NCBI RefSeq assembly: GCF_009753675.1
Contig: NZ_WQLV01000018.1
Coordinates: 1 to 64,000 of the forward strand
Direction: 5' to 3'
DNA: 64,000 nucleotides
DNA from: Parasedimentitalea huanghaiensis
GTDB lineage: Bacteria; Pseudomonadota; Alphaproteobacteria; Rhodobacterales; Rhodobacteraceae
Part shown: piece after piece, positions 1 to 64,000 of the stretch
How positions within the stretch are numbered: the stretch's first letter is position 1
Layout: each line of letters starts with the position of its first letter
The notes under the pieces: model-generated
The model's database searches: none
The model's input: the letters and a program-made list of their open reading frames with translations, nothing else
Told to the model about the DNA's origin: nothing
Program-made: the position numbers and the translations under genes

Positions 1-639
1 GCCTATGAGGGAGAACTAGCGGGCGCCACCTATGCGTGTCATTGTTTTTAAAACTGCAATTTTAGAGTATTGAAGTTGAACTAACTGCGCATCTCTGCCT
101 TTGAAGCAGACAGCGGAGAACACTGGTCATCCATTCTTCCTGATTCAAGCATCCCCTTTGCTGCAGCGCGCGCACTTGAAGCGTTGAAAAAAGGAGCTTT
201 TGCACAAGATATGGACCTTTTACAAAAATTCAGATTGCCAAATTTGAAAAGTGCCCGCTTCCGGTAATCTTGGTTGCAGTTAAGAGTAATGCTGACGTAT
301 TTGACCGGAACCTGGTAGAGACAACCCATGCAATTTGACGAAGCAACTTCAAAATTCAACGATTTTTTCTTTCGGGCCTAATGGATAGATATTCGGACGT
401 GGCATCCATCAATCGTAATTTGCCCACTACACTAGCGCGAAAACTGCTCTGAAAGTTATCAACAACGAAGAGTTCTAGTTCCGCAATGCTACGTGCTGAA
501 CGACTTTTCTGAAAATTAGATATGGTCTGAACCTCATAACGAAAGCGTTTTCTGGCGCCGTTGACGAACGCTTTCGAAACGCAGTAGACGATATTTTTGC
601 TGGCACTATTTCAAGTGTGAACAAGCTCCTGAGAGGGTA
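1..639. other. Gene-poor decayed DNA
   Basis: I see no convincing gene here. The short open frames lack a ribosome-binding site and family-like sequence. The tract leads into a broken DUF2971-like gene, so part of it may be the eroded 5' end of that gene, but I could not trace the frame upstream of about position 640. Confidence 0.4.
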
Positions 640-1208
640 GATGACAGTCTAAGTGGCGGGCATACGGCGACACCGAATTGATCGTTCGAAATGACCCAAC
701 AATTGCAGTACCCGGTCTATCGGTCGTTTTTCCGGTTCCAGTTATGTATTTGTCCTAAGAGACTTATGAAGCGCGCCTAGTCCAAGTTACCGAAGCAATT
801 CTGAGTAACTGGGCATAGCTTCAATCACTTGGTCAGAAGACGCTTGTCGCCTATATTCAGCACATGTTTTTCCATACAGCCATTGGAACAAAGCACCCGG
901 ATTTTGCAGAAGAGCAGGAATGGCGGCTGTATTATCGCCCAACCGAACGTGAGAGCCCAGTTATGCTGTCACGAATTGAGGTATTGGCTGGAGTTCCTCA
1001 AACGATTTTCACCCTACCACTCAAAACCAACCTGAAAACGGCCTTCACAACGCCGATGTCGAGAGCCTTTTGGATCGTATCATCATTGGATCCACAGAAT
1101 ATCCTCATGTAAGTATGCGAGCTTTCGAACAAGCATTGGAAATGCAAGGGCGTTCAGAATGTCCAAAGTAAAGTGTTCGTTTCAGACATCCCTTTGCGAA
1201 CTAGATAG
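640..1208 (+). pseudogene. DUF2971-like protein, remnant
   Basis: Fragments in several frames spell a DUF2971-like protein in the right order. First comes a KWRAYGD segment (about 651), which matches the family's typical WRAYG motif. Then comes YEARLVQVTEAIL (from about 766), interrupted by a TAG stop near 816. The most diagnostic part is KHPDFAEEQEWRLYYRP (about 891-942), close to the family's KHPxFxxExEWR signature. Downstream the frame shifts to NADVESLLDRIIIG (about 1050-1095) and again before a final VFVSDIPLRT. At least two frameshifts and one stop make this a dead gene. DUF2971 proteins have no established function and often sit in accessory or defence regions. The family call rests on motif recognition only. 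Confidence 0.6.
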
Positions 1209-2034
1209 AGGACGTCTCACAAGGACCCTATGACAGAACAGTCGTTGATGTTGACACTTATTATTGCGGTAACCGGAAGAGCCCGGAGGATGCCGGACTG
1301 CGTTGTAAAAACAAGGGTATTTCTGGCAATGGACCGTGATCTGAACAGATTGGGTACGTGTCTTTCAAATCGTCTTCAAACGGGGTTCAAACTGCATTTT
1401 GCCAGTATTGGGACACCAAACTCTGCAAATTCCAATCCCCCCCGAAGCGCCATAATAGTAAGGCTGGAGCCCATCGGCGATGCCTCAAGCACTCGTAATT
1501 CCTGCGACTTTCGAGCCTTGGAACTAGAAAGCATTTTTAAGGGAAGCTACAACGCTACGCGGCCATTCGCAGCGACCAGCTCCAATGTCAGCAACGCGTA
1601 TTTAGCACGCTTTGCAAAGTCTGCTCTCGGGACACGTCGACATGTAACGAACGGCTTTGAGCTGCCATTTGTGCAAATGATGACCGTTTCCAGCCCAAGG
1701 GCGCCAAGCAACATTGACCAAGAAGAAAGGAATTGGGTACTTACTTTGAACACTCCAACTAGGAGATGAACTGAAACTGGCCTTAAATAGCCAAATCGAA
1801 AATGATTTGACCTGATTGCAGCTTCGAGGGAGGCAGCTCACTCTCCTCTCGGCTCTGGTGAATTTCATCTGATCGAGTGTGAGTGGCACACCTACAGTAG
1901 CTGCTGTTCACATAGTGGAGACTTGGCCTCTAGAACCAATATCGCCAAGCGAAAATGATAGTCTGGAATTTTGAATAATGGCTTGGATTACCCTTCAGCA
2001 AAGATTAGCATCAAATATAGATTTGATGAACTAA
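1209..2034. repeat. Repeat-rich intergenic tract (families B and A)
   Basis: Positions about 1260-1560 are clearly related to about 23520-23800. They share a CCGGAAGAGCCCGGAGGATG block, a GTGTCTTTCAA block, a TCTGCAAATTCCA block and a GGAACTAGAAAG block in the same order. Positions about 1590-1665 carry a degenerate piece of the other dispersed repeat, with TTTGCAAAGTC followed by CGACATGTAACGAACGG. Open frames in this tract are not conserved between the two copies, so I treat it as non-coding. Confidence 0.5.
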
Positions 2035-2124
2035 GAACCGAACATCATTCAGATTGGAGCGATCATCCAGTTTTCAAGTCATGATGACCTTAGCCAATTC
2101 GCGCAACTGGCTACACCGCTATGG

Positions 2125-4362
2125 GTGTTTGATGTGGATAGGCACAAAATATGGTGGGCAAACCCAGCAGGCATTGACTTTTGGGAAGCGCATAACCTTC
2201 TAGAGTTGCTGGATCGAGACTTCTCCACTGACAGCGATACAGTACGAATTAGGTTGCAGCAAATCGTGAACAGTTCCAGTGGATCGGAACGGATACAAGA
2301 CACTTGGACGTTGTACCCAAACGGCGATCCGAAAACCGTCAGTTTGTCTTTTCTGCCGGTTCACATTGAAGCCAACGTGAACGCTGTATTGATCGAAGTT
2401 AAACAGTATTTTGACAACAACACTGACCAAGAATCTCTTCGCATTCTCGAAGCGGCACGCGCCTCCGCTCTGATGGTCAGCACGTTTTCCGCGGACGGTC
2501 GTTTACTGGCTCAAAACCCGGCAGCTTTGAATTGCTATGGCACAGCTACATCCGGGTTGCTTGGAAATGACATGGTTGGGCGCCTAAAGGATCCCGATGT
2601 TGCCAAGCAACTCTTGTCGACTGCTACTGGCGGACAGAGTTTCGATACAGAGCAGGAGATGCGTACGCAAAATGGCTTTAGGGTTCACAGAATTCTTGCA
2701 CGCCGTGGACGTGACCCGGTCACTGGTATCTTTGTTGCCGTCTTAAGTGAGGAGGACATTACCAAGCAGGCGATTATTCAACGTCAGATGCAAGAACTGA
2801 ACGAAAGGCTTGAAGCGGAAGTTATCGAACGAACAAGGAAGTTGGCAGAGAGTGAAGAACGATATGCCTTGGCTACGCAAAACGCAGCAATTTGGGATTG
2901 GGACATTGAACAAGATCATCTCTTTGTTTCACCAAGTTTTATTGAGGCCCTGAAGTATGATCCAAGTGATTTTCGTGTCGCTCTTGCTTCCTCAGGTATA
3001 GCCGATCTTGTACACCCAGAGGATGTAGTTTCCTATCGGGCGGAACTTGATAGGCATCTAAATGAGCCGGATGTTCCGTTCCATCATGAACATAGATTTC
3101 TAATGGGAACTGGTGAATTCCGCTGGTTTCACGCCCTGGGTAAATGTGTAGTTGACCATGCTGGAGTCCCAAAGAGATCTGTTGGACTTTTAACAGATAT
3201 TTCCGACCGAAAACGGCTTGAGGCGTCATTGTTTTCCGCTCAGCGGCTAGAAGCCATAGGGCAGCTTACAGGAGGCATTGCGCATGACTTCAATAATCTT
3301 CTGACAGTCGTGCAGGGCAACGCAGAATTGCTAGAGATTGTTGACGATCCTGACCATGAATTGGCCGGTCAAATCATTAAAGCAGCCCAAAGAGGTGCAG
3401 AACTTACGCGTCATTTACTTGCTTTTTCCAGAAAGCAGACATTGCTTCCTAGGTCAGTAGATCTATTCGACCTGGTCTCTACGATCAGTAAAACCTTGCT
3501 ACGTGTACTTGGCGAGGAAGTTTCCGTGACCACTCAATTGGAAGACAATTTATGGGCCATTCATGCAGACCCCACCCAAGTTGAAAGTGCTATTTTGAAC
3601 GTGGCACTTAATGCGCGGGATGCAATGCCACAGGGCGGAAAACTGGTCATCGAATGCAAGAACAGAGAAATTCCGGGTGGCGGTGGACGTTCGAACATCG
3701 AGTCTTCCCTTCAACCAGGGCAATACGTGGAAATAATTATCCGCGACACTGGCCTAGGTATGTCTGAAAATACTTTAGCGAGAGCGTTTGAGCCATTCTT
3801 CACAACTAAAGAAGTCGGCCAAGGCAGTGGCCTTGGATTGTCAATGGTATTCGGGTTTTCACGACAGTCTGGCGGTGACGCAACGATTCAAACAGCACCT
3901 GGTGAAGGGACAACAATTTCCATCACCCTTCCACGCTCTAATAGCGTACAAGAGACAAAAGCAGTTTCCCGACCCAGTGATGTCATTCAAGGTAAAGGTG
4001 AACACATACATGTTCTGGAAGATAATCCAGATGTGCAAAAAGTGATTTTTGAAACTTTGGAAGCTATGAACTATCGCGTTTCACTATCAAGCAATGCAGA
4101 AGCCGCAATGCAGGCAGTAACCCAAAAGCCCCATCCTGACCTTATTCTGACTGACGTGATCCTGCCAGGGGGGCAAAGTGGATTGGATTTTGCGAGACAG
4201 GTAAGTATCTTACACTCAGGAATCAAGATTGTTCTTATGTCTGGGTATCCTGAAGGCCCGTTGACTGAAATTGCATTGGTGAAAGAAGGCTACGCATTCC
4301 TCCAAAAACCGATGGAACGAGTATTGTTGTCACAGACTATTCGTTCAGTCCTAATTGGCTAA
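2125..4362 (+). CDS. Hybrid sensor histidine kinase, PAS-rich
   Basis: This is a cytoplasmic sensor kinase with a built-in receiver. In order it has an N-terminal PAS-like domain (1-80), a second PAS domain (about 105-215), a short coiled coil (about 220-248), and a PAS/PAC domain (about 248-375). The HisKA domain has the H-box AHDFNN (phospho-accepting His about 387). An HATPase domain with DTGLGMS and GSGLGLS boxes follows. The C-terminal receiver has its acceptor Asp at about 677 (LTDVILPGG). No membrane segment is evident. The start is uncertain. A GTG at 2125 opens the gene, but the reading frame stays open back to 2035 and encodes plausible PAS sequence (SQFAQLATPLW) without an ATG, GTG or TTG, so the 5' end may be truncated. 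There is no adjacent response-regulator gene. Its C-terminal cassette resembles that of the kinase at 33116-37189. Confidence 0.85.
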   Translation: MFDVDRHKIWWANPAGIDFWEAHNLLELLDRDFSTDSDTVRIRLQQIVNSSSGSERIQDTWTLYPNGDPKTVSLSFLPVHIEANVNAVLIEVKQYFDNNTDQESLRILEAARASALMVSTFSADGRLLAQNPAALNCYGTATSGLLGNDMVGRLKDPDVAKQLLSTATGGQSFDTEQEMRTQNGFRVHRILARRGRDPVTGIFVAVLSEEDITKQAIIQRQMQELNERLEAEVIERTRKLAESEERYALATQNAAIWDWDIEQDHLFVSPSFIEALKYDPSDFRVALASSGIADLVHPEDVVSYRAELDRHLNEPDVPFHHEHRFLMGTGEFRWFHALGKCVVDHAGVPKRSVGLLTDISDRKRLEASLFSAQRLEAIGQLTGGIAHDFNNLLTVVQGNAELLEIVDDPDHELAGQIIKAAQRGAELTRHLLAFSRKQTLLPRSVDLFDLVSTISKTLLRVLGEEVSVTTQLEDNLWAIHADPTQVESAILNVALNARDAMPQGGKLVIECKNREIPGGGGRSNIESSLQPGQYVEIIIRDTGLGMSENTLARAFEPFFTTKEVGQGSGLGLSMVFGFSRQSGGDATIQTAPGEGTTISITLPRSNSVQETKAVSRPSDVIQGKGEHIHVLEDNPDVQKVIFETLEAMNYRVSLSSNAEAAMQAVTQKPHPDLILTDVILPGGQSGLDFARQVSILHSGIKIVLMSGYPEGPLTEIALVKEGYAFLQKPMERVLLSQTIRSVLIG

Positions 4363-5059
4363 GAGCACTCGCATTTGAGAACAGTTTTCAAGATAGTATA
4401 GATTTAAGAAACCAATCCATCGTACCGACGCCTGCTCTCCTTCGTAGTTCAAGAGCTCCATAGCGCTATACTTTTAGTTGTGATGTCCAGCAGCCAATAA
4501 CGGAGCCCCTCACACCCGTTCGGGGCACCTAGTTAGTCAACCTTTTTGATTTTTTTTTGGGGGGGGAGGACGGATAAAATCAGGCTCTGAAACCAGTCGT
4601 TTTTCAGGTTGCAAAAGCTCACAGATTTGAACTTGGAACGGTTTTTCTGCGGTGCAGAATCAAGTCAATCTTGGTGCAACAATTGAAATTTGTCAGGTGC
4701 GTGGGCCGCGCAGAGCCGACATTCGCGTCAAGCGCTGCTAATGTCGGCTATGCGCCCTTTGTGCTCAATCTAACGGGTCATGCTGTACCCAGCACGGATG
4801 TCGTAGAAGGGCTGGGAGCGGCCATTAGACGCGATCACCACCAACGGCAGCTCTGCGCAGTTAGCGACCTTTGCAAAGTCAGTGTGGTACGCCAGGGCAA
4901 CAGGTGCGACCGCCCCAAAGCCGACCTAGAGACCAATCGCGGCGAATGGCCCCTCCTCCTGCGATGCTCGTGTAAGCCCATGATGGGTTCTGGCCAAGGC
5001 TGCAAAGGTACTCGCAGTTACCGTTCCGGTTAACTTCTGGAAGTACATGCATTAATTTC
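4363..5059. repeat. Intergenic tract with dispersed repeat A
   Basis: No gene seen. After the kinase gene, GCCCC (4505-4509) and GGGGC (4522-4526) can pair as a weak stem. A T-rich stretch then ends in nine T followed by nine G at about 4551-4568, a likely slippage site. Positions about 4700-4990 hold a long copy of dispersed repeat A. It has the core GCTGGGAGCGGCCATTAGAC at 4811-4830, then an AACGGCAGCTCTGCGCAGTT block and a CTTTGCAAAGTC block. Confidence 0.5.
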
Positions 5060-5075
5060 TGCAATATTCATTGCA
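5060..5075. promoter_or_regulatory. Candidate RpiR operator
   Basis: TGCAAT and ATTGCA form a perfect 6-bp inverted repeat with a 4-base spacer (ATTC), 50 bases upstream of the RpiR gene. A further TTGCAA half-site lies at about 5100. RpiR regulators commonly bind inverted repeats next to their own operon, so autoregulation is plausible. This is inferred from position and symmetry only. Confidence 0.4.
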
Positions 5076-5125
5076 CGAATCATTTTTATGCCACATAAAT
5101 TGCAAAGGAGCTGCTGGAGGGCATA

Positions 5126-6001
5126 ATGAAAGACGTAGATACCTCTCCGTTGAGTGAGGTCGTTAAGGCCTTTGACGGGAAGTTGACTGGATCAGATCGA
5201 TCAATCTTGTCGGTTATTCTGAATGATCCAGAGCAATCCGTATTCCTTTCAGCCACACAGCTGGCAGAAGAGGCGCAGGTGCATGCGTCCACTGTAGTCC
5301 GGCTTGCACACAAGTTAGGTTTTCAAGGTTACCCCGAATTGCGCGACCGGCTGCGAACCGAGGTCAAGCCGGGTGTGGCATTGAGCCAACGCAGCCAGCA
5401 ACGAATGGTGTCCATTGAGCAAGGTTCAAACCTATCTGCCTTGATCGAAAGCGAAATTGAAGCACTGCACGCATTGCAAAAATCGATCTCGCAAACGCAA
5501 ATCAACGCCGCCGCTGAACGCCTTGCCAACGCCAACACGATCCATATTGTCGGCCGCGGTGGGGCTGCGCCTTTGACAGTACACCTTGATCGTCGCCTAC
5601 GCCGCAACGGGTATACTACCAACGTTGCCTTAAATATGCAGCGACGTGATTTGGCAGAAAAATTCATGGGGCTGCGCAAGGGCGACGCCGTTATCTTTTT
5701 TGCCTTCCAGGCGCCGGAATCGCTACCTGCTGGATATGCAGGGCTGATCGCACACACCGCACGAATTGGTGCGCATTCCATTCTCATTTGCGATTCAACC
5801 GGGCTGACAGCACGACCGCGCCCTGACATCACATTGATGGTCAATCGGCCGGACGAGGGTGTTATGCAGCTTCGCACTGGCCCGATGGTTCTGTGTGAAG
5901 CTCTTGCAATGACATTGGCTCACAAGAACCCAGAACGCGCAGTAGATGGGCTTGAAGCCCTCGAAATTCTGCGCACCAACTTACTGAATGATAAGGACTG
6001 A
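5126..6001 (+). CDS. RpiR-family transcriptional regulator
   Basis: This is a 291-residue repressor or activator of the RpiR family. It has an N-terminal HTH_6 domain (about 1-80) with the recognition region ATQLAEEAQVHASTVVRLAHKLGFQGYPEL. A SIS domain (about 125-260) normally binds phosphorylated sugars or related phospho-compounds, and it includes the segment IHIVGRGGAAPLTVHLDRRLRR. The ATG is preceded by GGAGG at good distance. The stop at 6001 lies only two bases before the permease start, so it is translated with the transporter it probably controls. The SIS domain suggests that the inducer is a phospho-metabolite from the imported substrate. The HAD hydrolase at the end of the cluster fits that idea. 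Confidence 0.9.
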   Translation: MKDVDTSPLSEVVKAFDGKLTGSDRSILSVILNDPEQSVFLSATQLAEEAQVHASTVVRLAHKLGFQGYPELRDRLRTEVKPGVALSQRSQQRMVSIEQGSNLSALIESEIEALHALQKSISQTQINAAAERLANANTIHIVGRGGAAPLTVHLDRRLRRNGYTTNVALNMQRRDLAEKFMGLRKGDAVIFFAFQAPESLPAGYAGLIAHTARIGAHSILICDSTGLTARPRPDITLMVNRPDEGVMQLRTGPMVLCEALAMTLAHKNPERAVDGLEALEILRTNLLNDKD

Positions 6002-6003
6002 GA

Positions 6004-7827
6004 ATGAGCGACATTTCCGTTCCAGCCCACGGATTGCGATCCCGCCTGCACAGGAGTGCAACGGATCCCGTCAATATCCTGATGCTGCTGCTGCTGGCGG
6101 TATTGGCCTACCTTGTGTTGTGGCCATTTATCCAACTTACAATTGAAACACTGACTTGGAGCCAAGGAGATCGCCGCCTATCGCGCGATGCAGTGCCAGG
6201 CGAGTTTACCTGGTTTCACTGGCTGCAGGCCACCACCGGGCCACTTTCGACCAAGGTTCTGTATGGGCCGCTGATCAACACGATGATTACCGGCATCGTG
6301 TCAACTATTCTCGCTCTCCTTGCTGGCGGTGTGTTGGCTTGGTGCGTCGTGCGATCAGACATGCCGGGCAAACGTTGGCTGCAACCAATCCTGACATTGC
6401 CTTATATCCTGCCGAGCTTCGCCATTGCTCTAGCTTGGGAAACTGTATTCCGCAGCCCAAAGGTGGGAGGACAGCCTGGATTGTTCGAAGCGCTTTTGGG
6501 GACTGCACCACCTGAGTGGTTATCTTATGGCGCGGTGCCGATTTCTATTACACTCGCGATCCACTATTTCCCGTTTGCCTACCTCTTGGTGGCCGGCGCG
6601 TTGGCCACAATTGACTCTCAAATGGAAGAAGGCGCGCTGATTTCTGGGGCAGGTCGGTTGATGATCCTGCGTCGGATCACTTTCCCAGTGGTAGCGCCCG
6701 CCTTTGCAGCTGCCTTTATCCTGACCTTTGGCAAGACCATTGGCCAATTTGCGCTTCCGTTCCTGTTGGGTGCGCCAACCCAATATCATACCGTCGCCAC
6801 GATGGTGTATGCCAACTTGGCGTTAGGGCTGGATTCCATGGCGTTTGTGTTGGCCATCGTGCTGATTGCCATGTCATTGGTGGCAATCTGGTTTTCCAAT
6901 CGCTTTGTCGGCAAAAAGTCGCGCCGATTTGAAACCATCAGTGGCAAAGGATTTCGTAGCCGCACAATCGCACTGGGAGCTTGGAGATGGCCGGTTTTCA
7001 CCGCAGTAGCAATGTTCAGCTTCACCGTCGGTATTCTGCCTTTGATCCTGCTTGGCGTGCAGTCAGTGATGCTGATCGACGGGTTCTATGGGCTTGAAAA
7101 CCTGACCAGCCATTTCTGGTTCGGCACCTCAAATCCCGAAATTGCGTTTGGTGAACCTGGCGTATTGCACAACGACATCATTTTGGGGGCCACATGGAAC
7201 ACGCTGAAACTGGCTTTCATCTCTGCTGTGATTGCCTCGGTAGTTGGCTTGGTGATTGCCTATATTTCAGTACGCCGCGCTGACAATCCGCTGGCCCGGG
7301 CTCTGGACCAGATTTCGTTCATTCCGTTCCTGTTCCCGACAATCGCCTTTGGCGCCATGTATCTGACTCTGTTTGCCGAGCCGGTTGGCCCGATCCCAGC
7401 GCTCTATGGCACATTTACCCTGCTGGTACTGATCTCGGTTGTGTCTCGTCTGCCCTATTCGGTGAAGACCGGCGTAACTGCGGTCACCCAGATCGGCAAA
7501 GAGCTGGAAGAGGCAGCCGAACTGGCAGGTGCGGGTTGGGGTATGCGGTTTCGCCGCATCATCATGCCGCTGGCCAGTTCGGGGGTCTTGTCAGGCATGA
7601 TGGTCAGCTTTGTCGGAGTGATGCGGGAATTGTCGCTGATCATCCTACTGATCACACCATCAACACGGGTGCTGATGACCGTTGGCTTTGGCTATGCCGA
7701 AGAAGGTCTGTCCCAACTTTCAAACGCGCTGGTCTTGATCGTGGCCGTGCTGACAATCATCGGCGAGCTGATCTTGATGTGGATCGGCAAGGGCAAGATG
7801 GCGCGCCTGCGCGACAAGCAATCCTAA
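6004..7827 (+). CDS. ABC transporter permease, two-domain Fe(III)/phosphonate type
   Basis: This is an inner-membrane permease of 607 residues made of two fused type I permease domains, each with about six membrane segments. The cytoplasmic EAA coupling loops are EEGALISGAGRLMILRRITFP (about 212-232) and EEAAELAGAGWGMRFRRIIMP in the second half (about 502-522). This fused architecture is typical of the iron(III), thiamine and 2-aminoethylphosphonate type transporters. Residues 1-20 are cytoplasmic, and a first hydrophobic segment begins near residue 22. It lies in an operon with the ATPase and binding protein. Annotators often call such proteins iron permeases, but the RpiR regulator and HAD hydrolase here argue for an organic, possibly phosphorylated, substrate. 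Confidence 0.9.
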   Translation: MSDISVPAHGLRSRLHRSATDPVNILMLLLLAVLAYLVLWPFIQLTIETLTWSQGDRRLSRDAVPGEFTWFHWLQATTGPLSTKVLYGPLINTMITGIVSTILALLAGGVLAWCVVRSDMPGKRWLQPILTLPYILPSFAIALAWETVFRSPKVGGQPGLFEALLGTAPPEWLSYGAVPISITLAIHYFPFAYLLVAGALATIDSQMEEGALISGAGRLMILRRITFPVVAPAFAAAFILTFGKTIGQFALPFLLGAPTQYHTVATMVYANLALGLDSMAFVLAIVLIAMSLVAIWFSNRFVGKKSRRFETISGKGFRSRTIALGAWRWPVFTAVAMFSFTVGILPLILLGVQSVMLIDGFYGLENLTSHFWFGTSNPEIAFGEPGVLHNDIILGATWNTLKLAFISAVIASVVGLVIAYISVRRADNPLARALDQISFIPFLFPTIAFGAMYLTLFAEPVGPIPALYGTFTLLVLISVVSRLPYSVKTGVTAVTQIGKELEEAAELAGAGWGMRFRRIIMPLASSGVLSGMMVSFVGVMRELSLIILLITPSTRVLMTVGFGYAEEGLSQLSNALVLIVAVLTIIGELILMWIGKGKMARLRDKQS

Positions 7828-7843
7828 GGAGGAGCAGAAGACT

Positions 7844-8956
7844 ATGGCTAAGATAACCGTTCGCAATCTGACCAAACGTTATGGGTCAGCAACTGCTCTG
7901 AACAATGTGTCACTTGAAATCGAATCTGGAGAGTTTTTGGTACTTCTTGGGCCTTCGGGTTGCGGAAAAACCACCCTCTTGCGCTGTCTTGCCGGTTTGG
8001 AAACCCCGGACGAAGGCGAGATCATTATAGGGGATCACGTAGTGTTTTCCTCCAAAAACAACACTATGGTGCCACCCGGAAAACGCAACCTTGGCATGGT
8101 GTTTCAAAGCTATGCGCTATGGCCACACATGAGCGTGCGGGACAATGTGAAGTTTGGCCTTGATGTGCTTAAGACCCCAAAAGGTGTGGCCGACGAACGG
8201 CTTGACCAGGTACTGGACGATGTTGGGCTGGCACACTTGGATGGGCGCTACCCTTCGGAATTGTCCGGAGGGCAACAGCAACGCGTGGCCCTTGCCCGAT
8301 TACTGGCTACACAACCGCCTGTGTTTTTGATGGATGAACCCTTATCCAACCTTGACGCACGGCTGCGCATGGACATGCGAGTTGAACTGAAGCGGTTCCA
8401 ATCTGACACCGGAGCAACCACAGTTTATGTCACCCATGATCAAACCGAAGCCATGACCATGTCGACCCGCGTGGTGGTGATGAAGGATGGTGAAATCCAG
8501 CAAATTTCGCCCCCCGATCAGCTGTATCGCCAGCCGGAGAACACATTTGTTGCTGACTTTATCGGCATGCCTCGGATCAACTTGGTCGAGCTGAACGCCG
8601 AAGATGGACGCGCTACCAGCTTCTCAAACGGTGACATCCGGGTGGAAACTGGATGGGCACCCGGGGTGCAAAAGGTGATCATTGGTGCCCGCCCCGAAGA
8701 CATCACGCTGTCTACTGACAGCGGTGCGCCGGGGGAAGACTACCAGATTTCAGCGGTCCTCCCCAATGGGCCGGAAACCATCATCCAATTGACCAAAGGT
8801 CAAACGGTAATGATCGCCCGGGTTGGACACGACACTGAATTTGCCACTGGGCAGACGGTCAAGCTTTCGTTCAAGCGGCAGTCTCTCAACATTTACAACG
8901 CGAAAACTGGTGCTCTTGTCACACCGCCAGACATGGGGGTGGCCAAGGCAGGTTGA
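7844..8956 (+). CDS. ABC transporter ATP-binding protein (CysA/PotA-like)
   Basis: This 370-residue ATPase energises the permease encoded just upstream. Visible motifs are Walker A GPSGCGKTT (about 39-47), a Q-loop in VFQSYALWPH, the ABC signature LSGGQQQRVALARLL (about 140-154), Walker B VFLMDEPLSNLD (about 160-171) and the switch His in VYVTHDQTEA. The C-terminal 110 residues form a TOBE-type regulatory domain. A strong GGAGG lies 12 bases upstream of the ATG and 17 bases separate it from the permease gene. Substrate cannot be read from the ATPase. Confidence 0.92.
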   Translation: MAKITVRNLTKRYGSATALNNVSLEIESGEFLVLLGPSGCGKTTLLRCLAGLETPDEGEIIIGDHVVFSSKNNTMVPPGKRNLGMVFQSYALWPHMSVRDNVKFGLDVLKTPKGVADERLDQVLDDVGLAHLDGRYPSELSGGQQQRVALARLLATQPPVFLMDEPLSNLDARLRMDMRVELKRFQSDTGATTVYVTHDQTEAMTMSTRVVVMKDGEIQQISPPDQLYRQPENTFVADFIGMPRINLVELNAEDGRATSFSNGDIRVETGWAPGVQKVIIGARPEDITLSTDSGAPGEDYQISAVLPNGPETIIQLTKGQTVMIARVGHDTEFATGQTVKLSFKRQSLNIYNAKTGALVTPPDMGVAKAG

Positions 8957-8992
8957 AACGGAATTCTGTAAAATTAAAGGGAGGAAAGTGAA

Positions 8993-10189
8993 ATGAAGAC
9001 CAAGAGAAATCTACGGTTGTTGGCCACGACGGCAGCCCTCGGCCTGATGTTGGGCAACGTCGCCGCCGCTGATGATGCCTGGCAAAAATCTGCGGGTGTC
9101 GGCGCCTACGCAAATGAAACACAAGACTGGGCTGCCATCGAAGCTGCAGCCCGTGAAGAGGGCCAGGTTGTCATTTACTCCGTGTCCTCACGGATCGCCA
9201 AGCTGGTTGATGGTTTCAAAGAAAAATATGGTATCGATATTATCGGCCATGACATGCCGTCCGACCTTCAAATCGAAAAGCTCCGCCGTGAAAACAATGC
9301 TGGGGTTCACGCGGTGGACGTCTTATTCAACGCCGAAGCAGCACTTTTGCTTAACGAAGCCCTACCAGATGAGCTGGTGTGGAACTTCATTCCCGACGGA
9401 ATGACCGATGATCTGGACACCGGTGAAACAGAGCCGTTCTTGATCCAACGCCACAGCAGCAGGGTGGTCTATTATAACACGGCTCTCAACCCCGATGGCG
9501 CCCCAATTGACTCTCTTTGGGACTTGACCCGTGACGAATGGAAGGGCCGCACCTTGTTGCCCAGCCCTCTGGAAGACAGCCTATCCGCCAACTTCATTCA
9601 AACCGTGCTTCACAATGCAGAAGAAATGGCGGCGGCCTATGAACGAGAATTTGGTGAACCTATCACCTATTCAGAAGGCGTTCTGGAAGCGGTTGAAGAC
9701 AACGCCACAATCACTGAGCCGGATGCCGGGATGGAGTGGCTATTCCGCTTCTTGGGCAACGAGCCTGTGTTTCAGGGGTCAACAACAAAAATCTTTAAAA
9801 ACGTAGGTGACGTGCAGCAGGATAACCCACCGTTGGGCATTACAACTTTCTCAAAGATGCGCAAAAATAAAGAGGGGATTTATGCTGCCGCGCCGATTTA
9901 CGACCTTGATCCAGTGTTTGGTGTCAGCTACCCAACCGCGTTGGTTATGGCCAACGAGGCCCCTCATCCCAACGCGGCCAAACTGCTCATTAGATACATG
10001 ATGGAAGAAGACGGGTTCAAACCTTGGAACGAACCCGGAGACTATGCCGCGCGCAGCAGTATCGAAGCAACTCAGGTCGAAGACTTTAACCTGCCCAAAT
10101 TCGACGATCTCAATTTGTGGCCAATCAACCCTGAAGAAATTTACTTCACCAAATACGGCTTCCTCGCGCTGTACCTGGCGCTTGGTTAA
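8993..10189 (+). CDS. Periplasmic substrate-binding protein of the ABC transporter
   Basis: This is a 398-residue extracellular binding protein of the iron/2-AEP-like (SBP_bac_6/8-like) class. The first 26 residues form a Sec signal peptide ending AAA before DDAW. The mature protein contains typical class F features: GQVVIYSVSSRIAKLVDGFKEKYGI, SRVVYYNT and DLTRDEWKGRTLLPSP. I see no obvious tyrosine pair at the usual ferric-ligand spacing, so iron is not assured. A GGAGG site precedes the ATG. The gene is followed at once by a strong hairpin, a common arrangement that raises expression of the binding protein relative to downstream genes. Confidence 0.88.
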   Translation: MKTKRNLRLLATTAALGLMLGNVAAADDAWQKSAGVGAYANETQDWAAIEAAAREEGQVVIYSVSSRIAKLVDGFKEKYGIDIIGHDMPSDLQIEKLRRENNAGVHAVDVLFNAEAALLLNEALPDELVWNFIPDGMTDDLDTGETEPFLIQRHSSRVVYYNTALNPDGAPIDSLWDLTRDEWKGRTLLPSPLEDSLSANFIQTVLHNAEEMAAAYEREFGEPITYSEGVLEAVEDNATITEPDAGMEWLFRFLGNEPVFQGSTTKIFKNVGDVQQDNPPLGITTFSKMRKNKEGIYAAAPIYDLDPVFGVSYPTALVMANEAPHPNAAKLLIRYMMEEDGFKPWNEPGDYAARSSIEATQVEDFNLPKFDDLNLWPINPEEIYFTKYGFLALYLALG

Positions 10190-10196
10190 ACCTGTT

Positions 10197-10229
10197 ACGC
10201 TCCGGCTAAGAGAAGCTTTGCCGGAGCGT
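10197..10229 (+). terminator. Hairpin after the binding-protein gene
   Basis: ACGCTCCGGC and GCCGGAGCGT are perfect 10-bp arms with a 13-base loop, followed by a pyrimidine-rich TTCCAATTCTTCTTC. It begins eight bases after the stop codon. It could terminate part of the transcription, or stabilise the upstream mRNA, before the HAD gene 46 bases later. Confidence 0.7.
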
Positions 10230-10275
10230 TTCCAATTCTTCTTCTAAATCTCTGGGTGACCGGAAAGGACTTTTT

Positions 10276-10959
10276 GTGAGTATCTCCACAATTCTATTTG
10301 ACGCAGGCGATATCCTGTATAGTAAGCCACGCCGAAAGGCGGCTGTCGCAAAGTTTCTAACGGATCGAGGCTATAGTGAGCCCATGGCCAAGGATCCGGT
10401 TGAGCGACAAATGCGGTTAAAGGCCCATGCTGGTGCGATCGGTGTTCGTGATTTCATGACTTGGCTGATGGGGCACTATGGCGTCACCGATCCGCAGGAT
10501 GTTCAGGACGGCATCGAGCTGCTCCTTTCGCAGCAACGCGATGTGACGTTCTTCCCGGAGGTTGCCGAAACCCTACACACTTTGAAGCAGCGTGGCATAA
10601 AACTGGGGATCGTGACAAATACCTTCAACCCACCTGCAGAAAAGAACGAATGGTTCAAAACCATTGGAATTGATGGGATCTGGGATTCCTATGCAGATTC
10701 CTGCGAGTTGGGTGTGATCAAACCGGAACCCGGTATTTATTTGGCGGCTCTTAAACCAATCGGCGTAAAACCAGAAAACGCCATTTTTGTCGGTCATGCT
10801 CAGGTGGAAATCGACGGGGCGAAAAGGCTTGGACTAACAACAGTGCGCTTCAACGCCGATTCAGATTGCGTCTCCTCTGACTACGCGATCGACAAGTTCA
10901 GTGAGCTTCTCGATATCCCGAGCAAGATAGATGGAACTAAAAAAATGTCTTTGGCATAA
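10276..10959 (+). CDS. HAD-superfamily hydrolase
   Basis: This 227-residue HAD-like phosphatase has motif I as FDAGDILY (residues 8-15), where the family usually has DxDxT/V. Motif II is GIVTNT, and the motif III lysine lies in GVIKPEPGIY. Motif IV is altered to FVGHAQVEIDGAKRLGL in place of the usual GDxxxD. A helical cap lies between residues 16 and 90. The GTG start is preceded by GGAAAGGA. Its place at the end of the RpiR/ABC cluster suggests it dephosphorylates the imported compound or a derivative. The modified motifs leave the exact reaction open. Confidence 0.82.
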   Translation: MSISTILFDAGDILYSKPRRKAAVAKFLTDRGYSEPMAKDPVERQMRLKAHAGAIGVRDFMTWLMGHYGVTDPQDVQDGIELLLSQQRDVTFFPEVAETLHTLKQRGIKLGIVTNTFNPPAEKNEWFKTIGIDGIWDSYADSCELGVIKPEPGIYLAALKPIGVKPENAIFVGHAQVEIDGAKRLGLTTVRFNADSDCVSSDYAIDKFSELLDIPSKIDGTKKMSLA

Positions 10960-11490
10960 TAGTCGCTCCTAGATCATTCAGACAAAGCACCAACGAGAAA
11001 TTGTTTAAGTTTCCACGACTGACAGCTTCCCAAACACTGCCGTTTCCAAAGTAGGATGCCGACGGATGAAATCTGCCTATTCAACCAACGGTCTGGGAAA
11101 ACTGATTTCCTAGTGCCGTTGGTCTCCGCTTATGTGCATCTCTTACTGATCTAGGGTCTGCTAGACGCTTGTTCTGCGATAGTCGCCTAACGCGCTTGAG
11201 GGATCTTGATACAAGTCGCGGGGACTGGCTGATTTTGGCAGTTTGTGCCCCTATTGGACAATCGTTTCTTCAAGCCCATTTGCAACACCTCTTAACCGAT
11301 TTCCCCCTGGTAACTGGGGCTGCTGTCATGGCTAAGTGGCCCACCGCGCTGCGGCAATGTCTTCCTTTCCGCACAGCGGTCGTTCGAGCAAATCACGGCG
11401 AACGGCCGTTCTCCGCCCTTAGTGTCGAATGCTGCACTTAACACCAAGGGCGGGAACGCATTGCCGCTCCTCCAACCGACTTTGCTAAGG
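10960..11490. repeat. Convergent intergenic region with repeat and hairpin
   Basis: No gene seen. The region separates two convergent transcription units. Its right half (about 11330-11460) shares pieces with dispersed repeat A, such as the GGCGAACGGCC and CCGCCCTTAGT blocks. CCGCCCTTAGTGT at 11413-11425 and ACACCAAGGGCGG at 11441-11453 pair at 12 of 13 positions across a 15-base loop. It may serve as a bidirectional terminator, although no clear T run follows. Confidence 0.45.
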
Positions 11491-13218
11491 CTATTCCAGC
11501 TGAAATTTCTTTATTTTATTATACAGTGTTCGGGGCGCCATCCCCAGATGTCGGGCAGTTTCTCCCTTGCGGTAATTGTGCTGCCTCAACGCGTCAGCTA
11601 TCCAGTCTCGCTCACTAATGGGCTCGGCGGCCCCCCCAGAATAAATCTGTTTTGGGGGCTCGGACACTTGAGCTGATTTTAGGAAACTTACATCTTGCGC
11701 TGTAACTCGTCCGGTTGCATTCAGGGTCACGACTCTTCGGATCACATTCAACAGCTCTCGGACGTTTCCTGGCCACTCATGTTCAATGAGGATCCTGAGC
11801 GCCGCATTGGTGAACAATACATCCGTGCCTTGGGTGAAGGTGCGGGCAAAGTAACTGGCCAACTCGGCTATGTCGTCCCGTCTATCACGCAGTGGTGGTA
11901 CAACAATCTCAATTGTATTGATGCGATGGTACAGATCACGGCGAAATATCTTGGCCTGGACCAGCGTTTCCAGATCCTGATTGCTAGTGGTAATCAAGCG
12001 GGCATTCACCGTCCGCCCGTCCAGTGCTCCAATTCGCTGGACATAGCCTGTTTCGGCAAACCGTAACATCAATCCTTGCAAGTCAGAGTTCAGCGCAGAG
12101 ACCTCCTCGAGGATGAGACTATTGCCATGTGCGGACTCCAACGCGCCACGGGCCAACGGGACATCGCGACGGTTCAACCCGGCGACCTGCCCTAGCAACT
12201 GAATAGACCCGATGTCGGTCGACAAGCCCGTACAATCTACAACCACCGGATCCCGTTTTGATGTACTGTTTTGAACGTGAATGTCCGCGGCCAGTATGCT
12301 TTTGCCTGTGCCCGTTTCGCCAGTGATCAAGATGGGCAAATCGCTTGGGGCCACATCGGCAACGACTTTGCGCAGGTCTTGCATGATGTGGGAACCGCCA
12401 ACAAAAACTGCAGACCGGGTCGAATTGCTTTTGGCCCCCCGCCCCATTTTGGAAATTATCGTGTAGGAGCGAGCAACTTCCTTGATTGCGTGTTCTATCG
12501 GTAAGCGGTCGATAGTGGAGCCTGCGATGTAACCGTTAACTCTGCTGAGTCTTGTAACCGTCAGCGCGTCTTCGGGGGATGTTATTGGGCCGCCCTCAAT
12601 CAAGGTTTCGACGGTATCAGGGATACCTTCGAGAACCCGGTTTGCCAAATCTGCTGCGGCTTCCAGTGTCAGGTTTGTTGATACTCCAGTGCCACCGCCA
12701 GTGAAGCCAACAACCACACAAATACGTTCGGCGCCGGCATCATGCATCATCCGCGCCTCACGGTTCGTGCAAACATAGGCCAGCGTTTTCAAATCCTGTG
12801 CAGCCGCGGCACGGATTAGGTCACATTCCTTGCCAAACCCGATCCCTTCGGCTTCCATCAACTGGCGCAGTTGCCCCTCGAGCATTGCGGAAGAGGGAAA
12901 ATTGCACACGCCAGCGAAACCTATGTCCTTTGCCTTTTCCACGATTTCAGCCGGATCGATAGCCGGATCCCGGACGTTCAAACCCGCCAGAACTGGGGAA
13001 GAACAGCGATGCAAAATCTCTTCCTCGGCGATCTCAAAGACCCATTCATTTGCCGGACGCAATGGCAAATAGGCTGCCAAAGATGAGGCCCCTCGCATTC
13101 GCAGTCTGCCCGCATTGAGGACTAGCAAGAAATCTGCACCGGCCCGATCCACTGCAAGTGCGGTTAGACCCGACCCGACAGCTGCACCAAAGATAAAGGG
13201 TTTTTTTTGCTCGCTCAT
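11491..13218 (-). CDS. TIM-barrel-sensor AAA+ Fis-type regulator lacking GAFTGA
   Basis: This 575-residue regulator has an unusual sensor. Residues about 1-270 are a phosphoenolpyruvate-hydrolase-like TIM barrel (PF09370 type), clearly homologous to the enzyme at 19826-20686. Shared segments include LNAGRLRMRGASSLAAYLP and AGLNVRDP. Residues about 285-510 are a sigma54-activator AAA+ domain with Walker A GETGTGK. A C-terminal Fis-type HTH (about 540-575) has GETARHLGMAPRTLYNKIKKF. The sigma54-contacting GAFTGA loop is absent: the equivalent stretch reads AGLNRRDVPLARGALESA. Walker B is LILEEVS instead of FLDE. It therefore probably does not drive sigma54 promoters and may act like TyrR on sigma70. 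Its start overlaps the stop of the upstream gene (ATGA). It is divergent from the LIV operon it probably controls. Confidence 0.88.
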   Translation of the reverse strand: MSEQKKPFIFGAAVGSGLTALAVDRAGADFLLVLNAGRLRMRGASSLAAYLPLRPANEWVFEIAEEEILHRCSSPVLAGLNVRDPAIDPAEIVEKAKDIGFAGVCNFPSSAMLEGQLRQLMEAEGIGFGKECDLIRAAAAQDLKTLAYVCTNREARMMHDAGAERICVVVGFTGGGTGVSTNLTLEAAADLANRVLEGIPDTVETLIEGGPITSPEDALTVTRLSRVNGYIAGSTIDRLPIEHAIKEVARSYTIISKMGRGAKSNSTRSAVFVGGSHIMQDLRKVVADVAPSDLPILITGETGTGKSILAADIHVQNSTSKRDPVVVDCTGLSTDIGSIQLLGQVAGLNRRDVPLARGALESAHGNSLILEEVSALNSDLQGLMLRFAETGYVQRIGALDGRTVNARLITTSNQDLETLVQAKIFRRDLYHRINTIEIVVPPLRDRRDDIAELASYFARTFTQGTDVLFTNAALRILIEHEWPGNVRELLNVIRRVVTLNATGRVTAQDVSFLKSAQVSEPPKQIYSGGAAEPISERDWIADALRQHNYRKGETARHLGMAPRTLYNKIKKFQLE

Positions 13219-13862
13219 GTCTGAGCCAGATAGGCTACCGAACCATCTGCCCCCACATCCACCGCTCGAATGTTGTTGTTCAGCGCAGCATGCTCATAGA
13301 ATAAAATCTCCACACCCTCGGCCTGGCGATGCAGCTTTTCGATTAAACCGCGCAGGGAGGCGATCAACAGATCTGGTGGCCCGTCGTCAGTCTGCGTAAT
13401 CAGCCCAGGATGTAGCACCAGGTGTCGTAGACCTGCATTCAACGCTGCGCGTCCCTGTTCTAAAGATCGGAAGAACGCCAAGGTTTGAAAGCCATATCGC
13501 TTCGCACCAGCAAGCCAGGCGTACTCCAAATCTGATGTGGCGGGCATTGATGCCATCAGTTGTTTGACCTGACCCTGAAACAGTATCGCAGAGGGCCAAT
13601 TGGCTACGCCTGAATACCCGTGGTCGTCAAGTCGGCGCAAAAAGCTGTCAGCGGTGCCAAATGGATCACACGTCAGCACGCCAGCATAGGTACCATCTGC
13701 GGTGCGATCCGTCGCAAAGAGGGCCCGGTTATTGTCTATACGAGGCATCACCATTGCCAAATCGGCCTGCCCCCCCGTCAACCCTTGCAGGGCGGGACAA
13801 TAGATAGGCGTCCCTTGTGAGGGAGGTGAATGGGGGATGCCCGTCAAAAGTAACCGTTTCAT
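13215..13862 (-). CDS. Degenerate phosphoenolpyruvate-hydrolase-like TIM-barrel protein
   Basis: This 215-residue protein resembles the TIM-barrel domain of its neighbours. The stretch GVLTCDPFGTADSFLRRLDDHGYSGVANWPSAILFQGQVKQLM aligns with the corresponding part of the enzyme at 19826 and of the regulator at 11491, though the sequence is shorter and the surrounding motifs have drifted. It lacks the N-terminal N-A/S-GRxRM motif seen in the other two. It is translationally coupled to the regulator by a 4-base overlap. A partner or antagonist of the sensor, or a second enzyme, are both possible. The role is unknown. Confidence 0.7.
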   Translation of the reverse strand: MKRLLLTGIPHSPPSQGTPIYCPALQGLTGGQADLAMVMPRIDNNRALFATDRTADGTYAGVLTCDPFGTADSFLRRLDDHGYSGVANWPSAILFQGQVKQLMASMPATSDLEYAWLAGAKRYGFQTLAFFRSLEQGRAALNAGLRHLVLHPGLITQTDDGPPDLLIASLRGLIEKLHRQAEGVEILFYEHAALNNNIRAVDVGADGSVAYLAQT

Positions 13863-13879
13863 GATGTCTCTATATCAGC

Positions 13880-13924
13880 AAAAATCGGCAAAAACAGGCG
13901 GGTATTTCCGTTTTGCCGATTTTT
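13880..13924. promoter_or_regulatory. Perfect 14-bp dyad in the divergent promoter region
   Basis: AAAAATCGGCAAAA (13880-13893) and TTTTGCCGATTTTT (13911-13924) are a perfect inverted repeat with a 17-base spacer, lying between the regulator operon and the LIV operon. It is the natural candidate for the binding site of the Fis-type regulator. It could also fold as a hairpin in either transcript. No convincing -24/-12 element is present between here and 14045. Confidence 0.6.
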
Positions 13925-14044
13925 CGCGGCGGTGCGATTTTCAACCATCTGTTTTTGCTCGATTAAAATTTTGGAACTTAAGTCAATTTGCGTTGAGGCA
14001 CCGGCATGTATTGCTGAAAATGTATCAAACACTAGGGAGATTTC

Positions 14045-14911
14045 ATGACGTTCTTTCTGATCGTTACGCTAAATGGACTGACACTCGCGGCACTGTATTT
14101 CCTGGCAGCCAGCGGGTTCACTCTAATTTTTGGCCTGATGCGCACCGTAAACATGGCGCACGGAGCCCTTCTGTTGCTGGGTGGATACGTGGGCTTTGAG
14201 GTGGCAAAGACCACCGGTATCTGGCCGTTAGCTATACTGGGCGGCGGTCTGGCTGCGGCGCTTGTGGGCGCAATTATCCAGTTTGGTATCCTTGGCAGAT
14301 TTCAGGGAGATGAGCTGCGTCAGACGCTGGCATCGATTGCACTGTCAATTATCATGGCTGACCTGATGTTGTGGTTCTGGGGTGGCATCACCTATCAAGT
14401 GGCCATGCCCGACGCCTTGGCTGGTGGGTTCCGGTTGCCACTTCTTGGGGTAGGATATGCCACTATCCGCTTGGTTCTCATCGCCTTTGCTATCGTTGTT
14501 GGTATTGCCCTGTGGCTTGTCATTGCCAAAACTCGACTGGGCGCAATCATCCGCGCAGGGGTCGATGACCGTGAAATGCTGCGCGCGCTTGGTTTCGATG
14601 TGGCAAAAATATTTGTTGTTGTTTTTGCACTGGGTGGTTTGCTTGCCGGTATGGCGGGTGTTGTGGCCGCAAGCGCGCTATCCATATCGCCGGGCACCGA
14701 TCTTCAGTTCCTTCTGTCCTCGCTGGTCGTTGTCATCGTTGGTGGCATGGGCAGCGTTGGCGGCGCGGCACTTGGCGCGCTTCTGATCGGGCTGGCAGAG
14801 CAATATGGGCTCGCATATGCTCCAACCTATGGTGTGGTCTTTACCTTTGCTATCATGGTGCTGGTTCTCGCGGTCAGACCACAGGGTCTGCTTGGAAGGT
14901 CAGAAGCATGA
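14045..14911 (+). CDS. Branched-chain amino-acid-type ABC permease (LivH-like)
   Basis: This is a 288-residue inner-membrane permease of the LivH family, with about eight hydrophobic segments. It has the family's N-terminal NGLTLAALYFLAASGFTLIFGLMRTVNMAHGAL region and the conserved loop RAGVDDREMLRALGFDV. An AGGGAG ribosome-binding site precedes the ATG. The stop overlaps the start of the LivM-like gene (ATGA). It is the first gene of an eight-gene operon. LIV-type transporters carry many substrates besides amino acids (amides, urea, aromatic acids), so the substrate is open. Confidence 0.9.
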   Translation: MTFFLIVTLNGLTLAALYFLAASGFTLIFGLMRTVNMAHGALLLLGGYVGFEVAKTTGIWPLAILGGGLAAALVGAIIQFGILGRFQGDELRQTLASIALSIIMADLMLWFWGGITYQVAMPDALAGGFRLPLLGVGYATIRLVLIAFAIVVGIALWLVIAKTRLGAIIRAGVDDREMLRALGFDVAKIFVVVFALGGLLAGMAGVVAASALSISPGTDLQFLLSSLVVVIVGGMGSVGGAALGALLIGLAEQYGLAYAPTYGVVFTFAIMVLVLAVRPQGLLGRSEA

Positions 14912-15870
14912 GGACCGCGTTTTATCTTCTTCCGCTTGCGATGGCACCGCTTTTTGCCAATGATTTCTGGTTGGTCCAGATATTGGGTCGAGCTTTGAGC
15001 CTGGGTGTCATTGCGCTGAGTCTGACGTTTTTGGCGGCCTATCTTGGTGTGGTCTCTTTTGCCCAAACAACTATGGCAGGGGTGGCGGGCTATACCGTCG
15101 CCTATTTCGGACCAAATACTGTAGATGTCGGCTATGAGTTGCCGTTCTACGTGATCCTACCGCTTGCGATGATCATGGCCACCCTCTCCGGGGCATTGAT
15201 CGGGCTGATCGCGCGGCGCAGTCAGGGCATCTATGCGATCATGATCACGCTGGCGATTGCTGTGGCGTTCTTCTACTTCACCCGCCAAAACTATTCGGTC
15301 TTCAATGGCTGGACCGGCTTCTCGGGGCTACGGGCACCAGATATTGCAGGCATAAATCTACGGGCACCCGTACCGTTTTATCTGCTGTGTCTTGGCGTGG
15401 CGGCCTTGTCTCTGGTCCTTGTCAACGGCTTCATCAAATCTCCGCTGGGTCTGACCATTCAAGCCGTCCGAGATGAGCCAAAGCGGGTGCTGGCGATTGG
15501 TATCCCGACCACACCGGTCATTGTGGCAGCCTATGCGTTTGCCGGATTCATCGCTGGATCAGGTGGCATTCTGAACATTTGGCTTCAGGAACGGATTTCA
15601 TCCTTTTCGGTCGGGCTTGGTCCCATTGTGGATATTCTAGTCATCGCGGTTATTGGCGGATTGAAGCATCCGATCGGAGCATTCATCGGCGCGATTGCCT
15701 TTGTTTTACTCGACACCTTCGCCGTCGATTTCATTGACCGCGAGAGGTTCAACACACTCATCGGTCTCGTATTACTTGCCATCATTATGGGGGCTCCTGA
15801 TGGCCTGCATGGGTTGGCGAAATCATGGTTGTCCCGTTCCGCAAAACGACCAGCCAAAATCAAAACGTAA
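14908..15870 (+). CDS. Branched-chain amino-acid-type ABC permease (LivM-like)
   Basis: This is a 320-residue second permease subunit. It has the LivM signature LGVVSFAQTTMAGVAGYTVAYF (about 49-70) and the coupling loop SPLGLTIQAVRDEPKRVLAIGIPT. About ten hydrophobic segments are visible. It is translationally coupled to the LivH-like gene by an ATGA overlap. A GGAGG lies in the 14-base gap before the binding-protein gene, so the set is one operon. Confidence 0.9.
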   Translation: MRTAFYLLPLAMAPLFANDFWLVQILGRALSLGVIALSLTFLAAYLGVVSFAQTTMAGVAGYTVAYFGPNTVDVGYELPFYVILPLAMIMATLSGALIGLIARRSQGIYAIMITLAIAVAFFYFTRQNYSVFNGWTGFSGLRAPDIAGINLRAPVPFYLLCLGVAALSLVLVNGFIKSPLGLTIQAVRDEPKRVLAIGIPTTPVIVAAYAFAGFIAGSGGILNIWLQERISSFSVGLGPIVDILVIAVIGGLKHPIGAFIGAIAFVLLDTFAVDFIDRERFNTLIGLVLLAIIMGAPDGLHGLAKSWLSRSAKRPAKIKT

Positions 15871-15884
15871 ACAGGGAGGAAACA

Positions 15885-17132
15885 ATGTTTACCAATCTAA
15901 GAGCTATTACGATGACCTCGATATTGGCGCTCGGGGTGTTCACCGCACCTGCGTCAGCTGAAGACATCAAGATCGGCGTCATCTCGATCCTAGAGGGTGC
16001 ATTTGCAGCGCTTGGTCAAGACGGTATTCGCGGAGCAGAGCTTGCCGTTGCTGAGGCAGGAGGCGAAGTGGCTGGCAACAAGATCGAAGTGATCACAATG
16101 TCATCCGACGCCAGCCCGGACAGTGCGGTAAACGCGGCGCGCAAATTGATCGAACAAGATGGCGTCGACATCATTGTTGGACCTTTGTCTGGCTCTGAGG
16201 GGCTGGCCTTGCGCGATCTCTCAAAATCCTACCCTGCGGTGACCTTCCTGAATGGATCATCCGCAGCACAGGACACAACGTTGCGCGACTCATCCGATAA
16301 CTTCTTCCGCTTTGGTGGCGATGGTGCCCAGTGGATGGCCGGTGTCGGCAACTACGCCCACGACGATCTAGGATACCAGAAAGTTGCGGTTGTGGCTGAG
16401 GATTATTCCTTCCCCTACACGCAGGTTCTTGGGTTTATGACCGAATTCTGTGCAGCTGGCGGTTCAGTTCCGGATAAATTCTGGACGCCGATTGGAACCA
16501 AGGACTATTCATCTGTCGTCTATTCTATCCCATCAGATGTTGATGCGATTTTTGTTGCACTTGGCGGTGCAGACGCCGTGAACTTTCTAACCCAGTATAA
16601 TCAGGCTGGGGGTGACAAACCCATCATCGGCGGCTCGATCACAATCGACCAATCTATCCTAGATAGTGAAGGCCCCTTTAAGAAGCAGCTGATCGGCGCG
16701 CCTGCGGGCACCCCAACGGTCAGTGATCTGGACGGCACAGAATGGAAAGCGTTCACTGCCAGCTATACCGAACACTTCCCCGATGGCTTTACAGCGCCGT
16801 CGATCTTTGCGCACCACTACTACATGAGCGCACATGCGGCAGTTCTAGCCTTGGAAGAAGTCAAAGGTGACTTGTCCGGCGACCAGGCAGCATTTCGCGC
16901 CGCACTGTCCGACTTGCAGTTTGTAACGCCAACAGGTGGAACAATGCGCTTGGATGAAAACCGCAACGGCATCGTTGATAATTTCGTGACCGAAGTGTTT
17001 GAGCGCGAAGATGGCACCCTTGGCAATCGAGTGGTCAAAATCATCAGTGATGTTGATCAGTCACTTGGCCAGGATCCTTCCGCCTTTTTGGCGCAAGGGC
17101 CAGTAAGCCGGGACAATCCTTCGTGCCCGTAA
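15885..17132 (+). CDS. LIV-type periplasmic binding protein
   Basis: This 415-residue type I periplasmic binding protein has a Sec signal peptide that ends ASA at residue 25. The mature part starts EDIKIGVISILEGAFAALGQDGIRGAELAV, the usual LivJ-like opening. It continues with VDIIVGPLSGSEGLAL and GYQKVAVVAEDYSFPY, which line the two-lobe cleft. I chose the ATG at 15885 because GGGAGGAAACA lies directly before it and a signal peptide follows. Its stop overlaps the GTG start of the ATPase by ten bases. Confidence 0.9.
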   Translation: MFTNLRAITMTSILALGVFTAPASAEDIKIGVISILEGAFAALGQDGIRGAELAVAEAGGEVAGNKIEVITMSSDASPDSAVNAARKLIEQDGVDIIVGPLSGSEGLALRDLSKSYPAVTFLNGSSAAQDTTLRDSSDNFFRFGGDGAQWMAGVGNYAHDDLGYQKVAVVAEDYSFPYTQVLGFMTEFCAAGGSVPDKFWTPIGTKDYSSVVYSIPSDVDAIFVALGGADAVNFLTQYNQAGGDKPIIGGSITIDQSILDSEGPFKKQLIGAPAGTPTVSDLDGTEWKAFTASYTEHFPDGFTAPSIFAHHYYMSAHAAVLALEEVKGDLSGDQAAFRAALSDLQFVTPTGGTMRLDENRNGIVDNFVTEVFEREDGTLGNRVVKIISDVDQSLGQDPSAFLAQGPVSRDNPSCP

Positions 17133-17896
17133 GCTACGACCATAAAGCAGCCAACGCCCTGGAAATTCAGGGTGTTGGTCGCCGCTTCGGTGGTTTTTGG
17201 GCCGTCAAGGATGTATCCTTGACTGTCCGGCCCGGTGAACGTCGCGCGGTTTTAGGACCGAACGGCGCTGGTAAGACCACTTTATTTAATGTTTTGACGG
17301 GCGATCTGGTGACCTCTGCGGGCACAATCCGCATGGACGGAGCCGATGTGACCCAAATGCCAATGCACAAACGCATCAAGGGCGGACTGCGCCGTACCTA
17401 TCAACACGCACATCTGTTTAACGGGCTGACCGTTCGTGACTCCCTATTTTTATCCGTATGTGGCGTAGCGGGAGGCTGGCAAAGATTTATGCCACTGCGG
17501 CTCAATGATGGTGCTGTTGCCAAAGCCGAGACCCTTGCTCAGTTGTCAGGCCTCAGCGCAGAACTGGACCGAGAGGTTGCCAACCTGTCCCATGGCCAGC
17601 GGCGCCAGTTGGAAATCGGCATGGCACTGGCGGAAAACCCTAAGATGTTATTGCTGGATGAACCAGCCGCAGGCCTGTCGCCCAGTGAACGGCCGCGGTT
17701 GGCTGAACTTCTATTATCGCTTCCCAAGCATATCACGATCATCCTGATCGAACACGATATGGATATCGCCCTTAAGACGTCGGACAGCGTTTCAGTTTTG
17801 CACAATGGTCAGCTGTTGGCCGAAGGCACCCCCGAAAACATCATGTCGAATGAAGCGGTGCATAAGGTTTATATGGGAGGGGCGCATGGCCACTGA
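17123..17896 (+). CDS. LIV-type ABC ATPase (LivG-like)
   Basis: This is a 257-residue ATPase. It has Walker [10 protein letters not shown], the LivG-type [15 protein letters not shown] segment, an ABC signature [16 protein letters not shown] and Walker [13 protein letters not shown]. The GTG start lies inside the 3' end of the binding-protein gene, and the 3' end overlaps the LivF-like gene by 11 bases, so it is tightly coupled to both. The signature has H in place of the second S/G, a common LivG variant. Confidence 0.9.
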
Positions 17897-18623
17897 ATCC
17901 TTGCTAAGCATACGCGATTTGCAGGTTCACTATGGAACCAGCCACGTATTGCATGGCGTAAACCTTGATGTGGATCGCATTTCTTTGGGCATGCTGGGGC
18001 GTAACGGCATGGGCAAAACCACGCTGTGTGCCGCGATCATGGGGTTGGTGCCAGCAACCGGTGGGTCGATCCATTTTGATGGCCAAAACATCACCGATGC
18101 GACTCCAGAAAAACGCGCACAGCTGGGTATAGGCTATGTCCCACAGGGACGCCGAATATTCCGATCCCTAACGGTCGAAGAACACCTGCGCATGATGCAA
18201 CGCAAAGGCAGCGCCTGGACGGTTGATCGTGTGTTCGACACATTTACACGTCTCAGAGAACGCCGCCGCAATCTGGGTGATCAATTGTCTGGTGGGGAGC
18301 AGCAAATGTTGGCTATCTCGCGCGCCCTTATGCTCGACCCTAAGCTACTGGTGCTGGATGAGCCGACCGAAGGTTTGGCGCCTGCCATCGTGTCGGATGT
18401 CATCGACCTTGTTGCCCGTTTGTCAGCCGATGGCATGGGCATATTGCTGGTGGAACAAAACATTCACGCCGCCTTTGCCGTCGCGCAAAACGTGGCAATT
18501 ATGGTCAATGGTGAGATCGTAGAAACCCTGCCCGCCGCTGATCTTGAGGGCGACACAGAGCTTCAGAAACGCCACCTCGGAATTGAGCCGGGACAGGTCA
18601 TGGCCGAAGGAGATATCACATGA
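17886..18623 (+). CDS. LIV-type ABC ATPase (LivF-like)
   Basis: This is a 245-residue ATPase and partner of the LivG-like subunit. It has Walker A GRNGMGKTT, a Q-loop at YVPQGRRIF, the signature LSGGEQQMLAISRAL and Walker B LLVLDEPTEGLAP. I chose the ATG at 17886, which overlaps the upstream gene, because translation from it begins with the usual [14 protein letters not shown]. The stop overlaps the start of the UPF0261 gene, which links transport to the downstream enzymes. Confidence 0.9.
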   Translation: MATESLLSIRDLQVHYGTSHVLHGVNLDVDRISLGMLGRNGMGKTTLCAAIMGLVPATGGSIHFDGQNITDATPEKRAQLGIGYVPQGRRIFRSLTVEEHLRMMQRKGSAWTVDRVFDTFTRLRERRRNLGDQLSGGEQQMLAISRALMLDPKLLVLDEPTEGLAPAIVSDVIDLVARLSADGMGILLVEQNIHAAFAVAQNVAIMVNGEIVETLPAADLEGDTELQKRHLGIEPGQVMAEGDIT

Positions 18624-19816
18624 GCAAAGTCTATGTAATTGGAACCTGTGACACCAAAGCCCCCGAGTTGTGTTTTGTGCGAGATCTTATCCGAGCCACT
18701 GGCGTTGAAACCGTTCTTGTCAATGTAGGTACCAAAGGTGGTGAAGAGGTGGCAGATGTGCCTGCCTCTGAAGTGGCCATGTGCCATCCGGATGGTCCAG
18801 CCTCAGTTTTTGTAAATGATCGCGGACAGGCGGTTGTGGAAATGTCCCGTGCCTTGCGGGCCTTTGTGCTAGAACAAGAGGGCCTAGGTGGCATCATTGG
18901 ATTGGGTGGATCAGGTGGATCGGGCATTATCGCCCCAGCCATGCAAGCCTTGCCAGTCGGCGTGCCAAAAGTGTTGGTCTCGACCTTGGCATCGGGCGAT
19001 GTCTCGGCCTATGTCGGACCATCTGACGTGAACATGTTCCATCCGGTCACGGATGTCTCTGGGCTAAATCGCGTGTCGCGCAAAGTCTTGGGCAATGCGG
19101 CCCACGCGATTTCCGGGATGATGACGTGGCGACCGCCGGTGGTTGTTGACACCCGTCCAGCCATTGCTCTGTCGATGTTTGGCGTGACCACACCGGCGGT
19201 TCAGGCCATGACCGACAGCCTGCAGCAGGAATTCGATTGTCTGGTCTTTCACGCCACCGGAAGTGGTGGGCGCTCTATGGAGCAACTGATCAAGCAGGGC
19301 GACATTTCAGGCGTGCTGGACATCACCACCACGGAAATCTGTGACCTTCTGGTTGGCGGCGTGTTGAGCGCAGGTGAAGACCGTTTGGACAGCATCGCCC
19401 AGACCGGGGTGCCCTATGTTGGGTCGTGTGGCGCTTTGGATATGGTGAATTTTTGGGGGCCGGACTCTGTTCCCGACAGGTTTTCTGACCGGTTGTTCTA
19501 TCACCACAATGCTCAGGTTACGCTGATGCGCACGACGGCTGCGGAAGCTACGCAAATCGGCGACTGGATTGGTCAAAAACTGAACGCCTGTGACGGCCCA
19601 GTTCGCTTTCTTCTTCCGCAGGGCGGAGTGTCTGCGCTGGACGCGGAGGGGTCACCGTTTTGGAACCCCAAGGTTGATGCCGCCTTGTTCCAGGCGCTTG
19701 AAGATACAATAGAACAGACCGAAAACCGTCAGCTGATCAAATTAAATCACCACATAAACGATCCGGAATTTGCAGCGAGTGCTGCGGCCCATTTCCGTGC
19801 AATTGCCAAAGCCTAA
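18620..19816 (+). CDS. Tm-1-like ATP-binding protein (UPF0261)
   Basis: This 398-residue protein of the UPF0261/Tm-1 N-terminal family begins KVYVIGTCDTKAPELCFVRDLI and has the glycine-rich GGIIGLGGSGGSGIIAPAM (about 94-112) and a VFHATGSGGRSMEQL segment. In plants and fungi this domain is fused to a TIM barrel of the kind encoded by the next gene. The two adjacent bacterial genes therefore correspond to the two halves of Tm-1. The biochemical activity is not firmly established. Its start overlaps the livF-like stop (ATGA), so it belongs to the transport operon. Confidence 0.88.
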   Translation: MSKVYVIGTCDTKAPELCFVRDLIRATGVETVLVNVGTKGGEEVADVPASEVAMCHPDGPASVFVNDRGQAVVEMSRALRAFVLEQEGLGGIIGLGGSGGSGIIAPAMQALPVGVPKVLVSTLASGDVSAYVGPSDVNMFHPVTDVSGLNRVSRKVLGNAAHAISGMMTWRPPVVVDTRPAIALSMFGVTTPAVQAMTDSLQQEFDCLVFHATGSGGRSMEQLIKQGDISGVLDITTTEICDLLVGGVLSAGEDRLDSIAQTGVPYVGSCGALDMVNFWGPDSVPDRFSDRLFYHHNAQVTLMRTTAAEATQIGDWIGQKLNACDGPVRFLLPQGGVSALDAEGSPFWNPKVDAALFQALEDTIEQTENRQLIKLNHHINDPEFAASAAAHFRAIAKA

Positions 19817-19825
19817 GAGGATATT

Positions 19826-20686
19826 ATGTCAAAACTCAACAGAACCGAAATCCTCAGAAGACTGCGTGCTAAAATTGCACGGGGTGAAACGCTTGTGGGC
19901 GGTGGGGCCGGAACCGGCCTGTCGGCAAAATGCGAAGAGGCCGGTGGCGTCGACTTGATTGTGATTTACAACTCTGGCCGCTACCGCATGGCGGGCCGTG
20001 GCTCTCTGGCCGGGTACATGTCCTATGGCAACGCCAATGAAATCGTCATGGATATGGCCAGTGAAGTCTTGCCGGTTGTTCAGGACACGCCGGTTCTGGC
20101 AGGTGTAAATGCCACCGATCCTTTTTGCCTGATGGATAAGTTTCTGGATGATCTAAAGGTAACTGGTTTCACCGGTGTTCAGAACTTCCCGACCGTTGGC
20201 CTTATCGACGGAAAGTTTCGCCGCGAGTTGGAACAAACCGGCATGTCATATGCGATGGAGGTCGATATGATTGCCCGTGCGCATGCCAAAGATATGCTGA
20301 CCTCCCCGTATGTTTTCAACCGTGACGAGGCTGTTGCGATGGCCAAAGCAGGCGCTGACATTATCGTAGCGCACTTTGGATTGACCTCAGGGGGGGCAAT
20401 CGGGGCCACCGATACACCTGACATCGACGACTGCGCCGCGCAGTTCAATGACTGGGCCAAAGCCGCCAAGGCTGTGCGCGATGATCTGATTTTTATCTGC
20501 CATGGTGGACCATTGGCCGAACCCGCAGACGCACAGGTTTTTTTGTCGCTTTGCCCTGATTGTCACGGATTCTATGGGGCGTCTTCTATGGAGCGATTGC
20601 CCACAGAACGCGCAATTCGCGAACAAACCGCTGCGTTTGGAAATTTAAAACGCGCCACTCACCAAGTTGTAGGAGCTGCAGAATGA
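19826..20686 (+). CDS. Phosphoenolpyruvate-hydrolase-family TIM-barrel enzyme
   Basis: This is a 286-residue protein of the PF09370 family, predicted to be a TIM barrel. Conserved stretches are [31 protein letters not shown] (about 30-60), [10 protein letters not shown] (about 92-101), [16 protein letters not shown] and [11 protein letters not shown]. The C-terminal [14 protein letters not shown] matches GSTIDRLPIEHAI of the regulator. It pairs with the UPF0261 protein nine bases upstream. The family name implies C-C or P-O hydrolysis, but the physiological substrate is unknown. Its paralogue forms the sensor of the divergent regulator, so enzyme and sensor may bind the same ligand. Confidence 0.88.
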
Positions 20687-21126
20687 TCAAGGTTTTCTCA
20701 TCCACCATTATTGATGTACCAGTCGATCAGGTCTGGGAGCGGGTAAAAGATTTCAATGGATTACCAAATTGGCACCCAGCCGCGACTGACAGCCGGATCG
20801 AGGACACGCATGCACCTGGCGCTGTGGGTTGTATCCGTAATTTTGCCCTGAGCGATGGATCGGGTCGTATCCGTGAAACGTTGTTGGCTATATCGGATGT
20901 TGAACGGTCATTGACCTATAACATGCTGGCGGGCGGGCCATTGCCGTTTGTGGACTACGTCGCCGTTATGCAATTTGCTCCGATCACAGATCGCAACCAA
21001 ACATTCGCCACTTGGTCTGCGGAGTTCACTGCGGGCGACGGCCAGATAGATCATTGGCGCAAATTTGTCGCCGACGACGTGTTCATCGGTGGATTTAGGG
21101 CGTTGGAACAAAGTTTCTTCGATTGA
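20683..21126 (+). CDS. SRPBCC-family protein (polyketide cyclase/START-like)
   Basis: This 147-residue protein begins [33 protein letters not shown], the standard opening of the SRPBCC (Bet v 1-like) fold, whose deep cavity binds hydrophobic or aromatic ligands. I chose the ATG at 20683 because it overlaps the preceding stop (ATGA) and gives the family length. It is the last gene of the operon and could bind or isomerise a pathway intermediate. Similar proteins are named polyketide cyclase/dehydrase without proof of that reaction. Confidence 0.85.
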
Positions 21127-21841
21127 ATGGTGGAATTAGAGCGGTGGAGAAATTGAAGAGTAGGGTCGCACAGGTTTAACTATCTACAAAGCGCGGCCAA
21201 CTAGTATGAGCCTCGCTTGATCAGCCACTCGTCGGAACTCCGAAGGGACCAGTGCTGTGTACCTCTAAATAGATATCCGAGAATAACACTGTCAGTTCGT
21301 CGTGCAACACCCCGTTATCTGCGCGCCCTCTGCCAAATTTTTGGAGCCATTTCGGTTTTCCTGCGGCAGCAAACCCTTTTAGCCCAGCTTTCAAAAAAAC
21401 CAGGGCACGTCATTCAGGCTGAAAAAAGGCATTTTCAGAGTTTCTCTTCCTAAGACAACCAAATTTTTAACTGGCAGTTTGTTATGGACACAGGATTCCC
21501 CTAGTTTTGGACCTATGCCTTCAATGCAACCTTTGACGAAGCGGGCCTTCTTTAAGAGAGCCCCGTAGAACCGCAGCCCGCTCTTCGTGTATGAACTACC
21601 TAGATCGCCAAATACGTAAACGAATGTCTTAAAGGGGCTGACAGCGGTCACCTGGGTTATTGGAAAAACACGTGATTTCGCCGCACACGTGTTGCCGCAT
21701 CGCCGCAAGGCAGCTTTGAGCCCAATTTGACCGATGCTGTGCTTTGTCTGAATGGCTGTTTTAAATATTGAGCATGTATCGGGTCGCTCGATCCGTAGTC
21801 GTGTTGCTATCTACGTTCCAAACAAGAAAGGAACTAGAAAC
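21127..21841. other. Intergenic region without a clear gene
   Basis: I see nothing I can name. A 105-codon frame on the minus strand (21391-21708) has no ribosome-binding site or recognisable domain. AAAGGAAC just before 21842 is the ribosome-binding site of the next gene. No strong terminator is visible after the SRPBCC gene. Confidence 0.35.
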
Positions 21842-22312
21842 ATGAGCTTTCAAATTCATTCCCTGCCAGCCAAGGACTTTGCAGACTTTTTTACACTCTC
21901 CGATGCTGAACTAGCCGATAGGAACGCGTGTCGTCAGATAGTGCAGTCAAAGCCCGGTACTCCTTGCCGCGTAAGTATGGCTGATGCCGAAGTGGGTGAA
22001 ACTGTCATTCTGTTGAATTATGAACATCAACCTGAACATTCGCCCTACAAGGCGACCCATGCAATCTTCGTGCGAGAAGGCGCACCGCAAGCCAATTTGG
22101 CTGTTGGCGTGGTGCCAGAGGTTTTGCGATCTCGCGTCATCTCGCTACGATTGTTTGATAACAACCACATGATGATTGATGCTGATGTTCTACAGGGTGA
22201 CTGTCTTGCTGATGCCATCACAACAGCGTTCGAAAACGATCAGGTGTCTTATGCCCATCTACACAATGCAAAACCCGGATGTTTTGCTGCATCCGTTACC
22301 CGTGCAAAATAG
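21842..22312 (+). CDS. DUF1203-family protein
   Basis: This is a 156-residue cytoplasmic protein with the DUF1203 pattern: MSFQIHSLPAKDFADFFTLSD at the start, PCRVSMADAEVGETVILLNYEHQP (about 40-63), and YAHLHNAKPGCFAASVTRA at the C-terminus. I chose the ATG at 21842 because AAGGA precedes it and it matches the family start. The family has no known function. It stands alone here and no operon partner is visible. Confidence 0.82.
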   Translation: MSFQIHSLPAKDFADFFTLSDAELADRNACRQIVQSKPGTPCRVSMADAEVGETVILLNYEHQPEHSPYKATHAIFVREGAPQANLAVGVVPEVLRSRVISLRLFDNNHMMIDADVLQGDCLADAITTAFENDQVSYAHLHNAKPGCFAASVTRAK

Positions 22313-22485
22313 GTCGAAACAATGAGGTAGTTCGATGAAGCAGCCATTGATGTGCTTGCGGCCAAAGTCGGCAAAGTCCGCACTGCCGTCACCCAGCCGC
22401 CAATAATGCTGCGCTATCCTCGAACGGCTGCAATGCGTATGCTGTGTCGCGGCGTCAGCTAAGCTGGGCAATGTCGGGTGTGGGC

Positions 22486-23508
22486 TGGAACCTGCCGTTA
22501 GACGAGCTTGGCATAGATGGCGGCTTTGGACCGCTACTCCAGTTGGATCAACAACCGTAATGATGGCAAGGTCCGCAAGCGAGATGGGAGCAGACCGACG
22601 GCACGCCATTTGGACCTCGCAAGCAACCATCCTGACCCGGAATGCCAAACTAGAGCTGGCTTCTGGAGCGAAGCCTGAACATCCCGGACGGTAAGCTCTG
22701 TGCCCCGGTTTTCCGCGCCGCTCTCGCAAATAGCTGTGGGTGCCTGCGGCTTAGCCCCGTCGAATGTATGGCAGCATGGTCGCTGTTCCACTGACCAACT
22801 TTATCTAGCTGAAGGCCTAGGTCTTGTCCGTTGACAAGGCGACAGTGGTTGGGCTGCTGCACACTTTCTCTCGCGATTACCGTGACCTTGAACACTTGTT
22901 GATAAGGCCACGTGATGACCACTCCTCACCTGCCCCATCCAAAACCAACAGCCCAGGTCGAACCTTACTACGAGATCCTGGGCCTGGACGACACTCTTCG
23001 GTTTTTTGAGGCCTTCGGTGGCACCGAAATCTATATTGCAGCCAACCCCGGAATCCGCTCCAGCGTGGTTGCTGTGGTGGGGTATGACAAGGCCAAGGCA
23101 TTGACGGAAATATCTCACCTGCTGCAGCTTCGCGTCCCTTTGGCCAAAAAGTGGCGGACCCTGGCGTATAAATCCCAAGGTTTGTCAACGGTTCAGATCG
23201 CCCGCAATCTCTGCGTGACCGATGTGGCAGTGCGCAATTGGCTGAGAGCTGACGCGAACAAGGCCGCAGCCCGCTGAGCCTTCAATCGTCTGCCCCCTTG
23301 GCCTCACATTCAGGACTTCAACCCGTCTTCTGTGTTTCGCGCCAACGGCGTTCAAAGACCGTTCAAAGTCAATTTAAAGACGCGCCCAAACCGACAATTT
23401 GAATGGTTTTCCCGCTTCCCGAATGGTTACTGCAATTTTCTCTGTCCCAAAATGCCGATGCCGTGCCGTTCAGATCTGAACCCCGACGACACCTCAGATC
23501 ACCGCTGT
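22486..23508 (+). repeat. Duplicated Mor-module, copy 1
   Basis: This block of about 1.02 kb is closely similar, in the same orientation, to about 61526-62527. Similarity starts inside the repeat A core (GGCTGGAACCTGCCGTTAGACGAG) and runs through about 400 bases of non-coding DNA, the 121-codon Mor-like gene and about 230 bases downstream. It ends at CCTCAGATCACCGCT. Beyond these limits the flanks differ. No terminal inverted repeat was recognised. Confidence 0.75.
22912..23277 (+). CDS. Orphan Mor-like DNA-binding protein, copy 1
   Basis: This 121-residue protein has the layout of Mu Mor-family activators. A central FGGTEIYIAANPG strand (about 35-47) matches RGGREIYIAKDP and FGGTETHIP of the Mu-element proteins at 47453 and 48243. 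The C-terminal helix-turn-helix is GLSTVQIARNLCVTDVAVRNWLR (about 91-113). The second copy (61945-62310) differs at 12 of 121 residues. ATGATG begins it (a second ATG follows at once), and GTTGATAAGGCC lies before it. There is no phage gene nearby. It could be a relic of a Mu-like phage or a regulator adopted by a repeat-like element. Confidence 0.65.
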   Translation: MMTTPHLPHPKPTAQVEPYYEILGLDDTLRFFEAFGGTEIYIAANPGIRSSVVAVVGYDKAKALTEISHLLQLRVPLAKKWRTLAYKSQGLSTVQIARNLCVTDVAVRNWLRADANKAAAR

Positions 23509-24251
23509 TGTTGGACACCTATACTTGCAGTAACCGGAAGAGCCCGGAGGATGGCGGAAGAAGCCGGACAGAGCATTAAAAAAGGGCGTTTAAGATAACG
23601 AACCATGATTTGGACAGATTGGTCGCGTGTCTTTCAATCAAGCATAAAACGGGATTTAAACGCCAATAGGCCGGTGTTGGGACATCAAAATCTGCAAATT
23701 CCACCATCCCTCAATAGCGCTATAATAAGGCTGGTGCCTATCGCCGACGTCTCAGCCACTCGTAATTCAAGGGAATTTTGACCCTTGGAACTAGAAAGTC
23801 ACCTTTTTAGTTCGCTCGACTTTCTAGATAGAGAATAGCTGTTTGAAGTCATGGCAGTACGAAAACTCTGTGCGCCATTTATTGCGCTGGAACTAGAAAG
23901 CATTTTTACGCGGAACTATGACATCATGCGCTCACCCATGTCCGAACAGGAATTCATATTTTGTGTTCTTAATCACAGGTGCTGCTCTGCAATAATTTTG
24001 CACAAAGGGCAGAGAGCGGACTTTCTCTTCGATCAGCTCCACTGGCGGCAGTGCGCAGTTATTGACTTTTGCAAAGTGGACACCAGGACGCGCCGGCATG
24101 TCACGAATGGCCTCTAGTTGCCGTTCATGCCCGTCGTGAAGAATGGCTGGTCCGAGCCCATTCGAACTATCGTTCTGCGTTGCAGCGAATGTCGGCTTCT
24201 AAGATCAGTGAAGAAGCAGGTAAAACGCAAAATGTCCCTTTGTTCTACAAG
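23509..24251. repeat. Repeat-rich tract, families B and A
   Basis: Positions about 23520-23800 are the second copy of the family B block found at about 1260-1560. CTAGAAAGTC (23791-23800) and GACTTTCTAG (23818-23827) form a perfect 10-bp inverted repeat. Another GGAACTAGAAAGCATTTTTA occurs at about 23888. Positions about 23980-24200 carry a repeat A piece with CGGCAGTGCGCAGTTATTGA, TTTGCAAAGT and CGGCATGTCACGAATGG. No gene is supported. Confidence 0.5.
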
Positions 24252-25412
24252 CTATTCCAGAGCCGGGGCCAGCCTGCTTGCAATAAGGTCTGCCGAACCT
24301 GCCCCTGTCAACGCAACGACTACGACGGCTTGATGGCGCGCACTCCATCCTACGAACGATGATGCGCCATCCAATCCACCTGAATGGCCCATCAGATAGC
24401 TCGGCGGAGATTGACTTATAGCCACGTAAACCATTGTCCCAAGTCCATTGTAGCGTGTTGGCTGAGAGGGATCAGAGGCGGAGTGGAACATTGGATAGAG
24501 CTGTTGCGTCATGCGGTTCAGCGTCGTTTCAGATACGACGGATCCTTCAAAAACGCCGGCGACGAACGCCGCCATGCTTTCTGCGTCGCCGATGACGCTT
24601 CCCGCACCACCGAAATGGTTGATGACTTCTCGCACGTCGCCGTTCGCTTGGGAGAGTGCGACGACATTTTCTGGTCGCTCACCTGCCGCCATGACTCGAA
24701 GGCGTTCTGCTTGTGTTTTCGCTATGACTTGGCCATCGACAAAACTGTGGTAACTTTGCCCAGAGACCTGCTCAATGACTTCTGCCAAAAGCGCATAGCC
24801 TGAGTTGCTGTATCGCCAGTTCGTACCTGGGCAAAACAGGTTTCCATGTCGCTGGAGCACGGCGATTTCATCTTCTAACGTCATCAATTTATTTGATGCG
24901 CGAACCTGTGCGTCTTCGTTTGCGCTAAAGAGGCCAGACGTGTGGTTCAGCAACATCTCGAGAGTGATCAGTTCGCCGTCAGGGATGCCCGACAAATAAT
25001 TTGAAATCGGGTCGTTCAAGGAGAGACGCCCTTCTTCTTCAAGAACCAAAATCCCCAAAGCCGTAAACAGTTTTCCGGCGCTCGCCCAATAATGCAGGTC
25101 ACGAGCTGTGGACGGATCCCCTGCCGTGCGAAGATATCTACTTCCATCGAGCCGAAGAACTGCGGCATCCACTGTTTCGGTCGGCAGCATCTCAAGAGCG
25201 TTTTCAAATGCAAGATCTAGTCTTTGGACCGTCGCCGCAGGGATGGTTCCAGTTGACCCAAACCGCCCGGTTGGGAAGCGAAGCTCTGCATTTTCAAGTA
25301 TGGAAGGACCATCGTATGATAGTCCTTGCGAACAATCGCGCGGCGTTGAGCTTCCATATGACGAGCAAGCACCAACGAGGAGGACAAAAGGTATATGGAA
25401 ATAGGGGCGCAT
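24252..25412 (-). CDS. Beta-lactamase-fold serine hydrolase lipoprotein
   Basis: This 386-residue protein belongs to the class C beta-lactamase/esterase fold. The N-terminus MRPYFHIPFVLLVGACSS has a lipobox (LVGAC), so it is probably a lipoprotein. The catalytic motifs are visible: SxxK as SAGK in YWASAGKLF (about 130), YSN in WRYSNSGYALL, and HSGG near the C-terminus (GHSGGLDGASS). I chose the ATG at 25412 rather than one five codons upstream because it gives a compact lipoprotein signal. It may cleave esters, peptides or peptidoglycan fragments. It is divergent from the DUF2975/HTH pair, with palindromes between. Confidence 0.82.
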   Translation of the reverse strand: MRPYFHIPFVLLVGACSSYGSSTPRDCSQGLSYDGPSILENAELRFPTGRFGSTGTIPAATVQRLDLAFENALEMLPTETVDAAVLRLDGSRYLRTAGDPSTARDLHYWASAGKLFTALGILVLEEEGRLSLNDPISNYLSGIPDGELITLEMLLNHTSGLFSANEDAQVRASNKLMTLEDEIAVLQRHGNLFCPGTNWRYSNSGYALLAEVIEQVSGQSYHSFVDGQVIAKTQAERLRVMAAGERPENVVALSQANGDVREVINHFGGAGSVIGDAESMAAFVAGVFEGSVVSETTLNRMTQQLYPMFHSASDPSQPTRYNGLGTMVYVAISQSPPSYLMGHSGGLDGASSFVGWSARHQAVVVVALTGAGSADLIASRLAPALE

Positions 25413-25429
25413 AAGTCTTTCAATCACCG

Positions 25430-25456
25430 AATAATTATTGCTAAACGATAATTATT
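25430..25456. promoter_or_regulatory. Two palindromic AT-rich boxes
   Basis: AATAATTATT (25430-25439) is a perfect 10-bp palindrome. GATAATTATT (25447-25456) repeats it with one change, 17 bases further on. They lie between the divergent lipoprotein-hydrolase gene and the DUF2975/XRE pair and are plausible operators for the XRE regulator. This is inference from symmetry and place. Confidence 0.4.
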
Positions 25457-25500
25457 TTTCTATAAAAGATAATACAAGAGCCTTTCAGAGGAGCTGGCAT

Positions 25501-25968
25501 GTGACCCCGGGTGTAAAAGAAATTCAGATACGACGGTGGAGCAAAGTTGTTGCAAACACCTGCCTCATCAGTGCTTTAGCTCTTCCCGCGCTTGTATTGC
25601 TCGGGCTTTACCTGAGCGAGCGAGCGTTGCCATTGTGGATGAGCGCACTCGGATTGCTGCCGGTGATCCTGTTCAGCGTAAGTATGGTCGCGGCCTACCG
25701 ATGCTTCGCATCGTTTGCACAAGGGCAATGGTTCTCTCAGCATCCCGCAAGCCATTTGCGAAAATCTGGGATCTACCTCGTTTGGGCAAGTTTTGCGGGT
25801 ATTGTGATTCCCGTTCTGATTGAGGCACTAGCAGCGCAAAACTCGATCACGCTGTCAATTAGCAGCTACCAGTTCCAAAGTCTTCTGTTTGGCGCGATCA
25901 TTTGGGTTTTGGGGTCAGTTTGGCAAGACGCCTACCTTGTCGCCAAAGAAAATGCGGAATTTGTATAA
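25501..25968 (+). CDS. DUF2975 membrane protein
   Basis: This is a 155-residue inner-membrane protein with four hydrophobic segments (about 18-40, 46-68, 92-115 and 130-148). Between the second and third lies CFASFAQGQWFSQHPASHLRKSG, a motif typical of DUF2975 proteins. I chose the GTG at 25501 because GAGGAG lies seven bases upstream. The TTG at 25438 would place an unlikely leader in front. The stop overlaps the start of the XRE gene (TAATG). DUF2975 and YozG-type HTH genes are a recurring pair. Confidence 0.78.
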   Translation: MTPGVKEIQIRRWSKVVANTCLISALALPALVLLGLYLSERALPLWMSALGLLPVILFSVSMVAAYRCFASFAQGQWFSQHPASHLRKSGIYLVWASFAGIVIPVLIEALAAQNSITLSISSYQFQSLLFGAIIWVLGSVWQDAYLVAKENAEFV

Positions 25969-26174
25969 TGCCGATAATTGTGCGGCTGGACGTCATGATG
26001 GCAAGACAGAAAGTCTCTGGCAAAGAGCTGGCGCAAGCCATTGGCGTAACAGAAGCCAACCTGTCGCTCCTCAAGAGAGGGCATGTGAAGGGAATTCGCT
26101 TTGAGACGCTATCGAAGATTTGTGTCTATCTTGACTGCAAACCAGGCGATGTTCTGGATTTTGTGGATGACTAA
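25968..26174 (+). CDS. YozG-like XRE-family regulator
   Basis: This is a 68-residue single-domain Cro/C1-type HTH protein: VMMARQKVSGKELAQAIGVTEANLSLLKRGHVKGIRFETLSKICVYLDCKPGDVLDFVDD. It lacks any sensor domain. It is translationally coupled to the DUF2975 membrane protein, which may modulate it. It probably represses its own promoter at the palindromes near 25430-25456. Confidence 0.85.
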   Translation: MPIIVRLDVMMARQKVSGKELAQAIGVTEANLSLLKRGHVKGIRFETLSKICVYLDCKPGDVLDFVDD

Positions 26175-26284
26175 ACTGGATTGTCAAACTCGGTTGCTGT
26201 TGTCCTCCGGCGTTTGTCCTGTCGTAATTTACAAGTGCGCACTGCTAGATCTTAATCATCGGCACATTATTCTCTGGGGGGCGC

Positions 26285-27370
26285 ATGCCTAAGAAATCAC
26301 TTCTGATGATTGGCGTGTTTCTCTTGGCAACGACAATTTGGGCTGCATTGCCTCGGGTTTCAAACCCTTCGCCAGACTATCAAACCCAACCGACCAACGA
26401 TGGCTCACATGTCGAAAAGATACGCGCGGTTTGGCCCGGCCCCAATCCCGAAGACCGCGTTCGTGCACGAGTGGTAATGAGCGGTGAAGATATCATTTTC
26501 GAGGATGGACCGACCAGCCAAGTCATGAATACTCATTCAATAAGAAAATCTCTGCTTAGTTTGATCTATGGAATCGCGATTGACCAAGGTTTGATTGACC
26601 TCGAGGCGACACTGCAGGAGCTTGGAATCGATGAAAATATACCACTAACAAATCAAGAAAAATCGGCCACCGTCCGAAACTTACTTATGTATCGGTCTGG
26701 TATATATCTGCCTGCGGCTGGAGAACATGACAGCCAAATCACGGACAGACCAGCCCGTGAAGAGCATGAGCCTGGCGAATACTTTTTTGCCAATAATTTT
26801 GACGCCAATGCGCTTGGCACGATCTTCATTCAGGAAACAGGGTACGAGCTTGGACCGTTCATGGAGGAGTTCTTAGCAACACCTCTGGGTCTACAAGATT
26901 TCGACGCCAACAACGTGATCATGGGGGACCCATGGTTCTGGCCAAGTCAGGATACTAGGCACCTTCAGTACTATGTTTACATGAGCGCCCGGGATTTGGC
27001 TCGCATCGGCGCTATGGTTGCTCAGGACGGCCAATGGGGTGGTCGTAAAGTCATCCCGAAAGACTGGATCGAACTCATAACCGCCCCCCACAGCGACCTC
27101 GAAGAAAGCCATGTGCCAAATCACTTATATTCACACTTTGGCTTTCAGTGGTGGTTTCAAGAAGAAACAGGGACCGTTTGGGCCAACGGATATGGAGAAC
27201 ATTTTCTGATGGTTGACCCAACGCACGATCTTGTTTTGGTCGAACGAAATTTCTCAGGAAACTCGTTACTCAGTACTGCTCGCTGGTTGTCGAGCGGCAA
27301 TAAGTTTTCAGGGTCGTTGTGGGAGTTAATCGACACGCATGCGATGCTAGTTAAAATTTCTGACAGTTGA
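26285..27370 (+). CDS. Exported serine hydrolase, beta-lactamase fold
   Basis: This 361-residue protein starts with a hydrophobic signal (KKSLLMIGVFLLATTIWAALP). The SxxK motif is SIRK in MNTHSIRKSLLSLIYG (about 93). The usual YxN is replaced by FANN in EYFFANNFDANALG, and the third motif is NGYGEHF instead of HxG. The family includes 6-aminohexanoate-dimer hydrolase-like and EstB-like enzymes. The altered second and third motifs make beta-lactam hydrolysis unlikely. It lies 110 bases after the XRE gene on the same strand. Confidence 0.78.
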   Translation: MPKKSLLMIGVFLLATTIWAALPRVSNPSPDYQTQPTNDGSHVEKIRAVWPGPNPEDRVRARVVMSGEDIIFEDGPTSQVMNTHSIRKSLLSLIYGIAIDQGLIDLEATLQELGIDENIPLTNQEKSATVRNLLMYRSGIYLPAAGEHDSQITDRPAREEHEPGEYFFANNFDANALGTIFIQETGYELGPFMEEFLATPLGLQDFDANNVIMGDPWFWPSQDTRHLQYYVYMSARDLARIGAMVAQDGQWGGRKVIPKDWIELITAPHSDLEESHVPNHLYSHFGFQWWFQEETGTVWANGYGEHFLMVDPTHDLVLVERNFSGNSLLSTARWLSSGNKFSGSLWELIDTHAMLVKISDS

Positions 27371-27458
27371 TCCTGTTCTTCAAGGTGTTGGTCGAGAGGC
27401 AAACTCGTACGTGTTTTGCTCTTAGCCTGCGCCAAAGCATCATTTTTGAGCCACCTAC

Positions 27459-28661
27459 CTATTCACCCTCTGGCGCACGACGCCAATTTGGGAATGGGTC
27501 TTTTAAATGGGACCATGCTTCGGGGGTGAAGACTTGGGCGTCTTCGACAAGGGCGGCATCCAGCGCCGCAGTGATCATTTCCTTTTCCAATCCCGCGCCA
27601 ATAAGGACCAACTCTTGACGGCGATCCCCAAATGGTTCCCGCCAATGCTGCTCGAGATAGGCTGATCCTTGTGGAGTATCAGGACGTCGCTCTGGCAGCA
27701 CAGTGGCCCACCAAATGCCCAGAGGTTTGACGCTTGACATAGATCCAGCCAGTGAAAACTCTGCGTGGCAACCCAAAAATGTCCCTTTGCACGAAGGACT
27801 CCGGGCAGCGGGCCGTTGAGGGCCGCATACGATTTTTGAGGATCGAAAGGTTTGCGCGCACGGTAAACGAAGGAGGAAATTCCATATTCTTCTGTTTCGG
27901 GAATATGATCGGCAAACCCATATAGTTCTTTCGCCCAAAGTGGATTTTCTTGAGCCTTGTCAAAATCAAACAGACCAGTATCGAAAATTCGATCATGGGG
28001 TACTTTACCGTAATCCGCCTCGACAACCTGTGCGTCAGGATTCAGGGCCACAACAATCTTACGCGCCGCATCAAGTTGTTCATGGCTTGCGTCTGCCGCT
28101 TTGTTTAGCACGACGACATCCGCAAATTCGATCTGTTCAATAAGTAAGTTCACCAAGGAGCGGTCATCGCCCTCGCCCATCACTTCGCCACGATCCTTCA
28201 AAAAATCGTGGCTGGCATAGTCTTTGAGCAGATTTACACTGTCCACAACCGTGACCATTGTATCAAGTCGCGCTACATCGGATAGGCTCGCATCATCCCA
28301 TCGCGAAAGTCGAACGTTGCCGCAACAGGCAACGGTTCGGAGATTCCCGTAGATTCAATCAATAGATAATCGAACCGGCCTTCCGCTGCCAGCCGTGTCA
28401 CTTCTTGTAGCAGATCATTACGTAAGGTGCAGCAAATACATCCGTTGGTCATCTCCACAAGTTTTTCTTCAGTGTGACTCAAATCTGCCCCACCATCTCG
28501 AATGAGATCGGCGTCAATGTTAACTTCGGACATATCGTTCACAATGACCGCAACACGGCGTCCATCTCTATTACGTAATACTTCGTTGAGAAGTGTGGTC
28601 TTACCTGCGCCAAGAATCCTGAAAGGACAGTAACTGGAAGACGTGTGTCATGGTGTGTCAT
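27459..28661 (-). pseudogene. CobW/COG0523 zinc-chaperone GTPase, three frameshifts
   Basis: The reconstructed protein is a COG0523 GTPase. It begins [22 protein letters not shown], and the P-loop contains a one-base loss near 28610. It continues [13 protein letters not shown] and the metal site [11 protein letters not shown], then [22 protein letters not shown] second shift follows near 28300, then TMVTVVDSVNLLKDY and VVLNKAD. A third shift near 27765 precedes the CobW C-terminal EPFGDRRQELVLIGAGLEKE. These GTPases deliver zinc to target enzymes under zinc shortage. Its position 110 bases downstream of zinT and a Zur box fits that role. Three separate one-base errors imply loss of function. 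Confidence 0.88.
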
Positions 28662-28771
28662 GATCTGACCTAGCTGTGAGAATACCTATTTCAAGTTGAG
28701 CAACGCGCCATGGGCTATGGCTAGCGCGTCGCTCATTCGGAGAGCAGGCTCCCCTAACTTTTATGCACGTT

Positions 28772-29425
28772 TTAATGCGCCAACATCTCGTTCGCGATGT
28801 CCTCACCGCTCATTTCAATTGGGAAATAAGTCGGCCAATTTGTCCATTCAGTCAGAATTTGAGCGCGATCATTCCCCCAGTAAAGGTGGTAGTGATCGGC
28901 TTTTGTAGGAACTATTTTATGGTCACTGAACTGAATGGACGCCGGTGCTTCAGCGTCACCACCTGATTTTTTAAAGAGAAATCGCACACCTTGATTGCCC
29001 GATTCATATGTCAGAATTTCGTACCCATCGTCTTCGTACTCACCTTGAATTGGTGTGCCATCTCGAAAGAATGTCACGGTTGAGCCGTTGATCAAAATAC
29101 GTTCCACGTCAGTTTTGTAACCCGCTTGATAGTACGCATGATATTCCTCAACGGTCTTTTCGCCATTTTCGGCCTTATGCGTCATGACAGCATCTAAGGT
29201 GCCATCATTTAGATATGGGTGGATGGATTGCCAATCAGCAGCCCAATCAGACAAGGGACGCGCTTGAATCTCTGCTGCATTGATAAGGGAGGGCCCATCA
29301 GCCTTATGGGCGTGGGTATGTGATGGTGTCTGAGTTGCCGCTTGCTGAGCTGTCGCTTGTGTTGAAAACACAATCATTGCGCCAAGCGCAATGATGCCAG
29401 CTTGTTTGAGTGTTGTGCGTTGCAT
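28772..29425 (-). CDS. zinT: Periplasmic zinc-binding protein ZinT
   Basis: This 217-residue protein has a signal peptide ending ATA at residue 26, then a His-rich linker SHTHAHK (about 35-41). The ZinT domain follows: LSDWAADWQSIHPYLNDGTLD, then GYKTDVERILINGSTVTFFRDG, then SGNQGVRFLFK. The ligand-bearing FSDHKIVPTKADHYHLYWG and TNWPTYFPIEMSGEDIANEML end it. ZinT binds zinc in the periplasm under zinc limitation and hands it to the ZnuABC importer. I chose the ATG at 29425 because it opens a standard signal peptide. An upstream in-frame ATG would run through the Zur box. The downstream partner GTPase is broken. Confidence 0.93.
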   Translation of the reverse strand: MQRTTLKQAGIIALGAMIVFSTQATAQQAATQTPSHTHAHKADGPSLINAAEIQARPLSDWAADWQSIHPYLNDGTLDAVMTHKAENGEKTVEEYHAYYQAGYKTDVERILINGSTVTFFRDGTPIQGEYEDDGYEILTYESGNQGVRFLFKKSGGDAEAPASIQFSDHKIVPTKADHYHLYWGNDRAQILTEWTNWPTYFPIEMSGEDIANEMLAH

Positions 29426-29453
29426 GAAGTTTCCAATTCTCGCCATATGATTC

Positions 29454-29471
29454 GTTATGTTATTACATAGC
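29454..29471. promoter_or_regulatory. Zur box upstream of zinT
   Basis: GTTATGTTATTACATAGC is an imperfect palindrome (14 of 18 positions symmetric). It closely matches the Zur consensus built around TGTTATnnnATAACA-like sequences. It lies 29 bases upstream of the zinT start, where a repressor would block the promoter. This predicts induction on zinc depletion. Confidence 0.75.
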
Positions 29472-30066
29472 ATGGCTCGCTGTAGCATTGAATAAATATG
29501 ATATTCAAGACGCGTCGAATGTTTCCCGCGTAACTTTTCTTGGCTAGACCAATTGTCAAATGCAGTCCTGAGTGACTAGCGCAACGCAGATATGCTTTTC
29601 ACACAGGTATGCAGATTGATCATGTCTGTTTTGGACTGGGGCCGGTCTTTAGGCGGGTTTCGCGTAAATAGCGGTTCCGGGTCGTTCTCTGCCGTCTGGT
29701 CAACATCAGTAAATGACTGCAAGGCCCCGCATTGCTGCCATTGAAGGGCGTTTGTTGGACTCATCTCTGCAATGTCGGCTAACCGCCATTTCGGGTCCTT
29801 GGTGGGCAGAGCAGCATCCGTCACTTTGTCCGCTCAGCCGCCACTCGCCGTGAGAAGCGTCAAAGACCGCTGAGCGGACAAAACTGACCTTGGATTTCCC
29901 GACTTCGCTGGCGCGGCATTTTCTCGAACTTGCAGCAGCTTTCATGCAGCTACGCAGCATAGGTCACCAAAGCAGTCATTAGAATTCGAGATTAGCAGAT
30001 GCGAAATTCGAACCACCTTTTCTCTGCGGCTGTGCCTATGACTGCTTCGGCCTAAGTACTTTCAAA
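29472..30066. repeat. Intergenic tract with repeat A fragments
   Basis: No gene seen. About 29690-29880 aligns with about 32720-32850: an ATGACTGCAA block, then GTTGGACTC, then TGCAATGTCGGCTAA, then GCATTTCGG/TTCGCGACC variants and CAGCATCCGTCAC. The right part (about 29830-29880) has GTCCGCTCAG and CTGAGCGGAC, a perfect 10-bp inverted repeat, with CGCCACTCGCC between. Confidence 0.45.
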
Positions 30067-30720
30067 CTACGTTTGCAGCATTGACCAGCCATAAAACAGG
30101 GTCACACCAAGTGTATAAACCGCAAGAATGACCACATTGACCGGATTTCCAGACAGTTTCGGTGTCTTGATCTGGGATACATTCAATCCCGCAAGGCACA
30201 GACCACACACCGCCAGAATGATCGCAAACGTTGAGCGCTCAAAGTATCCCGCAAACATGACGACAAACACAAGAATGATGCTGTTGTTATCAATGGCTAG
30301 CCCGGTATATTTAGCATCCCCCGACAACCCGAAGGTGCTGAAATAGCTCAGGCGGATCGCACCAAAGACCAACGTCACGAACACGACGGGCAGAAACACG
30401 GTACTAAAATCGGCATAACTCAGGATGAGAATGGCAGGCGTGACGCCGTAGCTGACAATATCGATCAGCAGATCAAGCGTACCGCCGAAGGCCCGATCAT
30501 CCCCAGTGCGGCCTTTCATTTTGCGTGCAATCAATCCATCGGCCCAATCAAATCCCACGGCCCAAATCATGCCGATCATCGCTGCCGGGTACATCCCAAT
30601 GATCAAAAAATAGATCGCCAGCAGCGAACACCCCAAGCCCGCAAGCGAGCAGATATTGGGCAGATCTTTGATGTAGGATAGGATCGGTGGGTTCGGCGCG
30701 GCAGCGTTTTCGATTGTCAT
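30067..30720 (-). CDS. CDP-alcohol phosphatidyltransferase family protein
   Basis: This is a 217-residue inner-membrane enzyme with about six membrane segments. The catalytic signature DG-x2-AR-x-G-x3-D-x3-D is present: DWADGLIARK, then after a charged stretch GGTLDLLIDIVSYGVTP (about 56-92). Family members transfer a phospho-alcohol between CDP-activated and free partners in phospholipid synthesis. The segment DIVSYGVTP resembles phosphatidylserine synthases. It is divergent from a cytidylyltransferase gene, so the pair may make and use a CDP-alcohol. Confidence 0.85.
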   Translation of the reverse strand: MTIENAAAPNPPILSYIKDLPNICSLAGLGCSLLAIYFLIIGMYPAAMIGMIWAVGFDWADGLIARKMKGRTGDDRAFGGTLDLLIDIVSYGVTPAILILSYADFSTVFLPVVFVTLVFGAIRLSYFSTFGLSGDAKYTGLAIDNNSIILVFVVMFAGYFERSTFAIILAVCGLCLAGLNVSQIKTPKLSGNPVNVVILAVYTLGVTLFYGWSMLQT

Positions 30721-30797
30721 GAGACATCCTTTGAGTTAACAGAACTGACACCTTGTCAACATTTGACAGGCAATCTCTGCTTTCCATTCTGAGTGCA

Positions 30798-30880
30798 TTT
30801 GAAACGTGTCGTTTCAAAACATCAATTAACTCTGGGCTTCTGAAAGCCTAGAGATATCTCAGTTTAATTGTTTGAAACAA
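30798..30880. promoter_or_regulatory. Two GTTTCAAA palindromes in a divergent promoter
   Basis: TTTGAAAC and GTTTCAAA flank a 5-base spacer (30798-30818), a perfect 8-bp inverted repeat. TTGTTT-G-AAACAA (30868-30880) is a second perfect palindrome containing TTTGAAAC again. They lie between the divergent CDP-alcohol transferase and cytidylyltransferase genes and probably bind one shared regulator, which is not encoded nearby. Confidence 0.5.
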
Positions 30881-30960
30881 CTGAACAAAATTCACGCACA
30901 CGCGCATTCAGATGCCCTGTGCTACCACCGATGACGGGTGGGCAAAAGGATAAAGCGAAA

Positions 30961-31392
30961 ATGATCGTCTATACCGTTGGCACGTTCGACCTGCTTCATG
31001 TTGGCCACCTGGCATTGTTGAAACACTGTAAATCTTTGGGCGATACCTTGGCCGTTGGAGTAGCCTCTGATGAGGTCGTGAACCTGTACAAACCCAACGT
31101 TCCAGTTGTCCCATTGGAACAACGGGTTGAGATGCTTGAAGCCCTTAGTTGCGTCGACATTGTGCGCCCCTATCACGCGCTAGAATACGTTTCGGGCTGC
31201 AAAGCTGTCGGTGCCGATATCTTTGTAATTGGCGAAGATTGGGGCACTAATTCCCACAACCTCGATGTTGATTCCTATCTGAAAGAGATGGGCAAAGAAA
31301 TCGCGCAGGTGCGTTACAACCCGCGCACATCGTCCACAAAAATAAAACAGATGGTTCTGGCACAGTCCCAAGCCAGCAATCGACCGCACTGA
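30961..31392 (+). CDS. Glycerol-3-phosphate cytidylyltransferase-like nucleotidyltransferase
   Basis: This 143-residue enzyme of the TagD/cytidylyltransferase family has the HxGH motif in YTVGTFDLLHVGHLALL (residues 3-19), the RVEMLEAL segment and the C-terminal RTSSTKIK motif. This class joins a phospho-alcohol to CTP, giving a CDP-alcohol and pyrophosphate. I chose the ATG at 30961, preceded by AAAGGATAAAG, because the family begins here and upstream codons add an atypical leader. Its divergent neighbour consumes CDP-alcohols, so a small head-group pathway is likely. The alcohol is unknown. Confidence 0.87.
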   Translation: MIVYTVGTFDLLHVGHLALLKHCKSLGDTLAVGVASDEVVNLYKPNVPVVPLEQRVEMLEALSCVDIVRPYHALEYVSGCKAVGADIFVIGEDWGTNSHNLDVDSYLKEMGKEIAQVRYNPRTSSTKIKQMVLAQSQASNRPH

Positions 31393-31459
31393 TACCACCC
31401 GCCGGTTTGCGGCCTCTTTTCGGCGTCGACCCCCATTTGTCTCACAAAAGGTGACCCAT

Positions 31460-32011
31460 ATGATGGCACTCTACTCCAAGCCTGCGGCGTTCAGCGCGGG
31501 TGAGTGTGAGCGTATCATTGCGGCCATCACCGCTGTGCCGTCCAACGATGCGATGCTTGTAGGTCAGACGAAAGACCAGTCAGTGCGCAGAGCAAAACTG
31601 GTCTGGGTGGATGACGTCGACGGGCTGGGCTGGGTCATGGACCGCTTAATCGAAATTGTCCGAAAATCCAATGCCGTCCAATTTGATTTTGACCTGCGCG
31701 AGTTTGCCGAGAGCCCTCAGGTCGCAAGTTACAAGGCCTCAGACAGCGGACATTTTTCTTGGCACTCCGACATTGGCGATGGCCCCATGGCACGTAAACG
31801 CAAGCTCACATTGGTACTACAGCTTAGTTTGCCAAGTTCGTACGAGGGTGGCGATCTAGAGGTTATGCCAAGTGCTCAGGTCTTATCTGCAAACCGCGCT
31901 CAAGGGTGTGTCAGCATCTTCCCCAGCTTTGTGCTTCATCAGGTGGTTCCCGTGCAACACGGCGTGCGCCATTCCTTGACACTATGGGCACATGGGCCTG
32001 CGTTCAGATGA
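31460..32011 (+). CDS. 2-oxoglutarate/Fe(II)-dependent oxygenase (PKHD-type)
   Basis: This 183-residue oxygenase has the iron facial triad HxD...H: WHSDIGDG (about 101-108) and LHQVVPVQHGVRHSLTLWAHGP near the C-terminus, with the Arg that binds 2-oxoglutarate in GVRHSLTLW. A GGDLEV segment and the FPSFVLHQV strand are typical of prolyl-4-hydroxylase-like enzymes. I chose the ATG at 31460, shortly after AAAAGGTGACC. It lies 68 bases after the cytidylyltransferase and may hydroxylate a lipid head-group precursor or a protein. The substrate is not evident. Confidence 0.82.
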   Translation: MMALYSKPAAFSAGECERIIAAITAVPSNDAMLVGQTKDQSVRRAKLVWVDDVDGLGWVMDRLIEIVRKSNAVQFDFDLREFAESPQVASYKASDSGHFSWHSDIGDGPMARKRKLTLVLQLSLPSSYEGGDLEVMPSAQVLSANRAQGCVSIFPSFVLHQVVPVQHGVRHSLTLWAHGPAFR

Positions 32012-32042
32012 AACGCCTCACCGGTTGCGTCGCAGTGGCCCG

Positions 32043-32324
32043 TTAAAAATCGTCGAATTCGGGCACATTTCCAATCCGAACAAGGAACGTCGGCGCACTT
32101 ATCTCGCCCGAACTTGAATCCTCAACAATCATATAGGCATCTGCACCGGCGCAATCTGGCGATTGGCTCGCACGTTCCGCTCGGCTTTCGGCTTCTTGTG
32201 CCGTTGAATACTGGAACTGTTTGTCAATTTTCACACCCGCTGGTGCGCCCTTTGTCCCCTTGGCATCGACATAGGTTTGACAAATGTAATGGGTTTTTGA
32301 CGTGTCGCCGTTATCGTCTGACAT
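32043..32324 (-). CDS. Small protein of unknown function
   Basis: This 93-residue acidic protein begins MSDDNGDTSKTHYICQTYVDAKGTKG. It contains an AQEAESRAERASQSPDCAGADAYMIVEDSSSGEI segment that looks like a compact alpha/beta domain. No membrane segment is present. I chose the ATG at 32324 because AAGGA lies eight bases upstream. I do not recognise the family. It is convergent with the oxygenase gene. Confidence 0.6.
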   Translation of the reverse strand: MSDDNGDTSKTHYICQTYVDAKGTKGAPAGVKIDKQFQYSTAQEAESRAERASQSPDCAGADAYMIVEDSSSGEISAPTFLVRIGNVPEFDDF

Positions 32325-33115
32325 TTGGGCAATCCTTGAAAGAACTTTGGAGGAGAACGTAGTCAGAGCCAATCTGCGGCTCTCAACGCGCGATCGCTCA
32401 GAAACCTGAACGTTCGAGATCAACGACCACTATCCTACATGAACTAGAAAGTCCGTCGCAAACTTCATAAAAGAAGCTGCCGAATTCCGAAAGTTCGATC
32501 TGGTGCGATGGCCTTTGGGGGGTTCTTCTCCGAGGTGGTCCGCAAGAATGACCGGTTTTCCCGCCCCGCAGCAGCTGCCAGACTCACGCTGACGCAGCAA
32601 TTTTTGCGCCGCGAGCGCACGTAGCAGGAAAACCAAATTCACACAATGGGCTCGAACCGACCGTTCGCCGCATTGGCCATGAACGGCTGTTATGGGCCGG
32701 TAGTTCCAGTTCAGCCTACAACAGTGAATGACTGCAACGATCTCCTAGCCGCCGTTGACGGGGGTTAGTTGGACTCGTCCCCGCAATGTCGGCTAATAGT
32801 CATTTCGCGACCTTGGTGCGCAGCGCAGTATCCGTCACAAAGGGCGGGGAGTCGGCGTTCGCCGCAGAATGCATCAACGGCAGCTATGCGCAGTTATTGA
32901 TCTTTGCAAAGTCGGCCCCAAGGACGCGCCGACATGTCGCGAACGGTCCACTGCTGCCAATCGGGACAACGGCGGCGAATGGCTGGTTAGGGTCCAGTTT
33001 CAGTTTTCATAAAGAACAATCAATGCTCGTTTTTCAAAAGGCTTTGGATCATTCCACACAAGACACCAACTCAATTGGTGCACTTCTGAAACTGCGTAGA
33101 ACAGGAAACTTGTAG
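32325..33115. repeat. Intergenic tract with repeat A copy
   Basis: No gene supported. A GAACTAGAAAGTC piece (about 32439) recalls family B. Positions about 32740-32990 carry a long repeat A copy with CAATGTCGGCTAA, CATCAACGGCAGCTATGCGC, AGTTATTGATCTTTGCAAAG and CGCCGACATGTCGCGAACGG in this order. The 109-codon frame over it (32786-33115) is not maintained in other copies. Confidence 0.5.
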
Positions 33116-36100
33116 TCACTTGGCGCATGTAATTGCTTTTTGCAGAGCCACTGCGATTTGATGCCTTTTGAAAGGTTTGGTCAACAACACATCACCTGCA
33201 CCAAGAAATCCAGAATCTTTTGCCGCTTCTGCCGAGTAGCCGGACATGAAAATAATCTTCAGGTTTGGGAAGCGAGCTTTAGCTTCCGCTGCAAATTCCG
33301 GTCCGCTCATGCCACCTGGAAGCACCACATCCGACAACAGCAGATCAAACTGCTTCCCAGATCCTAAAGCTTCTCGAGCTGCGACTGTCCCATCTACGCT
33401 GGTTACCTGATATCCCAACCTACCAAGCATCCTGTTTGTAAGTTCTCGTACCATGGGGTCATCTTCAATTAGTAAAACAGGCTCATTGCTGCCAAGTGGC
33501 GTTTCGACAACGTTTTCTTTAATTGGTTTTACCGCGAGCGAGTGATCTCGAGGCAAGTAAAGCTTGATTGTAGTTCCTTGACCCAGCTCACTGTAAATGC
33601 TGACATGCCCTCCGGATTGCTTAGCAAAACCATAGATCATTGATAGCCCTAAACCGGATCCCTGACCGACCTCTTTAGTCGTGTAGAAAGGCTCGAATGC
33701 TCGCTCCTGCACTTCTTTTGTCATTCCGGTGCCGCTGTCAGAAACAGCCAGCACCACAAAATCACCCTTTGCTGCCTCAGGATTTTTAGCCACATAGCCT
33801 TCATCAAGGCTGGTATTATAGCATTCGATGGTGAGAGTGCCACCATCGGGCATTGCGTGCTGGGCGTTTATCGCAAGGTTAAGAAGAGCGTCTTCGACCC
33901 GGCTGGGATCGGCAGCCGCCGACCAGAGGTTCGAAGGCTCCGGGAATTTTAACAAGATCGTTTCGCCAAGAGATCGGGTAAGTAAATCTGACATCCCTTC
34001 TACCAAAACAGAAAGGTCGATAGGCTGCGTTGTCAGGGACTGTTGCCGCGAGAACGCAAGTAACCGGTGCGTCAGTTCAGCACCCCGATCTGATGTGCGG
34101 ATGATATCCAGCAACAGATCCTTGTTGAAAGCACCTTGGGACTGCATCTCCTCTGCTAACCCAAGAACGATGGCCAGCAGATTATTGAAGTCATGGGCTA
34201 TGCCACCCGTCAACTGACCGACAGCTTCCATTTTTTGGGCCTGCCGCAGACGTTCTTCAGCTACCTTTGCGTCGGTGACATCCTCAACCAGGACATATAG
34301 CCCCATCACGCTACCGTCCTTAGTAAAATCGGGCACATAGGTGCTGTGTACATCGCGCGTGCCACCATCCTTGAACGGCACCGTAGTCTCGTAGACAACT
34401 GTTTCCCCTTTCAGGGCTCGCTCCAAATGTTTTTCTATCACCCCATAGGCAACGTCACCTATCACGGCTTTGACATGTTGGCCTTTGAACTCGCCTTGCG
34501 CGTCACCGAACCAATCCTCGTAAACTTTATTGTTGAATTGGTAGCGCCTGTTAGCATCCACATATGCAATCAGAAGAGGCACTGAATCCGTCAGCAATCG
34601 TAACCGCTCCTCGCTGTCGCGCAGGGCTTCGGCTGCAAGGACAAAACGTTTTGCGATACTCAATCGCCACATCATGAAGCCAATCAAGGAGCCAAGGAGA
34701 ACAAGTATCACAGCGGCTTGAAACCAGATTTCTTGCCAGAATGGTGGGTGAACGGTAACTACAAGACTAGTACTTTCACCCCAGGGGCCATCCCCGACCC
34801 GACCCTGAACAATCAGAGTATACTGCCCACCAGGAACCCTGCTGTACCTGCCAAGTGACGCACTGTCGGCGACAAACCAGTCCCTTGCGAAGTTCTCTAG
34901 CTTGTAGCGAATATCCCGGTTTGCGTGCCCAGCACGTCCAATGACCGATGCCTCAAACTCGAAGTCGGTAATGGGCCAATGGATTTCGACCTCTTTGGTA
35001 CGCTCAACTGCGGTTTGAAGAGGCATATCCACACCGCTTTGCGTTAGAGAGGTGAAGATCACACGCGGCAGCGCGCCCTCATCCGTTAACAAGGGAATTG
35101 AAATTACGCCCATTCCTGACAACGTGCCAAGCATAAGATCCTGGCTGCTGGTCATGAATGTTCCTCCGGGCCAACTTAGAAAAACATCACTTGGCAGCGC
35201 ATCCTTGCGGCCATAAGTGGCGACAACACGCCTGCTGCTTGGATCGAACTGAAACACCCCGGCGTTGGTTACTAACCAGAGAAAGCCCTTTTCGTCGGTC
35301 TCGATTGCAAAGATCGTATTGGTTGTGAGGCCGGTCTTGCGCCCCATTCGTTCGAATGTTCCTGTGGATTCATCAAAAACATTCAGGCCGCCTTCAACGG
35401 TGGCTACCCAAAGCTGCCCCTGTGGGCCCAGCTCAACTTCTGACACATTGGAACTGCCGATCGACGTCGGGTCATCGGGGTCGTGAAGGTAGGATGCAAT
35501 GACCTTTTCGCCATCGAATTTTAGCAAACCTTGCCCCCAAGTGGAGAGCCAAAAGGTTCCGCCCTGGGAGACTGCAACCCGAGAGACAAATGCTGCCGTG
35601 ATCCCGGCTTCCATGTTCGAAGAACTGTTGAAAAACTGGTAGTCCCCGTTTGCTGTATCGACCCGGCCTAGGCCACTTGTTTGCGATCCAAACCAAATGA
35701 CTTCCGGGTTGCTCGGGTCATAGACCCCGCCCCAGGTCCCAAATGCCGATTGCGGTGATTTCAGCCGTCTCAGAACTGTCCGAGAAGGGACATCAACCAG
35801 CAGAAAACTGGAATCAACTTCGCCGATCCAAAGCCTTTCGTCAGCGGCCTGTAGAATTGTGTTCACTTCGTTTAACGCTAGAGTATGACTGGGATTTTCA
35901 GAAAGGTCCGAGACAGGCTGCCAGCGCGAATAGCTTTTGGTTTCCTTGTTGTAGCGCTTGAGCCCGCCAACGCCGCCAACCCAAACGCCGCCTGAGCTAT
36001 CTTCACTAACCGCCAAAACTGGTTCTAGGTGCTTTTCAGGTAGGCCCTCATTTTCAAAGCGGGCGGTCCAGATCGACCGGTCCGGGAAAATCCTATAGAT

Positions 36101-37189
36101 TGGGCCGGTGTTGTAGGGCAACCAAATCGTACCATCGCCGGTTTCAAACACCGATAAGATCATCTCGGTAGTGTCCGGTGATGTGGCATTTGGGTTGCGC
36201 AGTATTACATGAAATTTCTCTGTTGCGGGGTCAAACATTTCGACGCCAGCGGCAACGGAAAACAATCGGCCTAGCCAAAGGCGCCCCTGACTATCGACCG
36301 TGACCGTCAGCACATGGTCGCGCGAAATCCCCGATGGATCGTCAGGATCATGGCGGTAATTCTTGAATTCTCCACTGCTGACATCTAGTCGGCTTAGACC
36401 CTTTTCCGTTCCTAGCCAGATCTCGCCGTGGCGACCTTCGGCGACACTATTGACTTGGTCTGATGGCAGACTCGCGGGGTCCAGTGGATCATGGGTATAG
36501 TTTACAAAACTGTCCTTTCCCGGATCAAGGCGACTAAGCCCCGAGCGTGTAGCCACCCAGATGCGGTCTTTTTCGTCGATATGTAGACCCCAGATGTCAT
36601 TCCCAGCAAGCGAGTGAGGGTCCGATGGATCGTGAAAGTAATGACTGAAGCCATCACCGGCTCCCTTCATTACATTGAGGCCGTTGTTTGTTCCCACCCA
36701 AACGGACCCGTCAGAACGTGTAGCTATCAGTCGCGGCACCCAGTTCATAGTGTTGGAACTCAGGCTGTAAGGGTCTGCTGGGTCATGCTGGTATGTAACA
36801 AACGAGTTGTCAGATTTATCATAAGCAACCACGCCACCGGCGCTACGTCCAAACCAAATCCGTCCCTGTTGATCTTCTGCTATCGTTCCAACCCGAGAGA
36901 TGAATGCCGATCCTTTGGTGTTGAAGTACTTCGCGTTTCTATAGTCATATCGCAATGCGCCATTCGCCGTCGCAAACCATAGAATGCCGTCACTGTCTTC
37001 GAACCCTCCGGCTGTAACTGAACCAGAATCCAGAACAAATTCTGGCGTTTCCACCACCTGCGCCGCGGCTCTTGATGTTGAAAAACCTGTGATCGCAGCA
37101 AACAACACAACTAAAACCGGAGAGATTTGAACGGATTTTCGTCGTAATGCCAATAGCCCAAAACGATTCAATAGGGTGCTGTCAAACAT
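33116..37189 (-). CDS. Giant propeller-type hybrid sensor kinase
   Basis: This 1357-residue membrane sensor has a signal/anchor segment (about 18-42), then about 14 Reg_prop repeats of the form IWFATANGALRYD, which build two beta-propellers (about 55-730). A Y_Y_Y domain (about 735-810) and a membrane segment WFQAAVILVLLGSLIGFMMW (about 817-837) follow. A PAS/PAC domain (about 865-975) and HisKA with AHDFNN (His about 998) come next, then HATPase with GSGLGLS. The C-terminal receiver has SDVVLPGG (Asp about 1285). Such proteins, best known in Bacteroidetes, sense polysaccharide fragments or other periplasmic ligands. No output regulator or carbohydrate locus adjoins it, so the signal is unknown. 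Confidence 0.9.
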   Translation of the reverse strand: MFDSTLLNRFGLLALRRKSVQISPVLVVLFAAITGFSTSRAAAQVVETPEFVLDSGSVTAGGFEDSDGILWFATANGALRYDYRNAKYFNTKGSAFISRVGTIAEDQQGRIWFGRSAGGVVAYDKSDNSFVTYQHDPADPYSLSSNTMNWVPRLIATRSDGSVWVGTNNGLNVMKGAGDGFSHYFHDPSDPHSLAGNDIWGLHIDEKDRIWVATRSGLSRLDPGKDSFVNYTHDPLDPASLPSDQVNSVAEGRHGEIWLGTEKGLSRLDVSSGEFKNYRHDPDDPSGISRDHVLTVTVDSQGRLWLGRLFSVAAGVEMFDPATEKFHVILRNPNATSPDTTEMILSVFETGDGTIWLPYNTGPIYRIFPDRSIWTARFENEGLPEKHLEPVLAVSEDSSGGVWVGGVGGLKRYNKETKSYSRWQPVSDLSENPSHTLALNEVNTILQAADERLWIGEVDSSFLLVDVPSRTVLRRLKSPQSAFGTWGGVYDPSNPEVIWFGSQTSGLGRVDTANGDYQFFNSSSNMEAGITAAFVSRVAVSQGGTFWLSTWGQGLLKFDGEKVIASYLHDPDDPTSIGSSNVSEVELGPQGQLWVATVEGGLNVFDESTGTFERMGRKTGLTTNTIFAIETDEKGFLWLVTNAGVFQFDPSSRRVVATYGRKDALPSDVFLSWPGGTFMTSSQDLMLGTLSGMGVISIPLLTDEGALPRVIFTSLTQSGVDMPLQTAVERTKEVEIHWPITDFEFEASVIGRAGHANRDIRYKLENFARDWFVADSASLGRYSRVPGGQYTLIVQGRVGDGPWGESTSLVVTVHPPFWQEIWFQAAVILVLLGSLIGFMMWRLSIAKRFVLAAEALRDSEERLRLLTDSVPLLIAYVDANRRYQFNNKVYEDWFGDAQGEFKGQHVKAVIGDVAYGVIEKHLERALKGETVVYETTVPFKDGGTRDVHSTYVPDFTKDGSVMGLYVLVEDVTDAKVAEERLRQAQKMEAVGQLTGGIAHDFNNLLAIVLGLAEEMQSQGAFNKDLLLDIIRTSDRGAELTHRLLAFSRQQSLTTQPIDLSVLVEGMSDLLTRSLGETILLKFPEPSNLWSAAADPSRVEDALLNLAINAQHAMPDGGTLTIECYNTSLDEGYVAKNPEAAKGDFVVLAVSDSGTGMTKEVQERAFEPFYTTKEVGQGSGLGLSMIYGFAKQSGGHVSIYSELGQGTTIKLYLPRDHSLAVKPIKENVVETPLGSNEPVLLIEDDPMVRELTNRMLGRLGYQVTSVDGTVAAREALGSGKQFDLLLSDVVLPGGMSGPEFAAEAKARFPNLKIIFMSGYSAEAAKDSGFLGAGDVLLTKPFKRHQIAVALQKAITCAK

Positions 37190-37840
37190 TTGCGGGCCTC
37201 CGGCTCAAGTATTCAAAATAGTTCCTTCCAACTATTGGTCAAATGCGTTCGGACAGCCAAACCGATTGGAGAGTAGCCATTTTCGATGGCTGCGCATTGG
37301 GCACAAATACTATCCCACATTGAGGTTCGTAAGAGATGCAAAAAACACGGACCTTGTACTCACTCGAATTTTCAAAGTCAGCTTTCGGAACATTGCTGCC
37401 TTCAGCGCAGATTGCAGCGAATGGCTGGCATCCGCCCTTCCTGCTTCAGACGACCCCGGTGCTGCGTTTTGCACCAATGTCTTAGAAGGGCTGGAACCGG
37501 CCATTAGACGCGTCCAGCACCAACGGCAGCTAAGCGCAGTTTGCTGGCATTGCAAAGTCGAAGCCGCATGCGTCGCGAATGTGCATGTTCGGCCCATTGC
37601 CGCTTTTCACCCATATGGCCTCGAACGACAGCTTTGAGACATTCACCTGCCGGGCGTGGGGAGGGCCACAAAGGTCGTTTCAACCTTCGAAAGCCCATCC
37701 GCTTGTTACAACGTCGTCATTTTAGCAAACTACGAGCGATGACACGATTAACCTGTCATTTGCTGCGTTAGCTACCAACGGCCGCAAAGGCCCGATCACT
37801 TCCGGGAAGTCGTGCCGCAGAGTGTTTTCCATACCGATGT
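37190..37840. repeat. Intergenic tract with repeat A copy
   Basis: No gene supported. Positions about 37400-37640 hold one of the best repeat A copies, with the core GCTGGAACCGGCCATTAGAC at 37490-37509, then CACCAACGGCAGCTAAGCGC, then GCATTGCAAAGTCG and GCATGCGTCGCGAATGTGC. Overlapping open frames on both strands reflect the repeat rather than a protein. Confidence 0.55.
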
Positions 37841-38272
37841 TCAGGATGGCTTTCTCACTGAGACATCTGTCTCCACAAATTTTGGTGTCGCCTGCCAATA
37901 TTCGACGGCGGAATCGAACTCTGCCGCGTAAAACATTGGGATCTCGGGTCCCCAAGGGTCGCCATCGAAACGCCCAACACGTTGCGCACATTGGAAAAAG
38001 CCCGGCGCGGGTAATCCATCTCGTGCCTTGCTGACCACGAGCGCTGCTATCAACGGGCGCGCGGCGGCCGCATCCTCCTCTATCAGGCATTCCAATGCGA
38101 CAGTGAGCTGATGGATCGTGTTTGGCGGAGCGAGACCCAAAGCCTTGGCAAGAGCTTGATACGTGATGGGAGTTGCATGCCCGGCAATTCTGCAAAGATA
38201 TGCCCGAACGCGTAGCGCCAATACGCTGGCCGTTCCCTTGTCGGCGCCTTCGGAAAAACCAACAAATCGCAT
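37841..38272 (-). CDS. Small winged-helix-like protein, alkyltransferase-like layout
   Basis: This 143-residue protein has PITYQALAKALGLAPPNTIHQLTVALECLIEEDAAAARPLIAALVVSK followed by DGLPAPGFFQCAQRVGRF. The order of a winged-helix start, a PLIxxLVVS strand and a GLPAPGFF turn recalls the DNA-binding half of O6-alkylguanine transferase-like proteins. There is no PCHR cysteine motif, so no alkyl transfer is expected. Function unknown. It ends just outside the Mu-like element, in a repeat-bounded stretch. Confidence 0.55.
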   Translation of the reverse strand: MRFVGFSEGADKGTASVLALRVRAYLCRIAGHATPITYQALAKALGLAPPNTIHQLTVALECLIEEDAAAARPLIAALVVSKARDGLPAPGFFQCAQRVGRFDGDPWGPEIPMFYAAEFDSAVEYWQATPKFVETDVSVRKPS

Positions 38273-38452
38273 TTAATTACTCCCAATTTTCACTTACTTG
38301 CGACATCGTCTCCCATCAATCAGTTCCCGAAAAGCAGACGCGGGTCGAGTTTCTCTGGGAAGGCCCCCAATTGAAGGAAAGCACCTGTCGACTGATCCGC
38401 ATGAAGACCGTACAGGCTTCAGCTTGGTCACTTCAGCACACTCCAACGGCAG

Positions 38453-39328
38453 TTAAAGGTTTGCGATGACACACTTTACACGCCCCACGATACGAATATC
38501 CGCTAGACCCTCTCCCGAAATAGTCTCGGGGGCGATGGACGGATTGTCACTAACAATGACCAACGCCCCCGGTTTGTCATCTTCGGTCACACCAACAGGC
38601 ACAAGACGTTTGATAAAGGCCTCCCCCCTCCGTCTGAAAGCATAAATTCCTTCGCGGGTGTTTCGCGTGTCAGATATGTCCACCAGGACAAGCGATTCGT
38701 CGGGGATAGTTGGGGACATACTGTCGCCGCTTACCTTGACCAATACGCACAGATCAGCGGCCAGGTTATGCTTGCACAGCCAGGACCGCGAGACCGCAAT
38801 GTGATCAGCCTCGGCATTCTCAACCGGGATCAATCTCGCCCCATCTGACAAGCCAATGTCAAACCGGCGGACAAGTGTAAAATCATTCAAATTAGACCGG
38901 TCAACTTCTTGGGTTGCGCGCTCCCCCTGCCCTGTCCAACTATCCCTGGTGGCTTTGACCGAGTTTTGGAAAGCTTCCATTTCGGAGCGGCGCGCGTCTT
39001 CTATGATTTTGGCTACGGCCTCACCTTCGGCCTCATTCGCCCGCTTGAGAGCTTCCATTCCAGGGCGAAAAGCCTCTTCCTTGGCCTTAGTGTATATATC
39101 GTTCATAGCCTTGGATATCTCACGCTTCTCGCTAACTCCCGTTAGCACGTAGAGAACATCTACACCTGCTTTTGCTGCGGCCATGAAATACTCTCCATCC
39201 GGAGATCTTCGTCCTGCTTCATAGTTGAGCTGTGCATTCTTTTTTACGCCTACAAGAATACCAAAATCACCTTGGTTTAAACCAAGTGCTTCGCGTTCCT
39301 GCCGTAGTCGAAATCCCAAGGTATCCAT
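38453..39328 (-). CDS. Mu-like phage repressor, S24 peptidase-type
   Basis: This 291-residue repressor has an N-terminal Cro/C1-type HTH (about 3-60: FRLRQEREALGLNQGDFGILVGVKKNAQLNYEAGRRSPDGEYF). A charged helical linker follows. A C-terminal LexA/CI-like S24 domain has the catalytic Ser in VSGDSMSPT and the Lys in EAFIKRLVPV. It can probably self-cleave or be inactivated by DNA-damage signals. I chose the ATG at 39328 because AAAAGG lies just upstream. It is transcribed leftward, opposite the transposition genes, as in Mu. Two operator-like palindromes cover its start. Confidence 0.87.
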   Translation of the reverse strand: MDTLGFRLRQEREALGLNQGDFGILVGVKKNAQLNYEAGRRSPDGEYFMAAAKAGVDVLYVLTGVSEKREISKAMNDIYTKAKEEAFRPGMEALKRANEAEGEAVAKIIEDARRSEMEAFQNSVKATRDSWTGQGERATQEVDRSNLNDFTLVRRFDIGLSDGARLIPVENAEADHIAVSRSWLCKHNLAADLCVLVKVSGDSMSPTIPDESLVLVDISDTRNTREGIYAFRRRGEAFIKRLVPVGVTEDDKPGALVIVSDNPSIAPETISGEGLADIRIVGRVKCVIANL

Positions 39329-39367
39329 TTGGGTGCCTTTTCTATTGACGGTATTCATTTGAATACA
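39320..39367. promoter_or_regulatory. Twin operators between repressor and early genes
   Basis: GGTATCCATTTGGGTGCC (39320-39337) and GGTATTCATTTGAATACA (39350-39367) are two copies of the same imperfect palindrome, 30 bases apart. The second contains a perfect TATTCA-TT-TGAATA. The first covers the repressor start codon, so the repressor probably limits its own synthesis as well as the early promoter, as in the Mu operator region. Confidence 0.6.
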
Positions 39368-39408
39368 TAGTGTGCGTATCAACAATAGAACGCAGATTGC
39401 GAGGCACT

Positions 39409-39702
39409 ATGACCGATAAGCCATTCCCATACCAGCCGGGCGTAATTCTGTATGACATAATTATCGGACTTTTGCGGGCGCGTGGCACCACTTTTGCCGC
39501 CTGGTGCAAGGAGTTGCAAATTGGAGAAAGCTCTGCCCGCAACGCTCTGTATGGCCAATCTAGTGGTAGTCGGGGGCAAGAGTTACGGGACAATGTCATT
39601 GAGCGCGCCGGCCGCGATCTTGTCGAACGAGCCTATTTCGAGCGCGTAAATCAACATGCCTGTAATGTCGCTAAGGCTATGCAGTCCCGGAGAGCTTCAT
39701 GA
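39409..39702 (+). CDS. Small early DNA-binding protein in Ner position
   Basis: This 97-residue protein contains an HTH-like stretch, RARGTTFAAWCKELQIGESSARNALYGQSSGSRGQEL. It occupies the place of Mu ner, the first rightward early gene divergent from the repressor. I chose the ATG at 39409 because it opens the conserved MTDKPFPYQPG start. It may dampen early transcription. It overlaps the next gene by four bases. Confidence 0.65.
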   Translation: MTDKPFPYQPGVILYDIIIGLLRARGTTFAAWCKELQIGESSARNALYGQSSGSRGQELRDNVIERAGRDLVERAYFERVNQHACNVAKAMQSRRAS

Positions 39703-39977
39703 CCTCCTCCCCGCAACATTCCCAATCCAACCACGCTCCTGCTCGGGCCCGGTTGGACAACTCCCTCGGAGGCCATGGGGATGCGCCGCTGAGGGCTTTT
39801 TATTCTTGCCCACCACTCGCGGAGACGAGCCCCAGCGATTGCACATTAATGCGGAGACGCTGGGGCCAACGCGCCTGGTTTGGCACTGCCCTTTTCTGGC
39901 TCGGCGAGATCCTCGGCGCAGCCTCATTTTTAATAACGCTTACTATTGGTCTATTTTTGGGAGACATTTTTGGATGA
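39699..39977 (+). CDS. Small single-span membrane protein
   Basis: This 92-residue protein has a polar N-terminal half and one hydrophobic segment at the C-terminus (FGTALFWLGEILGAASFLITLTIGLFLGDIF). It overlaps both neighbours by four bases (ATGA), which supports translation as part of the early operon. Family not recognised. Confidence 0.55.
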   Translation: MTSSPQHSQSNHAPARARLDNSLGGHGDAPLRAFYSCPPLAETSPSDCTLMRRRWGQRAWFGTALFWLGEILGAASFLITLTIGLFLGDIFG

Positions 39978-40405
39978 CCTTAGAGGAACAACTTAAGGCC
40001 CGTGCCACCGCGCTAATGCCCGCACCTGCGCGTCTCGAGAGATTTATGGCTGCAGCTACTGAGCAAGCACATTTTGCAACCGTCAAAGCCGATTTGAAGG
40101 TCCAGTTCGCAGCCGTAGACACCATGTCCCACTCCGGCAAATTGATTGCAGATAAACTCGATGACACACGTGAGGATGAGTACCTGGCACACGAAGAAGC
40201 GGCTGCTTGGGCATCGGCATTACTTGAAGACGGAACGCTTGGTGATTGCCTGAGCTTCCTCATCAACCGTGATCAGTTTCAGCAAGCAGTTGCGCAGAGG
40301 AAGCTGGACCTAGACCGGCCAAAAAGCCGCCCAAAGCTGACGACACTATGGGCACGGTTTTTTGGCCAACGCAAAGTTTCTCAGGCCATCTCCCCTACCC
40401 GCTAG
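39974..40405 (+). CDS. Early-region protein of unknown function
   Basis: This 143-residue, mostly helical protein starts MTLEEQLKARATALMPAPARLERFMAAATEQAHF and has a basic C-terminus ending LWARFFGQRKVSQ. It starts inside the upstream gene's stop. It is not recognised. Its position before the ParB-like and transposase genes suggests an accessory role in replication or control. Confidence 0.6.
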   Translation: MTLEEQLKARATALMPAPARLERFMAAATEQAHFATVKADLKVQFAAVDTMSHSGKLIADKLDDTREDEYLAHEEAAAWASALLEDGTLGDCLSFLINRDQFQQAVAQRKLDLDRPKSRPKLTTLWARFFGQRKVSQAISPTR

Positions 40406-40427
40406 TTTTTCATTTAGGAGCATCCCC

Positions 40428-41327
40428 ATGCGTCCCCCACGCCTGATTGAAGTTACAGACATCCCGCTGGACGACATCGACACGTCGAACCGGTTGCGTC
40501 CAGTATCTGAAACGGCTGTTAAAAGCCTGACCCACTCGATTGAGACCCTTGGTCTCCAATCGGAGATCCAACTCCGCAAGATCAAGAAGACCGGCAAGCT
40601 GCGGCTGATAGCCGGCGGACATAGAGTGGCGGCGTTTCGTGCCCTAGGCCACGCTTCTATCCCCGCTAAAGTCTGGGATTGCACCGACGACTGGGCCGAC
40701 CTTGCTGAGATTGACGATAACCTTGCCCACGCCGAACTTGATCCCTTGGAACTCTGCACCTTTCTCGCTCGCCGGAAAGAAGTCTATGAGAGGGCTTATC
40801 CTCAGGCCAAACAAGGTGGCGATCATGGCAATCAGCACACTGGTGGTTGCCAAACGGACATCTTGTCCTTTTGCCAAAGTGTAGCCGAGAAACGGGATAT
40901 TTCTGAACGCCAGGTGCGTCGTCTAGTCGCCGCTGGCCAAGCCCTCGGACCGCGCGAGATCAACGAGCTGCGTGACGCCCCCAAGAAAGTCTCCCTTTCT
41001 GACCTGCAGGAAATCGCCAAATGCGGCTCCGTTACGGATCGCTATGACATTTGCCGCGCCCTGGGCGACGGCTCTGCCAAATCCGCCAAGGAAGTCCTGG
41101 CCCGTAAGAAAGCCCCCGGAACTGCTGTTAAAGACCCGGTTGAGGCGGCGCGTAGCAAATTAAACGACGCTTATTCGCGCGCTCCAAAAGAAGCCCGCCG
41201 TCGGTTTGTCGATGATCACCGCGACGAGCTGCTGGAGCTGTTGGGCGAAGACGCCCCAACCGAACAGGCAGAGTCCCTCGAAACAGACGCCGAGATCGTG
41301 CCCTTCACCTCCAAGAGGGTGGGCTGA
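40428..41327 (+). CDS. ParB/Spo0J-like nuclease-domain protein
   Basis: This 299-residue protein has an N-terminal ParB domain. It opens EVTDIPLDDIDTSNRLRPVSE and contains the signature LIAGGHRVAAFRALGHASIPAKVWD (about 62-86). A central HTH follows at about 155-180 (EKRDISERQVRRLVAAGQALG), in the style of KorB/ParB. There is no parA partner or plasmid maintenance locus here. ParB-like proteins are found ahead of MuA in several alphaproteobacterial Mu-like phages, where they may assist DNA organisation or regulation. It ends four bases before the transposase gene. Confidence 0.85.
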   Translation: MRPPRLIEVTDIPLDDIDTSNRLRPVSETAVKSLTHSIETLGLQSEIQLRKIKKTGKLRLIAGGHRVAAFRALGHASIPAKVWDCTDDWADLAEIDDNLAHAELDPLELCTFLARRKEVYERAYPQAKQGGDHGNQHTGGCQTDILSFCQSVAEKRDISERQVRRLVAAGQALGPREINELRDAPKKVSLSDLQEIAKCGSVTDRYDICRALGDGSAKSAKEVLARKKAPGTAVKDPVEAARSKLNDAYSRAPKEARRRFVDDHRDELLELLGEDAPTEQAESLETDAEIVPFTSKRVG

Positions 41328-41331
41328 TCCC

Positions 41332-43464
41332 ATGAGCATTGTTGAACCCACGCAAATCTGGTGGACAGTTGAGGAATTGGCCAACTCAGGCCTGCCCGAA
41401 CTGCCAGGCAGCAAGCCGGGTATAAACGCACTGGCTCAGCGGTTTGGTTGGCGCGTCATTGAAGGCTGCGCCAAGCGTAAAGTCGGACGCGGCGGCGGCT
41501 GGATTTACCATTGGTCAGTGTTGCCGCTGGCAGCACGGCGTAAGCTGCTGGTTGATGCGTCTGAAGCCCTAAATGAACGCCCGGATCGGGGCAACGCCTG
41601 GGCCGCATTTGATAGCCTGCCGGAAACGGCAAAAACCAAGGCCAGAACCCGCCTGGCTGCGCTTCAAATGGCTGACGGATTGCACCAGTCGGGAGTCACC
41701 CATGTTCATGCCGTTGCAGAGGCCGCGCGCCAATGTGGCTCTTCAGCCCGTAGCATTTACAACTGGATCGGCATGGTTGAAGGCGTCGCGCCCGAGGACC
41801 GCCTTGCCTATCTGGTGCCGCGCAACCGTTTAGCCGTTCGAAAGCCCATTAAAGCGACCTGTAACCGGGCCTTTATGGACTATTTAAAGAGCCTTTATCT
41901 GCGCCTTGAACAGCCGACATACGCCCAGTGTTATCGGGACGCTTGCGCCAAGGCCAGGCATGAGGGCTGGGACGTCCCAACCAACAAAACAGCGAAACGG
42001 CGGCTGGACACCGAGGTGCCGCGCATCACTCAGGTGTTTGCCCGCGAAGGCGAAGGTGGGCTGATGCGCTGTTTCCCGGCCCAGATCCGCGACCGCTCCA
42101 CCCTGACGGCCCTGGAAGGCGTCAACGCTGATTGCCACAAGATCGATGTCTTTGTCCGCTGGCCTGACGGCACCATAAATCGGCCTCAGATCGTCGCCTT
42201 CCAAGACCTGTATTCCGGCAAAATGCTGAGCTGGCGCGTCGATAATGACCCCAACAAGGTCATGGTTATGGCAGCCTTTGGAGAACTGGTTGAAACCTGG
42301 GGCATTCCACGCCATTGCCTGTTTGATAACGGCCGCGAGTTCGCAAACAAATGGATGACTGGCGGGGCCCCTACCCGCTTCCGGTTCAAGATGCGCGATG
42401 ACGATCCTCTAGGCGTGTTGCCCATGATGGGGATTAAGATCCATTGGGCCACCCCAGCCCATGGTCAGGCCAAGCCAATTGAACGCGGGTTTCGGGATTT
42501 TGCATCCAGTTTAGCCAAGGACCCACGTTTCAAAGGCGCTTACACCGGCAACCGGCCAGACGCTAAACCGGAAAACTATGGTTCGCGGGCAGTGCCTTTA
42601 GACACTTTCCTGAAAGTAGTCTCCGAGGGCATCGCCGAGCACAACGCCCGCCAGGGCCGGTTGTCTGCCACGGCGCGGGGGCGCTCCTTTGATGAGACCT
42701 TCGCCGAGAGCTACGCCGCTGCCCCCATCCGCAAGGCCACTGAGGATCAACGCCGCCTTTGGCTGATGGGTCAGGAGGTCGGCAAGCTGAACAAAAACAG
42801 CGGCCAGTTTCAGCTCTATGGCAACTTCTACCATTCAAACTGGATGTCTGAACATGCAGGTGACCGCGTTGTGGCCCGGTTTGATCCGGAGGATTTGCAT
42901 TCCGGCGTCCACATCTATGCCGTTGACGGCTCCCATTTGGGATTTGCAGAATGTCAGCAGAAAGTTGGGTTTTTCGACGTCACCGGAGCCAAAGAAGAGG
43001 CCCGCCGCAAACGTCGGATCAAAAAGGCTCAGAAAGAACTGCTGAACGCCAATCGTCCACTGTCGATTGAAGATATTGCCGCCGACATGGACGCCCGTGC
43101 ACCAGACCTGCTGACCCAGTTGGAAGCCAAGGTTGTGAAGCCGGTCTTCAGCAAAAAACCTGTATCGGTTCCACGCCATCAGGTCACGTCAGATCCGGCA
43201 GTGGTTGAGGCCCGCAAGGCCTTTGAGAACCGTGTGGAACAGAGAAAGAAATCAGATCCGAAACCCAAGGCGGTTGGCCGGTTTCAACCCGCATCCACCC
43301 CCAGAGCGCGGTTCCAGGACGCCAAAGACATTATCGCGAAATCAGACGCCGGGAAACGGGTTGGCAGCGGCGAGGCCGACTGGCTGCGCAGCTACATCGA
43401 GCTGCCCGAGTATCGCGGTTTCCAGAAAGTAGAGCAATTTGCAAAGCGGGACGACGCCGGTTGA
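41332..43464 (+). CDS. Mu-type transposase A
   Basis: This 710-residue DDE transposase is close to MuA in size (663). The N-terminal enhancer/end-binding winged helix begins QIWWTVEELANSGLPELPGSKPGINALAQRFGWRV. The catalytic core shows D in GVNADCHKIDVFVRWPDG (about 262), D in RHCLFDNGREFAN (about 327) and E in PAHGQAKPIERGFRDF (about 385). A beta-barrel domain and a basic C-terminal tail for MuB/ClpX contacts follow. It drives replicative transposition of the element. The core residues are intact, so it may be active. Confidence 0.92.
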   Translation: MSIVEPTQIWWTVEELANSGLPELPGSKPGINALAQRFGWRVIEGCAKRKVGRGGGWIYHWSVLPLAARRKLLVDASEALNERPDRGNAWAAFDSLPETAKTKARTRLAALQMADGLHQSGVTHVHAVAEAARQCGSSARSIYNWIGMVEGVAPEDRLAYLVPRNRLAVRKPIKATCNRAFMDYLKSLYLRLEQPTYAQCYRDACAKARHEGWDVPTNKTAKRRLDTEVPRITQVFAREGEGGLMRCFPAQIRDRSTLTALEGVNADCHKIDVFVRWPDGTINRPQIVAFQDLYSGKMLSWRVDNDPNKVMVMAAFGELVETWGIPRHCLFDNGREFANKWMTGGAPTRFRFKMRDDDPLGVLPMMGIKIHWATPAHGQAKPIERGFRDFASSLAKDPRFKGAYTGNRPDAKPENYGSRAVPLDTFLKVVSEGIAEHNARQGRLSATARGRSFDETFAESYAAAPIRKATEDQRRLWLMGQEVGKLNKNSGQFQLYGNFYHSNWMSEHAGDRVVARFDPEDLHSGVHIYAVDGSHLGFAECQQKVGFFDVTGAKEEARRKRRIKKAQKELLNANRPLSIEDIAADMDARAPDLLTQLEAKVVKPVFSKKPVSVPRHQVTSDPAVVEARKAFENRVEQRKKSDPKPKAVGRFQPASTPRARFQDAKDIIAKSDAGKRVGSGEADWLRSYIELPEYRGFQKVEQFAKRDDAG

Positions 43465-43514
43465 ACGCCAAAAACGCCGTCCCAATGGCACACATAAGAC
43501 TAAGAGGCACCACA

Positions 43515-44258
43515 ATGTTACAAAAAACAAAACTCGGCGAATATGTAAAGCCGCTCACCAACGTCTACCTATTGAGCTCGCTGATCGAGACACTGGAAAA
43601 CCGTGACATTGGCCTGCCTGGCATTGGTGTTTTCCACGGCGAACCCGGCGTTGGTAAAACCCACGCGGCAATGTTTGCATCGGCGCACCAGGACATCCTG
43701 CATATTCAGCTCACCAACAATTACACCAGTAAATTCCTGTTTGAGAAGATCCTGAACGAGCTGGGCGCACGGGAGAAAGGCTCCACCGCCTATCTGGAAA
43801 TGCGCGCCCAGGAAAGCCTGGCCCAGACAGGCCGCACCCTGGTCATTGACGAGGCCGACCACGCCCTGAAGCCTCGGATGATCGACAGTATTCGGTTCCT
43901 GCATGATCGCTCGGACGTGCCGCTGATCCTGATCGGGCCCAATGACTTTCCAGCGAAACTGGCCAAATACACCGCCATCGCCAGCCGGGTCATGCAGCGG
44001 GTCACAGCCCATCCAGCCAGCCTGGAAGACGCCCAATCGCTTACCGGCTATTATGGACGCGGCATTAAAATCGCGCCGGATTTGCTGGAGCACATTGTCT
44101 CTGTGAGACGCGGCAAGGTGCGCGAGATTTGCACCTGCATTGCCCATGTTAGAACCATGGCCCGCACCTGGAACATGCAAACCATCACCCTAAAGGACTG
44201 GGGCAAAGAACCCTTTCCGGCTGGAAACGAGTTTCTGGCCGTTGGCGGTGCCCTATGA
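43515..44258 (+). CDS. Mu-type transposition ATPase B
   Basis: This 247-residue AAA+ ATPase has Walker A GEPGVGKTH (about 42-50), Walker B LVIDEADHAL (about 101-110), and a C-terminal helical domain. It corresponds to MuB, which selects target DNA and activates the transposase. I chose the ATG at 43515, preceded by AGAGG. A TTG at 43461 overlapping the transposase stop is possible but would add an atypical leader. MuB is 312 residues, and the shorter N-terminus here is usual for alphaproteobacterial relatives. Confidence 0.88.
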   Translation: MLQKTKLGEYVKPLTNVYLLSSLIETLENRDIGLPGIGVFHGEPGVGKTHAAMFASAHQDILHIQLTNNYTSKFLFEKILNELGAREKGSTAYLEMRAQESLAQTGRTLVIDEADHALKPRMIDSIRFLHDRSDVPLILIGPNDFPAKLAKYTAIASRVMQRVTAHPASLEDAQSLTGYYGRGIKIAPDLLEHIVSVRRGKVREICTCIAHVRTMARTWNMQTITLKDWGKEPFPAGNEFLAVGGAL

Positions 44259-45139
44259 CGGGTCACACCCCACCGGGGCCACAGGAAGAGGAAATCTGGC
44301 GATTTGTCCGGTCCCGGCAGGTGTTCACCCATGCCGAGGTCGCGGCGTTCTGCTCTGCCGCTGATTGGAAACGCACCAACTACCTGCGCAAATTGGCCCG
44401 CCTAAATCTGGTGACACTCTATCAGCGCAGGTGCAGGCTTTGCTATTATACGGCGCAAGATCCGGCCACTTTGTCAGGTGAGGCATCCCAGATTGATAGC
44501 AGTGCTCAGGATGCACAGTGGCGCGCAGATACCCTGAACTGCAAGATATCAGCAGGCGCTGACATCGCGCAATCGGGGCAGCCCTGGACGCCGGAAACCG
44601 CCGAGGATCAAACGCTCTGGGATTTTGTGCGGGCCCAAATCCGGTTCACCCGAGATTATGTGCTGGCGCAGAAATTGGCCCCCGACAACAAGGTCACATT
44701 GTTCCTGCGCGCTTTGGAAAGCGCTGGCCTGTTGCACTCAGCTGGCTTTGAAAACGGCAGGCCGTATTTTACCGCGCTCACCTCGGTGGAAATCATGCAC
44801 AGTGCCAAGGACAAACGCCTGACCAAAGAAGGCCGGATCTGGACCGCCATGCGCGCCGCCAGCAAGTTCACTATTGAAGACCTGCTGATCACCTTTGCCG
44901 GGCTGGAAGAGGAGTTCTCGGAAAAGAGCATCCGCAGCTACTGCGCGACGTTGCAAAAGGCCGGGTATTTGAAAGACACCCGCCGGGGCCGCGTCAAGGC
45001 GCAATCAGTTCGCTACCACCTGGTGCGCGACACCGGCCCCCTGCCCCCAACCGTCAAACGTGTTCCGGTCGTAACTGATCCCAACGAGGGCCGCGTTGTC
45101 TATGTCCAGGGAGAGGAAAACACATGGGCAACCTCGTGA
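44255..45139 (+). CDS. Phage early protein with repeated winged-helix units
   Basis: This 294-residue protein seems to contain three similar units: EEEIWRFVRSRQVFTHAEVAAF (about 12), DQTLWDFVRAQIRFTRDYVLAQKL (about 117), and EGRIWTAMRAASKFTIEDLLITF (about 190). Each is followed by a segment of the form LRxLxxLNLVTL or LRALESAGLL. I read these as winged-helix-like repeats. It starts in the MuB stop and overlaps the next gene. Its role is unknown, but DNA binding during transposition is a reasonable guess. Confidence 0.65.
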   Translation: MTGHTPPGPQEEEIWRFVRSRQVFTHAEVAAFCSAADWKRTNYLRKLARLNLVTLYQRRCRLCYYTAQDPATLSGEASQIDSSAQDAQWRADTLNCKISAGADIAQSGQPWTPETAEDQTLWDFVRAQIRFTRDYVLAQKLAPDNKVTLFLRALESAGLLHSAGFENGRPYFTALTSVEIMHSAKDKRLTKEGRIWTAMRAASKFTIEDLLITFAGLEEEFSEKSIRSYCATLQKAGYLKDTRRGRVKAQSVRYHLVRDTGPLPPTVKRVPVVTDPNEGRVVYVQGEENTWATS

Positions 45140-45573
45140 TCAGCGACCGCGAAATCGTTGCGCAGGATGCCTGGGGCGATGACGTGCCCGACTGGATCAT
45201 GACCCTGGTCAAAGAGTGCGACGGCAGTTCACAAAACAAGGTTGCCACCCGGCTTGGCATCAGCGCCGCCGCCGTCAGCCAGGTTATTCGCAAGAGCTAT
45301 CAGGGCAGTTATGACAACGTCGCCATGCGCGTGCGTGAGATCTACATCGGCGGCAATGTTGACTGCCCGGCCATCGGCGCGATCGCCTCGGAGATCTGCC
45401 TGCACTGGCGCGACGAGATCCGCCGGGGCACATCCACTGACCCCCAGCGCATTCTGATGACCCGGTTCTGCAGAAAGTGCCCCCGAAGCCAACCTGGAGC
45501 CGACATTTCCGCTCCTGAAGCATCGCCCGAAGCCAAACTTGTCTTCAAATCAAGGAGGGCATCCCGTGTCTAA
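45124..45573 (+). CDS. Small HTH protein of the Mu early region
   Basis: This 149-residue protein has an XRE-like HTH: DGSSQNKVATRLGISAAAVSQVIRKSYQGSYDNVAMRVREIYIGG (about 38-80). The C-terminal region has two cysteines (FCRKCPRSQ). It overlaps both neighbours. Related proteins occur in the same place in rhodobacterial Mu-like phages. Target unknown. Confidence 0.65.
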   Translation: MGNLVISDREIVAQDAWGDDVPDWIMTLVKECDGSSQNKVATRLGISAAAVSQVIRKSYQGSYDNVAMRVREIYIGGNVDCPAIGAIASEICLHWRDEIRRGTSTDPQRILMTRFCRKCPRSQPGADISAPEASPEAKLVFKSRRASRV

Positions 45574-46069
45574 AAACAACCAAGATCAGCAAGAATTGCG
45601 GGACGTACTGGGCGCAAACCTCAGACGGCTGACCAAGGGTTTAAACGTTACCCAGCTTGCCCGTGATCTGGATATTCACCGGACCCAGTTCAATCGTTAC
45701 CTCCATGGCGAAAGTTACCCCGGTCCTGCATTGCTGGCACGGATTTGCGGGCATTTCAAAGTGGATGCCAATATCCTGATCCGCCCGATTGATGAGACGC
45801 CGGAAACCCCTGAACGCATGGCGCTGCGCCATGCCATCAACGAGGGGCGCTTTGATTGTGCAGGTGATCTTCCGTTGACGCTAACCACCCTGCGCGCGTT
45901 TCGCTCAACGGAAACCGCCCGCTTCATTCTGGCCCAATGCGCTGGGGCCGTGAACGGCTGCGAGTTTGATCTCCTGGTCGAAGAGGCCGGGTTCTCGGAC
46001 CTCCCACAAAACCCTGTCCTGATCCTTGAGGCCACACTTAAGCCAATCCTACACGAGGCAATACAATGA
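45566..46069 (+). CDS. XRE-family HTH protein
   Basis: This 167-residue protein has a Cro/C1-type domain near the N-terminus (LGANLRRLTKGLNVTQLARDLDIHRTQFNRYLHGESYPGPALLARICGHFKVDANILI) and an uncharacterised C-terminal domain. A GTG start is preceded by AAGGAGG and overlaps the upstream stop. It could be a secondary regulator of the early operon. It overlaps the DUF3164 gene by four bases. Confidence 0.75.
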   Translation: MSKNNQDQQELRDVLGANLRRLTKGLNVTQLARDLDIHRTQFNRYLHGESYPGPALLARICGHFKVDANILIRPIDETPETPERMALRHAINEGRFDCAGDLPLTLTTLRAFRSTETARFILAQCAGAVNGCEFDLLVEEAGFSDLPQNPVLILEATLKPILHEAIQ

Positions 46070-46730
46070 CCCCGCAGACACCCAGCAAATTCGAACCAGC
46101 GCCTATTCCCGACGGTCGCGTCAACGCCAACGGCAACACCTACATGACGGACACCAAAGGCGGGTTGGTGCCAATTGATCTGGTCAAGGCTCAAGACCAG
46201 CTCCAGGACGAAACCGTGCGCAAGATTGCAGGCTACTCGCTGGCCCTCAGCGGCCAGACCGCCCGTTTCAAAGAGCACGTCTATAACGATATCGGAGATT
46301 TTGAGGCCATCCTGGAACAGGAGTACGGGTCCACCATTGGCGGCGCACGTGGCAATAAAACCCTGATGAGCTTTGACGGGTTGTTCAAAGTTCAGGTCTC
46401 GGTGGCTGATCAGTTCGACTTTGGCCCGAGTTGCAGATCGCCAAGGGCCTGCTGGATGAATGCTTGAACGAGTGGTCCGCCGAAGCCCCGGTCGAGCTGC
46501 AAGCCATCGTCACCAACGCCTTCAACACCGACAAAGAGGGCCAGATTAATCGGGCCGAGATTTACAAGCTCCTGCAATTGGAGATCCAAGACGAACGCTG
46601 GCAGCGCGCCATGCAGGCCATTCGCGACGCCATGCGTGTGGTGGGAAAATCAACCTATGTGCGCTGCTACCAACGCCCAGCACCGGACGCCAAGTGGCAG
46701 CACATCACCATTGATCTGGCCAAAGCATAA
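46066..46730 (+). pseudogene. DUF3164 phage protein, frameshifted
   Basis: The N-terminal part (from MTPQTPSKFEPAPIPDGRVNANGNTYM) and the C-terminal part (LQIAKGLLDECLNEWSAEAPVELQAIV to HITIDLAKA) are both typical of the DUF3164 family of Mu-like phages but lie in different frames. One base is missing in TTGGCCCGAG at about 46425-46430: a restored GGCCCGGAG would read GPELQIAKG. The joined protein would have about 221 residues. The family's role is not known. The break is one sign that the element is decaying, unless it is a sequencing error. Confidence 0.82.
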
Positions 46731-46743
46731 AGGAAGGTCTCCA

Positions 46744-47004
46744 ATGCCCATGTCTAAGCACGACTACCGTGAGAAGCTGCGTCAAAATCTCAGCGCCTAC
46801 GCCACCAGCCAGACTCGCGCCTCGATGACTCTGGGAGGTCGGCTGACAGTTCTCAGGCTACAGGCCACTGTTGCTGGTCTGACCGATGATGATCTTGCAG
46901 ACATTACCGCCGAGGAAACCGCTCGCGCGGATCGCCGATTAGCCCGGATCACGGAGCTCCATCCCGTTGGTCCAGTTGTGCAGGTCGAGGACATCCAGTC
47001 ATGA
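46744..47004 (+). CDS. Small Mu early protein
   Basis: This 86-residue protein starts MPMSKHDYREKLRQNLSAYA and has a helical C-terminal half with AGLTDDDLADITAEETARADRRLARI. A strong AGGAAGG precedes the ATG. The stop overlaps the start of the Gp16-like gene. Family not recognised. Confidence 0.6.
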   Translation: MPMSKHDYREKLRQNLSAYATSQTRASMTLGGRLTVLRLQATVAGLTDDDLADITAEETARADRRLARITELHPVGPVVQVEDIQS

Positions 47005-47456
47005 CCCGCACCCTGCAACAGAAAATCCATGTCGGCTGCCGCCAGCTTGGCATGGACGCCGACGCCCGCCGCGCTCTGCAGCTCGCTGTAACCGGCAAAC
47101 ATTCCATGAAGGACATGGACCACGCCGAACTCTTGATGCTGATCAAACGGCTTAATAGCGACGGCTTTAAACCCTCTTCAAAGGGTCCCAAAAAACACAA
47201 AACCGCCTCACGCCCAGATTTGCGCCTGGTGCATGTGCTTTGGGCCAAGCTTGGCGAGGCTGGCGCGTTACGCGACCCCAGCCGTGCCGGGCTGAACAAG
47301 TTCATTCGCGCGCGGTTCGGCAACACTTGGAGCTCGGTCCCTGCTGACGTCGACATGCTGCGCCAATGGCCCCAGATAGATGCTGTCATACAGGCGCTCA
47401 GAAGCTGGGGTGCGCGGGCTGACATCGACTTTGACTGGGCGGAGCATCGCAAGTGA
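47001..47456 (+). CDS. Mu Gp16/GemA-like protein (DUF1018)
   Basis: This 151-residue protein matches the Gp16 (DUF1018) family of Mu-like phages. It begins with a short helix QQKIHVGCRQLGMDADARRALQL and ends with a C-terminal section LVHVLWAKLGEAGALRDPSRAGLNKFIRARFG. The family is linked to Mu GemA, which alters host gene expression and supercoiling. It overlaps genes on both sides by four bases. Confidence 0.78.
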   Translation: MTRTLQQKIHVGCRQLGMDADARRALQLAVTGKHSMKDMDHAELLMLIKRLNSDGFKPSSKGPKKHKTASRPDLRLVHVLWAKLGEAGALRDPSRAGLNKFIRARFGNTWSSVPADVDMLRQWPQIDAVIQALRSWGARADIDFDWAEHRK

Positions 47457-47848
47457 GTGATGGCTTCAAGCCATATCTACCCGGCGTGTTGGCGCTGATC
47501 GCTGACGAAATCAGTGTCGACCTCGCCGTGTGCCTTGCCAAACAGCGCGGCGGTCGCGAGATCTATATCGCCAAGGACCCTGCCCCCAGTTGCTCACTCT
47601 CGGAAATCGTCGGGCAAGCCAATGCCCAAAAGCTCTACAAGCTGCTCGGCAGTGGCAAGATGCTGGTGCCCGCCGGAAACATCAGCGGTCAAACCGGGCG
47701 CCGCCAGCGGATCGCCATGCTCTTGGATCAGGGCTTAAGCCATTCGATCATTGCCGCAGACGTCGACGTTCACATCCGCACTGTGGAACGCGTGTCCGCA
47801 GAACTGCGGCGCCCGAAAGATCAGCGGCAATCCGATCTATTCCTGTAA
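47453..47848 (+). CDS. Mor-like regulator, first copy in the element
   Basis: This 131-residue protein with a GTG start that overlaps the Gp16 stop has the Mor layout. The strand is KQRGGREIYIAKDP (about 29-42), then a KMLVPAG segment, and then a C-terminal HTH GLSHSIIAADVDVHIRTVERVSAELRR (about 95-121). Mu Mor is the middle-operon activator. The element has a second, more distant copy at 48243, so one of them may act as C, the late activator. Confidence 0.72.
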   Translation: MSDGFKPYLPGVLALIADEISVDLAVCLAKQRGGREIYIAKDPAPSCSLSEIVGQANAQKLYKLLGSGKMLVPAGNISGQTGRRQRIAMLLDQGLSHSIIAADVDVHIRTVERVSAELRRPKDQRQSDLFL

Positions 47849-48242
47849 ATCCTGGTCGACCTAGCAGATGATAGCGCCGGAAGATCTCCACCGTCTGCAG
47901 GCCTGCAGAGAATTTCCTTCCGCCCGCACACTTCTTTTCCGTCCTAAGCAAGATAAAAGGCAACATTCTGCCTATTCAGCGCGTCTCACCCCAGCAAGCA
48001 AAGAACGGTAGGCCAGACCTGCTCTGAGGATCGCTGTTAAATACCACTTAAACGGGTCAGCGTCGCGCTTGAGATAAATTCCGCCCCGGAGTAGCGTTCA
48101 GGCGAAAAGTGGACTCAGCAGCCCCCATATCGGGCCCCAATGATCTCGCCAAACCTCCCGCAAATTTTGCCCAGCGCTTTTGGGCCTGATCCCGACACAT
48201 GACGGGGCGGTACGTACCGACGAGTGTCGGCATCAACATCCT
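47849..48242. other. Intergenic region before the second Mor-like gene
   Basis: No gene seen. This is the place where the middle promoter of a Mu-like element would lie, but I could not define -10 or Mor-binding sequences by eye. It is atypically long compared with the overlapping genes before it. Confidence 0.35.
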
Positions 48243-48662
48243 ATGCTAGACACACACGCCCCCCCGAACCTTTTGACCTGTGACGAAATGATCGATCTCG
48301 GAATGACAGTTCCTGAGATCCTGGAAGAGTTGGAAGACAGCCTTGGCCCAGACGCCGTCTGGAAACTGACAGGTCTCTTTGGCGGCACCGAAACCCACAT
48401 CCCTCATCAACACAGCTTGGCGCGCTCAATCCTAACTGAGCAACTTGGTGATCAGATCACCCATTGGCTGTACGAGACCTATGGCCCAGGGCGGATCCAA
48501 ATCCCGCTGGGGCCACATTCAAGCAGAGCCCGGAAAATGGCCGCGTTTCGAGCCGCGCTTCTCAGCCGCCAACCGCATCGCAAAATTGCTCGTTCCCTGG
48601 GCTGCCACGTGCGCACCGTTGAGCGCGCCAAACGCGAACTGGTCACCGCTGGGTTTCTTTAG
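48243..48662 (+). CDS. Mor-like middle-operon activator
   Basis: This 139-residue protein of the Mor/C activator type has an N-terminal helical dimerisation part (DLGMTVPEILEELEDSLGPDAVWKLTGLF), the GGTETHIP strand (about 47-54), an IQIPLGP segment and a C-terminal HTH (QPHRKIARSLGCHVRTVERAKRELV, about 109-133). In Mu this protein starts transcription of the middle operon and so of the lytic genes. Here no lytic gene follows. I chose the ATG at 48243, which gives the family length. Confidence 0.78.
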   Translation: MLDTHAPPNLLTCDEMIDLGMTVPEILEELEDSLGPDAVWKLTGLFGGTETHIPHQHSLARSILTEQLGDQITHWLYETYGPGRIQIPLGPHSSRARKMAAFRAALLSRQPHRKIARSLGCHVRTVERAKRELVTAGFL

Positions 48663-49277
48663 AACGCTTGAGGTTTGCCCCAGACACAACCCCTCGCTGG
48701 CGCAACATGTAACGAACGGACCTTACCGGCCGTTGGAGACAAACCCGTCTAACGGCCGGTTCCAGCTGATTGTGTTGAAAAACTCTATAATCAGCAATTA
48801 GAAAATTTTTGGCAGAAACGTATCTCTTACTAAAGTCAAATGAGATAGTTCCCAAGGCGCACAGAGTTTACCCAACAGCACCGGAGGCTAGTTTTGGCCG
48901 AACCCCTCTCCCAAATTTTGCACTTGTTCTGTATCGGTCAGAAATTTGCCGCCTATGCTCGAAATCGGAGTTTTTCAACACAATCAGCCCTTCTACGACA
49001 TTCGCGCAGGGTGCAGCATGAGCAGCATGAGCAGCATATGGAGCACGAAGGGCGGTTGCTGGACATTCTCTGCCATTCGCCGGAATGGCAGCTTTGCCTA
49101 AGAACGAACCTTATAAAATCAAGTGAATGCCCCAAATTTGATATTTTTGGGATAAATATCAGCGGCCTGCTCCCAGCTAAGAGGAACCGCCAGCCGAGAG
49201 ACGTTCTCAGTTGACGGTCTAGTTGCGTCACCTGAGTTCACTAGGTACGCAGGTAGAGAGGAGGCCCTCTCGCCTGA
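48663..49277. repeat. Repeat junction at the right edge of the Mu element
   Basis: No gene supported. ACCGGCCGTT (48725-48734) and AACGGCCGGT (48751-48760) are a perfect 10-bp inverted repeat. The right arm belongs to an inverted copy of the repeat A core (the complement of GCTGGAACCGGCCGTTAGAC, 48747-48766). A second inverted piece lies at about 48983-49010 (the complement of CTGCGCGAATGTCGTAGAAGG). GAGCAGCATGAGCAGCATATG near 49018 is a short tandem repeat. The Mu element therefore ends directly in dispersed repeats. Confidence 0.55.
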
Positions 49278-49859
49278 CTACTCGGCTGCTTGAGGAGTTG
49301 GAGCAGTCCAAGTGTTAGGCACAAAAGCAACGTCCAAGTCTGTTTCAGCGATGTGGTTAGTATAGTTCGACAAAGTCTTGAGAGCTGTGCCGAGAATTAC
49401 TTCCAGGATTGTTTGCCGCGTATAGCCAACCGCCAAAAACGATTCCATTTGCGTGTTGGACAGCCAGCCGCGGCTTTCATTAAGCGCAATGGTGAGTTGA
49501 CGCAGAGCTTCTAGCTTGCTGTCCGTAATGGGAGTGTTGTTGCGGAGGGCAGTGATGACATCGTCCTTAACACCACCCATCTGAGAGAGTGTGGTATGAG
49601 CCGCCATGCAATATTCGCAACTGTTTAGGCGATTGTTGGTCATCAAAATGATCTGGCGTTCGGTTTCTGAAAGATCGGACTTGTCAAAAACACCCGAGAG
49701 AGTTGTGTAACCTTCTAGAATAGCCGGAGCCTCAGCCATTGTAGCATAGAGGTTAGGCACGAACCCATAGGCCTTGAGTGAGTTCTGAAGAATTGGCTTG
49801 GCGGCCGCTGGGGCAGAGTCCAGTGTGTGTGTGTTAAACGTAGTCATGTTTTTATCCAT
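49278..49859 (-). CDS. Carboxymuconolactone decarboxylase/AhpD-like protein
   Basis: This 193-residue protein of the CMD/AhpD fold has the redox motif CEYCMAAHT (about 77-85), where the two cysteines and the His form a peroxidase-type relay. Sequence around it, ETERQIILMTNNRLNSCEYC, is typical of the family. It probably reduces organic peroxides or acts on a small lactone-like substrate. It is last in a four-gene minus-strand group with a YHS protein and an isochorismatase-like hydrolase. Start could also be the ATG four codons later. Confidence 0.85.
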   Translation of the reverse strand: MDKNMTTFNTHTLDSAPAAAKPILQNSLKAYGFVPNLYATMAEAPAILEGYTTLSGVFDKSDLSETERQIILMTNNRLNSCEYCMAAHTTLSQMGGVKDDVITALRNNTPITDSKLEALRQLTIALNESRGWLSNTQMESFLAVGYTRQTILEVILGTALKTLSNYTNHIAETDLDVAFVPNTWTAPTPQAAE

Positions 49860-49985
49860 TTCTAGGGGGAGTACTGCGCACTAGGTGGCAATGAAATGCA
49901 GAGCTTTACGTCTAGCTATGAGACGGAATTGGGCTGCAGCGACCTTCTAAACGTGAGAGCCGCCGCAGGAATTTCTACCGATGAT

Positions 49986-50471
49986 TTAGAGATCACCCAC
50001 CGGTGAATGCACGATTTCGGGCCACTTTGCGTATGCGCCTTGGATCACTGCGTCTTTATCTTCCAGGTATTTCTGAAAGATCGCGGCATTGACGAAGAGA
50101 TACAGTTTCCCGTCAACAATGTCGGCGTAGCGAACATCACCGTCGAGTTTTTTGCCAACGAATATACCAAAGGCACAAAAGCCGCCAAACTGGGGAAGAA
50201 AGTTCTCTGGATCGACATTAAAACCTTGCTGAGCTTCGGCTGAGCTAAAGTAGTAGTCCACGCCTTCATGGCTGGATGTATTTGTGGCGTCGCCTGAAAC
50301 GGGAGCGTCAGCTTGGAACATCGAGACGGGATCAACGCCGTGCATCCCAAGTGGATTTCCGCTGAGACTGAGCCCGTTTGAAACGTTGTATTCATCCGCA
50401 GCAAAAACTGGGGAAGCCAGAGCAAGCGTTACCGCGATGGCAGTGGCGTGAAGAAACGAAGTATTGGTCAT
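49986..50471 (-). CDS. Exported YHS-domain protein
   Basis: This 161-residue protein has a signal peptide (to about residue 24, ending VFAAD) and a YHS-like domain: GMHGVDPVSMFQADAPVSGDATNTSSHEGVDYYFSSAEAQQGFNVDPENFLPQFGGFCAFGIFVGKK. Such exported YHS proteins may bind metal ions, as the YHS motif does in copper-handling proteins, though direct evidence for this subfamily is thin. It lies between the CMD protein and the Tat hydrolase. Confidence 0.82.
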   Translation of the reverse strand: MTNTSFLHATAIAVTLALASPVFAADEYNVSNGLSLSGNPLGMHGVDPVSMFQADAPVSGDATNTSSHEGVDYYFSSAEAQQGFNVDPENFLPQFGGFCAFGIFVGKKLDGDVRYADIVDGKLYLFVNAAIFQKYLEDKDAVIQGAYAKWPEIVHSPVGDL

Positions 50472-50603
50472 AGTTTTCTCTTTTCATTGGGAGTTAAGGG
50501 CACGGCAATGCAAAACCACTGCTGGCAACAACGACATCGCCGTGCGGAGAGTATGTTTGTGATTTTTGAGAAGGTTTCTTTTGGCTAAAAGAAAAGCCCT
50601 TCG

Positions 50604-51470
50604 TCAGGCGGACTTTCCGATCTGATCAACAGCGTCATCCGTCCACCAAACGCCGTTGGCGACCATGCGGAAGTTGATCAGCGCAGCGAGGTATCCGTCG
50701 CCTTCGGGCACCTTCGCACCGGCCGTAGCATCACGCACCACGGCAACTTCGTACCCCAGTTCAAGCAGGTCATAGAGGTGAGCCTGCGTGCAGAGGTTCG
50801 CAGACATACCGGCAAGGATCACCTTATCGATCCCACGTTTGCGCATCTGAAGGTTCAAGTCATTTTGGGCCGGGCTGTAGACCTTGTGCGGCGAACAGAC
50901 GATGGTTTCGCCATCCTCGATGTACTTCTTGTATTGCGGCATCCAGTCAGCGCCAGATCCTTCGAAGTTATCGACGTTGAGCGGCCCCAGACGATCAAAC
51001 ATACCGATAGAATGCATGGTTGCTTCCAGAGTGCCCTCGAAGTTCCACTTGTGATCGTGGGGGTAGTAGTAGTGGGGGGAGATGAAAACTGGCATGCCCG
51101 CAGCTTTTGCTGCAACAAACAAACGCTCAATGTTGTCCACGGTTCCTTGTTCGGTCACGCTTTCGCCAACCACACCCCAGGTCACACCATCCTCGGACAA
51201 AAAGTCGATTTGAGGATCTGTAACAACCAACGCAGTCCGGCCGGGATCGATGTCCATGTCGATCTGTGGCAAACCGGGGTTCTTAGGGTCCGCATAATAG
51301 GCGCGGGCCTCGTCGGTGGCAGCGATTGCGGTCCCGCCTGTGATGGCTGCAGCGCCTGCAGCAGCCGCACCGGCTGCCCGCGTCATCAGCCGACGGCGCG
51401 CCATGTCGACGCGCTCGGGCGTAACATCGCAGCCGCAACCGCTCTCGTGGTGATGATCATGGTCATTCAT
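50604..51470 (-). CDS. Tat-exported isochorismatase-like cysteine hydrolase
   Basis: This is a 288-residue hydrolase. A His-rich leader MNDHDHHHESGCGC is followed by a Tat-type signal MARRRLMTRAAGAAAAGAAAITGG (about 23-46). The catalytic triad of the cysteine-hydrolase fold is visible: D in LVVTDPQIDFL (about 93), K in CSPHKVYSP, and C in GMSANLCTQAHLYDLLELGYEVAVV (about 228). Substrates in this family are amides or isochorismate-type esters. Export across the membrane is unusual and argues for a periplasmic amidase role. Confidence 0.82.
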   Translation of the reverse strand: MNDHDHHHESGCGCDVTPERVDMARRRLMTRAAGAAAAGAAAITGGTAIAATDEARAYYADPKNPGLPQIDMDIDPGRTALVVTDPQIDFLSEDGVTWGVVGESVTEQGTVDNIERLFVAAKAAGMPVFISPHYYYPHDHKWNFEGTLEATMHSIGMFDRLGPLNVDNFEGSGADWMPQYKKYIEDGETIVCSPHKVYSPAQNDLNLQMRKRGIDKVILAGMSANLCTQAHLYDLLELGYEVAVVRDATAGAKVPEGDGYLAALINFRMVANGVWWTDDAVDQIGKSA

Positions 51471-51679
51471 AATATAGTTCCTTCGCTTGAGTGGTGGCAG
51501 TATGTTATTGGTGTCTTACTGCCGGGATGATGAGGTAAGGTCCCTTGGACCAGGCATGCCCCTGCCAGCCCGCCTGCGCCGTGCGCATCAGAAGTGTCGT
51601 AAGCGGTGGTTGGGGACATGTGCCGCGCCTTTGAGACAAAGGCCTGATTAGAGCCGAAGTTCGTTGGAGCAGTGCGTGG

Positions 51680-51907
51680 TTACGTCATGAGGGCCAAAGC
51701 CGTGCTGGCGCCGGTGGGGGTAAACGCTCTGCCTGGCATGAAGATCAGCAGTGATAGTGCGCCGACGGCCAGTGCAGCAACGACGGCAGCAATCAGCATG
51801 CCAGTCATTCCGGTTATGTCGAACAGTCCCGTTTTGGGGGTCGTCCAAGGAGCAACACCGTCACAATTTGTAGACGTTACTCTGGTTGTTGTGCTGTCCT
51901 TACTCAT
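51680..51907 (-). CDS. Small single-span membrane protein
   Basis: This 75-residue protein has one hydrophobic segment (GMLIAAVVAALAVGALSLLIFMP, about 37-59). The polar N-terminus contains NCDGVAPWTTPKTGLFDITG. It is first in the minus-strand group leading to the isochorismatase-like gene, 209 bases upstream of it. Function unknown. The protein may be real because its start lies behind a GGCGTTCACC-rich stretch and the length of the hydrophobic segment is ideal, but no family is recognised. Confidence 0.5.
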   Translation of the reverse strand: MSKDSTTTRVTSTNCDGVAPWTTPKTGLFDITGMTGMLIAAVVAALAVGALSLLIFMPGRAFTPTGASTALALMT

Positions 51908-52079
51908 GGTGAACGCCTTTCTCTTTGGGGGAGAGGTTATAGCGGCGCGATAGATTATCTTTCGCTGCCGGTTCTCTCCGTTGTTCCATGAGAAGACACT
52001 ACGCCGGGTGCGAAGGGCTGGTATTGGCCGATCCTGCCACGAACTTAACCAAACCTGCCATAGACAGACATTGTACAGA

Positions 52080-53096
52080 TCAAACTGTCGAGGATTGCTG
52101 CCTGAATTGGGCTGGGGCCTTGCCGACCCATCGCTTAAATGCGCGCGTGAAGGTGCTTTGCTCGGAAAAACCGGTTAAAAAGGCAATCTCTGCGATGGAA
52201 ACTTTATCATCTCGAAGCAGCTTTTGTGCGAGCGAAGACTGGGCCTTCGCCAGCACATCCCGAAAGGTAAGCCCCTCTTTAGCAAGGCGACGATATAGTG
52301 TGCGCTCGCTCATACCCATTTCGCGAGCGATGTCCGCTGCCTGTGGCAACCCGGTGCTTAGAGTGGGAGTGAGATGGTGCAAAAGTGTACAGCCTAATGA
52401 AGGAGAACCCTCGAGCAAATTAATTTTGCTTTCAAGGTGCCCCGTCAGGAATTTCGACACTGCTTTGTCACCGAGACGGTTCGATAGATCGAGCATTTCG
52501 GTCTTTAACTGGATAGCATCTTGGTCTGAATTAAATTTGACCGGACACCCAAAGTGTGCTGCGTACCGGTCTGGATCACATCGGCAGGCGTGCCGAAACG
52601 ATACCGAGTGCAGCGCAAGCCCAGGTCCCACGAACCGGTGCATATTCCGCGCAAAACCAGCAAGAGCGCATTCGTTACGAAGCTCAAGCGCAGTACGGTG
52701 TAGCGTCTGACTCTGGAAAACCCAAAAGGCAATTTCACCCTTTTCGACCAACTGGTAGACAGCGGTATCAGTTACAAGACGAAAATACCGCTCGGCACGC
52801 CGAAGTGAGGCCCGCAGTGTCGGTGCCGTTTTGATTGCCAGTCCAAGGACGCCGAGATCGTCTGTCTGAATTGCGGATGCGTAGGCCTCGACCAGTCTAA
52901 CCTCATCAGTATGAGAGTCACGAATCCAGTCGATAAGGTCAAAGTAGTCGGTGTCAGCGATCTGGCCATCAACTGGCTTTGGCACACGAAACACGACGGT
53001 GCCGTTTGAACACAGCGCACCTTCGTCTGTCAGCGTCATCCCGGCCGCTTCGGCCATCGCGCGCGCGAATGCATTGGTTACACTTGGCATATTCAA
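52080..53096 (-). CDS. AraC-family regulator (OruR/ArgR-like)
   Basis: This 338-residue regulator has an N-terminal arabinose-binding-like domain (about 20-200) and a C-terminal AraC double HTH (about 240-335). The latter contains ADIAREMGMSERTLYRRLAKEGLTF and SIAEIAFLTGFSEQSTFTRAFKRWVGKAPAQFR. It is on the same strand as, and upstream of, the small membrane protein, isochorismatase-like hydrolase, YHS and CMD genes, which it may regulate. Either of two ATG codons (53096, 53090) can start it. Confidence 0.88.
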   Translation of the reverse strand: MNMPSVTNAFARAMAEAAGMTLTDEGALCSNGTVVFRVPKPVDGQIADTDYFDLIDWIRDSHTDEVRLVEAYASAIQTDDLGVLGLAIKTAPTLRASLRRAERYFRLVTDTAVYQLVEKGEIAFWVFQSQTLHRTALELRNECALAGFARNMHRFVGPGLALHSVSFRHACRCDPDRYAAHFGCPVKFNSDQDAIQLKTEMLDLSNRLGDKAVSKFLTGHLESKINLLEGSPSLGCTLLHHLTPTLSTGLPQAADIAREMGMSERTLYRRLAKEGLTFRDVLAKAQSSLAQKLLRDDKVSIAEIAFLTGFSEQSTFTRAFKRWVGKAPAQFRQQSSTV

Positions 53097-53253
53097 TATC
53101 GTTACATTAGAAATATTGGATATGGATACACCGGAAAGAACGACATGAACAGATATTTCAAACGCGGATTAGGTGCCTGATTGCTATGCTGCTATTTGGA
53201 GTTACAGGTGATAACTCATAGATTGACAGCTTGAGCTCCAGAACAGCTTTCGA

Positions 53254-53745
53254 TCATCTTTCAATGGGAAGATGCCAGCGCACCAACAGAGCATTCACTC
53301 CGGGGTTGTTTGTTGCAGTAGATGCATTGGATTTGTGAGTAAGCGCCACAGATACCGCGCTGCCGTTTTTTAGACGGCGACCCACAGATACGAGGCTGCG
53401 TATTTCAAATGCCGACCCCAGATCATTTTCAACTTTTCTGTGAGCATATACACCTGGCATGACACTGACCTCTCCAAACCATCGGTGTCCCAGATCAACA
53501 GTCCCCACGAGCCCGCCACCAAGATGTACATCTCCCGTGCCAAAGACGGAAACAGCAGCGCCCCACCCAAGCTCTAGGCGCTTGCGGCGATGGAAGTAGG
53601 CCGAATGGTACTCTGCAGATATGATTGCGGTATCTTTTGACTGGCCGTTTGAAAAGTCTGCAAAGCCACTGCCAACAACCCATTCCTGCGAATACGCTGG
53701 CGACAGGAAGCTTAGAAAGAGTGCAAACGACAGGAGTTTCTTCAT
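53254..53745 (-). CDS. Lipid A deacylase PagL-like outer-membrane protein
   Basis: This 163-residue protein has a signal peptide ending at YSQE (about 20), then a beta-barrel pattern of alternating residues. The C-terminal stretch VALTHKSNASTATNNPGVNALLVRWHLPIER has the HxSN motif, in which His and Ser are the catalytic pair of PagL, and the NPGxN motif of acyloxyacyl hydrolase relatives. The Glu used by Pseudomonas PagL is not at the same place. It removes a 3-O-linked acyl chain from lipid A in characterised members. It stands alone on the minus strand. Confidence 0.82.
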   Translation of the reverse strand: MKKLLSFALFLSFLSPAYSQEWVVGSGFADFSNGQSKDTAIISAEYHSAYFHRRKRLELGWGAAVSVFGTGDVHLGGGLVGTVDLGHRWFGEVSVMPGVYAHRKVENDLGSAFEIRSLVSVGRRLKNGSAVSVALTHKSNASTATNNPGVNALLVRWHLPIER

Positions 53746-54087
53746 TGATCTGTTGCCCTGAGTTAGTAGATTTTGCGCATCGACCGAACATGTATTTGAC
53801 AGCGCCGAAATGGATGATCTTTAGATATCCGGGAGGGGCGCGCCCGGTATTGGCTTCGCCTGCCAATGGGTTGGCCCTACCTGCCATCCCTATCGCTGAC
53901 GCTTCATCTCTAAATTAGTTGCGGATATTGGCGATGGTTGCTGGCGTAGGTTGCATCTAAATACGCTACTTAGCCAGTCGTGACGCATCAGCTCTAGACC
54001 GAAAATGCGATCCATTTCCCCCCATCGGCATCGGTTGCTACGACCGACAAGGATGGCGATCAAATAGTCAGTTGGACGCAACGCTAC
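53746..54087. other. Short intergenic region
   Basis: Nothing recognised. GGCGCGCCCGG near 53837 is a GC-rich patch. There is no terminator with a T run. Confidence 0.3.
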
Positions 54088-54318
54088 GTGAATGGCGCAC
54101 TTCCGAAACTCCAAGAGTATTTTGCACCTGAAAGATTGGAGACGGCCTTGGTTTCCGTAGGAGTTATTCTTGCTAGCTGCGGGCTTGGCTCGTTGCTTAC
54201 GGGCTTCAACCCGATCGGCTGCGGTGCGGGAAGCGTAGTCTGGAAATTATTCGTAGGCGAAACGAAAAGTGGAGCAGCAGCAGATCAAATCACCAAACGG
54301 CTTGATGAGGATGAATGA
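54088..54318 (+). CDS. Short glycine-rich membrane-like protein
   Basis: This 76-residue frame has a hydrophobic, glycine-rich middle (TALVSVGVILASCGLGSLLTGFNPIGCGAGSVVWKLFV) and a charged tail KRLDEDE. No ribosome-binding site is clear before the ATG. The sequence is compositionally protein-like, but I recognise no family. Confidence 0.35.
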   Translation: MNGALPKLQEYFAPERLETALVSVGVILASCGLGSLLTGFNPIGCGAGSVVWKLFVGETKSGAAADQITKRLDEDE

Positions 54319-54484
54319 TCCGGCGGCGGTTAGCTTGAGCCGTGCCAAGGATATCACAACGGCAGCTTCGTCCCGCGCGGTATGAATTCAACTGCCACCT
54401 GTCTTTCCGGTTGCGACGAATGTCCGCAATGACGGGCCGCACTGCGGCATGATGCCTAGGTGGTCAAGGTCCGGTATGCGCTGT

Positions 54485-55705
54485 GGTTTCAATGGGTCGT
54501 CGCAACACTTTAGTCTTTTGAGAAAGATGGAGTGTTTTGAATGAAGTATCGCACACGGACGTTTTATACGGACAAACAGAAGTCCGAGATGTGGGATCGA
54601 TGGCAACGCGGTGAGTCTATGAGTTCGATTGGACGTCACTTCAATCGTGCGTCGTCTTCGATTTTCCCTCATTTGGCGCGAACTGGTGGGATCCGGCCCC
54701 CTGATCGCACGCGGTCGCGATGGACCTTGAGCCTCATTGAACGGGAGGAGATTTCCTGTGGGCTTGTCGCGCAGCAGTCGTTTCGTTCAATCGCGCAAAG
54801 CCTGAACCGGTCGCCTACGACAATCAGCCGAGAGGTTCGCAGGAATGGCGGACGCCAAGCCTATCGCGCCACCCACTCAGAACAGCGCGCCTGGGACTGC
54901 GCAATTCGGCCCAAGTTTTGTAAGCTCTCGTTCAACGATCCATTGTGCCAGTTAATAGCGCGCAAGCTGCGTCGGAAATGATCACCGCAGCAAATTGCAG
55001 GGTGGCTCAAACGCAAATATCCTGATGAAGAGAAAAATCGCGTGTCGCACGAAACGATATATCGCAGCCTCTATGTTCAAACCCGAGGGGTTTTAGAGAA
55101 GGAATTACAGGAATGCCTGCGCAGCCCACGTGCGATCCGACGCTCCAGACACGCCACTCAAAAGGGCCTTAAGTTGCGCAAAATCAAAAATGCTGTTTCG
55201 ATTAGCAAACGCCCAGCTGAGGTCGAAGACCGTGCCGTTCCTGGCCATTGGGAGGGCGATTTGATCGCGGGATCGAACAACAGCTACATCGCGACGCTGG
55301 TTGAGCGCCATTCCCGTTTCGTGATGCTGGCCAAAGTCGCGAACAAGGACACCCAGAGCGTGACGACAGCCCTGATCAAACAAGCACGAAAGCTTCCCAA
55401 GGAACTCTACAAATCTCTGACTTGGGATCGCGGATCAGAAATGGCAGGGCATCGAAAATTCACCATCGCCACGAATATCGATGTCTATTTTTGTGATCCT
55501 CAGTCTCCGTGGCAGAGAGGCAGCAACGAAAATACCAACCGCCTTCTCAGACAATACTTCCCCAAAGGCACTGATCTATCTGGCTTCAGCCAAGCTAAAC
55601 TCAGCGCAGTCGCACGCCAGCTCAACGAACGGCCTAGAAAGACCTTGCAATATCAGACACCGGCGGAGAAATTTGAGGCATGTGTTGCGTCCACCAGTTG
55701 AAACC
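54485..55705 (+). mobile_element. IS30-family insertion sequence
   Basis: The element spans about 1.22 kb. Imperfect inverted repeats bound it: GGTTTCAATGGGTCGTCGCA from 54485 and the complement of TGTTGCGTCCACCAGTTGAA from 55683, matching at 19 of 23 positions. One transposase gene fills it. I see no clear target duplication, so the insertion may be old or the ends may be slightly off. It sits just before the kinase/phosphatase/VWA island. Confidence 0.8.
54541..55701 (+). pseudogene. IS30 transposase with one nonsense codon
   Basis: This is a 387-codon transposase frame broken only at 54979-54981, where TGA stands in RKLRRKWSPQQIAGWL in place of the TGG Trp codon of relatives. The 20 codons after it continue in frame into VSHETIYRSLY. 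The N-terminal HTH (GESMSSIGRHFNRASSSIF) and the second HTH (QSFRSIAQSLNRSPTTISREV) are intact. So is the DDE core: HWEGDLIAG, LTWDRGSEMAGH and PWQRGSNENTNRLLRQY. A single substitution inactivates an otherwise full gene, which suggests recent loss. Confidence 0.9.
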
Positions 55706-56015
55706 GCAGCAGCAAGCGGCCATTCACCGCCCCTTTGATTATTGCGCCGATGCTGCACTATGCATCAACGGCAGCAATGCGCAGTAAGTCACCTTTGCAA
55801 AGTTGGGGCGCAAAGTGTGTCGGATCGACAGAACCGGCCCTGACCTGCCGTTCAATCAAAGTTTGCGTTGCTGCAATGCGGCCCGCCGAAGCGGACATTC
55901 GTTCATCTCGCTGCATTTCGGAAGGGCCAAAGTCTGGTATGCTGGCCAAAGGTGGCACCTGATCAATTGCCATAAAACAAGATGATTCTATAGAGGTTAC
56001 TAGAAATCCGATTTT
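55706..56015. repeat. Repeat A copy after the IS30 element
   Basis: No gene supported. GCATCAACGGCAGCAATGCG at about 55762 and ACCTTTGCAAAGTTGG at about 55791 belong to repeat A, as does the later TGCAATGCGGCCCGCCGAAGCGGACATTCG (about 55873-55902). Confidence 0.45.
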
Positions 56016-58154
56016 TTAGTTCCGGGACCCCCGGCATTTTGGATATCTTGAACACCCCCAGAACTGACCATAACGCCCTGAACGCCGCCGCATACTGGAT
56101 CCACATTTCGGGCAGCTTGGGCTGCTTGCCGCTCCCGCTCTACGCGATGGAGTCGGTGTCGCCACGTGCGGCGCTCTGGGCGGTTGTGGTGGCGTCGCTA
56201 CTGTCAAGGCAACGGTAGAGGCCGGAACCGATGCATCTAATTCCTTCAAGTCTCGTTCAGCTTGTGCACGTGTCGCTAGGGCATCCGAAAGCCCCCTATC
56301 GTTTTTCACGCGGGCGGGTAAGGAATCGAGTTTCGCGCGCGCGTTCCGCAAGGTGCCCAACCCGTTGCGGATCGTGGATTCCAGTTTGGCTTTCTCGGCT
56401 GCAAAGCGTCCACGCAATGCCCTTTCATCGGCAACGTCTTGAGCGTTGGGCGTCCTATCATACTTGAACCGGGACTCGTGCCGACGCCGCCATGCCACCA
56501 ACTTGCCGGTCATTACTTCGCCAAAGCCGGGTACCTGCATCACGGTAGAACGGTTCACATCGCCTGCGGTTTCGATCCCGAAAGAAATCAACGTTGCGGT
56601 CTTTGCCGGTCCTATCCCCGATATGTTTGCGCGCCGTACTGAGAAGCGATCAAGATAAGCCTGTCGCTGACGCGACTCCCGGTTGGACTTGAGTTTCATC
56701 ACTTCGCGGGAAAGCGCATCGTCATGGCCTTTGTAGGTTGCAATAGTTGCATCCAAATCGCCGCGAACTTTGACAACCTCAGTCAGTCCATTGCGCTGCA
56801 TGAATGCGTTTAACTCGCGCTGTACCCGTTCATCTGCATCTTTGAAGGCCTGCACAAATGGGCTGGACGATACCTCGCGGTCACCGACGAAAGACCACCC
56901 CCAGAACGCCAAGCCAATCCAGATGAACCACACTGGCGTGGCGTAGATGAACCCTGCTACTGCACCGCCCATCATGAGCAAGCCCAGAAGGGTGCGCCCG
57001 CGCTTGCCGCCTTTGGCTTCGCTCAACGCAGAACTGGCACCGCGAACCATGACCGCTGGAAGCAAGTCGCCAACTGCCGGGAAGCGGAACGCCAAAATCT
57101 CGCGAATGGCCTGTTCTGTGCCTCGTGCGTCAGTCGGAATGTTGGGCGTTACCGCAGACATGTCCGGGAACATGTCCAAGCCACTCTTAGCCGTCAGCTT
57201 GCACCAGACACAGCCCTTGGCAGCACTTGGGTAATAGTGCGTCTTGACCTTCGTACAATGGCTCAGCGAGCTTTCCAGCTTCGACAAGGCATGTATCCAA
57301 TCGAGCGCGCTAGGACGCGCGCCCGGTGTCAGTCCGAATGCCGCTTCAAACGTTTTGGATAAAACGTCTGGAAACAGGTCTAGCGTCAATGCGCCGGGTG
57401 GTGGCTTGGATTGTGTTTGTGCACTTCGTTGCAAGGAATATGCAAACCGGTTCCGAGCAATATCCTCACCCATTGAGGTTTCAGAGCCTTTGCGAATTCC
57501 GGCGTATGGGTGCTTACCCATAAAGAGTAAATGGAAGATCGCGACCGCTAATCCGAAATTGTCATGGGCAATCGTGCGCTCCACCGTCGCGAGGTTCTTT
57601 CCGTGAAGCTCGGGCGGCGTGAAATCTGGTACTCCGACAACACAAGGGTAGGACCTACCGTTAACGCGAAATTGAAAGCTATCAGCATCAATCAAAGCAA
57701 CGGTTGCATCTGGCGCGACAAGAACGCCTGAGTGGTTTAAATCACCGATGACACATCCTGTCTGGTGGACTTTCCCAACGGCGCGCGCAACGTTCAGTGC
57801 TGAGTGGATCAAAAAGCGATAGTCGGCTTTTGGGAAGTGTATTTTTCGCGATTTTGGATCATATAGCTCGTGCACAGGCCGACAACCCGTGACGCGTCTC
57901 ATAACAAAGCCAATAAAGTTGCCGCGCTGGTCGGAGGCAATCTCACCTGGATAGGCTATAAGATCAGTTTTTACAGCAAGACCTTCGCCGACCATCGCGC
58001 GCACCTTGGTTTCCCGTTCGCGCCGCTTGCTGGCAAAGTAGATTTTCACGGCCTGTCCTGACCGTCCATTGATAGCGTAGACTTCGCCTTCGCCACCGCT
58101 GCCAATACGTTCAGCGAGAGAAAAGCGGTTCTTCCCGATGACGATATCCTGCAC
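56016..58154 (-). CDS. YegI-like protein kinase with HhH and zinc ribbon
   Basis: This is a 712-residue protein. The N-terminal kinase (about 1-300) has the glycine loop GSGGEGEV, AVKIY, a catalytic-loop GDLN and DADSFQ in place of DFG, the latter usual for this family. The Asn that follows the catalytic loop is replaced: the loop reads GDLNHSGVLV where relatives have N at the sixth position. Cysteines near 315-322 (CVWC) are followed by one or two membrane segments (about 400-430), a helix-hairpin-helix domain (ISGIGPAKTATLISFGIETAGDV, about 525) and a coiled coil. A C-terminal topoisomerase-type zinc ribbon ends it (CPKCGSSM...FWGCSRYPKC). It sits with a PP2C phosphatase and a VWA protein. 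HhH and zinc ribbon suggest nucleic-acid contact. Confidence 0.87.
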   Translation of the reverse strand: MQDIVIGKNRFSLAERIGSGGEGEVYAINGRSGQAVKIYFASKRRERETKVRAMVGEGLAVKTDLIAYPGEIASDQRGNFIGFVMRRVTGCRPVHELYDPKSRKIHFPKADYRFLIHSALNVARAVGKVHQTGCVIGDLNHSGVLVAPDATVALIDADSFQFRVNGRSYPCVVGVPDFTPPELHGKNLATVERTIAHDNFGLAVAIFHLLFMGKHPYAGIRKGSETSMGEDIARNRFAYSLQRSAQTQSKPPPGALTLDLFPDVLSKTFEAAFGLTPGARPSALDWIHALSKLESSLSHCTKVKTHYYPSAAKGCVWCKLTAKSGLDMFPDMSAVTPNIPTDARGTEQAIREILAFRFPAVGDLLPAVMVRGASSALSEAKGGKRGRTLLGLLMMGGAVAGFIYATPVWFIWIGLAFWGWSFVGDREVSSSPFVQAFKDADERVQRELNAFMQRNGLTEVVKVRGDLDATIATYKGHDDALSREVMKLKSNRESRQRQAYLDRFSVRRANISGIGPAKTATLISFGIETAGDVNRSTVMQVPGFGEVMTGKLVAWRRRHESRFKYDRTPNAQDVADERALRGRFAAEKAKLESTIRNGLGTLRNARAKLDSLPARVKNDRGLSDALATRAQAERDLKELDASVPASTVALTVATPPQPPRAPHVATPTPSRRAGAASSPSCPKCGSSMRRRSGRYGQFWGCSRYPKCRGSRN

Positions 58155-58156
58155 TT

Positions 58157-58903
58157 TCAGCCCCCAGAAATAAGGACGAGCGTTTTGTCATCGTCGGTGC
58201 GTTCGCAGATAGCGGTGCCAGCAAGATAGGTGCCAAGTTTTGCCGACAATTCAGGCAATCGCCCTGCACCCTGCGCGTTGTCCACGGGGTGCATCATTGG
58301 ACCAAAGAATTTCGGCGGTGCCACTTGTTCAGTGTTTAACAATGCCACATCGCCTATCCCGTCTGAGAACAAGGCAAAGGCGTCATATTCGCGCGCGTAG
58401 CGTGAGACATTGAGGCGGGGTTCTGGATCATCGGTCACAAAGTACGTTGTTGATGCGTATTCGCCATTTTCGGGCCAGCAAAGAACGTCCCATTCTTCGT
58501 TGCTGCGTCCAACAACTGCGCTATCTCCTATATGCAAGGTCAGTGTTTCGTCTGGCGTCGAAACGACTGCCGCCAATGTAGATGCAAATTGACGGGATGT
58601 GGTTTCCCTGTGGTCTGCTATCGCGGCAATTCGGTCGCGAACTTCGTCAATCCAGTCTGAAAGTAGTTCATCGCTTGGCAAATCGGAATTGTCGCGAAAC
58701 CAGCCTCGAAAACGAACTGTTAGCGTTCGGCAAACAAGCCATGCGCCGTAAGCGCCGAATTTAGCACTTCCCGCGCCATCTGAAACAATGGCAAAAACAC
58801 AATCCCCCCGCATAACCGAAACGGCATAGGCATCTTGCAACCTATCGCCATTCCGAATGTGGGACGTGCCAATTTCGGACGCAGCCGCCCACCGCCATGC
58901 CAT
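58157..58903 (-). CDS. PP2C-type phosphatase (YegK-like)
   Basis: This 248-residue Ser/Thr phosphatase has the metal-binding motifs of the PP2C family: SDGAGSA (about 41-47), HIGDS, FSDGIGD and a C-terminal DDDKTLVLISGG. It begins WRWAAASEIGTSHIRNGDRLQDA, a typical opening of the YegK class. It lies two bases from the kinase gene and four bases from the VWA gene, so the three form one operon. It probably reverses phosphorylation by the kinase. Confidence 0.9.
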   Translation of the reverse strand: MAWRWAAASEIGTSHIRNGDRLQDAYAVSVMRGDCVFAIVSDGAGSAKFGAYGAWLVCRTLTVRFRGWFRDNSDLPSDELLSDWIDEVRDRIAAIADHRETTSRQFASTLAAVVSTPDETLTLHIGDSAVVGRSNEEWDVLCWPENGEYASTTYFVTDDPEPRLNVSRYAREYDAFALFSDGIGDVALLNTEQVAPPKFFGPMMHPVDNAQGAGRLPELSAKLGTYLAGTAICERTDDDKTLVLISGG

Positions 58904-58907
58904 AGCT

Positions 58908-59597
58908 TTAATCCGCTACGGCCCAGCCATCCGGGGCAGTAGGATTCGCAAGTGCCACTCCCGGATCACCGGGGTTCGACTGTGAAACGGCGCTAAGCGA
59001 ACTTGACAGCCACTGGAAAAGTTCCTTGAAGGCCAATCCTTTCAGCTTGAGCGGCTGACGCGTTGCGATCTGTCCAAGCACGCCCATATCCGCCTGCTCA
59101 ACACCCACTGCGTAAAACATGAACTCTTTGTGCTCTTCGCCTTCATGAACGCGGCGTTTGGCTTCGTCCCAACTGTCCGTTGGCGCGCCGTCGGTAATCA
59201 GAAAGACCCAAGGGCGGAAAATCTTGAGGCCATTCGAGCGAATGTGGTCTTTTCTCGCGCGAAGCATTTCCAACCCGGTCACGATAGCCTCGCCCATCGG
59301 TGTGGCCCCACCGACTTCAAGCGTCTCGGGATAGAAATGATCAACGGTCGCGAATTCGTTTCGTGTTTCGACTGGGCCGAAAGTTACCATCGCTAATTCG
59401 ACACGTTTTGCAGCTAATGAATCAGACAGCAATTCTTCGCGAAGCGTTGCCAATCCTTCGTTCAATTCAGAAATTGGCGCGCCGCTCATTGAATAGGAAG
59501 TATCCAATAACAAAAGCACTGGGCACCTCGGCTGGGAGTTTTCCTGCAATTCAGCGTCTACAAATGGTTCTTGTTCAAATTCGTCCATATCTGTCAC
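58908..59597 (-). CDS. VWA-domain protein (TerY/YegL-like)
   Basis: This 229-residue protein has a von Willebrand A domain with a complete [13 protein letters not shown] (about 32-39), the Thr in [10 protein letters not shown] (about 96), and [10 protein letters not shown] (about 132). These bind a divalent metal and partner proteins. It is first in the operon with the phosphatase and kinase. TerY-P triads of this kind occur in tellurium-resistance and phage-stress loci. A second ATG three codons downstream is also possible. Confidence 0.9.
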
Positions 59598-59924
59598 CTT
59601 GGTAAAATTTTTGCCACGCCCGCACGCATTGGTTAAACTTACTACACAAGATACACGCTGAAAGGTCCAGAGGTCTGCTGGTAGATTAATGCCGTAGGTG
59701 TTGAACTTCGACAGCTTGCGAGAGACCGCTTTGGTACTCTGATGTTCAAGATTTTCACCTGCAGCGAAGGTCCGGAACCCGCCCTTTGTGCTCCGTATGC
59801 CGTGTCATGCTGCACCCAGAACGAATGTCGCAGAAGGACTGGAACCGGCCATTAGACGCGTTTGCCGCAATGGGATGTATGGGCTGCTACTTGACAGTAA
59901 CCCGACTTCAATACTTGCCTGCTA
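59598..59924. repeat. Repeat A fragment between VWA and nuclease genes
   Basis: No gene seen. CTGGAACCGGCCATTAGACG at 59839-59858 is the repeat A core, preceded by ACGAATGTCGCAGAAGGA. The nuclease gene ends 60 bases further on. This separates the nuclease from the triad by 327 bases, so they may not be one transcript. Confidence 0.5.
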
Positions 59925-61265
59925 TCAAGCGTCGAGTGAACCTTCGACTTCTTCCTCTTGCTCAGTCGGGGCCTCGTGAATGCGGGGGGCCGAGCGCTGC
60001 CAAGCCTTTAAGTCGGCCCCCACACGTCCGTAGAAATCAGGCACGACGGTTTCTAATTCTGTTATGAAGTTTGATTGTTGGGCAAACCGGGCTCCGAGAT
60101 CCCTGCTTATAAAAATATGGAAGGCGTGAGCGACTACATGCTGCTTACCCTCATCGCAGCCATCTGTATTGTCGCGTAATTCTGAAACAGAGTGTTGGGT
60201 TGGTTCGCTCTTGCCCGGCCATAGAATCCTGATGTGAATGTTCTCAACGTTTTCGGTCTTGATCTGACGTAGCAGCCAATTGAGCCGCGCCTTGGTCGTC
60301 TTTTTATCCTCGGGGGCACGAAGCGTCATTCCAACTTCGACGCTTCGCCTGTTCATATCTGCAGTAACTTCGACAGGAGATGCCGCGTCGGGGACATTCA
60401 ATACGGAGATCAGGCGATTCCGTTCCTTAAGTTCGGTGAGCTCGTCCTTTTGGCGCAAGCTCGGATCAGACTGATGCTTACGTGGGATTTTTTCAGTCAC
60501 AATCGTTCCGGTCCTTCGGCTGAGGATCAGCGACAAGTCACGCGTCTCTTGATGCCAGGCATATACCACCGCCTTTGCCTCGGGTGACCGGGTGGGGATA
60601 ATTCCGCCACTTCTCACCAGCTTGTTCAAATCACCCCATTCTTTTGGCATTCGGTCAAAACCCCGAACCCCTGCGCTTTCATGGTCTAAAAACCTGTGCA
60701 ACTCATTCAATAAGAAACGCTGGTCTGCGTCATCGATGGCATCTGAGCCGAGCAAAAGTTCCGCAGTGGTTAGAATGTGCATCCATGACCAATGGAAAAC
60801 CGGTACTTTCGAACGGCTTTTGCGTACTTCATCGAGTGGGTGGGCGTCTGAGGATGTCGCGAATTGATTAGAGATTGTGATTACGCAATCAATGCCGTTG
60901 TCCTTCGCGATTGCCCGATAGCGTTCAATTTGATCCGCATCCAAATCAAATAAGCCAACCTTTGCTTCAACAAGAGCTTTCCACTCCCGCGAGCCGATTT
61001 TAACAACTATCAATCCATCAGGGCGATCATTATTCCCAGATGGCTGATTTTGAAAAACTACTTCCGTATAAGTGTACAGTTTGGACCTAGAACCCAATTT
61101 TTGCCCAGTGTTGGACAATAGCGCTGCTCCAAAATCTCGAACTGAAGTTAAGCAAGCCAAAACAATCGCGGTTGTGCGCCCTTCCTTGGAGGTCGTGGCA
61201 AGCACTGGAAAAAGCCTTGAGCGTTCGCCTTGAATAACGTTTTCGGGAAGATCGTTTTTAGTCAT
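59925..61265 (-). CDS. PD-(D/E)XK nuclease-like protein
   Basis: This 446-residue protein has a plausible PD-(D/E)XK core, RPDGLIVVKIGSREWKALVEAKVGLFDLD (about 82-110), with the Asp and the EAK in correct order and spacing. QIERYRAIAKDNGIDCVITISN follows, as in restriction-endonuclease-like folds. The C-terminal part (from about 200) is of unknown type and ends in an acidic tail EEEVEGSLD. I chose the ATG at 61265 over one nine codons upstream because the latter adds a hydrophobic leader atypical for a nuclease. Possible roles are defence nuclease or DNA-damage effector. It lies on the same strand as the YegI-like operon. Confidence 0.7.
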   Translation of the reverse strand: MTKNDLPENVIQGERSRLFPVLATTSKEGRTTAIVLACLTSVRDFGAALLSNTGQKLGSRSKLYTYTEVVFQNQPSGNNDRPDGLIVVKIGSREWKALVEAKVGLFDLDADQIERYRAIAKDNGIDCVITISNQFATSSDAHPLDEVRKSRSKVPVFHWSWMHILTTAELLLGSDAIDDADQRFLLNELHRFLDHESAGVRGFDRMPKEWGDLNKLVRSGGIIPTRSPEAKAVVYAWHQETRDLSLILSRRTGTIVTEKIPRKHQSDPSLRQKDELTELKERNRLISVLNVPDAASPVEVTADMNRRSVEVGMTLRAPEDKKTTKARLNWLLRQIKTENVENIHIRILWPGKSEPTQHSVSELRDNTDGCDEGKQHVVAHAFHIFISRDLGARFAQQSNFITELETVVPDFYGRVGADLKAWQRSAPRIHEAPTEQEEEVEGSLDA

Positions 61266-61292
61266 GAATACCACCGTGAAAATGTACACCAC

Positions 61293-61525
61293 TATTCAGC
61301 AACTTATGGGGTAACTGAGTCAACCCTGGCATGAAGTAGAATTCCCCCGTTGACGCTGTTTGATCGCGATAAAGCATTCCTTTCCGATCGTGATGCCGCC
61401 CGTAAAATGATACTCCTTCCCAATCATTCAAAGACACGACTTGGTCGTATGCTGCTGCTTCTTTGGAACCAGCCTATCCGCCCTTAGTTTTGGATTCTGC
61501 ACTGCGCACGAATGTCGTAGAAGGG
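61293..61525. other. Intergenic region before the second Mor-module
   Basis: No gene supported. Repeat A begins near 61480 with CGCCCTTAGTTTTGGATTCTGCACTGCGC and GAATGTCGTAGAAGG. Confidence 0.4.
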
Positions 61526-62527
61526 CTGGAACCGGCCATTAGACGAGCTTGGCATAGATGGCAGCTTTGGACCGTTACTCCAGTTGGATTAAATGATGGC
61601 AAGGTCCGCAGGCGAGATGGGAACAGACCGACGGCACACCATTTGAGCCGCGCAAGCAACCACCCTGACCCGGCATGCCAAACTAGAGCCGGCTTTTGGA
61701 GCGAAGCCTGAACATCCCGGAAGGTAAGCGCTCTACCCCGGTTTACGGTGCCGCTCCCGCAAATAGCTATGGGTGTCTGCGGTTTAGCCCCGCTGAAAAT
61801 ATGGCAGTATGGTCGCTGTTCCATTGACCAACTTTATCTAGCTGCAGGCCTAGGTCTTGTCCGATGACAAGGCGGCAACGGCTGGGCTGCTGCACACTTT
61901 CTCTCGCGCGTACCGTGACCTTGAACTCTTGTTGATAAGGCCACGTGATGATCACTCCCGACCTGCCCCATCCAAAACCAACAGCCCAAGTTGAACCTTA
62001 CTTCGAGGTTCTGGGCCTGGACGACACTCTTCGGTTTTTAGAGGCCTTCGGTGGCACCGAAATCTATATTGCAGCCAACCCCGGAACCCGCTCCAGCGTC
62101 GTTGCTGTGGTGGGGTATGACAAGGCCAAGGCGTTGACAGAAATATCTCACCGGCTGCAACTTCGCGTCCCTTTGGCCAAAAAGTGGCGGACCCTGGCGT
62201 ATAAATCCCAGGGTTTGTTAACGGTTCAGATCGCCCGCAAACTCTGTATTACGGATGTGGCAGTGCGCAATTGGCTGAGAGCTGACGCGAACAAGGACAC
62301 TGCCCGCTGAGATTGCCCCCTAGCCTCCCATTCGATGCTTCAGCTCGTCGTTGGCGCCTCGCGACAACGGCGTTCAACCCCGTTTAAAGGCCGTTTAAAG
62401 ACGCGGTCAAACTGACGATTTGAGCGGTTTTCCCGCTTCCCGACTGGTTACTGCAATTATCTCTGTCCCAAAATGCCGATGCCGTGACGTTCAAATCTGA
62501 GCCCCAACGACGCCTCAGATCACCGCT
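61526..62527 (+). repeat. Duplicated Mor-module, copy 2
   Basis: This block of about 1.0 kb corresponds to 22486-23508 in the same orientation. It comprises the core GCTGGAACCGGCCATTAGAC (61525-61544), about 400 bases of non-coding DNA, the Mor-like gene and about 220 bases of downstream DNA up to CCTCAGATCACCGCT. The non-coding part is as conserved as the gene, which points to duplication or mobility of the whole unit. Confidence 0.75.
61945..62310 (+). CDS. Orphan Mor-like DNA-binding protein, copy 2
   Basis: This 121-residue protein is identical to the product of 22912-23277 at 109 positions. The FGGTEIYIAANPG strand and the C-terminal HTH (GLLTVQIARKLCITDVAVRNWLR) are kept. It begins ATGATG after TTGATAAGGCC, exactly as in copy 1. 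The changes include substitutions in the HTH (S to L, N to K, V to I), so the two copies may bind different sites or one may be drifting. Confidence 0.65.
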   Translation: MMITPDLPHPKPTAQVEPYFEVLGLDDTLRFLEAFGGTEIYIAANPGTRSSVVAVVGYDKAKALTEISHRLQLRVPLAKKWRTLAYKSQGLLTVQIARKLCITDVAVRNWLRADANKDTAR

Positions 62528-62531
62528 CGGT

Positions 62532-62861
62532 GTCCAGCGAATGGAAAGGTTGGACAATTGCAGTTTGAAATATGGAAGCGCTTCCAACGCTCTGAAGGTG
62601 ACCTTCGTCAAAACTGCCGCTAGGATGCCCTAAAATCCAAAAACGAGTTGCTGCAACTTTCTCTGTCCATCCGTGCAAGAAAGTCTGTCCGGCTACATCC
62701 AGAGTTTGGAAAGGTTGGGCAAATGCGGTTCGAAATATGGAAGCACTTCCAACGCTCTGAGGGTGACCTCCGTCAAAACTGCCACTAGGATTCCCTAGAA
62801 CCCAAAAACGAGTTGCTGCAACTTTCTCTGTCCATCCGTGCAAGAAAGTCTGTCCGGCTAC
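62532..62861. repeat. 165-bp tandem duplication
   Basis: Two adjacent copies of a 165-base unit run from about 62532 to 62696 and from about 62697 to 62861. Both contain TGGAAAGGTTGG (62542 and 62707), ATATGGAAGC, CCAACGCTCTGA, CAAAACTGCC, AACGAGTTGCTGCAACTTTC and the end piece CTGTCCGGCTACA. The period is a multiple of three, so a minus-strand frame reads through both. I doubt that it is expressed. Confidence 0.8.
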
Positions 62862-62912
62862 ACCCGCCACAATCCTTTGATATAACATGACAAACATCCA
62901 AAACGGCGGCAA

Positions 62913-62987
62913 TGTAAAAAAGATTTACATGAAGCCTTGCAATGATCTTCCTTGGTCCCAATATAGATCATGTAAACAAAATTTACA
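62913..62987. promoter_or_regulatory. Paired TGTAAA-N5-TTTACA operators and promoter
   Basis: TGTAAA-AAAGA-TTTACA (62913-62929) and TGTAAA-CAAAA-TTTACA (62971-62987) are two perfect palindromes with the same 6-bp arms, 58 bases apart, upstream of the DUF2852 gene. A possible promoter lies between them: TTGCAA (62937-62942), 17 bases, then AATATA (62960-62965). A dimeric regulator at both sites could loop or block this promoter. I could not name the regulator. Confidence 0.6.
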
Positions 62988-63012
62988 TTACTCACACCAA
63001 GGGAGACAGTCC

Positions 63013-63453
63013 ATGACCACTTATACCGACACAGCCCCCCCGCCGATCAGCGAGCAGGGATGGTTTTCAAGAAGCGAGTCTTGGCTCGACAGTAAGGGCA
63101 AAGGTGCCTGGATTGCTGCGATGGTTTTAGGCTTTGTGTTCTTTTGGCCAATTGGCCTGGCCCTTCTGTTTTACATGACTTGGAGCAAAAAGATGTTTGC
63201 ATCATCCTGCCGTAACATGTCGCGCCGCAAATCATGGTCGCGTCACGCAATGTCTTCAACTGGCAACAGCGCCTTCGACGCTTATAAGGAGGACACTCTG
63301 AGGCGTTTGGAGCAAGAGCAAAGCGACTTTGAATCGTTTCTACAACGTCTTCGCGACGCCAAAGACAAAGCCGAATTTGATGACTTCATGGATGATCGCG
63401 CAAAAGTTGCTGGGGCCGAAACTGACCCTGTCAATTCTTCGAAAGACACCTGA
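63013..63453 (+). CDS. DUF2852 membrane protein
   Basis: This 146-residue protein has one membrane segment (GAWIAAMVLGFVFFWPIGLALLFYMTW, about 31-57). The pattern FxFFWPIGLALLFYMxWSK is diagnostic of DUF2852. A Ser/Met-rich stretch and a C-terminal coiled coil (EDTLRRLEQEQSDFESFLQRLRDAKDKAEFDDFM) follow. It is common in Rhodobacteraceae, with no proven role. I chose the ATG at 63013 because it starts the family sequence and is preceded by GGGAGA. It is followed by a GC-rich hairpin and the RDD gene. Confidence 0.88.
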   Translation: MTTYTDTAPPPISEQGWFSRSESWLDSKGKGAWIAAMVLGFVFFWPIGLALLFYMTWSKKMFASSCRNMSRRKSWSRHAMSSTGNSAFDAYKEDTLRRLEQEQSDFESFLQRLRDAKDKAEFDDFMDDRAKVAGAETDPVNSSKDT

Positions 63454-63467
63454 TTTCCGACACCTCT

Positions 63468-63489
63468 CCCCTGCCCTATTTGGGCGGGG
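63468..63489 (+). terminator. Hairpin between DUF2852 and RDD genes
   Basis: CCCCTGCCC (from about 63468) and GGGCGGGG (63482-63489) can pair with one mismatch over a short AT loop (TATTT). No long T run follows. It may terminate part of transcription before the RDD gene. Confidence 0.4.
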
Positions 63490-63515
63490 GAATTTCCAGC
63501 ATAGGATTTTCAACC

Positions 63516-63947
63516 ATGACCGCCTTACCCGATCCCGACTATCATCCGCAATTCTATCAAGCGGTGGCTAGTAAACGCCTATTGGCCTGGGTTATTGACA
63601 GTATTATCATTACAGTGCTGTGTTTCGGCGTGTCCCTTGCAACAGTATTTGTTGGTTTCTTCTTCTGGCCAATCTTGTTCCTGGTTCTCGGTTTTGCATA
63701 TCGGGTGGTAACGCTCGCCAATGATTCAGCGACCTGGGGCATGCGCTTTTCTGGGATTGAGTTACGCGATCTGTCTGGCCACCGTTTTGATCTGCGTCTG
63801 GCTGTTTTGCACACCTCCGGCTACTCGATCTCACTAATGATGCCACTGCTGCAGGTGATCTCGGTTGTGATGATGCTGACATCCTCACGTGGGCAAGGTC
63901 TTACTGATGCGTTTCTGGGCACCGTGGCTTTGAATAAACGAGTCTGA
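63516..63947 (+). CDS. RDD-family membrane protein
   Basis: This 143-residue protein has an RDD domain. It begins AVASKRLLAWVIDSIIITVLCFGVSLATV and has ATWGMRFSGIELRDLSGHRFDLRLAVLHTSGYSISLMMP in the middle. The conserved Arg of the first helix is K-R and the Asp is in VIDS. Three or four membrane segments are visible. It may transport ions or small solutes. It lies 63 bases after the DUF2852 gene and shares its upstream operators. Confidence 0.85.
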   Translation: MTALPDPDYHPQFYQAVASKRLLAWVIDSIIITVLCFGVSLATVFVGFFFWPILFLVLGFAYRVVTLANDSATWGMRFSGIELRDLSGHRFDLRLAVLHTSGYSISLMMPLLQVISVVMMLTSSRGQGLTDAFLGTVALNKRV

Positions 63948-64000
63948 AACCTTATCTCACATGCCCACTTGGCGGCTGGGCAGAGGGTTGTTATCATTCC

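Follow-up and report, generated by a model that had tools for sequence, protein, structure and literature searches.

The window, the whole 64,000-nucleotide stretch of Parasedimentitalea huanghaiensis DNA that we analyzed, carries a regulator on its reverse strand and, diverging from it, an operon on the forward strand. The genes and the intergenic repeat of this locus are as follows:

11491..13218, minus strand: regulator with a PF09370 sensor, an AAA+ domain and a Fis helix-turn-helix (HTH), 575 aa (open reading frame and Pfam)
13215..13862, minus strand: companion, a shortened PF09370-like protein of 215 aa (PF09370, 56.5 bits, profile positions 83-187 of 267)
13880..13924: inverted repeat AAAAATCGGCAAAA-N17-TTTTGCCGATTTTT, perfect 14-bp arms and 17-bp gap, candidate operator
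14045..14911, plus strand: branched-chain-type ABC permease, first gene of the operon (PF02653)
14908..15870, plus strand: second ABC permease (PF02653)
15825..17132, plus strand: ABC substrate-binding protein, also given from its first start codon, the true start being probably further in (PF13458)
17123..17896, plus strand: ABC ATPase (PF00005)
17805..18623, plus strand: ABC ATPase, start taken as the first start codon (PF00005)
18620..19816, plus strand: Tm-1-like/UPF0261 protein (PF06792 and PF23189)
19826..20686, plus strand: PF09370 enzyme, paralogue of the regulator's sensor (PF09370, 420 bits; 406 bits to PDB 2p10)

The divergent operon (14045..20686) thus encodes an ABC transporter (two permeases, one binding protein and two ATPases), followed by the UPF0261 (Tm-1-like) protein and the PF09370 enzyme. 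Between it and the regulator lies the companion, which shares 4 bases with the start of the regulator gene and whose predicted structure has a mean pLDDT of 46.9. Both the companion and the inverted repeat had been overlooked in an earlier note on this DNA. Elsewhere in the window we observed a hybrid kinase of 1357 aa with propeller repeats and PAS, HATPase and receiver domains (33116-37189), a Mu-like prophage region in which a Peptidase S24-like repressor lies beside a Mu-type transposase (DDE_2, 752 aa; 38453-45139), and a protein of 712 aa with a C-terminal topoisomerase-type zinc ribbon and a weak match to protein kinases that falls just short of the Pfam cut-off (56016-58154).

All four Pfam domains of the regulator score above their cut-offs, so that a PF09370 sensor, a sigma54-type AAA+ domain and a Fis HTH are combined in one chain. 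Its domains and motifs map as follows:

12460..13206, minus strand: enzyme-derived TIM-barrel sensor domain, aa 5-253 (PF09370, 233 bits)
11905..12402, minus strand: AAA+ domain, aa 273-438 (PF00158, Sigma54_activat, 121 bits)
aa 444-512 of the regulator: AAA_lid_14 (Pfam, above cut-off)
11503..11613, minus strand: Fis-type HTH (HTH_8), aa 536-572 (PF02954, 40 bits)
12298..12321, minus strand: Walker A GETGTGKS, aa 300-307, intact (motif alignment)
12163..12180, minus strand: GLNRRD, aa 347-352, in the GAFTGA position (PDB and joint alignments)
12097..12120, minus strand: Walker B SLILEEVS, aa 367-374, EE for DE (motif alignment)
11920..11946, minus strand: arginine-finger segment FRRDLYHRI, aa 425-433, retained (motif alignment)

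These domains confirm the architecture proposed in the earlier note, a PF09370-like TIM-barrel sensor joined to an AAA+ activator. Its claim that the sigma54 contact loop had been lost also withstood realignment: in the four best distinct PDB alignments obtained with phmmer, GLNRRD of the regulator aligned gap-free with the GAFTGA of ZraR, NifA, NtrC1 and LuxO. Similarly, in a joint alignment a GAFTGA-like motif was found in 10 of 10 outside controls (AAA+ relatives without a PF09370 sensor, taken from a scan of genome contigs), five of which carry GAFTDA or GSFTDA, and was absent from the window regulator. Walker A is intact as claimed. The description of a weakened Walker B holds in part, since the first acidic residue of LILEEVS is E and not D, but the catalytic E is retained and "weakened" is therefore somewhat strong. 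Compared with sigma54-dependent enhancer-binding proteins, the regulator has the Walker A, the Walker B (with E for D) and the arginine finger, and does not have the GAFTGA L1 loop. With these three elements kept and GLNRRD in the place of GAFTGA, the ATP site looks usable whereas the sigma54 contact does not. The predicted structure of the regulator (mean pLDDT 59.8) is good for the AAA+ domain and mostly below 50 for the sensor.

Searches with two domains, PF04552 and PF04963, did not find RpoN in the host genome, which is listed as 99.99% complete, while both domains were detected in the controls E. coli, B. subtilis, Caulobacter and Bacteroides. The sole PF04552 match in the host was weak and was rejected as an RpoN candidate, as Pfam shows a LacI-family protein. 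PF04963 gave no match in any of four genomes (G000, G304, G094 and G286). Because the host genome lacks RpoN, sigma54 activation is ruled out in this host. As the earlier note had stated, the intergenic region offers no good -24/-12 promoter: none with up to 3 mismatches was found within 13800-14100, and among sites with a GG-N10-GC core in 13840-14060 the best agrees at only 4/12. A sigma70 promoter at 9/12 or better was likewise not found in 13800-14100. The sigma54 independence proposed there is thus borne out by the lost contact loop together with the absence of RpoN by both domains.

That the protein is a canonical sigma54 activator whose L1 loop has diverged would agree with the domain annotation and with the sigma-54-dependent label given to 4 of the 36 listed plasmid relatives. 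Effects on sigma54 genes have also been reported, in the part of the paper available to us, for a mutant NtrC without GAFTGA (PMC12421884). Against this stand the host genome without RpoN, the failure to find a -24/-12 site in 13800-14100 and the absence of GAFTGA from every relative inspected (see below). We give this explanation almost no credence, and for this host it is already refuted unless the assembly has missed RpoN.

The host genome contains 14 PF00158 matches, some of which are two pieces of one gene. Six further bEBP-like host proteins (L004, L005, L007, L008, L009 and L055) are without GAFTGA, five of them by motif alignment and L055 by eye, and the L1 stretch is deleted in some; weak partial matches (C2, C16, C36 and C38) were left out of this count.

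We inspected 24 regulators. Genomes supplied 14 of them and plasmids 10, the latter drawn from 36 plasmid records that carry the regulator (11 were fetched and one was dropped as a copy of L036). With an E-value limit of 1e-60, 4 of 394 genomes of the host's family contain the regulator, and it was not found in the other genome of the host's genus. Draws of 385 genomes from the class, 398 from the phylum and 321 from another class contained 9, 4 and 1 carriers, respectively, as judged by frame length; the phylum draw adds one broken copy, in G946, and the draws overlap. The earlier note had called for a comparison with other PF09370-AAA-Fis proteins, and none of the 24 regulators has a GAFTGA-like motif. 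RpoN is present in 10 of the 14 regulator-bearing genomes and absent from G000, G078, G094 and G286, of which G078 is only 83% complete. With RpoN in 10 of these genomes, the loss of GAFTGA is not a mere by-product of RpoN loss. Since all 24 relatives share the loss, including those from genomes with RpoN, it is, as judged from the aligned sequences, an ancestral trait of the PF09370-AAA-Fis family and not peculiar to the window regulator.

The surroundings of the regulator recur as well. Genes for the Tm-1-like protein and the PF09370 enzyme lie near 23 of the 24 regulators, L053 having neither inside its stretch. The divergent operon architecture is retained in L038 and L027, and also in L054, from another class, as judged by ORF lengths and by Tm-1 and enzyme matches. 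In six loci (L028, L029, L031, L032, L033 and L034) the Tm-1-like protein carries an additional part and measures about 750-790 aa, compared with about 400 elsewhere; separately, a UPF0261 gene is among the genes of a Brucella genome comparison, in the part of that study available to us. A short PF09370-like gene accompanies all 24 regulators; in 23 loci phmmer recovered it from a small ORF set with E no higher than 0.001, in a few only via an enzyme or regulator query, and in L033 it appeared only as a sub-cut-off Pfam match of 31.6 bits. This companion adjoins the regulator in most loci and lies about 1.7-4 kb off in L036, L045, L049, L043, L044 and L051.

In activators of this kind it is normally the AAA+ domain that is conserved. 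When we compared the relatives with the window regulator, identities were 34-59% for the sensor, 37-61% for the HTH and 13-43% for the AAA+ core, and in all 23 pairs the sensor and the HTH were more similar than the AAA+ domain. Walker A (G-x4-GK[ST]) is present in only four of the 24 regulators, namely that of the window, L038, L027 and L054, which we refer to as the window clade. It is broken in the other 20, in nine of which GK survives with K or R as the next residue. A pair of acidic residues at Walker B is found in 6 of 24, including all four clade members, and both finger arginines in three (the window regulator, L038 and L054), L027 being without the first. The L1 region of the clade reads as four different sequences. 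The three other clade members share 56-59% (sensor) and 58-61% (HTH) identity with the window regulator; for L054 the values are 57% and 58%, with 40% for the AAA+ domain. Outside the clade, AAA+ identity to the window regulator is 13-30%, no higher than that of unrelated activators (28-34%). Among six relatives, PF00158 scores were 127 bits for L027, 125 for L038, 106 for L054, 76 for L043 and 23 for L037, and for L028 nothing matched up to E 0.001. We rejected the idea that the window clade had acquired an unrelated AAA+ domain, as one branch in a tree of AAA+ plus HTH sets 23 regulators apart (99/94); a tree from AAA+ and lid alone separates the regulators more weakly (89/64).

Motif erosion of this kind across the family, together with the broken copy in G946, would also be seen if the protein were a functionless, decaying remnant. 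However, the 575-codon frame is intact, the three other clade members match the window regulator at 56-59% (sensor) and 58-61% (HTH), Walker A persists in all four, and the neighbourhood is maintained across classes. Hence we regard a remnant as very unlikely.

We also compared the sensor barrel with the PF09370 enzymes. The window sensor matches Mll9387 (PDB 2p10), a homologous PF09370 enzyme, at 136 bits; Mll9387 is free-standing, and the window sensor has lost two histidines that are invariant in the enzymes. These residues, 183 and 226 in the numbering of the window enzyme, are V and E in the sensor, and K35 and Y48 are changed too. Of the 66 columns that are at least 96% conserved among 25 enzymes, the sensor keeps 44. 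Across 23 sensors the first histidine is retained in none and the second in one (L038), and the second was also read by eye in L054. Some family members may therefore still be catalytic. When 70 barrels were placed in a tree, in which the companion branches are long and the bootstrap had not fully settled, the 25 enzymes (99/97), 23 sensors (97/88) and 22 companions (100/99) each fall on one side of a branch. The claimed paralogy between the sensor and the enzyme of the facing operon is upheld by PF09370 in both, although the tree makes it an ancient one. The idea that the sensor arose lately by duplication of the operon enzyme was rejected, as the tree groups all 23 sensors on one branch; the regulator sensors thus appear to form one old branch beside the enzymes.

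The 44 retained columns, and the one histidine left in L038 and L054, would also suit a bifunctional enzyme-regulator whose barrel is still catalytic, as in trigger enzymes. In the window sensor, however, both invariant histidines, K35 and Y48 are altered, and these residues may have a role in catalysis. We consider such a dual function improbable here.

A possible history of the family is that an enzyme barrel was recruited as the sensor, that a single loss at the base removed the sigma54 contact, and that the AAA+ motor was then dismantled stepwise, L1 first and Walker A/B and the arginine finger later, into a pseudo-ATPase scaffold. The shortened sensor sibling would be an obligate partner, and the window clade would represent a surviving ATP-binding stage. 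We put this history forward tentatively, as a reading whose chances fall just short of balanced.

Assessment of the intergenic region revealed the inverted repeat at 13880-13924, which is one of two repeats of its size in the window and was equalled by 0 of 100 shuffles of its stretch. The whole genome of 4.86 Mb has one copy of the form with 12-bp arms and a 10-24-bp gap. The long dyad is not kept in the clade: L038 has a 9-bp dyad, and none was found in L027 and L054 by the same scan. Its left half-site, AGAAATCGGCAA, is loosely common to the clade, in a comparison for which the start codons were partly set by eye. A 12-mer of this kind was equalled by 1 of 60 shuffles and a 10-mer by 7 of 60, weakly above shuffles. 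We take the 13880-13924 dyad as the best candidate operator. Among 53 loci, two Bradyrhizobium plasmids have a TGTTGGA..TCCAGCA dyad upstream of the companion (L047:12497-12522 and L053:12470-12497).

Taken together with the architecture, the loss of GAFTGA, the absence of RpoN, the paralogy, the neighbourhood and the dyad, all of which are read directly from the DNA and its translations, the reading we favor as likely is that the window regulator is a sigma54-independent, metabolite-sensing PF09370-AAA-Fis regulator of the divergent transporter/Tm-1/PF09370 operon. The altered barrel would bind a compound of the Tm-1/PF09370 pathway, be it substrate, intermediate or product. Because Walker A is intact and L1 is lost, the AAA+ domain of the window clade may still bind ATP and serve oligomerization or signal relay, and not the remodelling of sigma54-polymerase. 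The Fis HTH would bind the intergenic region, near the 13880-13924 dyad, with the divergent operon as its target at a housekeeping promoter, and the companion-regulator pair is probably autoregulated. The companion half-barrel, the weakest step of this scheme, is probably a non-catalytic partner or co-sensor.

The protein could instead be a pure repressor, in which the Fis HTH and the AAA+ scaffold shut the divergent promoters until a ligand on the barrel releases them. An activation surface is not identifiable in the window regulator, and bEBPs without GAFTGA repress as well as activate, for example Caulobacter NtrC according to the accessible part of the source (PMC10274813). The position of the dyad cuts both ways: 18-62 bases upstream of the companion start codon, it is suited to blocking the companion promoter, but the first start codon of the operon is more than 100 bases downstream of it. 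Moreover, the clade retains an ATP site that a plain repressor would not need. Pure repression is thus a realistic explanation, if one that we think rather doubtful.

Relatives on rhizobial plasmids, including NGR_RS30945 of pNGR234a, which we take to be y4pA, have the same three domains, Tm-1-like/PF09370 neighbours and a short companion as found in the window. They differ in a Walker A without S/T, a carbohydrate-type transporter and an identity of 33%, and the NGR234 regulator is without the acidic Walker B pair. The N-terminal part of E. coli TyrR is ACT/PAS, unlike the PF09370 sensor of the window regulator, which scores 150.3 bits against the TyrR equivalog model, below the cut-off of 576. 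TyrR, which is metabolite-responsive, nevertheless resembles it in having a sigma54-type AAA+ domain and an HTH; as far as the available text goes, TyrR also lacks GAFTGA and works with sigma70 (PMC6375630). By analogy, TyrR-like sigma70 action is plausible for the window regulator. NtrC of R. capsulatus and Caulobacter likewise has a bEBP fold without the L1 motif and with the ATP site retained, and targets sigma70 promoters; the R. capsulatus protein needs ATP binding and not hydrolysis (PMC10274813, in part). NtrC is driven by a kinase through its REC domain, in place of which the window regulator has an enzyme-derived barrel.

The plant Tm-1-like protein is a fusion of UPF0261 to a PF09370 domain, the same two pathway partners as encoded by the last two genes of the operon; the regulator is absent there, and the accessible part of the source mentions no AAA+ or HTH fusions (PMC5028733). 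The gene y4pA is listed, by name only in the accessible part of the source, as a sigma54 factor copy (PMC9069715). In the literature searched, mostly outside subscription journals, we found no account of PF09370-AAA-Fis regulators as sigma54-independent or of the decay of their AAA+ domain. The component parts are known, and the architecture is already named in databases.

If this interpretation is true, regulators on symbiosis and other plasmids, some of them labelled sigma54-dependent (4 of 36 plasmid records), would be mis-assigned. The family would also provide a natural series on the role of an AAA+ domain after loss of the sigma54 contact, as members with intact and with broken ATP sites have a common sensor, HTH and neighbourhood. 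Lastly, with a pathway compound as the expected inducer, the regulator would offer a genetic handle on the Tm-1-like/PF09370 reaction.
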